DNA from: a virus | Direction: 5' to 3' (one strand) | Virus record (IMG/VR): IMGVR_UViG_3300008116_000432 | Coordinates: 1 to 30,670 of that record | Length of the DNA stretch: 30,670 bases | In this document: positions 1 to 30,670 of the stretch, piece after piece | Layout of the letters: every line of letters begins with the position of its first letter | Numbering within the stretch: the first letter of the stretch is position 1 | Made by a program: the position numbers and the translations under genes | Notes under the pieces: model-generated | Seen by the model: only the letters and a program-made list of their open reading frames with translations | What the model was told of the DNA's origin: nothing | Databases searched by the model: none

Positions 1-2
1 TA

Positions 3-92
3 AAAAAGGACGGCGTGACATTGATAGCAACAAAATCTATTGAACCGATCGATAAAAATTCAAATATATTTATACCTCAGCACATTCATTGA
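3..92 (+). CDS. C-terminal tail of an upstream gene, truncated by the window
   Basis: An open frame enters from the left edge and ends at a TGA at 90-92, giving about 29 codons that end in ...FIPQHIH. The composition (GVTLIATKSIE) looks like ordinary protein. The two other frames close early: frame 1 begins with TAA and frame 2 stops at 41-43. The stop lies 11 bases before the ATG of the next gene, matching the tight packing of this phage. Product unknown; the frame choice rests on composition alone. Confidence 0.4.
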   Translation, partial: KKDGVTLIATKSIEPIDKNSNIFIPQHIH

Positions 93-103
93 TATATATT
101 GAT

Positions 104-577
104 ATGATACGACTTAAAAAACTACTGAAAGAAATAGGTGAAGCCTCCGGCGCTAAATACAAATGGAAACAAGAAATTTCCGGTGATTTGAATAAAATAG
201 GAGCAAAACAAGGTTATAGTTTTGTGACAGATAGCGGTTTGAATTATCGGGTTACCTTGAAAAATGATTTGAAATTCATAAAAGTTGATTTTGAAGCAGA
301 TGAATCATATAATGTTACAAATCGGGGAGAAATGTTTTCAGTAATGGCAACAATTGTGGATATTATAAAATCAGCACTCGAAGGTTTAAACACAGGTTCA
401 GATTCAGATGATTCCGATGTCTTAGGTATAAAATACTCACCTTATCAAAAAGGTGGTGACATGGGCGAAAAACGAAACAATTTATATATAGCGTACATAA
501 AAAAGGCTATTCCGAACATTGAAATCTATAAACGGCAACTTGCCGGCGTACGGTATACTTTTGCAAAATTCAAATAA
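104..577 (+). CDS. Conserved-looking phage protein of unknown function
   Basis: This encodes 157 residues if the ATG at 104 is used. A TTG five codons upstream (89) is in frame, but the ATG is preferred because it gives a typical start (MIRLKKLLKEIGEASG). The N-terminus is a short basic amphipathic helix followed by I-G-E-A, like other small proteins in this window. The middle holds an acidic linker (GSDSDDSD), and the C-terminal third (GEKRNNLYIAYIKKAIPN) is basic and helical. There is no Shine-Dalgarno sequence. No signal peptide or membrane segment is visible. I do not recognise a function; it sits before the replication genes. The L/I-x-E motif near residues 11-13 resembles a T4 prohead-protease site, but that is only a resemblance. 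Confidence 0.75.
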   Translation: MIRLKKLLKEIGEASGAKYKWKQEISGDLNKIGAKQGYSFVTDSGLNYRVTLKNDLKFIKVDFEADESYNVTNRGEMFSVMATIVDIIKSALEGLNTGSDSDDSDVLGIKYSPYQKGGDMGEKRNNLYIAYIKKAIPNIEIYKRQLAGVRYTFAKFK

Positions 578-592
578 GAAATCATGTCCACT

Positions 593-610
593 GATATTTA
601 TATATAAATA
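593..610 (+). promoter_or_regulatory. AT-rich palindrome with GATATTTAT motif upstream of the 621 gene
   Basis: Positions 595-610 form a perfect 16-base palindrome, TATTTATATATAAATA, overlapping a GATATTTAT motif (593-601). The same motif lies upstream of the genes at 11930 and 23785, and with one mismatch at 17099. The right half reads TATAAATA, the T4 late-promoter core. However, a transcript started from it would begin inside the AAAGGA ribosome site (612-617), so that reading is doubtful. A promoter or operator role is inferred. Confidence 0.35.
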
Positions 611-620
611 AAGGATAACA

Positions 621-923
621 ATGAGATTAACATCATTAAAAACACTTATTAAAGCAGATACAAAAAAAATGTTAACGGAAGATTGGGGAGGATCTGATGA
701 AGGTGTATTATTAAATTCAATGCATAAAGATTTACGTAACCCTAAAGATCCGCCCTCTATAATTGCTGTTTTTGATGCTTCTGAAACTGCAAACGATTTT
801 TATAGAGAAGAAGAATCAGATTATGACAGATATAGAGATAGTCATATTAAAGCATCTGCACATAAATATTATCAAAAATATTTTCCTGTTTTTTATAAAG
901 GTATGAAAGAACTTTTCTCTTAA
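621..923 (+). CDS. Small acidic phage protein of unknown function
   Basis: This encodes 100 residues. The start is well supported: AAAGGA at 612-617 with a 3-base gap to the ATG forms a short-spaced Shine-Dalgarno. The N-terminus (MRLTSLKTLIKADTKKMLTED) is an amphipathic basic helix ending in L-T-E at residues 18-20. The rest is charged, with an acidic Tyr-rich stretch (YREEESDYDRYRDSH) and a Lys/Tyr-rich C-terminus. No membrane segment, signal peptide or catalytic motif is visible. Arginine codons are mostly AGA, unlike the CGT/CGA preference of the core genes. The stop is directly followed by the ATG of the next gene. Function not recognised. Confidence 0.7.
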   Translation: MRLTSLKTLIKADTKKMLTEDWGGSDEGVLLNSMHKDLRNPKDPPSIIAVFDASETANDFYREEESDYDRYRDSHIKASAHKYYQKYFPVFYKGMKELFS

Positions 924-1370
924 ATGGCACATTGGATATATGAAGGGCAACCGGTAACAGAATTACCTGAAAATGTTTGCGGGTTTGTTTATGAAATTAA
1001 AAACCTGACAAATAATAAAAAGTATATCGGTAGAAAATACACACAATCTACTACACGGAAACCCTTGACTAAAAAACAAAAAGAATCAGGCCGTGTGAGG
1101 CGTGATGTTGTTAAAAAAGAATCGAATTGGAAAACCTACACTGGTTCAAACAAACAATTGAATGAAGATATAAAACTTTTGGGCAAAGAGAATTTCTATT
1201 TTGAAATACTTTATTTTGCAGAAACAAAAGGTCAGATAAATTATATCGAAGTGAATCTTCAACATAAAAAAGATGTTATTTTACGAGAAGATTACTATAA
1301 TGATGCAATCGGTTCAAAGGATTTTGTAGCGCTTCGTGGCAACGAAAGTTTAAAAAAACTTCTTCTATAA
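924..1370 (+). CDS. segE-like: GIY-YIG nuclease, SegE-like
   Basis: This encodes 148 residues. The GIY-YIG signature is visible as G20-F-V-Y23 followed by Y34-I-G36 and R37. The family's later acidic residue is probably E109 (NYIEVNLQ) and its Asn N126 (DYYND). GIY-YIG enzymes make single- or double-strand breaks in DNA. In T4-like phages the SegA-SegE group are free-standing homing endonucleases, and related stand-alone genes are common in cyanophages. The N-terminal opening (MAHWIYEGQPV..LPEN..GFVY) matches the layout I associate with the SegE group. The ATG directly abuts the preceding stop (TAAATG) and there is no Shine-Dalgarno, suggesting translational coupling. No separate DNA-recognition domain is obvious at this length, so it could instead be a repair or recombination nuclease. 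Confidence 0.75.
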   Translation: MAHWIYEGQPVTELPENVCGFVYEIKNLTNNKKYIGRKYTQSTTRKPLTKKQKESGRVRRDVVKKESNWKTYTGSNKQLNEDIKLLGKENFYFEILYFAETKGQINYIEVNLQHKKDVILREDYYNDAIGSKDFVALRGNESLKKLLL

Positions 1371-1408
1371 TTTGGAAATTCGAAATATTTTACGTATTTT
1401 TACAAAGT

Positions 1409-2338
1409 ATGGTTGTAGATTTAGTGAAACTATTAGAATCGGTTTTAGGTGCGTCTTCGCAAAAAAGCAAAGGCAATTACGCATTCCATTGTCCTTTTTG
1501 TAACCATGCAAAAAGAAAACTCGAAATACATCCTGAAACACAATACTGGAATTGTTGGGTTTGTGGTACAAAAGGTAAATCGATGTATACTTTGTTTAAG
1601 CGTGCAAATGCAAAGGAGCATCACTTTATACGTTTAGGTGAACTGTTACCTAAAATCAAACGTGTAATTACGGAAGATAAAGAACAGATACGACAAATCT
1701 GCAATTTACCGAAAGAGTACACGCCTTTATGGATACCGAACCGCAAAAATTTTTTATGGAATACATGTGTCGAATATCTTTCACGACGTGGTATAACGCT
1801 CTATGATATTCTAAAATATCGTATAGGGTATTGTACACAAGGTAAGTATGAAAATATGATAGTATTTCCTAACTACGATAAAAGTGGTCAACTTACATAT
1901 TTTACTACAAGGTCGTTTCTTAACACAAATAAGACAAAATTTGTAAACCCGCCGTTTTCAAGAAATGTTGTAGGTTTCGAAATGCAATTGAACTGGTCAC
2001 TGCCTTTAGTACTTGTCGAATCTGCATTAGATGCGATAACGGTTAAGCGTAATGCGAGTCCACTATACGGTACAACACTGTCGAAGTCACTTCGTTTGCA
2101 AATATTGGAAAATGGAGTTACCGATCTGTATATTGCATTAGATGACGATGCATTAATGAAGTCGATAAAAATAGCCGAGTATTTTATGGGATTCGGTGTA
2201 AATGTATATTTTGTGAATCTACCAAAAAATTCAGATCCAAATAGTTTGGGACATGAAAATATGTGGAACTTGATAGAGTCTACATCACCTCTATCCGAAC
2301 AGGTATTATTCGAATATAAAATACAAGAGTTATTATGA
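1409..2338 (+). CDS. 61: DNA primase (T4 gp61-like, CHC2 zinc finger plus TOPRIM)
   Basis: This encodes 309 residues. Residues 25-55 form a zinc-binding domain with C28-x2-C31 and C49-x2-C52 (CPFCNH, WNCWVCG). A TOPRIM-type catalytic region follows: E203 in LVESALDA and the acidic cluster L-D-D-D-A at 243-247, which would bind metal. This layout fits primases that make RNA primers for lagging-strand synthesis with the replicative helicase. T4 gp61 is of similar size (342 residues). The start at 1409 lacks a Shine-Dalgarno; an AAATATTTTA stretch about 25 bases upstream could be promoter-like. The stop overlaps the ATG of the next gene as ATGA, so the two are probably translationally coupled and belong to one DNA-metabolism unit. 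Confidence 0.85.
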   Translation: MVVDLVKLLESVLGASSQKSKGNYAFHCPFCNHAKRKLEIHPETQYWNCWVCGTKGKSMYTLFKRANAKEHHFIRLGELLPKIKRVITEDKEQIRQICNLPKEYTPLWIPNRKNFLWNTCVEYLSRRGITLYDILKYRIGYCTQGKYENMIVFPNYDKSGQLTYFTTRSFLNTNKTKFVNPPFSRNVVGFEMQLNWSLPLVLVESALDAITVKRNASPLYGTTLSKSLRLQILENGVTDLYIALDDDALMKSIKIAEYFMGFGVNVYFVNLPKNSDPNSLGHENMWNLIESTSPLSEQVLFEYKIQELL

Positions 2339-5300
2339 TTGATATATCAAAGATATTTCACGTTGCAGACATTCATATACGAAATTTGAAACGTCATGAT
2401 GAATATCGATCCGTTTTCAAACGTCTTTTTAAATACTTGAAACAGAATGCGGATTCGAAATCTGTTATTTTTTTAGGTGGAGATATTGTCCATTCGAAAA
2501 ACGATATGTCACCTGAACTTGTTGACATGGTGTCATCGTTCTTAACTGGTTGTGCCGATATCGCACCTACAATCGTAATTACCGGAAATCACGATGCGAA
2601 CTTGAATAACGATTCACGACTCGATACACTCACACCGATTATCAGTGCTTTGAATAACGATAACATATATTATTGGAAAGACACTGGAGTTTACAATTTC
2701 CGTGGAGTTGCATTTTCTGTATTTTCAGTATTCGGAAATCCTGAAAATTGGATAACTGCAAAAGATATCGAATCTGATTATAAAATAGCATTACATCATG
2801 GTGCTGTATCAAGCGCAGTAACCGATTTGAACTATAATATCGAAAACGAATTTGTTACACCTAAATTGTTTGACGGATTCGATTTAGTTCTATTAGGCGA
2901 TATTCACAAACGTCAATATTTAGATCCGAAAAAAACAATAGCATATCCTGGTTCACTTATTCAACAAAATCATGGTGAGGATGTCGATCATGGAATATTA
3001 GTTTGGGATGTGGCGACTAAAAAGTCTGAATATGTAAGAATTGAAAATACAATTGCATACGCAACCATTGAAATTTTAGATGGGAAAGTCACATCATCAA
3101 GAGAGTATATCGATGCACTGCCTAAAAATTTAAGACTACGTGTGCGTTATAAAAATACCGAGTATAAGGATATACAGAAAATTATTCAATTACTAAAGAC
3201 ACGTCACACTTTATTAGAAACGACTGTAATACGAGTTAACGATACCGAGTCGAACTTACAAGATCACCATACAGTATTAGGCGATGTACGTGATGTGGAA
3301 TATCAGAATACACTCATAACTCAGTATTTAGAGGCATTAGATTCTAAGAAGACAGTCAATATCGATTTGGTACGACATGTCAATCGTGTAATGAATTCGA
3401 AACTCGATAAGACCGCAGTTATTGTGCGTAATGTTGTTTGGAAACCTTTAGTGTTCGAATTCTCAAATATGTTTTCATATGGTGAAAATAACTCGATAGA
3501 TTTTTCAAACTATACCGGTGTACAAGGTTTGTTTGCTCCAAATGCTTCCGGTAAATCTACATTATTAGATGCGGTAACTTTTTGCCTATTCGATAAATGT
3601 TCGCGTACATACCGTGCAAAAGATGTGATGAATAACAATCGAAACAAATTTCAATGCAAATTAACATTCGAGTTGAATAATGAAATTTTTGTAATTGAAC
3701 GTTTCGGCGAACGTCATAAGCGAACTGGAAATGTACGTGTCGATGTCAATTTCGGTAAAATGGTAAATGGCGAATATCAAAGTTTGAACGATATTGATAG
3801 AGATTCGACTAATAAAATAATAAGAGGATACATCGGTTCATATGACGATTTTCTTTTGACTGCACTATCGACACAAAACGACAATAAAAATTTCATATTC
3901 AAAACACAAAGAGAACGTAAAGATTTATTGAATTCGTTTTTGGATATATCGATATTCGACGAATTGTATTTGGTAACTCGAAATGAAATTAAGGGTAAAC
4001 AAGTACTAATTAAAAATTTGGAATCGGATGTACTGCAAGACCATTATACAACTCTACCATCTCAGATAAATGAAATACATGAGAAATTTATAGAGACATC
4101 GGGTTCCTATACACATGAAGAAACTGTACTAAAAACTAAAGAAAGTGAACTTAATTCACTGAGAATACAGATACAAAATGTCGATGAAATTATCGATATT
4201 GATGCAGTTACAAAATCGATAGATGAAAACATTACGACTCGTGAACGGCTGAAACAAACGATATCCGAATACACTGACGAAATAAAAACATGTAAATCAG
4301 ATCTCGTAAAACTACAAGATTCATTTTCGAAATTGGATTTAGAAAAAATTGAATCCGACAAAACTCGTTTGCAAGAAATCGCAAATTCTTTACAGAAACG
4401 TAAAGAACAGTATGCAAGAGTATCTGCTAATTTGAAACACTATCAAGAACAAATTTCACATTTAGACTCGCATGAATACGATCCGAATTGTAAATATTGC
4501 GTCAATAATCCATTTGTACAAAAAGCAAGTGAAGCGAAAGATAAACTACCAGAAACTATAGAAAAACACGAATCACTTAAATCGGAAATACAAAGTCTGA
4601 CACGGGAACATGATGAACTGAAGCCGTTGGTTCAACAATCGGAATCTTCATATAACCAATTGCGAAACGATATCGGTTCACTTGAATCTAAAATTGTAAA
4701 TTACGAAAATTTGAATTCGAACAATCGTGAACTATCGAAAACTATCGATGATAAAATAAAGCATCTAAAACAACAAGAGAAAAAATACCATAAACAAGAA
4801 TCGATTCAATTGAACAATAAACTGTTATTGGAAAAAATTGCTGAATTAGAAATCGAATATAACTCGAACAAAACTATACAGAAAAAATACCACAATGATA
4901 TGATGACATATAGTAATAAACTGTCGTCACTACAAACTACATTCGATATTTGGAAAACTAAACAGATGCAGTTAAACGATCTATACGATGAGATTTCCGT
5001 ATACGAATCGTATTTAGAATCGATCGCAAAAAATGGTGTACCGTACATGCTTCTAAAAAAGATACTGCCAGTGATCGAAGACGAGGTGAATTCAATACTG
5101 AATCAAATAGTCGAGTTTTACGTTACACTTGAGGCCGATGATAAAAATATAAATTGCTATATACACTATAATGATGAAATGAATTGGCCTGTTGAACTCG
5201 CATCGGGTATGGAACGTTTTATGATTTCTGTAGCAATGCGTGCTGCACTTATAAATGTATCGAGTTTACCAAGGCCAAATTTTATCGCAATCGATGAAGG

Positions 5301-5478
5301 TTTCGGCGTATTAGATTCCGATAAGATATCTTCAGTCGGTTTACTTTTCGATTTTCTGAAAACGCAATTCGATTTTATTTTATGTATTAGTCACTTAGAT
5401 GCTATGAAAGATCTTGCAGATAGTCTAATTCATATAAATAAAAACACAAAAGGTTTTTCCGAAATAAAGGCTGCTTGA
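2335..5478 (+). CDS. 47-46: Fused Mre11-Rad50 recombination nuclease (gp47-gp46 in one chain)
   Basis: This is one uninterrupted 1047-residue chain. Residues 1 to about 330 are a metallophosphoesterase nuclease with its metal motifs in order: D12-x-H14, G-G-D50, G-N-H86-D87, H154-H155-G and G-D189-I-H191. From about residue 362 an SMC/Rad50 ATPase begins: Walker A at 401-409 (APNASGKST), long coiled coils, a zinc-hook C719-x2-C722 (CKYC), the ABC signature at 956-961 (ASGMER), and Walker B 983-988 (FIAIDE). In T4, gp47 and gp46 are separate proteins that together resect DNA ends for recombination-dependent replication and degrade host DNA. Here both halves have intact motifs, so the fusion should be active. 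The order nuclease then ATPase follows the T4 gene order. The start overlaps the primase stop (ATGA). Confidence 0.9.
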   Translation: MIDISKIFHVADIHIRNLKRHDEYRSVFKRLFKYLKQNADSKSVIFLGGDIVHSKNDMSPELVDMVSSFLTGCADIAPTIVITGNHDANLNNDSRLDTLTPIISALNNDNIYYWKDTGVYNFRGVAFSVFSVFGNPENWITAKDIESDYKIALHHGAVSSAVTDLNYNIENEFVTPKLFDGFDLVLLGDIHKRQYLDPKKTIAYPGSLIQQNHGEDVDHGILVWDVATKKSEYVRIENTIAYATIEILDGKVTSSREYIDALPKNLRLRVRYKNTEYKDIQKIIQLLKTRHTLLETTVIRVNDTESNLQDHHTVLGDVRDVEYQNTLITQYLEALDSKKTVNIDLVRHVNRVMNSKLDKTAVIVRNVVWKPLVFEFSNMFSYGENNSIDFSNYTGVQGLFAPNASGKSTLLDAVTFCLFDKCSRTYRAKDVMNNNRNKFQCKLTFELNNEIFVIERFGERHKRTGNVRVDVNFGKMVNGEYQSLNDIDRDSTNKIIRGYIGSYDDFLLTALSTQNDNKNFIFKTQRERKDLLNSFLDISIFDELYLVTRNEIKGKQVLIKNLESDVLQDHYTTLPSQINEIHEKFIETSGSYTHEETVLKTKESELNSLRIQIQNVDEIIDIDAVTKSIDENITTRERLKQTISEYTDEIKTCKSDLVKLQDSFSKLDLEKIESDKTRLQEIANSLQKRKEQYARVSANLKHYQEQISHLDSHEYDPNCKYCVNNPFVQKASEAKDKLPETIEKHESLKSEIQSLTREHDELKPLVQQSESSYNQLRNDIGSLESKIVNYENLNSNNRELSKTIDDKIKHLKQQEKKYHKQESIQLNNKLLLEKIAELEIEYNSNKTIQKKYHNDMMTYSNKLSSLQTTFDIWKTKQMQLNDLYDEISVYESYLESIAKNGVPYMLLKKILPVIEDEVNSILNQIVEFYVTLEADDKNINCYIHYNDEMNWPVELASGMERFMISVAMRAALINVSSLPRPNFIAIDEGFGVLDSDKISSVGLLFDFLKTQFDFILCISHLDAMKDLADSLIHINKNTKGFSEIKAA

Positions 5479-5503
5479 TAATTATGATAAAGGTCTGTTA
5501 TTA

Positions 5504-8500
5504 ATGCTCAAGAGTAAAAGATTTGCTACCGGTTTAGACAAAGTTTATAATCAAATCCCTATACAGGACACATCTTTATTATCGACTGATTATTTCCGAT
5601 TATTCGATATACCAGAACGTCTGTATTTAGGAAAAAACGCATTCCGTATACGTGCAAATTCGAATACACTTGTTAAGTCATCACTTATCTATATCGATAT
5701 AATAGATGCTGCAGGTAAAACAGTATTCCATGAAGTTGTCAATTTTATTGGAGAAGACGACGCACGATTGATCGTTGCACATATATACGAAACAACTACA
5801 CCTGGTGAAGCGACAATATACATCGCTGGTAGGGCATCGGTCGATGTTAGAAATGGAAATGAACTCGCATATAGTAGAGATGCCAGTAGTTCAGATTTTA
5901 TCGATAATCCGAATCTTATATGGTCAAAACGTATAATCATAATTCCGAATATACAAAATAGTACCGAATTAATTTTCGCTTCGCCGCCCATAGTTAGAGC
6001 GACTGAGAGACGTGAGAGATATTACGCCTTCGACACCGATCCTCGTGACCGTAGAAAGGTAGTCACTGGTTCATTTAAACTTTCTACAACCTCACCCGGT
6101 GTTGAATACAAATATAGTGATACACTAAAAGGTGCAGTTCGAGTAAGTGAGATCGATGAAAATATAATTTACGATCCGAAAGTTGGTCCGAACTATTTCG
6201 AATCGAGTCAGGATCTAATTTCACCGTTTAAAGACATTAGTGTTATCTATGATGCAGGTGGTAGTTTCGATGAACAATATGTCGGAGGTACTCTTGTCGT
6301 AAAAGGTTTGACAAATCAATTAGGTTTAGACAAACAGACCATAGTTTCATTAGGTGGTACTGTACCGGCATATAGTTGCAGCGTACTCGAAGTGATGGAT
6401 GCGAAAACTGCAAAAGTATATCCTCCATTCCGATTCGATTATGTAAGAGACGGTCAAACGAACTCTGTAAAAAAGTTTTTCGATATACAAAATGTGACTG
6501 CAAGTTATTATTCAACAGAAGACGCACAGTTGTCGCAAGTTGCAAGTGAATCTTTTGTACAATTAGATTTTTTCAATTTACAACCTATTGCAGGTGATGC
6601 GGACAAAGTTCGTATAAGTTATAAACCGTTCGGGTCATTCGGCGAATTCCGTGACATTGGTGAATATAAAATAAAAACGCAGGATTTCTTAGTATCAGAG
6701 CAAATCGACCGAACTAAAATCGAGTTTGTTGAAAAATCGGTCGGTAAGTTTAAAACAGCAGCTGAATTCACGCAATACTGGCAATATGTAAACGGCTCTA
6801 AAAAAATAACGCCTGTAAACTCTGTGATATTTAATAATCAGGGTACTGCGTTGTCTGCATCATATACAAGTTCTATAGTTACCGATTATGATTATTATGT
6901 GCGACCTTACCTATCGATTAATGCAGTTGAAAATACTGAATTCAAATTGACCGTGACAACAAACGGCGCAGAATCTCTGAATTCGAATACCCCACAAATC
7001 GATATTTTTATATCAGGTTCAGATGTTGTTACAAATATACTGAATCTCAAAAATGTTAGAGAACCGATAAAGGCGCCTCTATTAGGATCGTATTTAGCAT
7101 CAGTATCAGAAATCAGTACACCAGAATCGAAAAAGTTCGAATTCTATTTTAGAGTAGGGTCGACCCGTGCTATACGTCCTGTATTCGCATTTAGAGATTG
7201 CGATATTGTCAATATAAAAAATATAACAGTTCAACCTCGTAATGAAAGAGGATATTCACCTAATCAGGCACGACTGATATTACCGTTATCGTCATTTGAA
7301 ACAAATACCGAACTTGTTTTGAATATCGACTATTATACAGAGAACGGTATAAAATCAAGAATATTCACTCAATTATATGGTGTATATTTTCAAGGATTTG
7401 GTATACGTAGAGATCTTCTATCAGAAAATGATGTAATACAATCAATCTCAGGAAGTAGTTCAGATACAAAAACACGATTTCTAATATTATCAGGGAGTTA
7501 TAATAATTTAAAACAAGATTTTGAAATATTCACAGGGTCAGTAAACATACAAGGTGTACAAGGCCCTCAAGGCACAATTGGTTCACAAGGCACTACTGGA
7601 ACACAAGGCACAATTGGTTCACAAGGTACAACCGGTACACAAGGTACAACCGGTACACAAGGTGTACAAGGTCGACAAGGTACAATCGGTACACAAGGCA
7701 CAATTGGTTCACAAGGCATAATTGGTACACAAGGTGTACAAGGTCGACAAGGCACTACTGGAACTCAAGGCACAACCGGTACTCAAGGTACAACCGGTAC
7801 ACAAGGTGTACAAGGTCGACAAGGTACAATCGGTACACAAGGTACAATTGGTTCACAAGGCACTTCTGGTACAAATGGTACTACTGGAACTCAAGGCACA
7901 ATTGGTTCACAAGGCACTTCTGGTACAAATGGAACAACCGGTACACAAGGTACAATTGGTACACAAGGTACACAAGGTACTCAGGGTCATCAAGGCACAA
8001 CCGGTACACAAGGCACCGTAGGTTCTCAAGGCACCTCTGGTACAAATGGAACAACCGGTACACAAGGCACAATTGGTACCCAAGGTACACAAGGTACACA
8101 AGGTCATCAAGGCACTATAGGTACACAAGGCACTGTAGGTTCTCAAGGCGCCTCTGGTACAAATGGTACAACAGGCAGTCAGGGTACACAAGGTACACAA
8201 GGTCATCAAGGTACAATTGGTTCACAAGGCACTACTGGAACTCAAGGTACAATCGGTACACAAGGTGTACAAGGTCGACAAGGTGCAACTGGAACTCAAG
8301 GTACAGTAGGCGAAACTGGAGCCGCAGGCACAACCGGTACACAAGGAACGATTGGTAGTCAAGGCGTTATAGGTACACAAGGTACACAAGGTACACAAGG
8401 CCATCAAGGAACAATTGGTTCACAAGGAACTAAAGGTGATACCGGGTCTCAAGGCACTCAGGGTACACAAGGTCGGCAAGGTACTACTGGAACACAAGGT

Positions 8501-9454
8501 ACAGTAGGTGAAACTGGTGCAATGGGTACTACCGGTACACAAGGAACTATTGGAAGTCAGGGTACCGTAGGATCTCAAGGAACACAAGGAACTATCGGTT
8601 CCCAAGGAACTAAAGGTGACACTGGCGATATTGGTACACAAGGCACTCAGGGTACACAAGGACGACAAGGTACAACCGGTACACAAGGAACTATTGGAAC
8701 TCAAGGTGCTTCAGGTACAACTGGGGATACCGGTTCACAAGGAACAATTGGTTCACAAGGAACCGTAGGATCTCAAGGAACACAAGGTACAACGGGTTCA
8801 CAAGGAACTAAAGGTGATACCGGGTCTCAAGGAACTCTTGGTACACAAGGAACACAAGGCACTCAAGGTCGTCAAGGAACTAAAGGTGACACTGGCGATA
8901 TTGGTACTCAAGGCGTACAAGGAACAACAGGCTCTCAAGGAACTAAAGGTGACACTGGCGATATTGGTACACAAGGAACCCAAGGCACTCAAGGTCGACA
9001 AGGTACAACCGGTACACAAGGAACTATTGGAACCCAAGGTACGCAAGGTACTCAGGGTACACAAGGAACGCAAGGTATTATCGGTTCAACAAACTTTCCA
9101 CTTGTATTCGATTGGTCAGGTACTGGAACACCTTCAACCGAAGCGGCCGATGTAGCAGAATGGAAATATGTAGTTGAAAATGTAACAATCTATTCAGCAT
9201 CACTATCAGCAAAAAATTTACCGAGTGGCGGCCCATTTGTAATGAAAGCCTTGAAATCAACAAACGGTGGTGCTACATTTTCAGGTACGATAGTTACAGT
9301 ATCATTACCGGATGCCGGCTTCCTTTATTATGCAGTCACAGGTTCCCGAGCAGGTCAAACTACTCTTAGTAAAGGAGATCTATTACGATTAGATACCGGT
9401 GTAGTTAACGGTGCGTCAGATTGGTCTTTTCAACTGTATACTAAAAAGACCTAA
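5504..9454 (+). CDS. Long virion fibre protein with 170-triplet collagen-like shaft
   Basis: This encodes 1316 residues. Residues 1-683 are non-repetitive and beta-rich, presumably the virion-attachment and proximal part. Residues 684-1193 are an uninterrupted run of 170 Gly-X-Y triplets (GTQGTTGTQG and similar), broken only in composition by GRQG, GHQG and charged GTKGDTG units. The last ~123 residues form a compact distal domain (FPLVFDWSGTGTP... to the C-terminal LYTKKT), probably a trimerisation or receptor-binding tip. Collagen-like triplets in phage fibres form trimeric rods. The K-G-D pattern is a known stabilising salt-bridge arrangement in collagens. An AAAGGT lies about 15 bases before the ATG, so the ribosome site is weak. 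It lies alone between DNA-metabolism genes and the NMNAT-like gene. Fibre versus whisker versus head decoration cannot be told. Confidence 0.8.
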   Translation: MLKSKRFATGLDKVYNQIPIQDTSLLSTDYFRLFDIPERLYLGKNAFRIRANSNTLVKSSLIYIDIIDAAGKTVFHEVVNFIGEDDARLIVAHIYETTTPGEATIYIAGRASVDVRNGNELAYSRDASSSDFIDNPNLIWSKRIIIIPNIQNSTELIFASPPIVRATERRERYYAFDTDPRDRRKVVTGSFKLSTTSPGVEYKYSDTLKGAVRVSEIDENIIYDPKVGPNYFESSQDLISPFKDISVIYDAGGSFDEQYVGGTLVVKGLTNQLGLDKQTIVSLGGTVPAYSCSVLEVMDAKTAKVYPPFRFDYVRDGQTNSVKKFFDIQNVTASYYSTEDAQLSQVASESFVQLDFFNLQPIAGDADKVRISYKPFGSFGEFRDIGEYKIKTQDFLVSEQIDRTKIEFVEKSVGKFKTAAEFTQYWQYVNGSKKITPVNSVIFNNQGTALSASYTSSIVTDYDYYVRPYLSINAVENTEFKLTVTTNGAESLNSNTPQIDIFISGSDVVTNILNLKNVREPIKAPLLGSYLASVSEISTPESKKFEFYFRVGSTRAIRPVFAFRDCDIVNIKNITVQPRNERGYSPNQARLILPLSSFETNTELVLNIDYYTENGIKSRIFTQLYGVYFQGFGIRRDLLSENDVIQSISGSSSDTKTRFLILSGSYNNLKQDFEIFTGSVNIQGVQGPQGTIGSQGTTGTQGTIGSQGTTGTQGTTGTQGVQGRQGTIGTQGTIGSQGIIGTQGVQGRQGTTGTQGTTGTQGTTGTQGVQGRQGTIGTQGTIGSQGTSGTNGTTGTQGTIGSQGTSGTNGTTGTQGTIGTQGTQGTQGHQGTTGTQGTVGSQGTSGTNGTTGTQGTIGTQGTQGTQGHQGTIGTQGTVGSQGASGTNGTTGSQGTQGTQGHQGTIGSQGTTGTQGTIGTQGVQGRQGATGTQGTVGETGAAGTTGTQGTIGSQGVIGTQGTQGTQGHQGTIGSQGTKGDTGSQGTQGTQGRQGTTGTQGTVGETGAMGTTGTQGTIGSQGTVGSQGTQGTIGSQGTKGDTGDIGTQGTQGTQGRQGTTGTQGTIGTQGASGTTGDTGSQGTIGSQGTVGSQGTQGTTGSQGTKGDTGSQGTLGTQGTQGTQGRQGTKGDTGDIGTQGVQGTTGSQGTKGDTGDIGTQGTQGTQGRQGTTGTQGTIGTQGTQGTQGTQGTQGIIGSTNFPLVFDWSGTGTPSTEAADVAEWKYVVENVTIYSASLSAKNLPSGGPFVMKALKSTNGGATFSGTIVTVSLPDAGFLYYAVTGSRAGQTTLSKGDLLRLDTGVVNGASDWSFQLYTKKT
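7553..9085 (+). repeat. Collagen-coding tandem repeat tract 1
   Basis: About 1.5 kb of imperfect 9- and 18-base units of the type CAAGGTACAACCGGTACA encodes the Gly-X-Y shaft of the 5504 gene. Third-codon positions vary (GGT, GGC, GGA) while Gly-Thr/Ser-Gln-Gly is kept, so selection acts on the protein. Larger blocks recur, such as the segments coding GTSGTNGTTGTQGT near 7860 and 7910, pointing to growth by internal duplication. Confidence 0.9.
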
Positions 9455-9486
9455 TAATTATTAATAACACGTAATAAAGAAGAATA

Positions 9487-11886
9487 ATGGGTAATATCAT
9501 CGTAACATATGTAGGTAGATTTCAACCTTTTCACAAAGGGCATTATGCGACCTATATGCATCTTGTCAAGAAATTCGGAAAGGCGAATGTTTATATCGGA
9601 ACCTCAGATAAAGTAGAATTACCGAAATCGCCATTCGATTTCAAAGATAAAAAAACCATAATAACATCGATGTTCGGTATACCGAAGACGCAAGTGGTAC
9701 AGGTAAAAAATCCGTACCGGCCTATTGAAATTCTGAACGATTATGATGAAGACTCGGATATATTGATAACGGTTGTCGGTGAAAAAGACTCCGGCCGTTT
9801 AGGCGGTAAATATTTTTTGCCGTACACTGGTAACACTGATTTATTGCCGTTTAAACAACAGGGCTACGTGTATGTTGCTCCATCACTACCGAATGCGATA
9901 AGTGGTACTGATGTAAGAGATTGGCTTAGTATATCTGATGAAAACAACGCTAAATTGAATTTCGAAAAAGCGTATCCGAATTTCGACAAGCGCATATACG
10001 ATTTGATACGATCGAAACTCAATGTGATGAATGAAATGGCTAAGGCCGATTTAGATTCTGTGGAAAAATTCGCCGATACGAATTTAGCTCCATACGATTT
10101 CGAATTTGGTAGAGAAATCGATCATTTTTTTCAACGATTGAACGATCCAAGAAACGGCAAAGAAATTTCGTATGCGGAAATGATCGGGTTCTTTAAACGT
10201 CTCATTAGAAATAGAGCAGCGTTCGATGAATTCACTAAAAAATATTTGGAATTTGTAATTACGGATAAAAGAACAAATATCAATATACCGTTTAAAACAC
10301 AGGCGAATCGATTAATCGCAAAAACAATTATGCGAAAGCCGGCATTTAAGTCACCGGATCCTGTGTTAAATATTGAAACAGTAAAAAAAGTCGGTGACGA
10401 CTGGGTAGTGTATCCTAAAAAGGGTGGTAAACGATTAGGTACCCATGATACTAAAAAAGCGGCAATAAAACAACTGCAAGCGATTGAAATAAACAAAGAA
10501 TCGGTAGAGGATACAAAGAACGAACTCCGTAAATTAGAATCGGAGAGAAATCGTTTGTTTTCGGCACTGATGAAAATGTTTCCGAATTCACCAAAACAAA
10601 TAAAAGCTAAAGCCGAATTAGATTCTATAATGTCTAAAATAAAAAAATTGCGTACAGAAGCCTTAACCGAAAATATAATACTTGAAGGTGGTGCATATGG
10701 TCATATGGCACACCCATTCGATATCGACATGAATTTAACATTTGGCGATCTCAAACAAATTGTAAAGTCAGCATTAACTGGCGAACTCGAATTAGCCCGT
10801 GAGAAAACAGATGGTCAGGCACTTGCGATAAGTTGGAAAAATGGTGCATTGATTTCTGCAAGAAATAAAGGTCACTTAGTAAACGCAGGTGAAATGGCAA
10901 TGACTGAGCAAGATCTCATCGATAAATTTGCAGGACGTGGTGCATTATCGGATGCGTTTACATTTGCAATAAAGGATTTAAAATCTGCAATAATACAATT
11001 ATCTAATGCGGAACGCGAATCGATATTCAAAGAGGGTAAAGCGTTCATGAATTGCGAAGTGATATATCCTGAAAATACAAATGTCATTCCATATGGGCAA
11101 TCGCTTTTAGTATTCCACGGTACAATGGAATACGATGAACGAGGGAATCCGATAAGCGAAGATCCTCAAGCAGGTTTTAAACTTGCCGATATGATCGAAA
11201 AGGTAAATGCCAATATTCAAAGTCGTTTTAAATTACAAGGACCTCCTGTACAAACTTTACCGAAGAGTCAAGATCTAATGGCGAAACAACCTGATTATAT
11301 TACTAAGATATCGAAACTGCAAAAAGAATTCGGATTAAACGATGCGAATGGTGTTGAAGACTATCATCAAGCATGGTGGGAACAATGGATCAATAAAAAC
11401 GCTCCGAAAGATTTGTCACCAGATATACGTGACGGTTTAGTTAAACGATGGGCGTTTTTCGATAAGTCGTTCCGATTAAATCAGATCACCGATCCTGACA
11501 TCCGTCAATGGGCCGAAAAAACAGATAAACTCGACTACCAGAAAATTTCAAAAACAAATCTTATGAAATTCGAAGAAATATTTTTAGGCGTTGGCGCCGA
11601 TGTACTTTCCTTCATGTCATCGGTACTTGTTGTAAATCCTGAAGAGGCGAAACGTGATATTGTCGACAAACTTAAAAACGCGATATCTTCAATACGTGCA
11701 ACTGGTGATGCTAAAAATTTAATTAAACTCGAATTGGAATTGAAGCGACTCGAATCATTAGGTGGTTTTGAAAAGATTGTACCTAATGAGGGCATTGTAT
11801 TTAATTATAAAGGTAGTACATATAAACTGACCGGTGCGTTTGCACCGTTAAATCAAATAATGGGCGTGTTTACATTTACACGTTAA
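9487..11886 (+). CDS. Fusion: NMNAT-like nucleotidyltransferase plus ligase-like (KxDG) domain
   Basis: This encodes 799 residues in at least three parts. Residues 1-150 are an HIGH-family nucleotidyltransferase: G10-RFQPF-H16-K-G-H19 and I138-S-G-T-D-V-R144, the NMNAT/NadR-type ATP-binding motifs. Residues ~300-335 (WVVYPKKGGKRLGTHDTKKA) resemble a short module I associate with phage head proteins, and a coiled coil follows. Residues ~403-799 look like a polynucleotide ligase/capping-type nucleotidyltransferase. Motif I is E-K440-T-D442-G443; a motif III-like segment has E524 (MNCEVIYP) and VFHG at 542-545; motif IV is E768-G-I-V-F; motif V is K780-L-T-G. About 220 helical residues separate motifs III and IV, longer than usual. 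L-T-E395 and I-L-E400 at the junction resemble gp21 cleavage sites. The family assignment of the first domain is firm; the ligase reading is my inference from motif order. Confidence 0.75.
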   Translation: MGNIIVTYVGRFQPFHKGHYATYMHLVKKFGKANVYIGTSDKVELPKSPFDFKDKKTIITSMFGIPKTQVVQVKNPYRPIEILNDYDEDSDILITVVGEKDSGRLGGKYFLPYTGNTDLLPFKQQGYVYVAPSLPNAISGTDVRDWLSISDENNAKLNFEKAYPNFDKRIYDLIRSKLNVMNEMAKADLDSVEKFADTNLAPYDFEFGREIDHFFQRLNDPRNGKEISYAEMIGFFKRLIRNRAAFDEFTKKYLEFVITDKRTNINIPFKTQANRLIAKTIMRKPAFKSPDPVLNIETVKKVGDDWVVYPKKGGKRLGTHDTKKAAIKQLQAIEINKESVEDTKNELRKLESERNRLFSALMKMFPNSPKQIKAKAELDSIMSKIKKLRTEALTENIILEGGAYGHMAHPFDIDMNLTFGDLKQIVKSALTGELELAREKTDGQALAISWKNGALISARNKGHLVNAGEMAMTEQDLIDKFAGRGALSDAFTFAIKDLKSAIIQLSNAERESIFKEGKAFMNCEVIYPENTNVIPYGQSLLVFHGTMEYDERGNPISEDPQAGFKLADMIEKVNANIQSRFKLQGPPVQTLPKSQDLMAKQPDYITKISKLQKEFGLNDANGVEDYHQAWWEQWINKNAPKDLSPDIRDGLVKRWAFFDKSFRLNQITDPDIRQWAEKTDKLDYQKISKTNLMKFEEIFLGVGADVLSFMSSVLVVNPEEAKRDIVDKLKNAISSIRATGDAKNLIKLELELKRLESLGGFEKIVPNEGIVFNYKGSTYKLTGAFAPLNQIMGVFTFTR

Positions 11887-11899
11887 TCGAATCGAAAAA

Positions 11900-11908
11900 G
11901 ATATTTAT
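11900..11908 (+). promoter_or_regulatory. GATATTTAT promoter-like motif
   Basis: GATATTTAT lies 30 bases upstream of the ATG at 11930, in the short gap after the 9487 gene. The same word occurs before the genes at 621 and 23785, and with one mismatch before 17099. A phage promoter core is inferred from position and recurrence only. Confidence 0.35.
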
Positions 11909-11929
11909 TAGTAAATTATAAGGAATGAA

Positions 11930-12241
11930 ATGAACATAAGAAATCCGAAACACCCATTGCATGAAAAACAGATAAGATTAGCTGTACAAAAAATGGTGCA
12001 GCAAACTCTTGCAGAATTGATTAATGAAGAAAAAACTGAGACTTCTAAGGAATTTAAAAAAATCAGAGTCAAGAGATTTTTTGAAAAACTTGAAAACTCT
12101 TCATTGAAAAATCTATTGAAATTCAATAATACCGGTGACCAGGCAGAAGCAATTGTGAAGTTTGCTGATTTAGTAGGTGTACCGAAAGGTAAAATAAATG
12201 CAATGGTCCAAGGATTAAAAGACGCATCAAAAAACGACTAA
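11930..12241 (+). CDS. Small helical phage protein, unknown function
   Basis: This encodes 103 residues. AAGGA at 11920-11924, five bases before the ATG, fixes the start. The N-terminal third (IRLAVQKMVQQTLAELINEE) is an amphipathic helix ending in I31-N-E33, the same pattern as the 19895 protein (VINE) and like a T4 gp21 cleavage site. The remainder is basic and helical (EFKKIRVKRFFEKLENSS, then a small Gly/Val segment and KDASKND). There is no signal peptide or membrane segment. Arginine codons are all AGA, unlike the neighbouring core genes. It could be an internal head protein, judging only from the N-terminal motif and genome position; no family is recognised. Confidence 0.7.
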   Translation: MNIRNPKHPLHEKQIRLAVQKMVQQTLAELINEEKTETSKEFKKIRVKRFFEKLENSSLKNLLKFNNTGDQAEAIVKFADLVGVPKGKINAMVQGLKDASKND

Positions 12242-12256
12242 TATAATATATCGAAT

Positions 12257-12898
12257 ATGGCAAGGTTACAAAATGTTAAAGCAGTTCGTGAGATGCTTGA
12301 AGGTAAACATCGAACTCAAACACGTACAAAAATTGGTTTCACCGATGCTGATGTAGCGAGTGAGAAATCGAAACGCCGTGAAGTTGGAGAGACTTGGGAA
12401 GAGAAAGATTCGAATGGTGATGTTATTGCAGTATGGGAACAGAAGAACGGATATCGTGTACGCAGTGGTGTGCATAAAGAAGCCGTAGAGGAGATACGTG
12501 AATACTTGAATTCGTATCCGAACTGTTTACCTAATTGTCGTACAAAGGTGTACACGAAATTAGATAAGCGATTCCGTGCAAAATTCGGTAGATGTGCAGA
12601 CTGCCAATTTCGTATCGAAACCAAAATGAAACAAGAAGGTAAATTTAAAGAGTACGAGCGTGAGCAGATGATGCGTAACGCCGAAGCGTTTTTCAAACAG
12701 GCCGATAAAGAGATCGACATAACTTACGAACAAATTGCCGGCGAATCTCACTTTGTGAATAGCGACGGGCGAATCGAAGTTTGGAATGGGGACCGAACAC
12801 ACGCAGAAAAAATGCGTGAAGAATACCATGAATTTAAAAAAATCGCGTTACAAAAAATACAAGAATATAATGGAAACACAACAAAAGTCTCAGAGTAA
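12257..12898 (+). CDS. Four-cysteine (putative zinc-binding) phage protein
   Basis: This encodes 213 residues. Cysteines C90, C94, C113 and C116 (PNCLPNC and CADC) are spaced like a zinc-binding site. Around them lie a basic segment (KVYTKLDKRFRAKF) and a long charged C-terminal helix. A short beta-type segment (GDVIAVWEQKNGYRVRSG) precedes the cysteines. It starts 15 bases after the previous stop without a Shine-Dalgarno, and its 3' end overlaps the next gene by 29 bases. Its place two small genes ahead of the large terminase would suit a small terminase or DNA-binding packaging factor. However, I see no helix-turn-helix and do not recognise the family, so the function is open. Confidence 0.7.
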   Translation: MARLQNVKAVREMLEGKHRTQTRTKIGFTDADVASEKSKRREVGETWEEKDSNGDVIAVWEQKNGYRVRSGVHKEAVEEIREYLNSYPNCLPNCRTKVYTKLDKRFRAKFGRCADCQFRIETKMKQEGKFKEYEREQMMRNAEAFFKQADKEIDITYEQIAGESHFVNSDGRIEVWNGDRTHAEKMREEYHEFKKIALQKIQEYNGNTTKVSE

Positions 12899-13193
12899 TA
12901 TACTAATCTATATCGTAATGATACTGTCGCTGATGTCAAACGGCGCACTTGCATATATTCTATATAATGCGTATCAGTATAAAACTGAAATCGTAACCGA
13001 AGTCTATTCGAAAATCACCGAAGCAGAAAAACTTGCAGTTGAAAGTGAACAGGTTGAACGAGATAAGCAGTTGACACTCGAAGAGATTTCTGAATTGAAA
13101 AAAGAACTTGATCGAATCGAACGCAATTCTAAAAAAGGTAAACCGGTCGATCTAACAGTCGAAGACGCATTGAATATTTTAAACAGTAAATAA
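12870..13193 (+). CDS. Membrane-anchored coiled-coil protein, i-spanin-like topology
   Basis: This encodes 107 residues from the ATG at 12870. The frame is open further back to 12786, but that part lies inside the upstream gene and has unlikely composition. A hydrophobic segment (ILIYIVMILSLMSNGALAYI, about residues 13-34) is followed by a charged coiled coil (EAEKLAVESEQVERDKQLTL, then ISELKKELDRIERNSKK). One N-terminal membrane anchor plus an outside coiled coil is the topology of inner-membrane spanins such as lambda Rz. The next gene, one base after the stop, encodes an exported coiled-coil protein, so a lysis pair is plausible. There is no catalytic motif and no holin or endolysin nearby. 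It might instead be an unrelated membrane protein. Confidence 0.7.
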   Translation: METQQKSQSNILIYIVMILSLMSNGALAYILYNAYQYKTEIVTEVYSKITEAEKLAVESEQVERDKQLTLEEISELKKELDRIERNSKKGKPVDLTVEDALNILNSK

Positions 13194-13194
13194 T

Positions 13195-13590
13195 ATGAAA
13201 CAGATACTGACAACTTTTTTCGTTTTAATATCTATTTGCGTATTCGCACAAAAAGCAGACTCGATCACTGTACACAAAGATCTCTTGATTAATGCATCGG
13301 TACGTATAAAAAATTTAGAAAGCGATTTACAAGTCAAGGATAGTCAAAATGCGAATCTGTTAAAACAGGTCGATGCACTGACTCGTCTAAATTCATATAA
13401 CGAAACAATAATCGATTATCGAAATAAAGAAATCGACATCTATAAAAATGCCGTGAATCGATTTGTAGATTTTCCTACGAAACCTAAAGAGAAATGGTAC
13501 GAAACTAAACAATTCAGTTTTATTGCCGGTACACTAATAGGCGGTTTTACAATCTTTTCAGGAGCGTATATTGTAGCAACAATTCGATAA
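13195..13590 (+). CDS. Exported coiled-coil protein with C-terminal membrane segment, spanin candidate
   Basis: This encodes 131 residues. Residues 1-19 are a signal peptide of flavobacterial style (hydrophobic core TTFFVLISICVFAQ, ending Phe-Ala-Gln). Then come a periplasmic coiled-coil region (RIKNLESDLQVKDSQNANLL), a linker with prolines (FPTKPKEKWYETKQ), and a C-terminal hydrophobic segment (FIAGTLIGGFTIFSGAYIVA). Coiled coil between two membrane-targeting ends recalls unispanins, which bridge inner and outer membranes in lysis. The Cys at residue 15 is preceded by Ile, which does not fit a standard lipobox, so lipidation is doubtful. It is directly downstream of the membrane-anchored coiled-coil gene and four bases before the terminase. 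A spanin role is inferred from topology only. Confidence 0.7.
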   Translation: MKQILTTFFVLISICVFAQKADSITVHKDLLINASVRIKNLESDLQVKDSQNANLLKQVDALTRLNSYNETIIDYRNKEIDIYKNAVNRFVDFPTKPKEKWYETKQFSFIAGTLIGGFTIFSGAYIVATIR

Positions 13591-13594
13591 CACT

Positions 13595-15190
13595 ATGTCA
13601 GAAAAACAACCGAACATACGTGATATTGTAACCCAAGAACTTGCACGATGTAGTGTCGATTATAATTATGCGATAAAAAAATACTGCAAGATCGAACACC
13701 CTATTCAGGGCAAAATTCCGTTTCAACTATTCCCGTTTCAAACACGGGCCCTTGAAGAAATAATATCGCATAAATTCAATATAATATTGAAGTCCCGTCA
13801 AATGGGAATTTCAACACTGGTTGCTGCATATGCTTTAATGAATATGCTTTTCCGTGAAAACTACAAAGTACTCGTAATCGCAACAACACAAGATGTTGCA
13901 AAGAACCTTGTACATAAAGTAAAGGTAATGAATACGAACTTGCCGTCATGGATGAAAACGCGTGTAGTAGATGATAATAAACTACAATTATCATTCGCAA
14001 ACGGTTCAACAATTAAAGCTGTATCATCCTCACCAACAGCAGGACGTTCCGAAGCACTTTCACTATTGATTATAGATGAGGCTGCATTTGTTGACAACAT
14101 CGATCGTATTTGGGCATCGGCACAGATGACATTAGCTACAGGTGGAGATGCAATATTATTATCGACTCCAAATGGTGTAGACAACTTATTTCACCAATTA
14201 TGGGTCGATGCAGAAATACAAAAAGCACCAGACGGTTTAGATCCGTTTAATCCGATAAAACTTAATTGGGATCTACATCCTGAACGAGATCAAAAATGGC
14301 GTGACCAACAGACTCTCCATTTAGGTGAAAGAATGGCGGCACAGGAATGTGACTGCGACTTTTTGACATCAGGTCATTCGGTTATTGAAGGTGATGTTTT
14401 AAAATGGTACAACGAAAACATGGTTACCGATCCATTAGAACGCAGAGGGATCGATGGCGATTATTGGATATGGAAATATCCTGATTATACACGATCTTAT
14501 GTTGTATCGGTAGACGTTGCTCGTGGCGATGGTGCCGACGATTCTGCAATTGAAGTTTTTGATGTCGAATCGATGGAACAAGTTGCCGAGTATATTGGAA
14601 AAGTATCGCCACGAGATTTAGGTAGAATGGCGGTATCGATCGCAACCGAATACAACACGGCAATGCTTGTAATTGAAAATAAAAATATCGGTTATGATAC
14701 TGTACAAGAAGCGATCGACATGAATTATTCGAATATTTTTTATAGTTACAGACAGGATGTATATGTCGATCCGATAAAACATATTTCGAAAGGATACGAT
14801 TTGAAATCGAAAAAGGATATGGTTCCTGGTTTCACAACAACTACCGCAAATCGTCCAATGATCGTATCAAAAATCGAGCGATATTTCAATGAAAAACTAA
14901 TTATAGTAAGGTCGAAGAGGCTAATATCACAATTGCTTGTTTTTGTATGGCTAAACGGTAAAGCACAGGCAAGACCAGGCCGTAAAGACGATGCAGTATT
15001 ATCGACAGGTATTGCGTTATTTGTTCGTGATACTGCACTGAAACTACGTGAGATTGGTTTAGATATGACCAGAAAAACATTACAACATATGCACAAACGA
15101 GTGTATACACCGAATGCGAATGGGGATAATTCAAAATGGACAATGGATGACGGAAAAGGTAATACTATATCGACACGGTGGTTACTATAA
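13595..15190 (+). CDS. 17: Terminase large subunit (T4 gp17-like packaging motor)
   Basis: This encodes 531 residues, a little shorter than T4 gp17 (610). The ATPase domain shows a Walker A-like S67-R-Q-M-G-I-S-T74, Walker B L157-L-I-I-D161-E162 and coupling motif S190-T-P-N-G194. The RNase H-fold nuclease shows the acidic residues D307 (VSVDVARGDG), E361 (LVIENKNIG) and D465-D466 (GRKDDAVLS), matching the spacing of the gp17 catalytic triad. It translocates DNA into the prohead through the portal and cuts the concatemer. The start has no Shine-Dalgarno. The gene sits 12 bases before the portal gene; in T4 the sheath and tube genes (18, 19) lie between these two, so that part of the order differs. 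Confidence 0.93.
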   Translation: MSEKQPNIRDIVTQELARCSVDYNYAIKKYCKIEHPIQGKIPFQLFPFQTRALEEIISHKFNIILKSRQMGISTLVAAYALMNMLFRENYKVLVIATTQDVAKNLVHKVKVMNTNLPSWMKTRVVDDNKLQLSFANGSTIKAVSSSPTAGRSEALSLLIIDEAAFVDNIDRIWASAQMTLATGGDAILLSTPNGVDNLFHQLWVDAEIQKAPDGLDPFNPIKLNWDLHPERDQKWRDQQTLHLGERMAAQECDCDFLTSGHSVIEGDVLKWYNENMVTDPLERRGIDGDYWIWKYPDYTRSYVVSVDVARGDGADDSAIEVFDVESMEQVAEYIGKVSPRDLGRMAVSIATEYNTAMLVIENKNIGYDTVQEAIDMNYSNIFYSYRQDVYVDPIKHISKGYDLKSKKDMVPGFTTTTANRPMIVSKIERYFNEKLIIVRSKRLISQLLVFVWLNGKAQARPGRKDDAVLSTGIALFVRDTALKLREIGLDMTRKTLQHMHKRVYTPNANGDNSKWTMDDGKGNTISTRWLL

Positions 15191-15202
15191 AAAAATTGAA
15201 AT

Positions 15203-17053
15203 ATGTCAGCAATAGGAAAAGTAATACAGCGACTATTTAGTCAAAAAATAATCATAAAAAAAACACCGGGTGATCGACTCCGTGTAATCGATTATGATAA
15301 ATTACAGTCGATCGGTAATAATATAACGCCGAAATACGGTGGTATAAAATCGTCAAGATTTGGTGATAGCCAATACGGTACCGGTTATTCTTCACAGACC
15401 GAACAGGTCGATGCGGCAAGAATGGCTATGTATCTTGATTATGAAAGTATGGAATCGGATCCGATCTTAGCATCTGCATTAGACATATATGCAGATGAGG
15501 CTACTGTAAAAGACGCACATGGTAACCTATTGACAATACGGTGCGATGATGCAGAAAAGAAAAAAATACTTAATAACCTATATTACGATATTTTAAATGT
15601 CGATTTTAATCTGTGGCATTGGACAAGATCGCTATGTAAATATGGCGATTTATTCTTATACTTGAATACAGTACCTTCAGTAGGTATTGTGGATGCAGTG
15701 CCGATTCACCCATCACTGATTAAACGTGATGACTATGCAGGTGATAATCAAAATCTCACACAATATATTTATGAGGGTGAGACGATGTTTAATTATCAGA
15801 AAGCAAGAAGCGTTTTCGATTATCATGAGATCGCACATTTTCGTGTACTGACCGATACAAACTTTTTACCGTATGGTAAATCGTTATTAGAAGGCGCAAG
15901 AAAAGTTTGGAAACAATTGACCATGATGGAAGATGCGATGTTGATACATCGTATTATGAGAGCACCTGAGAGACGTATATTTAAAATCGATGTCGGAAAT
16001 TTACCACCTGAAGCAATCGACGGATACATGGAAGACGTTGCGAATACAATGAAAAAGGTACCATACATCGATCCTCAAACTGGCGACTACAATTTACGCT
16101 TCAACCTCATGAATATGCTTGAGGATTTCTATTTACCGACAAGAGGTGCTGATAGTGGTACTGGAATCGAATCGTTACCTGGTTTGACAAATGAAGGTAG
16201 TTTAGAGGATATCGAATATTTGCAGAAAAAACAAATGGCGTATTTGAAAATACCGAAAGCGTATTTAGGTTATGATGAAGGTGTCGACGGTAAAGGAACA
16301 CTTGCGGCCGAAGATATAAAATTTGCAAGATTCATAGAAAGAATTCAAAAAATTGTAGTATCTGAATTGCAGAAAATTGGTCACATACATTTATACATGC
16401 AAGGTTTCCGTGATGAAGATCTTGTAGATTTCTCTTTGGAATTGTCGACACCATCTTTGTTGTATGAACGTCAGAAAGTCGATCTGTTAAATGAGAAACT
16501 GAATCTGATTCAGAACATAAAAGAAAACAAATTATTCAGCCGTAAATGGGTTTACGAGAATCTATTCAATATGACACATGAGGAATGGGAAGAGCAGCAA
16601 GAACTGATGATCGAAGACCTTAAACGTGAATTCAGAGAAGAGCAGATTAAATCTGAAGGTAATGACCCGGCGAAAACTGGAAGATCATTTGGTACACCTC
16701 ACGATATCGTATCTATGCAAATCGCATCGAGTATGGGTATTAAACATGCAGAGGAATCTGAAGCAGGTGACCGAATTACAAAACTCTATAAGAAAGACAA
16801 ACGTGAAGAAAACACTGGTAGACCTTTAAAGCACGGATCGTTTGAACGTGATAAAGATCCGTTATATGGTAGAGACCCGTCAGGCAGAAAGGAATTCGCA
16901 AACGGGTTTTTAAATGCTGGTAAAGATTTGGAACTTATAGCGAAATCGTTCGGTAAAAAAGTTGTTGCACTCAATGAAACGAAAAAAAACGATTCAGATA
17001 TCGATAATATTAAGATGCTTGATGAAAATTCATTGTTAGATGAATTAGTTTAA
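15203..17053 (+). CDS. 20: Portal protein (T4 gp20-like)
   Basis: This encodes 616 residues; T4 gp20 has 524. The N-terminal region carries the typical portal stretch ESDPILASALDIYADEAT (residues 84-101). Further on are MEDAMLIHRIMRAPERRIF and the tunnel region with long helices, then LPGLTNEGSLEDIEYLQKK. The portal forms the dodecameric ring at the unique vertex through which terminase pumps DNA and to which the tail joins. Compared with T4 the extra length is a charged C-terminal extension ending in LDENSLLDELV, with an L590-N-E592 motif that could be a prohead-protease site. It follows terminase by 12 bases with no Shine-Dalgarno and precedes small head-cassette genes. Confidence 0.92.
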   Translation: MSAIGKVIQRLFSQKIIIKKTPGDRLRVIDYDKLQSIGNNITPKYGGIKSSRFGDSQYGTGYSSQTEQVDAARMAMYLDYESMESDPILASALDIYADEATVKDAHGNLLTIRCDDAEKKKILNNLYYDILNVDFNLWHWTRSLCKYGDLFLYLNTVPSVGIVDAVPIHPSLIKRDDYAGDNQNLTQYIYEGETMFNYQKARSVFDYHEIAHFRVLTDTNFLPYGKSLLEGARKVWKQLTMMEDAMLIHRIMRAPERRIFKIDVGNLPPEAIDGYMEDVANTMKKVPYIDPQTGDYNLRFNLMNMLEDFYLPTRGADSGTGIESLPGLTNEGSLEDIEYLQKKQMAYLKIPKAYLGYDEGVDGKGTLAAEDIKFARFIERIQKIVVSELQKIGHIHLYMQGFRDEDLVDFSLELSTPSLLYERQKVDLLNEKLNLIQNIKENKLFSRKWVYENLFNMTHEEWEEQQELMIEDLKREFREEQIKSEGNDPAKTGRSFGTPHDIVSMQIASSMGIKHAEESEAGDRITKLYKKDKREENTGRPLKHGSFERDKDPLYGRDPSGRKEFANGFLNAGKDLELIAKSFGKKVVALNETKKNDSDIDNIKMLDENSLLDELV

Positions 17054-17064
17054 GGGAATTGCTT

Positions 17065-17073
17065 AATATTTAT
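17065..17073 (+). promoter_or_regulatory. AATATTTAT promoter-like motif
   Basis: AATATTTAT lies 34 bases upstream of the ATG at 17099, inside a 45-base gap, and differs by one base from the GATATTTAT seen before 621, 11930 and 23785. The surrounding TTAATA-TTTAT-TATTAA (17063-17079) is a small inverted repeat. Promoter function is inferred. Confidence 0.3.
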
Positions 17074-17098
17074 TATTAAATCATAGGTGTAGCATAGC

Positions 17099-17959
17099 AT
17101 GAAGAAATTTAAACATGTAAAATACAAAAATACCGGTATCATCTTTGAGTTGCTGTCTAAACAGGTCGCATCTGACGTATTGACTAATAATAAAAATCAG
17201 AGTTTGACAATTGTTAGAAAATTCTTTAAAGAAGGTACCGAGTTAAATAAAGAACTGGCATGTTATCAAGCCTTAATCGACACACGAAACAAAAAAGAGT
17301 CAACTGCATTTAAACTCGTAGAGATTGTACTGAAACAGCGAAAGAGTATCGACGAGAAAAAACTTAATAAGGAAAAATACAGTCTGATATCTGAGATAAA
17401 ATCTAAGTACGATCTTGCAAAGTTCTTCGAAGCGCGTGTACACGATTATAAATTGAAAGCATCTGTATATAAATTATTTGAATATGACTCTGCAGATAAT
17501 CCAACAGGGCATGTGAATTCGTATGATACGATTTTAGAACATTTGACAGGTGCGAATAAAACTAAATTAACAGAATCACCACAGTCTATATACGATAAGC
17601 AGAGTTCGGAAATCAAACAACTTGCGTTCAAAATGGTTATCGAAAAGTTCAATAACAAATACAAGAACTTGAATCCGAAACAAAAAACATTGATAAATCG
17701 TTTTATAACTGAAAATACAAGTCTCCAACCATTTAAAGAATTTATATATACCGAAGCTATCGGTATACAAAAATCATTGTATTCTCTGATACGCAAGGTT
17801 GAGGATACAGCATTAAAAATAAAATTGAACGAAGTGACAAATTTAGCGAATGAGATTGTAAATGCTAAACGTGTTAAAGACGAACATATTTCATCAATGA
17901 TTAAATATTACGAACTTATTCATCACTTGGAATCACGTAATGAGTCTAAAGTTAACTGA
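17099..17959 (+). CDS. Helical head-cassette protein of unknown function
   Basis: This encodes 286 residues, basic and predominantly helical, with no signal peptide, membrane segment or catalytic motif that I can see. The start shows AGGTG about 12 bases upstream. The N-terminus (MKKFKHVKYKNTGIIFELLS) is basic. The C-terminus ends in a helix (MIKYYELIHHLESRNESKVN). Its 3' end overlaps the next gene by 20 bases, so translation is probably coupled. Proteins next to the portal in T4-like phages include scaffold components (gp67 and gp68 in T4), but this one is much longer than either. The head-cassette context suggests an assembly or internal head role; I do not recognise the family. Confidence 0.75.
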   Translation: MKKFKHVKYKNTGIIFELLSKQVASDVLTNNKNQSLTIVRKFFKEGTELNKELACYQALIDTRNKKESTAFKLVEIVLKQRKSIDEKKLNKEKYSLISEIKSKYDLAKFFEARVHDYKLKASVYKLFEYDSADNPTGHVNSYDTILEHLTGANKTKLTESPQSIYDKQSSEIKQLAFKMVIEKFNNKYKNLNPKQKTLINRFITENTSLQPFKEFIYTEAIGIQKSLYSLIRKVEDTALKIKLNEVTNLANEIVNAKRVKDEHISSMIKYYELIHHLESRNESKVN

Positions 17960-18257
17960 CATTTATAAAGAAGACCTTAGAAAGTGGTTTGGCAAAGGCG
18001 GGTCAGGATCTTCAACTGGTGGTGGATGGGACCGATACAATTCAAAAGGTGAAAAGGTTGGAAAGTGCGGTGATGCAAAAGAGGGGGATGCGTATTCAGC
18101 ATGTTTATCGAAAGAGAAAGCGTCAAAATTAGGAAAAAAAGGAATCGCATCATTTGTAAATAGAAAAAGAGCTGCTCAGAAAAAAGGTGGAGATGCGAAG
18201 AAAGGTGGAGAGCAGAAAAAAGGGCAAAAACCCGTGTATGTTAAAACTGGGGCATAA
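17940..18257 (+). CDS. Small basic Gly/Lys-rich protein, DUF5872-like
   Basis: This encodes 105 residues. After a short N-terminal helix (LTDIYKEDLRKWFGKG) comes a Gly/Ser linker. Next is a conserved-looking module, GGGWDRYNSKGEKVGKCGD (residues 27-45), with a second Cys in AYSACLSKEKAS and a very basic tail rich in KKGG. The RYNSKGEKVGKC core resembles the domain family I know as DUF5872 in phages and large DNA viruses; the match is from memory of the motif. The basic tail suggests nucleic-acid contact, possibly inside the head. The start lies within the preceding gene and the stop overlaps the next ATG (TAATG). Two paired Cys might bind metal, but this is unproven. Confidence 0.75.
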   Translation: MSLKLTDIYKEDLRKWFGKGGSGSSTGGGWDRYNSKGEKVGKCGDAKEGDAYSACLSKEKASKLGKKGIASFVNRKRAAQKKGGDAKKGGEQKKGQKPVYVKTGA

Positions 18258-18709
18258 TGTTAACAGAGAAAAATGTGCCGACCGATAAACAAAAATGGTC
18301 GTATTATAAATCGCAAGCTAAAAAAAAATTTGATGTGTATCCGTCTGCATATGCAAACGCGTGGGCAGCAAAAAAATATAAAGATGCTGGTGGTGGGTGG
18401 AGAAAAGAAGAAGGTACCGAACCGTTAGATACTGTAGATGAATACGATGAAGTCGACGAGATGAACACAACAGCAAGTGCGGGCGGTGAATATCAAACAC
18501 CATATGCATTTACTTCTAAAAAGAAAAAGAAAAAGAATATGATACCTAAATACTACGAACCTGCAATTGTTGAACAATTACTGTCTCGTATGAGCGATAC
18601 GATAAAAAAATTAGATGAGATCTCATATAAAGATTTTAAAAACGATCCGAGTTCGACATTTAAACAAAAAATAAACACTGGTATCAAAGAAGTTTCGAAA
18701 CAGTTATAA
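18257..18709 (+). CDS. Small charged head-cassette protein, related module to its upstream neighbour
   Basis: This encodes 150 residues. The N-terminal part contains DVYPSAYANAWAAKKYKDAG followed by GGWRKEEG. That PSAYANAWA pattern is one I associate with the same phage and viral protein group as the upstream DUF5872-like gene. A middle acidic segment (LDTVDEYDEVDEM) is followed by TTASAGGEYQTPYAFTSKK and a Lys run. The C-terminus (LDEISYKDFKNDPSSTFKQK, then INTGIKEVSKQL) also looks like a conserved phage segment. The ATG overlaps the previous stop by one base. No signal peptide or membrane segment is present. The function is unknown; context and basic character suggest head assembly or an internal head protein. 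Confidence 0.75.
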   Translation: MLTEKNVPTDKQKWSYYKSQAKKKFDVYPSAYANAWAAKKYKDAGGGWRKEEGTEPLDTVDEYDEVDEMNTTASAGGEYQTPYAFTSKKKKKKNMIPKYYEPAIVEQLLSRMSDTIKKLDEISYKDFKNDPSSTFKQKINTGIKEVSKQL

Positions 18710-18711
18710 AA

Positions 18712-18885
18712 ATGACAAAGAATGAATTATTTGAATCAATTAGTAAATTGTGGGAATCTTTTGAAGAATCGCATAATGGTCAAACAAAAAAATCGCAAAG
18801 TGAAGCAAGAAAATTCGCAAACGAATTGAAAAAGTTATTACCTCTATACAGAAAGGCTTCAGTTGAAGAAGGTAAAACTAAATAA
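18712..18885 (+). CDS. 57-residue basic helical protein, possible histone Hc1-like
   Basis: This short gene begins with an ATG two bases after the upstream stop and ends with TAA at 18883-18885. The product is all-helical and alternates charged and hydrophobic residues: MTKNELFESISKLWESFEES, then QTKKSQSEARKFANELKKLL, and a tail YRKASVEEGKTK. The size, the helix pair and the A-R-K...E-L-K-K-L pattern recall the small histone H1-like (Hc1) proteins common in Bacteroidota and their phages. If so, it would bind DNA, perhaps in the capsid. The resemblance is by eye and the tail is less basic than a classical Hc1. It is packed between head genes with a 9-base gap to the protease. Confidence 0.6.
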   Translation: MTKNELFESISKLWESFEESHNGQTKKSQSEARKFANELKKLLPLYRKASVEEGKTK

Positions 18886-18894
18886 GAAAACGAT

Positions 18895-19503
18895 ATGAAA
18901 AACTTATTGGTAGAATACGGCAATTTCATTTATACACGTGACTCGATAACCGAATCGAAGTACGGCGACAATTCTTTTATTGTCGAAGGTGTATTGCAAC
19001 GTGCTGGTGTAAAAAACCAAAATGGGAGAATATATCCGAAACCGATACTCGAACGTGAAATCGAACGATACCGTAAAGTAGAAATTGCACAGAAGAGGGC
19101 GTTGGGGGAATTAGATCATCCTGAATCGAGTGTAGTGAATTTACGCAATGTATCCCATAATATTCTGAATGTGGAATGGAAAGGCGATGACGTATACGGT
19201 AAAGTTCAGATTCTGAATACACCGTCCGGTAATATACTTAAAGAACTATTCAAAGCCGGTGTTACGTTGGGTATTAGTTCAAGAGGTATGGGAAGTGTGC
19301 GTCAATTAGATGAAACTACCGTAGAGGTGCAACCAGATTTTACACTTGTCGGATGGGATTTCGTTTCAAATCCTTCAACTCAAGGCGCGTTCATGCAACG
19401 TGTAAACGAATCAGCAAATCCGAATACTGAAAGTTACGATATCGCTAATGTTCTCATACGCGATATTATATGCGAACTTTCTGGTGTATGTTGTTTAAAA
19501 TAA
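18895..19503 (+). CDS. 21: Prohead core protease (T4 gp21-like)
   Basis: This encodes 202 residues, close to T4 gp21 (212). The hallmark motifs are present: G71-E-L-D-H75-P, carrying the catalytic histidine, and G126-I-S-S-R-G131, carrying the catalytic serine. Both fit the herpesvirus-assemblin-like serine protease fold of phage prohead proteases. A conserved NQNGRIYPKP segment (41-50) and the VGWDFVSNPS region also fit. The enzyme acts inside the prohead, cutting scaffold, capsid and internal proteins, in T4 after (I/L)-x-E. Its own N-terminus has L5-V-E7 and I18-T-E20, possible self-cleavage sites. It precedes the scaffold and capsid genes, as in T4, with extra small genes in between. Confidence 0.9.
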   Translation: MKNLLVEYGNFIYTRDSITESKYGDNSFIVEGVLQRAGVKNQNGRIYPKPILEREIERYRKVEIAQKRALGELDHPESSVVNLRNVSHNILNVEWKGDDVYGKVQILNTPSGNILKELFKAGVTLGISSRGMGSVRQLDETTVEVQPDFTLVGWDFVSNPSTQGAFMQRVNESANPNTESYDIANVLIRDIICELSGVCCLK

Positions 19504-19514
19504 AATAGGTATAT

Positions 19515-19892
19515 ATGAAATCGAATACTTTAAAAAAATTCCTTAAAGAAAATGCAACTGGCGATAATCTGCGATACACGAAATCAGAAAAGCGTGCATT
19601 TTTAGAAGCATGTAGACAATACGGTAACTATAAAGAGTCGTTTGTGAAATCAGAAGAAATTCGTCAAAAGGTTGAAGAGATCGGTTGGCTGGTAGATACT
19701 GCTGAAAACATGACACTGCAAGAAACCGAAAATTGGTTCGATGGTGTAACTGTACAACGACACATGAAACAGTTAAAAGAAGCCTATAAAATATTACAGA
19801 AAACAGCAGGTGAACTTCGTCAGAGTCAACAAAGATTCGAATCTGCGTATGACGATATCGGTACTGTATTAGGAAAATACTACGAGGTATAA
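19515..19892 (+). CDS. Helical head-cassette protein, unknown function
   Basis: This encodes 125 residues, starting 11 bases after the protease stop with AGGT seven bases upstream. The N-terminus (MKSNTLKKFLKENATGDNL) is an amphipathic basic helix with L10-K-E12, again like a prohead-protease site. The body is helical, with TENWFDGVTVQRHMKQLKEA and a Gln/Arg-rich C-terminal helix (LRQSQQRFESAYDDIG). No cysteine, signal peptide or membrane segment. Its position between protease and scaffold makes an internal core or assembly protein likely. I do not recognise the family. Confidence 0.75.
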   Translation: MKSNTLKKFLKENATGDNLRYTKSEKRAFLEACRQYGNYKESFVKSEEIRQKVEEIGWLVDTAENMTLQETENWFDGVTVQRHMKQLKEAYKILQKTAGELRQSQQRFESAYDDIGTVLGKYYEV

Positions 19893-19894
19893 CA

Positions 19895-20389
19895 GTGCAA
19901 AATAAAATCCGAACATATATACGACAAGCAGTTAGCGAAGTTATAAACGAAAAATCGGTATCACAAGACCAACAACAAGCAGCCGGTGCAGCATTGGCAG
20001 CAAAAAGAGGCGACATTCCAGTATCTTCATTAAAAGGTGCATCTAAAGAAATGTACAAAATGTCAGAAAAGGAATTAGAAAAATTCGCTAAAACAAAACA
20101 TAAAGGTTTGCCGGTTAAAAAGGAAGCGTTAGATTTAAGTCATGATGAAGATGAACTCGAAATGATAAAATCGGATTTATATTCAATAGCAAAAGACGCA
20201 GCCGAATTATGCAAACTCGTAAAGAATTTACAGTCACCGGTCGATTTTCCTCACTGGTGGCAAACTAAAATAACAGATGCTAAACATAATGTAAGTGCAG
20301 CTGCAGAATATTTAGAATACGAAATCGAAAAACAAAATCCTTCAGCATACACTGCAATACCAGAAGCGAAGAAAAAACGGAAATGGTGA
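19895..20389 (+). CDS. DUF3008-like protein in the head cassette (GTG start)
   Basis: This encodes 164 residues from a GTG two bases after the preceding stop; no in-frame ATG is near. The N-terminal helix (NKIRTYIRQAVSEVINEK) ends in I17-N-E19. Residues ~22-75 match the DUF3008 pattern: QQQAAGAALAAKRGDIP, LKGASKEMYKMSEKELEKFA and TKHKGLPVKK. DUF3008 is a short module found in bacteria and phages with no established function; here it is extended. The C-terminal ~90 residues form a separate helical segment (SDLYSIAKDAAELCKLVKNL, WWQTKITDAKHNVSAAAEYL) and a basic tail. The helix before the DUF could be a head-targeting peptide removed by the protease, which is speculative. Confidence 0.75.
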   Translation: MQNKIRTYIRQAVSEVINEKSVSQDQQQAAGAALAAKRGDIPVSSLKGASKEMYKMSEKELEKFAKTKHKGLPVKKEALDLSHDEDELEMIKSDLYSIAKDAAELCKLVKNLQSPVDFPHWWQTKITDAKHNVSAAAEYLEYEIEKQNPSAYTAIPEAKKKRKW

Positions 20390-20390
20390 T

Positions 20391-20717
20391 ATGAAAAATA
20401 GATCGAATCAAACATCGGTAATTCGTGAAAAAATTTCAAAGGTTGTCGAACTGATGACTCGACAGTATTTAGACGAGACTAAAATGAAATCTGGTATACC
20501 ACAATCATCTAATCCGAAACTTAACGAGTATGGTCGTCAAATTGCCACACAAATAGTACAAGATACCGTCGATGATTTTTTAATGGAAACTGAAATGTTG
20601 ATCGATGAGATGTACGGTGAAATTCCAATTGATGAATTTAAAAACAGATGGAATGCGACTGCGAAAAATTTCGAAAAGAAATTTGGGAATATTTTGAAAA
20701 ATATGAGTACTCGTTAA
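20391..20717 (+). CDS. Small helical phage protein, unknown function
   Basis: This encodes 108 residues, starting one base after the upstream TGA (TGATATG), so probably coupled. It is predicted all-helical: a basic N-terminal helix (VIREKISKVVELMTRQYLDE), a middle acidic stretch (DDFLMETEMLIDEMYGEIP) and a basic C-terminal helix. There is no signal peptide, membrane segment or motif I recognise. An overlapping open frame begins at 20648 in a different phase, but that extension is not needed for the downstream S21-like gene. Location between the prohead protease and scaffold suggests a head-related role. Confidence 0.7.
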   Translation: MKNRSNQTSVIREKISKVVELMTRQYLDETKMKSGIPQSSNPKLNEYGRQIATQIVQDTVDDFLMETEMLIDEMYGEIPIDEFKNRWNATAKNFEKKFGNILKNMSTR

Positions 20718-20749
20718 AATCTAAAATACTACTTATTAAAAATTCTACA

Positions 20750-20980
20750 ATGAACAAAAAAGAAAAACGGTTTTTATCACTACTGCCTGGTGGTATTGGT
20801 GCAAGAGTTGTTGATGGCGATTTAGGTTTAGCGATTCGTGTTTGGAAGCAGGAACTGAAAAACTCAGGAAAGGTCAAAACACTATTCGATAAACGTGAAT
20901 ACGTTAAACCTTCAATACTCAGAAAAGAGTTACTTGACAAAGCAAAACACAGAAACAAATTTATAAAACACGATCGCTAA
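20750..20980 (+). CDS. rpsU: Ribosomal protein bS21-like
   Basis: This encodes 76 residues from the ATG at 20750. The frame stays open back to 20648, but that part overlaps the upstream gene. The core DLGLAIRVWKQELKNSGKV, followed by LFDKREYVKPSILRKELLDK and AKHRNK, aligns by eye with bS21. The shared features are an acidic start, ALRRFKR-type helix, K-x-G turn, REYxKPS and a basic C-terminal helix. The KPS is typical of Bacteroidota S21. bS21 sits on the 30S platform near the 16S rRNA 3' end and affects initiation. Phage-encoded bS21 is known from marine phages, including pelagiphages. It lies just before the scaffold leader, so it may be expressed late with the head genes. The assignment is by motif; the extra N-terminal residues (SLLPGGIGARVV) are unusual. 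Confidence 0.7.
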   Translation: MNKKEKRFLSLLPGGIGARVVDGDLGLAIRVWKQELKNSGKVKTLFDKREYVKPSILRKELLDKAKHRNKFIKHDR

Positions 20981-21111
20981 AATCGAGTTATTTCTATTTT
21001 GCAAAATATATATAGTATTATATCGAATACTAATATTCGGTCCCTCTATTATAGAACACACCTATTAAGATTCTAAATAATCTTAAATTACAAAAATCAA
21101 GGAAATTTTGT
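20981..21111 (+). promoter_or_regulatory. Leader of scaffold-capsid operon with two hairpins
   Basis: This 131-base gap is the longest noncoding stretch in the head cassette and holds no gene. It is AT-rich, with TTGCAA (20999-21004) followed by TATATA/TATTAT runs that could be a promoter. Two perfect small inverted repeats follow: CGAATA-CTAA-TATTCG (21024-21039) and TTAAGATT-CTAAAT-AATCTTAA (21065-21086). AAGGA at 21099-21103, eight bases before the scaffold ATG, is a clear ribosome site. Neither hairpin has a T-run, so these are not intrinsic terminators. A promoter plus mRNA-stabilising or regulatory leader is inferred. Confidence 0.5.
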
Positions 21112-22029
21112 ATGAAATTAGATTCAAATCTTTTGAACGAGGCTATCGCTGATGCAAAAGCAGTTAGAGAAACCGCAGTTCAAACGGCAATCGGTCGACT
21201 GAAAGAAGCATTCGAACCGACGGTAAGACAATTAATCACTCAGAAACTTTCAGAAGAAGAAGGCATGGATGACGAAGAAGACGTAATGCCAACCGATACT
21301 GAAGACACAATGGGCGAAGAGTATTCAGATGAAACGTATGACGACGCGAATCCTGATTATGACGGACTCGCAGAAGAAGACGACATGGTGCCTGCAATGG
21401 ATGACGAAGAAGAACCAGCAGATGACGAAATGGACCTTGCGGAAATTCTTGCAGAACTTGAAGGTGAAGAAGGCGGCGATAGTATGGACATGGAAGAACC
21501 GGAAGATGACGAAGAAGAACCAGATGATGAAGACGACTTAATGAGTGGACTCGATGAGATTCTTGCGGAACTCGAAGGTGACGCGGAAGATGATATGAAG
21601 TACGAAGAAGACGATATGGAAACAGAAAAAGAAATGCAGTCTGAAAACCGTCGTTTACGCAGAGAGTTATCTGAAGCGAAAGCCCAACTTAAAGAGGCTT
21701 ACCGTGCAATTACAACACAGAAAAACGCAATTAACGAAGTAAATCTTTTGAATTCTAAATTGTTGTTTTTGACTAAGATTACAAGTGCTAATAAACTATC
21801 TGCACAGAAGCAAGTGAAAATACTTGAGGCATTCGACAGGGCACAAACGATCAGAGAAGTTAAATTGGTATATGCTACGATTTGTGAAAGTTTGGACAGA
21901 CAGGCTAAAACAAATACGAAAAACCAAATTGTAGAATCTGCATCGAAGCCTATGCGTTCTATTAAGAACACACCGAATAATCAGTATGCGTTCGCTTCAA
22001 GATGGAAAGAATTAGCAGGTATTAAGTAA
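21112..22029 (+). CDS. 22: Prohead scaffold/core protein (T4 gp22-like)
   Basis: This encodes 305 residues; T4 gp22 has 269. The middle (about residues 45-175) is extraordinarily acidic, with long Asp/Glu runs such as MDDEEDVMPTDTEDTMGEEY and DEEEPADDEMDLAE. It is flanked by an N-terminal helix (LLNEAIADAKAVRETAVQTA) and a C-terminal helical region (ENRRLRRELSEAKAQLKEAY). Acidic composition, coiled-coil C-terminus and position just before the capsid gene are the hallmarks of T4-type scaffolds, which fill the prohead core and are degraded by gp21. L8-N-E10-A is a possible cleavage site. The acidic segment contains a repeated LAEILAELEGE/LDEILAELEGD block. The start is marked by AAGGA. Confidence 0.88.
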   Translation: MKLDSNLLNEAIADAKAVRETAVQTAIGRLKEAFEPTVRQLITQKLSEEEGMDDEEDVMPTDTEDTMGEEYSDETYDDANPDYDGLAEEDDMVPAMDDEEEPADDEMDLAEILAELEGEEGGDSMDMEEPEDDEEEPDDEDDLMSGLDEILAELEGDAEDDMKYEEDDMETEKEMQSENRRLRRELSEAKAQLKEAYRAITTQKNAINEVNLLNSKLLFLTKITSANKLSAQKQVKILEAFDRAQTIREVKLVYATICESLDRQAKTNTKNQIVESASKPMRSIKNTPNNQYAFASRWKELAGIK

Positions 22030-22040
22030 ATTTAAAAACT

Positions 22041-22046
22041 AAAGGA
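22041..22046 (+). promoter_or_regulatory. Strong Shine-Dalgarno of the capsid gene
   Basis: AAAGGA lies five bases before the ATG at 22052, complementary to the 16S anti-Shine-Dalgarno. Most tightly packed genes in this window lack such a site, so its presence marks a gene expected to be translated very strongly. Confidence 0.7.
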
Positions 22047-22051
22047 AAAGC

Positions 22052-23677
22052 ATGAATATTGATAATTTATTGCCAAAGAACGCACACGTTCAAAGGCGTA
22101 AAGATGTAGTAGCACTGACCTCAAAGTGGGAAAAAACAGGGCTATTAGAAAACTTGTCAGATCTTGACAAAGGAAATGTTGCTCAACTCTTAGAAAACCA
22201 AGCGAAGCAATTGGTAGTTGAAGCAAACAGAACAGGAACAGCTGCCGGTTCAGAAGAATGGGCTGGTGTTGCGTTACCGTTGATTAGAAGAATTTTCGGT
22301 GAAATCACTGCAAAGGACTTTGTTTCGGTACAGCCGATGAATTTACCTTCAGGACTCGTGTTCTGGTTGGAATTCAAGTATGGTACTGGACAACCAGGTT
22401 TCGCAAGTGGTTCTGGTAAAGATTCACAAGAAGACTCGATTTGGGGTGTAACTGATGCATCTAAGGGTGAAGCAGTTGCAACCGGTGGTCTTTATGGTGC
22501 AGGACGATTCGCATATTCAATCAACGATTACAGTAAGACTGGACTTATCGCAAGTTCATCTGGTACGCCAACTGCAACTAAAGGCGTATTCTCAAGTTGT
22601 AATCTGTCATCAGATGTAAACTTCGATAGCGAATTCTCAAGTTCAGTTGTTGACTCTGCAAAAATCAAAAAATTGACTATCGCAGTTAGTTCTTTGACAA
22701 ATCCTGATTTGGAAGGTGTACGTGCATTTACGGTTAGTGGTACAGGAATCGACACGCAGTTCAATCAGTTCACTTCGATCAATGCTGCAAAAACTCAAAT
22801 TACATTTGTAATTTCTGGTTCAGCAACACAGATCGCTAACTTGGCAGTTTACTATCAGAAGCAACCTACTGATGTTACAAGAGGTGATTTTGAAGAGAAC
22901 AAAACTGGTCAAGATCCATTAGATATTCCTGAATTGAACCTTGAGTTCCATAGCCAAGCGTTAACTGCAAAGACACGTAAACTGAAGGCAATGTGGACAC
23001 CTGAATTCGCACAGGACATCAACGCATACCAGAACATCGATGCAGAAGCAGAATTAACCGGTATCCTTGGTGAATATGTTGCGAGAGAAATCGATTTGGA
23101 AATCTTAGACATGTTGAGATTGAACGCTCAAACGACTAAATATTGGTCAGCACGTTTAGGATACGAATATAATCCTGATACAAACGCATTCAGTCAAACA
23201 GCTGCAAACGCTGCTGCATACAATCAAGGTACATGGTTCCAAACATTGGGAACTAAGATCCAAGCAGTATCTAACGAAATCGATAGATTGACGTTTAGAG
23301 GTGGTGCAAACTTCTTGGTTACCTCACCAACTGTAGCAACTGTACTCGAATCGATTCCTGGTTATGCAGCCGACACAGACGGAAGCAGAAATCAGTTTAG
23401 TATGGGATCTCACAAGATCGGTACAATCAATAATCGTTTCACTGTATACAAATCACCTTACATGAAAGAAAATGTAATTTTGATGGGATACAGAGGAACA
23501 CAATATTTGGAAACAGGTGCCGTATACGCTCCATACATTCCATTGATTATGACACCGCTTGTACACGATCCTGATAACTTTACACCAAGAAAAGCCGTGA
23601 TGACAAGATACGCAAAAGAAATGCTGCGTCCTGAATTCTACGGTAAGATCTTTGTTGAAGGTTTGAATACTATCTAA
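22052..23677 (+). CDS. 23: Major capsid protein (T4 gp23-like)
   Basis: This encodes 541 residues, near T4 gp23 (521). The T4-family core is clear: LENQAKQLVVEA, then WAGVALPLIRRIFGEITAKD and FVSVQPMNLPSGLVFWLEFK at about residues 70-110. Near the C-terminus are NRFTVYKSPYMKENVILMGY and an ending typical of the family. It forms the hexamers of the prohead shell (HK97 fold). gp21 probably removes an N-terminal propeptide: L31-L-E33 or L46-L-E48 are candidate sites, both inferred. The gene is followed at once by a strong terminator, and preceded by the best ribosome site in the cassette, both fitting very high expression. No separate vertex-protein (gp24) gene is seen directly after it. Confidence 0.94.
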   Translation: MNIDNLLPKNAHVQRRKDVVALTSKWEKTGLLENLSDLDKGNVAQLLENQAKQLVVEANRTGTAAGSEEWAGVALPLIRRIFGEITAKDFVSVQPMNLPSGLVFWLEFKYGTGQPGFASGSGKDSQEDSIWGVTDASKGEAVATGGLYGAGRFAYSINDYSKTGLIASSSGTPTATKGVFSSCNLSSDVNFDSEFSSSVVDSAKIKKLTIAVSSLTNPDLEGVRAFTVSGTGIDTQFNQFTSINAAKTQITFVISGSATQIANLAVYYQKQPTDVTRGDFEENKTGQDPLDIPELNLEFHSQALTAKTRKLKAMWTPEFAQDINAYQNIDAEAELTGILGEYVAREIDLEILDMLRLNAQTTKYWSARLGYEYNPDTNAFSQTAANAAAYNQGTWFQTLGTKIQAVSNEIDRLTFRGGANFLVTSPTVATVLESIPGYAADTDGSRNQFSMGSHKIGTINNRFTVYKSPYMKENVILMGYRGTQYLETGAVYAPYIPLIMTPLVHDPDNFTPRKAVMTRYAKEMLRPEFYGKIFVEGLNTI

Positions 23678-23700
23678 GCCTGTCAAGGTAGATTAATATA

Positions 23701-23730
23701 AATAGGCACTCACAAGGTGCCTATTTTTTT
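23701..23730 (+). terminator. Intrinsic terminator after the capsid gene
   Basis: AATAGGCAC (23701-23709) pairs perfectly with GTGCCTATT (23717-23725) across a 7-base loop (TCACAAG), followed by a run of T to 23730. It lies 24 bases after the capsid stop and marks the end of the head transcription unit. This is the clearest terminator in the window. Confidence 0.9.
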
Positions 23731-23761
23731 GTCTATATACCTAAGTAAACAAATCAAAACT

Positions 23762-23770
23762 GATATTTAT
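23762..23770 (+). promoter_or_regulatory. GATATTTAT promoter-like motif after the terminator
   Basis: GATATTTAT is 32 bases past the capsid terminator and 23 bases before the next ATG, exactly where a new promoter is needed. It is identical to the words at 593 and 11900. It is the strongest positional argument that this word is a phage promoter element. Confidence 0.45.
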
Positions 23771-23784
23771 ATAAAAAGGTTTCT

Positions 23785-24120
23785 ATGGCATTGAAAATGA
23801 ATTATGAAGTGAATGGTGATTTTTATCCTGGTGCGTATTTACAGGTTAAAAAAATAGTATTGGGAAGTGAATTCACAGAAAGATACGAAGAACAAGCCGA
23901 CGGTTCACTTATATTGAAATACGATAAACGTCACGAAAACGTGGCGAGTATATTTGTGTTTCCTGATGAGGAAGCACGTATGAATAATGCAAGGCCGTTA
24001 CATCATTTCGGAATCGAATTTCCCTACGATGTAAATGGTGATGAAAATGCGTATAAGGCCGCATACGCAGCACTAAAAAAAGTGGAGCGGTTTAAAGACG
24101 AGATAATTGAAGACGTATAA
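23785..24120 (+). CDS. Small post-capsid phage protein, unknown function
   Basis: This encodes 111 residues of mixed alpha/beta character. The first gene after the capsid terminator, it has AAAAAGG seven bases upstream of the ATG. It begins MALKMNYEVNGDFYPGAYLQ with beta-strand patterning (VKKIVLGSEFTERYEEQADG, LILKYDKRHENVASIFVF) and ends in a short helix (YKAAYAALKKVERFKDEIIE). It looks like a small virion structural or assembly protein, with an Ig-like or tail-fibre connector shape possible. No family is recognised. It heads the appendage cassette, with 12 bases to the next gene. Confidence 0.75.
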   Translation: MALKMNYEVNGDFYPGAYLQVKKIVLGSEFTERYEEQADGSLILKYDKRHENVASIFVFPDEEARMNNARPLHHFGIEFPYDVNGDENAYKAAYAALKKVERFKDEIIEDV

Positions 24121-24132
24121 TGAGGAAATATA

Positions 24133-24522
24133 TTGAGCTGCCAAAACTACAATTTTATAATCAATCGTGGTTCTACAAAAGTAATCACTGTAGAATATAC
24201 GGATGCGACCGGTAGTATAAAGAATCTTACAGGATACAATGCTCGTATGCAATTACGTACAGATCCTGGTAGCGCAGCGACATCTTTATCGTTACACTCG
24301 AGCGGTTCGACTGCGAACAAATCCTCAATTGCAATAACTGGTACGAGTGGTTCTTTAAGCGTATATATTAGTGCAGCTGACACAAATAATTTAGTGAAAG
24401 ACATGTACTTTTACGATTTAGAAATATTCACCTCTTCAGATCCGTATACAAAAACAGATCCTGAATATGTTGTCAGATTATTAGAGGGCACGATAACGAC
24501 AAAATATAATGTGACTCGATAA
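24133..24522 (+). CDS. Virion structural protein, BppU N-domain-like (TTG start)
   Basis: This encodes 129 residues starting at TTG 24133, supported by GAGGA (24123-24127) at normal spacing; no ATG is close. The sequence is a beta-sandwich type: FIINRGSTKVITVEYTDATG, NLTGYNARMQLR, then SSIAITGTSGSLSVYISAAD, MYFYDLEIF and RLLEGTITTKYNVTR. The order 'strand, NLTG-xxxxx-QLR, YDLE, GTITxxxxVTR' resembles the N-terminal domain of baseplate BppU-like proteins and similar phage connector domains. That would make it a fibre or baseplate adaptor. Recognition is by pattern only. The stop overlaps the next ATG by one base (TAATG), so production of the two is likely linked. Confidence 0.7.
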   Translation: MSCQNYNFIINRGSTKVITVEYTDATGSIKNLTGYNARMQLRTDPGSAATSLSLHSSGSTANKSSIAITGTSGSLSVYISAADTNNLVKDMYFYDLEIFTSSDPYTKTDPEYVVRLLEGTITTKYNVTR

Positions 24523-24980
24523 TGGCAAATGTAAGAATCGATAAAAATACCGTAAAGGTAACCGAAGAACGCAATTATGTTTCGGTTAGCGAAGAACAGA
24601 ATATTGTTCGAGTTGTCGAACACGGCACACCTATTTTTATCGGTGGTAACGCATCAAATCTATTTACATACCAGTCAAATGGCGACTATTGGTACGCGGA
24701 TGAAAAAATTTCTGTAAATGGTTTCGGAGAATACTATAATTCGACCTATAAGCCCATATTTATATTTGAGAACGACACACAGAAGTTGCAGATCGACGGT
24801 TACGCCGAAATCACTGCAAATGGTACTGATGACCCGTTCGCAATAAAAACGGATAACGATTCGAATATTTTCAAAATAACAACAGATGAAATTGCAGTTT
24901 TTAAAATGCACACTCAATTAAAGACACCGGTATCAGGCGGCCTATATTTTTATAATGGCGATTTGTTTTTCGGTGTATAA
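24522..24980 (+). CDS. Small beta-rich virion protein, unknown function
   Basis: This encodes 152 residues. The N-terminus is a short run of alternating strands (NVRIDKNTVKVTEERNYVSV, SEEQNIVRVVEHGTPIFIGG) in which V-x-V pairs recur every ~10 residues. The rest alternates beta segments with aromatic residues (LFTYQSNGDYWYADEKISVN) and ends LYFYNGDLFFGV. This looks like a compact beta-helix or beta-sandwich adaptor attached to fibres. It has no own Shine-Dalgarno, overlaps the upstream stop, and is followed after 15 bases by a fibre gene with a strong site. No enzymatic motif is seen. Confidence 0.7.
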   Translation: MANVRIDKNTVKVTEERNYVSVSEEQNIVRVVEHGTPIFIGGNASNLFTYQSNGDYWYADEKISVNGFGEYYNSTYKPIFIFENDTQKLQIDGYAEITANGTDDPFAIKTDNDSNIFKITTDEIAVFKMHTQLKTPVSGGLYFYNGDLFFGV

Positions 24981-24995
24981 TGTAAAGGAATAACA

Positions 24996-26261
24996 ATGGC
25001 AACATGGAAGAAGGTCGTCGTATCAGGTTCAGCGGCACAATTTTCAGCATTAAAGGTAGATAACTTAACCGCAAGTCAGGCGGTTATTGGTGGTGGAAAT
25101 GCCGGCAACCTAACATCGAAAGCGATAAGCGGTACCGGTAATCTAATCGCAAACGGTGCATCCGGTGTGCAACTCACCGGTTCATTTACCGGCTCTTTTA
25201 AAGGTGACGGTTCACAACTTACAGGCCTTACTCCATCAGCTGTAACAACATATACAAACTCCGGCGATAATCGAATTATAACATCGACAACATCAACCGG
25301 AATAAACGGTGAAGCGAATCTTACATTCGACGGTACACTATTAACTGTTACCGGCCGTGCAGATGTAACCGGTGCAATTACCGGTAGTAATTTACGATTA
25401 GATGGTACATTACTTGACGGCGCAGCAGAAGCGACTGTATTAGTAATCGATCCTACCGGAAATGTAAAATCCGATGAAATCGATACACGTGTTTGGGGAA
25501 CGACACTTGTCGATGCTGCAAATGGTGTGGATAATCGTTTAGCGACATTTACCGATTCGAATTCATTGAATGGGGAAGCGAATCTAACATTCGATGGTAC
25601 TACTTTAGGTGTGACCGGTAAACTTGACGTGACTACATCGATTACCGGTAGTCAATTAATGTTGGATGGTACATTATTAGATGGTGCCGGTGAAACTACT
25701 GTTCTTGTTATCGATGGTACGGGAAATGTAAAATCCGACGAGATCGACTCAAGAGTATGGGGTACCTCACTTGTAGATGGTACAGGTCTTGCAAATCAGG
25801 TAGCTTATTGGTCAGATTCGAATACTGTAACTGGCGATACCGGATTTACGTATAATGCCGGTACTGATGTGTTGACTGTCGGTACATCGACTTTCGGTAC
25901 CAATGTTAATATTGCCGGTGATCTATTTGTGCAAGGAACGACAGTAAATGTAAATGTTGCGAATTTGAACGTGGAAGACCGTTTCATATTATTGAATTCT
26001 GGTTCAGCAACAGGCGATGGTGGTATCATTGTACAAACTGAAACGGCCGGCACTGGTGCAGCATTCGGTTGGTATGATACAGCAGCACGTTTCTCTTTAC
26101 AGACAAATACAAAACTCGCAGGTACTGCAACTGCAATTGTACCTGATGCGTTTGTTGCAGCAGTAGTAGACGAAGCGGCATCGATGACAGATATAGCAGC
26201 CTATCAGAAAAACGGAAATATACGTGTAACTTCTGGTGGTGATATTTACATATACTCTTAA
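24996..26261 (+). CDS. Tail-fibre-like protein with internal duplication
   Basis: This encodes 421 residues; AAAGGA six bases before the ATG fixes the start. The N-terminus W4-K-K-V-V-V-S-G-S is nearly identical to that of the collagen fibre at 26676, so it is probably a shared virion anchor. A 70-residue block (residues 104-173) is repeated 88 residues later (192-261), each containing NGEANLTFDGT, LRLDGTLLDG or its variant, and TVLVID-x-TGNVKSDEID. The C-terminal part (LNVEDRFILLNSGSATGDGG) is a pattern I associate with phage fibre C-terminal regions. The sequence is rich in Gly, Thr, Ser and Asn with beta-repeat character. The fibre class (tail, neck or whisker) is not determined. Confidence 0.8.
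   Translation: MATWKKVVVSGSAAQFSALKVDNLTASQAVIGGGNAGNLTSKAISGTGNLIANGASGVQLTGSFTGSFKGDGSQLTGLTPSAVTTYTNSGDNRIITSTTSTGINGEANLTFDGTLLTVTGRADVTGAITGSNLRLDGTLLDGAAEATVLVIDPTGNVKSDEIDTRVWGTTLVDAANGVDNRLATFTDSNSLNGEANLTFDGTTLGVTGKLDVTTSITGSQLMLDGTLLDGAGETTVLVIDGTGNVKSDEIDSRVWGTSLVDGTGLANQVAYWSDSNTVTGDTGFTYNAGTDVLTVGTSTFGTNVNIAGDLFVQGTTVNVNVANLNVEDRFILLNSGSATGDGGIIVQTETAGTGAAFGWYDTAARFSLQTNTKLAGTATAIVPDAFVAAVVDEAASMTDIAAYQKNGNIRVTSGGDIYIYS
25305..25514 (+). repeat. Internal duplication in the 24996 fibre, copy 1
   Basis: This 210-base unit encodes 70 residues starting NGEANLTFDGT and ending WGTTLVD. It recurs 264 bases downstream with the same length and no gap. DNA divergence is mostly at third positions, so the duplication is old and kept under protein selection. 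Confidence 0.85.
25569..25778 (+). repeat. Internal duplication in the 24996 fibre, copy 2
   Basis: This is the second 70-residue copy, starting NGEANLTFDGT and ending WGTSLVD. Compared with copy 1, changes cluster in the central strand (LGVTGKLDVTTSITGSQLML against LTVTGRADVTGAITGSNLRL). Confidence 0.85.
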
Positions 26262-26285
26262 CAGAAAACTAAAAGGTTATAAATT

Positions 26286-26444
26286 ATGGCAAGTTTTTTA
26301 CAGGCAAAAGAACAACGACCGGGCTTCGATGATGTAGAGGTTAAATTCCTATTACACTTTATTGCGGCTTCCAATTTCAAAGGTGAAAACGTAAAAATAT
26401 TAAATTCGATTGTTCAAAAATTAGAAAAACAGTTACATGGATAA
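26286..26444 (+). CDS. 52-residue small protein, unknown function
   Basis: This short gene starts with an ATG after AAAAGG and ends with TAA at 26442-26444, giving 52 residues: MASFLQAKEQRPGFDDVEVK, FLLHFIAASNFKGENVKILN, and SIVQKLEKQLHG. It looks like a compact helical protein with an aromatic/hydrophobic centre; there is no transmembrane run long enough to call. Its last eight bases overlap the next gene. It lies between two fibres, so a chaperone or assembly role is possible but unsupported. Confidence 0.55.
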   Translation: MASFLQAKEQRPGFDDVEVKFLLHFIAASNFKGENVKILNSIVQKLEKQLHG

Positions 26445-26604
26445 GTCACATAATTTGAAAGTCACATTTCAAGATTTGGTTATACTCAAGAACGCAGTTG
26501 AAAAAATTCAAATATTTGGCAAGGATGCGATTGTTGTTGCAGATATTTATAGTAGAATTCTTGAACTGACAAAAAAGGCAGAACAGGAACGGCTTAGTGA
26601 ATAA
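26437..26604 (+). CDS. 55-residue small helical protein, unknown function
   Basis: This encodes 55 residues from the ATG inside the end of the previous gene (ACATGGATAAG) to TAA at 26602-26604. It contains LKVTFQDLVILKNAVEKIQI, then AIVVADIYSRILELTKKAEQ. The amphipathic helices resemble small coiled-coil or assembly-chaperone proteins. Overlapping start and stop plus continuous codon use support it being real. Function unknown; the tiny pair could assist fibre folding, which is speculative. Confidence 0.55.
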   Translation: MDKSHNLKVTFQDLVILKNAVEKIQIFGKDAIVVADIYSRILELTKKAEQERLSE

Positions 26605-26675
26605 GCCTAAAAAATTTTGTAGGCCGAAAGGAAGTGGGCTCTAAGTTAGGGTTTCCAACCACAAAATAGGGACGT
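26605..26675 (+). other. Intergenic region before the giant fibre gene, imperfect hairpin
   Basis: This 71-base gap holds no gene. GCCTA (26605-26609) pairs with TAGGC (26620-26624) around an A/T loop, and there is a second weak GG...CC pairing further on. It ends with AGGGA five bases before the ATG at 26676. Base content here is more G-rich (AAAGGAAGTGGGCT, TTAGGGTTTCC) than other gaps. There is no T-run, so it is not a terminator. Its role is unknown. Confidence 0.35.
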
Positions 26676-29600
26676 ATGCCAAATTGGAAAAAAGTAATCG
26701 TATCGGGTTCCGATGCGCGTTTAAATAGTCTATTTGTAACAAACGCAGTTACAGCCTCGTATGGAAAGTTCACGAAAGGTGCAACTCTTACAGGGTCCTT
26801 ATTAGTAACACAATCGCACATTTCCACTGTCGATTATATCGATTTCACTACGACAGCTACTCCTCCATTTTTAACTGGAAGGCTCCAATGGATCGACGAC
26901 ACTAAAACTTTAAATATCGATACCGATATTAATGGTTTTTCAATTGAAATCGGTCATCAAAATGCAGTTAGGGTACGCAATACAAACCCGTTTACACTTA
27001 CTAAAGGAATAATTGTCTATATTAATGGTGAGAGTGGTCAGAGACCGACCGTAGCTACGGCAAGTTGGACAGATGATACAGATTCAGCGACAACTTTAGG
27101 ATTTGTAGCACAAAATATATCTACGAATGGCACCGGTTATGTTATAACAAACGGACTGATACGAGGCATAAATACCACAGCATTCGTACCAGGAACGATG
27201 TTATATTTATCGGCAAGTGGACAATACACATCGACTATTCCAATAGCACCTTTCCATGGTGTAAGATTAGGCCGAACAATCACACAGGCAGTTGATGGTA
27301 CGATTTATGTGAACGTGATAAATGGTTATGAACTAGGTGAACTACATGATGTATTAGAAATAAACAGGAAAAACGGCGATTTAATAATTTTTGATAGCAG
27401 TTCAAGAGTTTATAGAAATTCAAAAATACTATCAGGATCGTACGGAGTTTCCGGTTCTTTAAATATTTCGCAAGGCCTGACAGGTAGTACTGCGAAATTC
27501 ACTGCAATACCTAATGGTACAAACGAAACAAATGTTCTTGTTTTAGACGGAACAGGAAATGTAAAATACAGAACCAATTTAAGTTTACAAGGCACACAAG
27601 GAACACAAGGAACACAAGGTACTATTGGTTTACAAGGCACACAAGGAACCGTAGGAAGTCAGGGTACTACGGGTTCTCAAGGTACACAAGGAACACAAGG
27701 TCGACAAGGCACACAAGGTATCACTGGTTCACAAGGAACCGTAGGTTCTCAAGGTACTATTGGTAGCCAAGGCACACAAGGAACTCAGGGTACTACGGGC
27801 TCTCAAGGCACGATTGGTTCACAAGGAACCGTAGGATCTCAAGGAACACAAGGTACTACTGGGTCTCAAGGAACAATTGGTACTACCGGTAGCCAAGGCA
27901 CTCAAGGTACTCAGGGCTCACAAGGCACACAAGGTACTACCGGTTCACAAGGTACAATCGGATCTCAGGGTACTATAGGTACACAAGGCACACAAGGTAC
28001 TCAAGGTACTACGGGATCCCAAGGTACAATTGGTACGACCGGTTCACAAGGTACCTTAGGATCGCAAGGCACAATTGGTTCTCAAGGCACTCAGGGTACA
28101 CAAGGCCGACAAGGTACTACTGGAAGTCAGGGTACCCAAGGCACAACGGGTTCACAAGGAACTACGGGTTCACAAGGAACGCAAGGAACTCAGGGCTCAC
28201 AAGGCACACAAGGCATCACTGGGTCTCAAGGCACAACGGGTTCACAAGGTACAATTGGTAGCCAAGGTATACAAGGAACTCAGGGTACTACGGGTTCTCA
28301 AGGTACACAAGGCACAACGGGCTCACAAGGTACAATTGGTAGCCAAGGAACTATTGGTTCTCAAGGTACACAAGGCACACAAGGAACTCAGGGTACTACG
28401 GGCTCTCAAGGCACGATTGGTTCACAAGGTACCGTAGGAAGTCAAGGAACAATTGGAAGTCAGGGTACTATTGGTAGCCAAGGAACTATTGGTTCTCAAG
28501 GTACCGTAGGATCGCAAGGAACTATTGGTAGCCAAGGAACTCAGGGTATTACGGGTTCTCAAGGAACTATTGGTACACAAGGAACACAAGGTATCACCGG
28601 TTCTCAAGGTACTATTGGTAGCCAAGGTATACAAGGAACTACAGGTTCCCAAGGTACTATTGGTAGCCAAGGTACACAAGGAACTACAGGTTCCCAAGGT
28701 ACGATTGGTACTACGGGTTCACAAGGTACCGTAGGATCTCAAGGAACACAAGGAACTCAAGGTACCGTAGGAAGTCAAGGAACTATTGGTTCTCAAGGTA
28801 CACAAGGCACACAAGGTCGGCAGGGTACAACGGGCTCACAAGGAACGATTGGTTCACAAGGTACAACGGGTTCACAAGGCACACAAGGTACTGTCGGTTC
28901 ACAAGGTACAACGGGTTCACAAGGCACAATTGGTACAACTGGAAGTCAAGGAACTCAGGGAACTACGGGTTCACAAGGAACTATTGGCAGCCAAGGTACA
29001 CAAGGAACTACGGGCTCTCAAGGTACTATTGGTTCTCAAGGAACGCAAGGCACTCAGGGTACACAAGGCACTACTGGATCTCAAGGTACTATTGGTACAA
29101 CTGGAACACAAGGTACCGTAGGTAGTCAGGGTACGATCGGTTCTCAAGGCACACAAGGTACAACGGGTTCACAAGGAACTCAAGGTCCACAAGGCATCAC
29201 TGGGTCTCAAGGTACTACCGGTTCACAAGGAACAATTGGTTCACAAGGAACCGTAGGATCTCAAGGAACACAAGGTACTACCGGTAGCCAAGGAACCGTG
29301 GGAAGTCAGGGAACGATTGGGTCTCAAGGAACACAAGGTGTGCAAGGTCGACAAGGAACACAAGGCACACAAGGTATCACTGGGTCTCAGGGTACAATAG
29401 GAAGTCAAGGAACTATTGGTAGTCAGGGAACGATTGGTAGTCAAGGAACACAAGGTACACAAGGCACACAAGGTACTACCGGTTCACAAGGTACAATCGG
29501 CAGTCAAGGAACAATTGGTAGCCAAGGAACAATTGGTTCACAAGGCACACAAGGTACCGTAGGATCTCAAGGTACTATTGGGTCACAGGGTACACAAGGC

Positions 29601-30670
29601 ACTACGGGTTCACAAGGAACCGTAGGTTCTCAAGGTACAATCGGCAGTCAAGGAACAATCGGCAGTCAAGGAACACAAGGAACTCAGGGTATTACGGGTT
29701 CACAAGGTACTATTGGGTCTCAAGGAACAATTGGTAGTCAGGGTACTACGGGCTCTCAAGGAACCGTAGGTTCTCAAGGTACAATCGGCAGTCAAGGAAC
29801 ACAAGGCGTACAAGGTCGACAAGGAACCCAAGGAACTACGGGCTCTCAAGGCACAATAGGTTCACAAGGTACAATTGGTAGTCAAGGAACGCAAGGAACT
29901 CAGGGTATTACGGGTTCTCAAGGTACACAAGGTACTACCGGTAGCCAAGGTACAATTGGTTCGCAAGGCGCAACGGGTTCACAAGGGACAGTTGGTTCAC
30001 AAGGAACAATTGGTACAACCGGTAGCCAAGGAACTCAGGGTACACAAGGCACTACTGGATCTCAAGGTACAATTGGTTCACAAGGAACGCAAGGTATCAC
30101 TGGGTCTCAGGGTACAATAGGAAGTCAAGGAACAATTGGTAGCCAAGGAACAACGGGTTCACAAGGTACTATTGGTAGCCAAGGTACACAAGGAACCGTA
30201 GGAAGTCAGGGTACTACGGGTTCTCAAGGAACCCAAGGCACACAAGGTCGACAAGGCACAACCGGTACACAAGGAACTATTGGAACCCAAGGATCTCAAG
30301 GCACACAAGGTATCACTGGGCCTCAGGGTACAATAGGAAGTCAAGGAACTATTGGTTCACAAGGAACGCAAGGTACACAAGGTATCACTGGGTCTCAGGG
30401 TACAATAGGAAGTCAAGGAACCGTAGGTTCTCAAGGTACAATCGGTTCACAAGGAACGCAAGGAACTCAGGGTACTACGGGTTCACAAGGAACTATTGGT
30501 ACACAAGGCACAACGGGGTCTCAAGGAACAGTTGGAAGTCAGGGTACACAAGGCATAACGGGCTCTCAAGGAACACAAGGTGTGCAAGGTCGACAAGGAA
30601 CCCAAGGAACAACTGGAAATATAAGCAATTATACGTTAGACGGTAATTTTGCGATAAACTATACACTGAC
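26676..30670 (+). CDS. Giant collagen-like fibre protein, C-terminus beyond the window
   Basis: This frame is open from the ATG to the window edge, so 1331 codons are visible. Residues 1-305 are the N-terminal part. W4-K-K-V-I-V-S-G-S matches the 24996 fibre anchor, beta-rich segments follow, and NVLVLDGTGNVKYR near residue 290 matches the repeated motif there. Residues 306-1314 are one continuous Gly-X-Y tract (about 336 triplets, mainly GTQGTT, GSQGTI, GSQGTV), roughly twice the shaft of the 5504 fibre. It lacks the charged KGD units seen in that fibre. After the tract begins a distal domain (NISNYTLDGNFAINYTL...) which is cut off. AGGGA precedes the start. A long trimeric rod presenting a receptor-binding tip is the likely form. 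Confidence 0.85.
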   Translation, partial: MPNWKKVIVSGSDARLNSLFVTNAVTASYGKFTKGATLTGSLLVTQSHISTVDYIDFTTTATPPFLTGRLQWIDDTKTLNIDTDINGFSIEIGHQNAVRVRNTNPFTLTKGIIVYINGESGQRPTVATASWTDDTDSATTLGFVAQNISTNGTGYVITNGLIRGINTTAFVPGTMLYLSASGQYTSTIPIAPFHGVRLGRTITQAVDGTIYVNVINGYELGELHDVLEINRKNGDLIIFDSSSRVYRNSKILSGSYGVSGSLNISQGLTGSTAKFTAIPNGTNETNVLVLDGTGNVKYRTNLSLQGTQGTQGTQGTIGLQGTQGTVGSQGTTGSQGTQGTQGRQGTQGITGSQGTVGSQGTIGSQGTQGTQGTTGSQGTIGSQGTVGSQGTQGTTGSQGTIGTTGSQGTQGTQGSQGTQGTTGSQGTIGSQGTIGTQGTQGTQGTTGSQGTIGTTGSQGTLGSQGTIGSQGTQGTQGRQGTTGSQGTQGTTGSQGTTGSQGTQGTQGSQGTQGITGSQGTTGSQGTIGSQGIQGTQGTTGSQGTQGTTGSQGTIGSQGTIGSQGTQGTQGTQGTTGSQGTIGSQGTVGSQGTIGSQGTIGSQGTIGSQGTVGSQGTIGSQGTQGITGSQGTIGTQGTQGITGSQGTIGSQGIQGTTGSQGTIGSQGTQGTTGSQGTIGTTGSQGTVGSQGTQGTQGTVGSQGTIGSQGTQGTQGRQGTTGSQGTIGSQGTTGSQGTQGTVGSQGTTGSQGTIGTTGSQGTQGTTGSQGTIGSQGTQGTTGSQGTIGSQGTQGTQGTQGTTGSQGTIGTTGTQGTVGSQGTIGSQGTQGTTGSQGTQGPQGITGSQGTTGSQGTIGSQGTVGSQGTQGTTGSQGTVGSQGTIGSQGTQGVQGRQGTQGTQGITGSQGTIGSQGTIGSQGTIGSQGTQGTQGTQGTTGSQGTIGSQGTIGSQGTIGSQGTQGTVGSQGTIGSQGTQGTTGSQGTVGSQGTIGSQGTIGSQGTQGTQGITGSQGTIGSQGTIGSQGTTGSQGTVGSQGTIGSQGTQGVQGRQGTQGTTGSQGTIGSQGTIGSQGTQGTQGITGSQGTQGTTGSQGTIGSQGATGSQGTVGSQGTIGTTGSQGTQGTQGTTGSQGTIGSQGTQGITGSQGTIGSQGTIGSQGTTGSQGTIGSQGTQGTVGSQGTTGSQGTQGTQGRQGTTGTQGTIGTQGSQGTQGITGPQGTIGSQGTIGSQGTQGTQGITGSQGTIGSQGTVGSQGTIGSQGTQGTQGTTGSQGTIGTQGTTGSQGTVGSQGTQGITGSQGTQGVQGRQGTQGTTGNISNYTLDGNFAINYTL
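27591..30617 (+). repeat. Collagen-coding tandem repeat tract 2
   Basis: This 3,027-base tract is an unbroken series of 9-base units of the CAAGGTACTATTGGTTCA kind, giving about 336 Gly-X-Y triplets without a frame break. Synonymous changes are frequent. Longer blocks recur, such as those coding GVQGRQGTQGT and GITGSQGTIGSQGT, so copy number probably changes by recombination. Confidence 0.9.

Follow-up and report, generated by a model that had tools for sequence, protein, structure and literature searches.

A protein of 799 residues encoded by a T4-like phage joins two enzymes in one chain: an NMNAT-like nucleotidyltransferase at the N-terminus and, beyond a variable middle, a ligase-like domain at the C-terminus. 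The C-terminal domains of this protein and its relatives form a new RNA-ligase-like clade that almost always has an NMNAT-like enzyme as its partner, and RNA repair is the likeliest role of the whole protein, a reading in which about even confidence is placed. The ligase family is apparently large and undescribed, and to our knowledge no description of an NMNAT-ligase family has been published. The initial annotation of the sequence had stated that no described enzyme combines the two domains. This agrees with the literature searched, as the accessible parts of surveys of phage RNA repair, NAD systems and polyvalent proteins make no mention of such a fusion; the combination is however frequent in nature. 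That annotation overlooked that the two-domain pair is common, not unique, and that separate exchangeable modules make up residues 184-343.

The open reading frame lies at 9487..11886 on the plus strand (translated without a stop) of the window, by which we mean the whole stretch of DNA analysed, a viral record 30,670 bases long. The gene content of the window is T4-like: primase, SbcCD-like nuclease, collagen-like tail fibre, the NMNAT-ligase reading frame, terminase, portal, head maturation protease, a scaffold-like acidic protein and the major head protein. Eight other IMG/VR contigs hold an identical copy of the reading frame, and the closest named relatives, judged by the terminase, are Microcystis phage Mel-JY01 (52%) and the Flavobacterium phages 'immuto' (50%). 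Both signatures, noted earlier as lying in one chain, are indeed found in the single 799-residue frame, each motif at the place first given for it (HKGH at residues 16-19, ISGTDVR at 138-144, KTDG at 440-443, E524, EGIVF at 768-772 and KLTG at 780-783).

The ligase-like covalent nucleotidyltransferase domain occupies residues 395-799 (10669..11883, +), on the evidence of AlphaFold2, Foldseek and an alignment of 81 such domains, which are 33-69% identical to the window copy. The catalytic motifs are invariant or nearly so. Motif I reads EKTDG (residues 439-443, 10801..10815, +), with E, K, D and G kept in 81/81 and K440 as the predicted adenylylated lysine. It is followed by a candidate motif Ia, RNK (residues 459-461, 10861..10869, +; R in 81/81, N and K in 80/81), and by the motif III glutamate E524 (11056..11058, +; 81/81). 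Motif IV is EGIVF (residues 768-772, 11788..11802, +), where E, G and F are kept in all 81, and motif V is YKLTG (residues 779-783, 11821..11835, +), where the same holds for K, T and G. Invariant columns number 34 among the 405 positions of the alignment, and all seven residues named in the initial annotation fall in them (P = 1.6e-8 if the columns were scattered at random), including K440, E768 and K780 (81/81 each), whose conservation it had proposed as a check. A further conserved region, GHMxHPFD..LTFGDLK, stands ahead of motif I, with H/HPF invariant.

The fold of this domain, the other check proposed at the outset, is modelled by AlphaFold2 with confidence (pLDDT 89.3, pTM 0.83, from 78 sequences). 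In a Foldseek search against the PDB, which rests on residues 395-799 with residues 1-394 taking no part in it, archaeal Rnl3 comes out on top (E 1.6e-3, prob 0.90; no match falls below E=1e-3) and RNA ligases fill the first 17 places, their types being Rnl1, Rnl2, Rnl3 and Naegleria, with T4 Rnl1 and T4 Rnl2 among them. Listed beside these is an Aquifex protein labelled 'putative ATP-dependent DNA ligase'; DNA ligases and capping enzymes rank below the RNA ligases. The TM-scores of the matches are about 0.2-0.27, and these scores and the E-values are modest most likely because a helical insert of about 200 residues splits the ligase core. The insert, which had been singled out from the sequence as unusual, is real: in the model, residues ~561-763 (11167..11775, +), between the motif III/IIIa strands and motif IV, are helical throughout. 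Matches came only from the structure search, as the sequence profile of the ligase alignment finds nothing in the PDB, and Pfam, PHROGs and NCBIfam give nothing reliable for the ligase part of the window protein.

The modelled fold favours an RNA ligase over a capping enzyme or a DNA ligase. The domain shares its fold and motifs I, III, IV and V with T4-type Rnl1 and Rnl2 and archaeal Rnl3, and the EKxDGQN of the window family resembles the motif I of Rnl2-type enzymes, EKxHGTN. It differs from them in the ~200-residue helical insert, in the short stretch of ~16 residues that follows motif V, in the fusion to an NMNAT-like domain and in the missing Pfam RNA_ligase match (PF09414), which is absent from the window protein and found in one family member at E=0.0042. 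DNA ligases and capping enzymes have an OB-fold after motif V, whereas the model of the window domain has only a C-terminal helix there. The fold and the motif invariance together support the initial proposal that a HIGH-type nucleotidyltransferase is fused to a genuine member of the ligase superfamily.

The pairing is widespread and takes many forms. Two scans of IMG/VR give at least 584 and at least 587 confirmed matches to the ligase-like domain; in an annotated phage collection of 50,697 records the close form occurs three times only, in Mel-JY01, LR756508 and LR756500. Hundreds of aquatic phages encode the family without annotation, and an NMNAT-like enzyme almost always accompanies it. 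Among the matches listed, 71 of the 81 5'-complete ligase-like reading frames have the NMNAT-like domain as part of the same chain, nearly always with the ligase-like domain at the extreme C-terminus and with a spacing between the two domains that ranges from 13 to 1240 residues. The order is reversed, ligase first, in L012, L013, L344, L351 and L352. The last two are just 24-26% identical to the query and are still paired, so the association of the two enzymes is old. Exceptions to the fusion include neighbouring reading frames (L087, L175), frame breaks (L029, L102) and solo ligases (L016, L083, L084, L098). L352 itself (5998-8406), a divergent ligase-NMNAT fusion flanked by masked runs of N, comes from a WOR-3 MAG chromosome, where the assembly probably contains a provirus or phage DNA at this locus. 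A chain of Flavobacterium phage immuto_182 (L021, 12088-14811) combines a pol-beta-like nucleotidyltransferase (identified by eye), an NMNAT-like domain and metallopeptidase motifs; it has no ligase-like domain, and its gene shares the neighbourhood, with a homologue of window 12257-12898 close by.

A possible divergent counterpart exists in cyanophages. The protein of S-PM2d138 consists of DUF6267 (PF19782; 1.6e-111) followed by CTP_transf_like, the ligase-like part coming first, and in P-SSM4, S-SSM4 and ACG-2014e DUF6267 and a 'cytidyltransferase' are overlapping adjacent genes. The link is drawn from a structural match between the window ligase-like domain and the S-PM2 protein (E=6.7e-5) and from motif order, which in DUF6267 (K[WIM]DG, QxD, EG, K) is that of the window family; the profile comparison of the two families by hhalign is not significant (E 0.13, prob 0.4%). 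Both have the KxDG...EG...K order, a large middle stretch and a HIGH nucleotidyltransferase partner, and they differ in that the cyanophage parts are in reversed order or in two adjacent genes. The S-PM2 counterpart gene is located among replication genes. Its protein is covered to at least 80% in one place by 201 phage records, and through DUF6267 the ligase family may be present in most T4-like cyanophages. No mention of DUF6267 was found in the literature searched.

The middle of the chain is built of exchangeable modules. In the window protein, residues 184-298 (10036..10380, +; phrog_23027, phrog_14518 and family alignments) form a module with the pattern HFxxR..DxRN ... AKTxMRK, which is shared by many family members and turns up in further phage proteins. 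This module is possibly a RegB-like RNase; one relative alone matches REGB_T4, weakly (E=0.0056), and the AlphaFold2 model is poor (pLDDT 46). Residues 296-343 (10372..10515, +) form a small DUF2188-like module (WVVYPKKGGKRLGTH; phrog_3684 3e-13, DUF2188 E=0.0033, below the cut-off). A Pfam scan of 87 relatives finds modules for RNA ends in the same chains, namely an AAA_33 kinase in 18, a CCA-adding enzyme in 4 (best 3.6e-30), HD in 3 and RNase_T in 1, along with DUF5661 (22), NUDIX (1), a zinc protease and ParB_N. What Pfam calls AAA_33 may be a kinase of the zeta-toxin type, not a polynucleotide kinase, and the kinase module has no match in the PDB. According to PMC7824862, the usual partners of ligases in phage RNA repair carry out kinase, 3'-end nucleotidyl transfer and phosphatase steps. 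It is mainly because RNA-end modules share the chains of relatives, a case of guilt by association, that RNA repair is preferred. The initial suggestion of RNA or DNA end repair is accordingly narrowed by these modules towards RNA, with the qualification that they occur in a minority of chains and that the window copy has none. Short modules also recur in the variable parts (GDTxLxGRFKNKK, DLYTDENP, SVPYGSGYKK and DDGPxTFY, in L108, L110, L114, L155 and others), GDTxLxGRFKNKK being found in 41/81 chains; they are possibly packaging or binding modules.

The reading frame is best understood, with middling confidence, as a multi-enzyme RNA-sealing protein of a T4-like phage, probably one for tRNA repair, coupled to an NMNAT-like enzyme. 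The C-terminal domain would be a new branch of the covalent nucleotidyltransferase superfamily working as an RNA ligase: K440 would take AMP and pass it to the 5'-phosphate of an RNA, and the domain would then seal the adenylylated 5' end to a 3'-OH. The N-terminal domain would act as an NMNAT-like HIGH adenylyltransferase, and the exchangeable end-processing modules (in relatives a kinase, a CCA-adding enzyme, HD and a 3' exonuclease) would work around or between the two. The whole protein would probably repair RNA cleaved by the host, for example tRNA, that is, damage from host defences, and the NMNAT-like part may keep up the level of NAD+, or of another adenylylated metabolite drawn on in this conflict. 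The fixed pairing poses the question of whether RNA sealing is coupled to NAD+ chemistry in phages. If it is, a single protein would unite RNA repair with NAD+ restoration, both counter-defence themes, and a new RNA ligase of unusual domain architecture would be gained.

What the N-terminal domain does within such a protein depends on how far its likeness to NMNAT extends. Residues 2-182 (9490..10032, +; Pfam, PDB and NCBIfam matches) constitute a HIGH-superfamily nucleotidyltransferase, probably active and most like NMNAT, with archaeal, NadM-type NMNATs as its closest relatives. In HKGH (residues 16-19, 9532..9543, +) the second histidine is invariant in 78 relatives and the first is not; in ISGTDVR (residues 138-144, 9898..9918, +) S, G, T and R are kept in 100% of them, and GRxQP is also conserved. 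With a profile of seven family sequences, the PDB matches include the NMNAT structures 2qjt (1.7e-6) and 1f9a (9.9e-6), and all matches at E<=0.001 are nicotinamide-nucleotide adenylyltransferases. Pfam CTP_transf_like scores 20.5 bits in the window protein, just under the cut-off of 21, and passes the cut-off in relatives. The NCBIfam NMNAT models match at 1e-7, yet with 31 bits against cut-offs of 127-449. The pattern D...N..W, which binds NMN/nicotinamide in archaeal NMNATs (NadM), is not apparent in the alignments with MJ0541 and with the 78 relatives. The domain thus shares GRFQPFHxGH and SGTxxR with NadM and NMNAT-Nudix enzymes but scores far under the curated cut-offs, shows no NMN-site residues and is fused to a ligase-like domain instead of to Nudix or a kinase. 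NMN is a putative and doubtful substrate, and the NMN-specific NMNAT of the initial annotation is not upheld, nor does any evidence support its suggestion of NAD-type capping.

The same low scores and unaligned nicotinamide site favour a tentative alternative, in which the domain is another HIGH-superfamily transferase, acting for example on an RNA end or a different phosphate ester, with no role for NAD; the best match of the distant member L351, a pantetheine-phosphate adenylyltransferase, also speaks for it. Against it, the significant PDB matches and best NCBIfam matches of the window protein are all nicotinamide-nucleotide enzymes, SGTxxR and the second histidine of HxGH are invariant, and one family member has a NUDIX domain, as NadM enzymes do. 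Phage NAD+ salvage by NadV with NadM or NadR, as described in PMC9503650, likewise involves a phage-encoded NMNAT-like enzyme. It differs in that NadV occurs in only 2/15 records of relatives and not at all in the complete Mel-JY01; this NadV/NAMPT check covered the records of 15 relatives, the window's own genome being a fragment. Elsewhere in the window, a GIY-YIG-like reading frame (924-1370, +) matches phrog_447 'NAD synthetase' (9e-38) and several homing-endonuclease families, and its homologue in Flavobacterium phage immuto carries the same label. The label looks like a misannotation and gives NAD metabolism no support here.

The place of the gene is fixed. The terminase large subunit (13595..15190, +; phrog_2 7.5e-43 in the window) is found 0.5-5.7 kb further down the same strand in 120 of the 121 informative loci, defined as those with at least 3.5 kb of downstream sequence. 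Between the two genes lies a 213-residue protein with conserved cysteines (12257..12898, +), which has a homologue nearby in 154/167 loci and no Pfam or PHROG match; it is a candidate small terminase or packaging factor. In most chains of the NMNAT-ligase family a similar N-terminal leader, M..L..FLVE.ILxE, precedes different following domains, and we take this leader to resemble T4 capsid-targeting sequences. The terminase proximity and shared leader suggest that the protein is packaged in the virion, as for polyvalent proteins (PMC5512222). The protein may be a polyvalent protein that is injected with the DNA, its enzymes acting at the start of infection and its hypervariable, shuffled middle serving as exchangeable cargo, a reading that we entertain with some reserve. 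Polyvalent proteins are described as virion-embedded and multidomain (PMC5512222, PMC9503650), and the window protein is likewise a long multidomain phage chain with exchangeable enzymatic domains among packaging genes; it differs from them in that its family nearly always keeps two fixed enzymes, a combination not found in the accessible part of PMC5512222. Against packaging, the leader is missing from the window copy, many marine members have LLM in place of the protease-like (L/I)xE site that precedes the ligase domain, and the S-PM2 counterpart sits in a replication region. Prohead-protease cleavage before the ligase domain, between (L/I)xE and GG, was considered and rejected, the site being LLMGG in those members. 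Delivery in the virion is compatible with the RNA-ligase explanation, and the confidences given to the readings overlap because both this one and a non-NMNAT first domain fit an RNA-ligase role.

Within the preferred reading of an RNA ligase, it is unlikely that the cofactor is NAD+, with the fused NMNAT-like domain rebuilding NAD+ from the released NMN and ATP so that the cofactor recycles itself. Such a cycle would explain the lasting pairing of two otherwise unrelated enzymes in every arrangement, and the GHMxHPFD..LTFGDLK stretch preceding motif I might have been added to bind the cofactor; the scarcity of an NMN-supplying NAMPT gene, missing from most phages checked, also fits. The phage would then seal RNA and hold NAD+ constant where host defences deplete it. 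However, the LigA adenylation domain with Ia (PF01653) is not recognised in the window protein, known phage RNA ligases use ATP, and the NMNAT-like domain shows none of the residues that make NadM specific for NMN.

No less unlikely is a DNA ligase for phage replication or recombination to which an NMNAT-like domain is attached. Among the records of relatives, PF01068 is found in 0/15 and PF01653 in 1/15, with neither in the 190-kb Mel-JY01; as that genome, deposited as complete, has no recognisable DNA ligase, such a role is possible, and the position of the S-PM2 counterpart among replication genes agrees with it. It is opposed by the structural ranking of RNA ligases over DNA ligases, by the absent OB-fold after motif V and by the RNA-end modules in the chains of relatives, which favour RNA as the probable substrate.

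A part in fibre assembly, like that of T4 gp63 (an RNA ligase and tail-fibre attachment catalyst), was considered, as the reading frame follows a collagen-like tail-fibre gene at a distance of 32 bases and the structural matches include a split Rnl1/tail-fibre attachment protein, and is rejected as very improbable, since an adjacent upstream fibre gene is found in just 1 of the 68 relatives with enough upstream sequence, that one being of the same virus lineage.

The window contains two collagen-like tail-fibre regions with GTQG-type repeats, at 5504-9454 and at ~28000-30500, the second of which extends to the contig end. Directly upstream of 9487 there is no T4-like late promoter TATAAATA. 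An element (G/A)ATATTTAT(A/T) recurs 20-35 bases before several starts (upstream of 621, 11930, 17099 and 23785) and is possibly a late-promoter element of this phage group.

Follow-up and report, generated by a model that had tools for sequence, protein, structure and literature searches.

Among the relatives of the virus studied here, the presence of a phage-encoded ribosomal protein bS21 was associated with the use of Shine-Dalgarno (SD) start signals. Across 136 dereplicated relatives, SD starts were found on 52% of the genes in those with bS21 (n = 95) versus 6% in those without it (n = 41) (p = 3e-19). The SD fraction had quartiles of 0.42 to 0.65 in the former and a maximum of 0.29 in the latter, and a plain motif count gave much the same picture (51% versus 7%). 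The level reached by the bS21-less relatives equals the background and that of Flavobacterium. This association is what looks new in our analysis and the part worth following; a literature search, partial in its coverage, returned no paper that we recognized as reporting it.

The relatives were collected by capsid searches of viral contigs and named phages, which provided 269 capsid-family loci, reduced to 168 representatives. Of these, 158 had enough genes: 95 carried bS21, 41 lacked it (with at least 4.5 kb seen upstream), and 22 were left unscored. Several phages on contigs ending just upstream of the capsid gene were first scored as bS21-less and then set aside. Should bS21 lie elsewhere in some of the fragment contigs scored as bS21-less, the association would be weakened, not created. 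Gene calling followed a simple longest-ORF rule, and SD signals were scored by the pairing of the anti-SD CCUCCUUA (RNAduplex) with the 17 bases from -20 to -4, using a stretch from -60 as the control.

In a FastTree phylogeny of the capsid protein, the bS21 state changed at least eight times, four of these changes being forced by well-supported branches, and SD use tracked the changes. For instance, L438 and L439, which have bS21 and an SD fraction of 0.33, are nested in a bS21-less group at 0 to 0.13, while L447 and L472, without bS21 and at 0.06 to 0.07, are nested in a bS21-bearing group. Over the four independent well-supported pairs, too few for a sign test to become significant (p = 0.125), SD use went in the same direction in 3.7 of 4 on average, and the phylogenetic independence of the association is suggestive.

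The window, that is, the whole stretch of DNA analyzed, is a virus record of 30,670 bases and represents a fragment of a gp23-type myovirus. Its genes follow a T4-like order, in which bS21 sits inside the block of terminase, portal, protease, and capsid genes:

13595 to 15190, + strand, terminase large subunit (phrog_2, E 7.5e-43)
15203 to 17053, + strand, portal protein (phrog_213, E 1.3e-74)
18895 to 19503, + strand, prohead core protease, S77 (PF03420, E 3.8e-32; phrog_207)
20750 to 20980, + strand, phage bS21 gene (rpsU-like), 76 amino acids (ORF, PF01165 match, same-place homologues, helical model)
21112 to 22029, + strand, probable prohead scaffold gene (place, acidic coiled-coil-like composition, counterpart in relatives)
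22052 to 23677, + strand, major capsid protein, Gp23 family (PF07068, E 6.4e-72; phrog_138)

The bS21 gene lies between the prohead protease and the scaffold gene, on the same strand as both, and is followed by a gap of 131 bases. The first-pass annotation had placed it next to a scaffold-capsid operon, and both genes are indeed found directly downstream, although the scaffold gene had no profile match. By capsid similarity, the nearest isolate is Microcystis phage Mel-JY01 (56%), in which an RpsU is annotated at the same place, followed by Flavobacterium phage immuto (52%), which has no RpsU there. A 75-amino-acid gene of immuto in a similar place was considered and ruled out as bS21.

Other parts of the window also had recognizable features. 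Two very long proteins (5504 to 9454 and 26676 to 30668, the latter continuing past the end of the window) contain collagen-like G-T-Q-G-x-Q-G repeats and are probably fiber or appendage proteins. The 799-amino-acid protein at 9487 to 11886 resembles nicotinamide-nucleotide adenylyltransferases over its first 70 residues, to which a long remainder is fused; in Mel-JY01, a gene annotated as cytidylyltransferase-like lies upstream of that for the terminase. A small protein two genes ahead of bS21 (19895 to 20389) contains DUF3008 (PF11450, E 3.8e-24), and the product of 924 to 1370 has, by eye, the look of a GIY-YIG-type endonuclease.

The bS21 reading frame runs on the + strand from an ATG at 20750 to a stop ending at 20980, and its translation, MNKKEKRFLSLLPGGIGARVVDGDLGLAIRVWKQELKNSGKVKTLFDKREYVKPSILRKELLDKAKHRNKFIKHDR, includes both segments by which it had been recognized by eye, RVWKQELKNSGKV and REYVKPS. 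A longer in-frame start (ATG at 20648, 110 amino acids) was rejected, as it overlaps the preceding gene and the proteins of the relatives begin at MNKK/MSKK. The search with the Pfam profile Ribosomal_S21 (PF01165) detected similarity at an E value of 5.2e-6, aligning residues 20 to 69 with profile positions 4 to 54 of 55, at a score of 26.5 bits, 0.5 bit short of the curated cutoff of 27. The NCBIfam equivalog model TIGR00030 stayed under its cutoff (E 0.0075), and no good match was found in PHROGs. The homologue at the same place in contig L006, 46 to 49% identical, passed the Pfam cutoff with 47.7 bits, and a PDB search with a profile of four phage homologues retrieved bS21 chains only, with E values down to 2e-11. 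The AlphaFold2 model (mean pLDDT of 88) consists of helices at residues 25 to 39, 41 to 48, and 54 to 75 joined by coil, as expected of bS21. The first seven matches in a fold search with this model were all mitochondrial bS21, with weak E values, as can be anticipated when a protein has no compact fold. Together, these lines bear out the initial identification: the gene is confirmed at the level of sequence and predicted structure as encoding a bS21 homologue, borderline by its own profile score and secured through its relatives, for which we infer a ribosomal function. An identical bS21 is encoded on four other contigs, one of them of 66 kb. The comparison with L487 gave a dN of ca. 0.36 with dS near saturation, and closer pairs of relatives gave dN/dS ratios of ca. 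0.06 to 0.24, by which measure the phage gene is under purifying selection.

Alignment with host bS21, as had been proposed, gave an aligned core with two features of interest:

20750 to 20788, + strand, N-terminal extension of ca. 13 residues relative to Bacteroidota host bS21 (alignment)
20948 to 20950, + strand, codon of His67, aligned with Tyr54 of Flavobacterium johnsoniae bS21, which stacks on the 16S 3' tail (alignments)

The F. johnsoniae protein (PDB 7JIL) shares with that of the window the core fold, the KPS motif, and an aromatic position 54, but its N terminus is shorter by 13 residues and it has Tyr54 where the phage has His. Ahead of the position aligned to its Ala15, the window protein has 27 residues; the number was 14, with few exceptions, in 107 distinct Bacteroidota host bS21s and had a median of 31 in 95 distinct phage bS21s. 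Position 54 was aromatic in 89 of the 107 host proteins and Arg in the other 18, and in the phages it was mostly aromatic, Arg, Lys, or Leu. Tyr, Phe, or His was present in 55 of the 95 phage representatives, including the window, which combines His67 with Asn69; His at this position also occurs in two Flavobacteriales hosts. In 39 of these 55, the aromatic residue is followed two residues later by Gln, as is usual in Bacteroidia-type hosts. According to PMC9976891, an aromatic residue at position 54 is a feature of Bacteroidia only, and the A-x-[YFH]-x-Q signature of the relatives together with His67 of the window would fit a host of this class. Among other Bacteroidota hosts, SD starts were found on 2% of 55 genes for Tyr54 versus 57% of 14 genes for Arg54. 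Along these loci (L258 to L279), a small sample, Arg in place of Tyr54 goes with SD signals in the neighboring genes.

As to the flavobacterial host considered in the first-pass annotation, the residues fit Bacteroidia, but no host link was found. When the capsid protein and profile were searched against ca. 395 Bacteroidota genomes (four draws), the one match was to a mixed bin, G514. This 2-Mb Flavobacteriales bin contains three capsid-family phage contigs (loci L579 to L581 and L584 to L587), of which two have both bS21 and SD starts and the third lacks both. The two with the gene are rich in SD signals, belong to the Leu54 kind, and lack the extension; theirs are the only bS21 genes in the bin, whose mixed content does not allow a host to be named. 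Bacteroidetes-type promoter motifs failed to discriminate hosts, since they were enriched in Flavobacterium loci and not in immuto, a true Flavobacterium phage.

In the window itself, SD starts amounted to 24%, and in the 66-kb sister contig to 26%, with controls of 8 to 11%. The virus is thus below its relatives in SD use (24 to 26% versus ca. 51 to 52%). Even so, a genome with SD-free starts, the mark of a Bacteroidia-type bS21, was not what we found, with 24% in the window versus 8% in its control, whereas SD signals were present on 4% of the genes both in Flavobacterium loci and in phage immuto. The sites around bS21 were as follows:

20724 to 20749, + strand, start region of the bS21 gene, without SD (anti-SD pairing of +1.7 kcal/mol)
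21099 to 21104, + strand, SD-like AAGGAA before the scaffold gene (-5.4 kcal/mol)
22042 to 22047, + strand, SD-like AAGGAA before the capsid gene (-5.6 kcal/mol)

Genes were then classified as early or late type according to their resemblance to genes annotated in immuto and Mel-JY01, a labeling that does not come from expression. On this basis, SD signals in bS21-bearing phages were found on 50 of 108 late-type genes (46%) versus 16 of 76 early-type genes (21%) (p = 5e-4), and in two bS21-less phages they stayed at 0 to 6%, early and late alike. In the virus of the window, SD signals preceded 5 of 13 late genes (capsid, scaffold, a gp25-like gene, and two other baseplate-type genes) and none of the three early ones (primase, SbcC-like, and QueD-like genes). 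Part of this late excess could reflect stronger expression of late genes.

The start of the bS21 gene departs from this trend. Within the phages that combine an aromatic position 54 with the extension, SD signals preceded the bS21 gene in 1 of 54 cases versus 395 of 768 for other genes (p = 6e-15). In Flavobacterium, a strong SD was present before rpsU in 79 of 79 cases (median of -11.5 kcal/mol), and that of F. johnsoniae, unlike the phage gene of the window, has one, which serves autoregulation (PMC9976891). In the Lys54 phages of the Mel-JY01 group, an SD before bS21 was frequent. Half of the bS21 genes of the aromatic-54 type with the extension had AGTTA just ahead of the ATG, compared with <4% of other genes, among which some bS21 genes are still counted. 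A conserved AATAAGTTAT stands directly ahead of many phage bS21 ATGs (for example, those of L455, L510, L516, and L371) and is rare at other genes; it possibly represents an element of the start region or of a promoter. The SD-free start meets what a switch in start selection would need, and it would also release the gene from the control circuit of the host.

Phage bS21 genes beside capsid genes are already known (Mizuno 2019; Al-Shayeb 2020; Chen 2022), and the idea that they shift mRNA choice is not new either (the same studies and McNutt 2023). Mizuno 2019 described phage bS21 and found that one of them, from Pelagibacter phage HTVC008M, enters Escherichia coli ribosomes (PMC6375957); HTVC008M is, like ours, a myovirus, but its protein is of the alphaproteobacterial type, as is its host. 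The N-terminal extensions noted in rpS21 of huge phages (Al-Shayeb 2020; PMC7162821) resemble that of the window and were proposed to serve competition or to favor phage mRNA, although these phages belong to other lineages, and two of them sampled here, with a Bacteroidia-like bS21, had SD starts on only 4% of their genes. For huge phages, Watson 2020 examined whether S21 goes with the ribosome binding sites and detected no clear link (PMC7550191). The bS21 genes of lake Bacteroidetes phages (clades a to e) described in Chen 2022 (PMC9723584), where phage bS21 is transcribed late, share with the window the TerL, portal, protease, and capsid neighbors, the aromatic residue at 54, and a predicted late role. 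In those phages, bS21 and the structural genes are on different strands, as opposed to the same strand in the window and its relatives, and the complete genomes measure 293 to 331 kb; the text consulted reports no analysis of phage SD use. The RpsU of Mel-JY01 (PP395634) is equally located between protease and scaffold/capsid but is of the Lys54 type, is preceded by an SD, and comes from a phage recorded from a cyanobacterium. The F. johnsoniae ribosome holds its 16S tail in a pocket of bS21, bS18, and bS6, and a C-terminal deletion of bS21, Y54A, or depletion of the protein led to more translation of SD-led reporters (PMC9976891).

Our preferred reading, tentative at a probability of roughly 0.45, is that the phage bS21 is made late, replaces host bS21 on the 30S subunit, and biases initiation toward late messages. 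It would account together for the link between bS21 and SD use, the late SD signals, the SD-free start of the bS21 gene, and the known site of the protein at the anti-SD tail. The protein would be produced together with the late structural genes and would displace its host counterpart on the 30S platform, beside the anti-SD tail. Two steps can be envisaged: the SD-free phage gene would be readable by the unmodified, SD-blind host ribosome, and the incorporated product would then free the anti-SD for pairing, giving preference to the SD-led late genes (capsid, scaffold, and tail tube). What we infer is the incorporation, the release of the anti-SD, an advantage for the phage, and a host of the Bacteroidia type. 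The broader proposition, that bS21 turns SD-blind Bacteroidia ribosomes into SD-reading ones and that its gain and loss drive the gain and loss of SD signals throughout the lineage, is a possibility that we rate below even odds. The earlier suggestion that a phage bS21 could alter which messages are favored late in infection is plausible and has comparative support, in that SD use tracks bS21 and concentrates in late genes. Some observations go against such a switch. The retained aromatic residue, thought to block the anti-SD, argues against a simple loss of blocking. Three bS21-bearing relatives without a long extension (L009, L153, and L130) use little SD, and two unrelated huge phages with a Bacteroidia-like bS21 have 4% SD starts. 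Late genes, being highly expressed, may carry SD signals for that reason alone. The N-terminal extension was discarded as a general enabler of SD use, since bS21 phages without it (L160, L391, and a Leu54 group) are SD users too.

A serious rival, and a real possibility, is that SD use mirrors the host: the bS21 phages would infect SD-using bacteria and their bS21-less sisters SD-blind Bacteroidia, with the phage protein replacing host bS21 for competition, supply, or defense evasion. The SD use of Arg54 Bacteroidota hosts (57% of 14 genes) fits this explanation, as do the Arg54 phages, which are SD-rich too, the combination of Lys54 and SD starts in Mel-JY01 with its cyanobacterial record, and the annotated Vibrio, Pseudomonas, and Pelagibacter phages that also carry S21 genes. 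However, 55 phage bS21s have an aromatic position 54, 39 of them with Gln56 too, and hosts so marked are SD-blind; the avoidance of SD by the bS21 gene itself (1/54) is also left unexplained. Within the Flavobacteriales bin, which looks mixed, the two SD-rich bS21 phage contigs stand beside the SD-free bS21-less one, and an SD-free host-like contig is present as well.

Escape from host control seems unlikely. Here, the phage bS21 would complete host-like ribosomes late in infection, when host bS21 runs short, its SD-free start evading the SD-based autoregulation of rpsU and message choice staying unchanged. The contrast between the strong, autoregulatory SD of Flavobacterium rpsU and the SD-free phage genes fits it, as does the retained aromatic residue at 54; yet SD starts across late genes together with bS21 are not predicted, and the extension, like the distance between the phage and host proteins, points to a role beyond supply. 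We consider it very improbable that the protein is a bS21-like RNA-binding protein acting in the virion or off the ribosome. Its score 0.5 bit under the Pfam cutoff and its place among head genes would suit such a role, and packaging in the particle is raised as a possibility in Chen 2022 (PMC9723584), but the relatives retain the 16S-contacting C-terminal signature, and incorporation into ribosomes is known for another phage bS21 (PMC6375957).

Earlier work proposed a preferential translation of phage messages and left the signal unnamed. The association between bS21 and SD use provides a concrete and testable one, SD-led versus SD-free messages, and sister phages with and without the gene constitute a natural experiment. 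If the switch toward late messages is true, this would be a virus that, through the exchange of a single small protein, alters the rule by which the ribosome of its host initiates.
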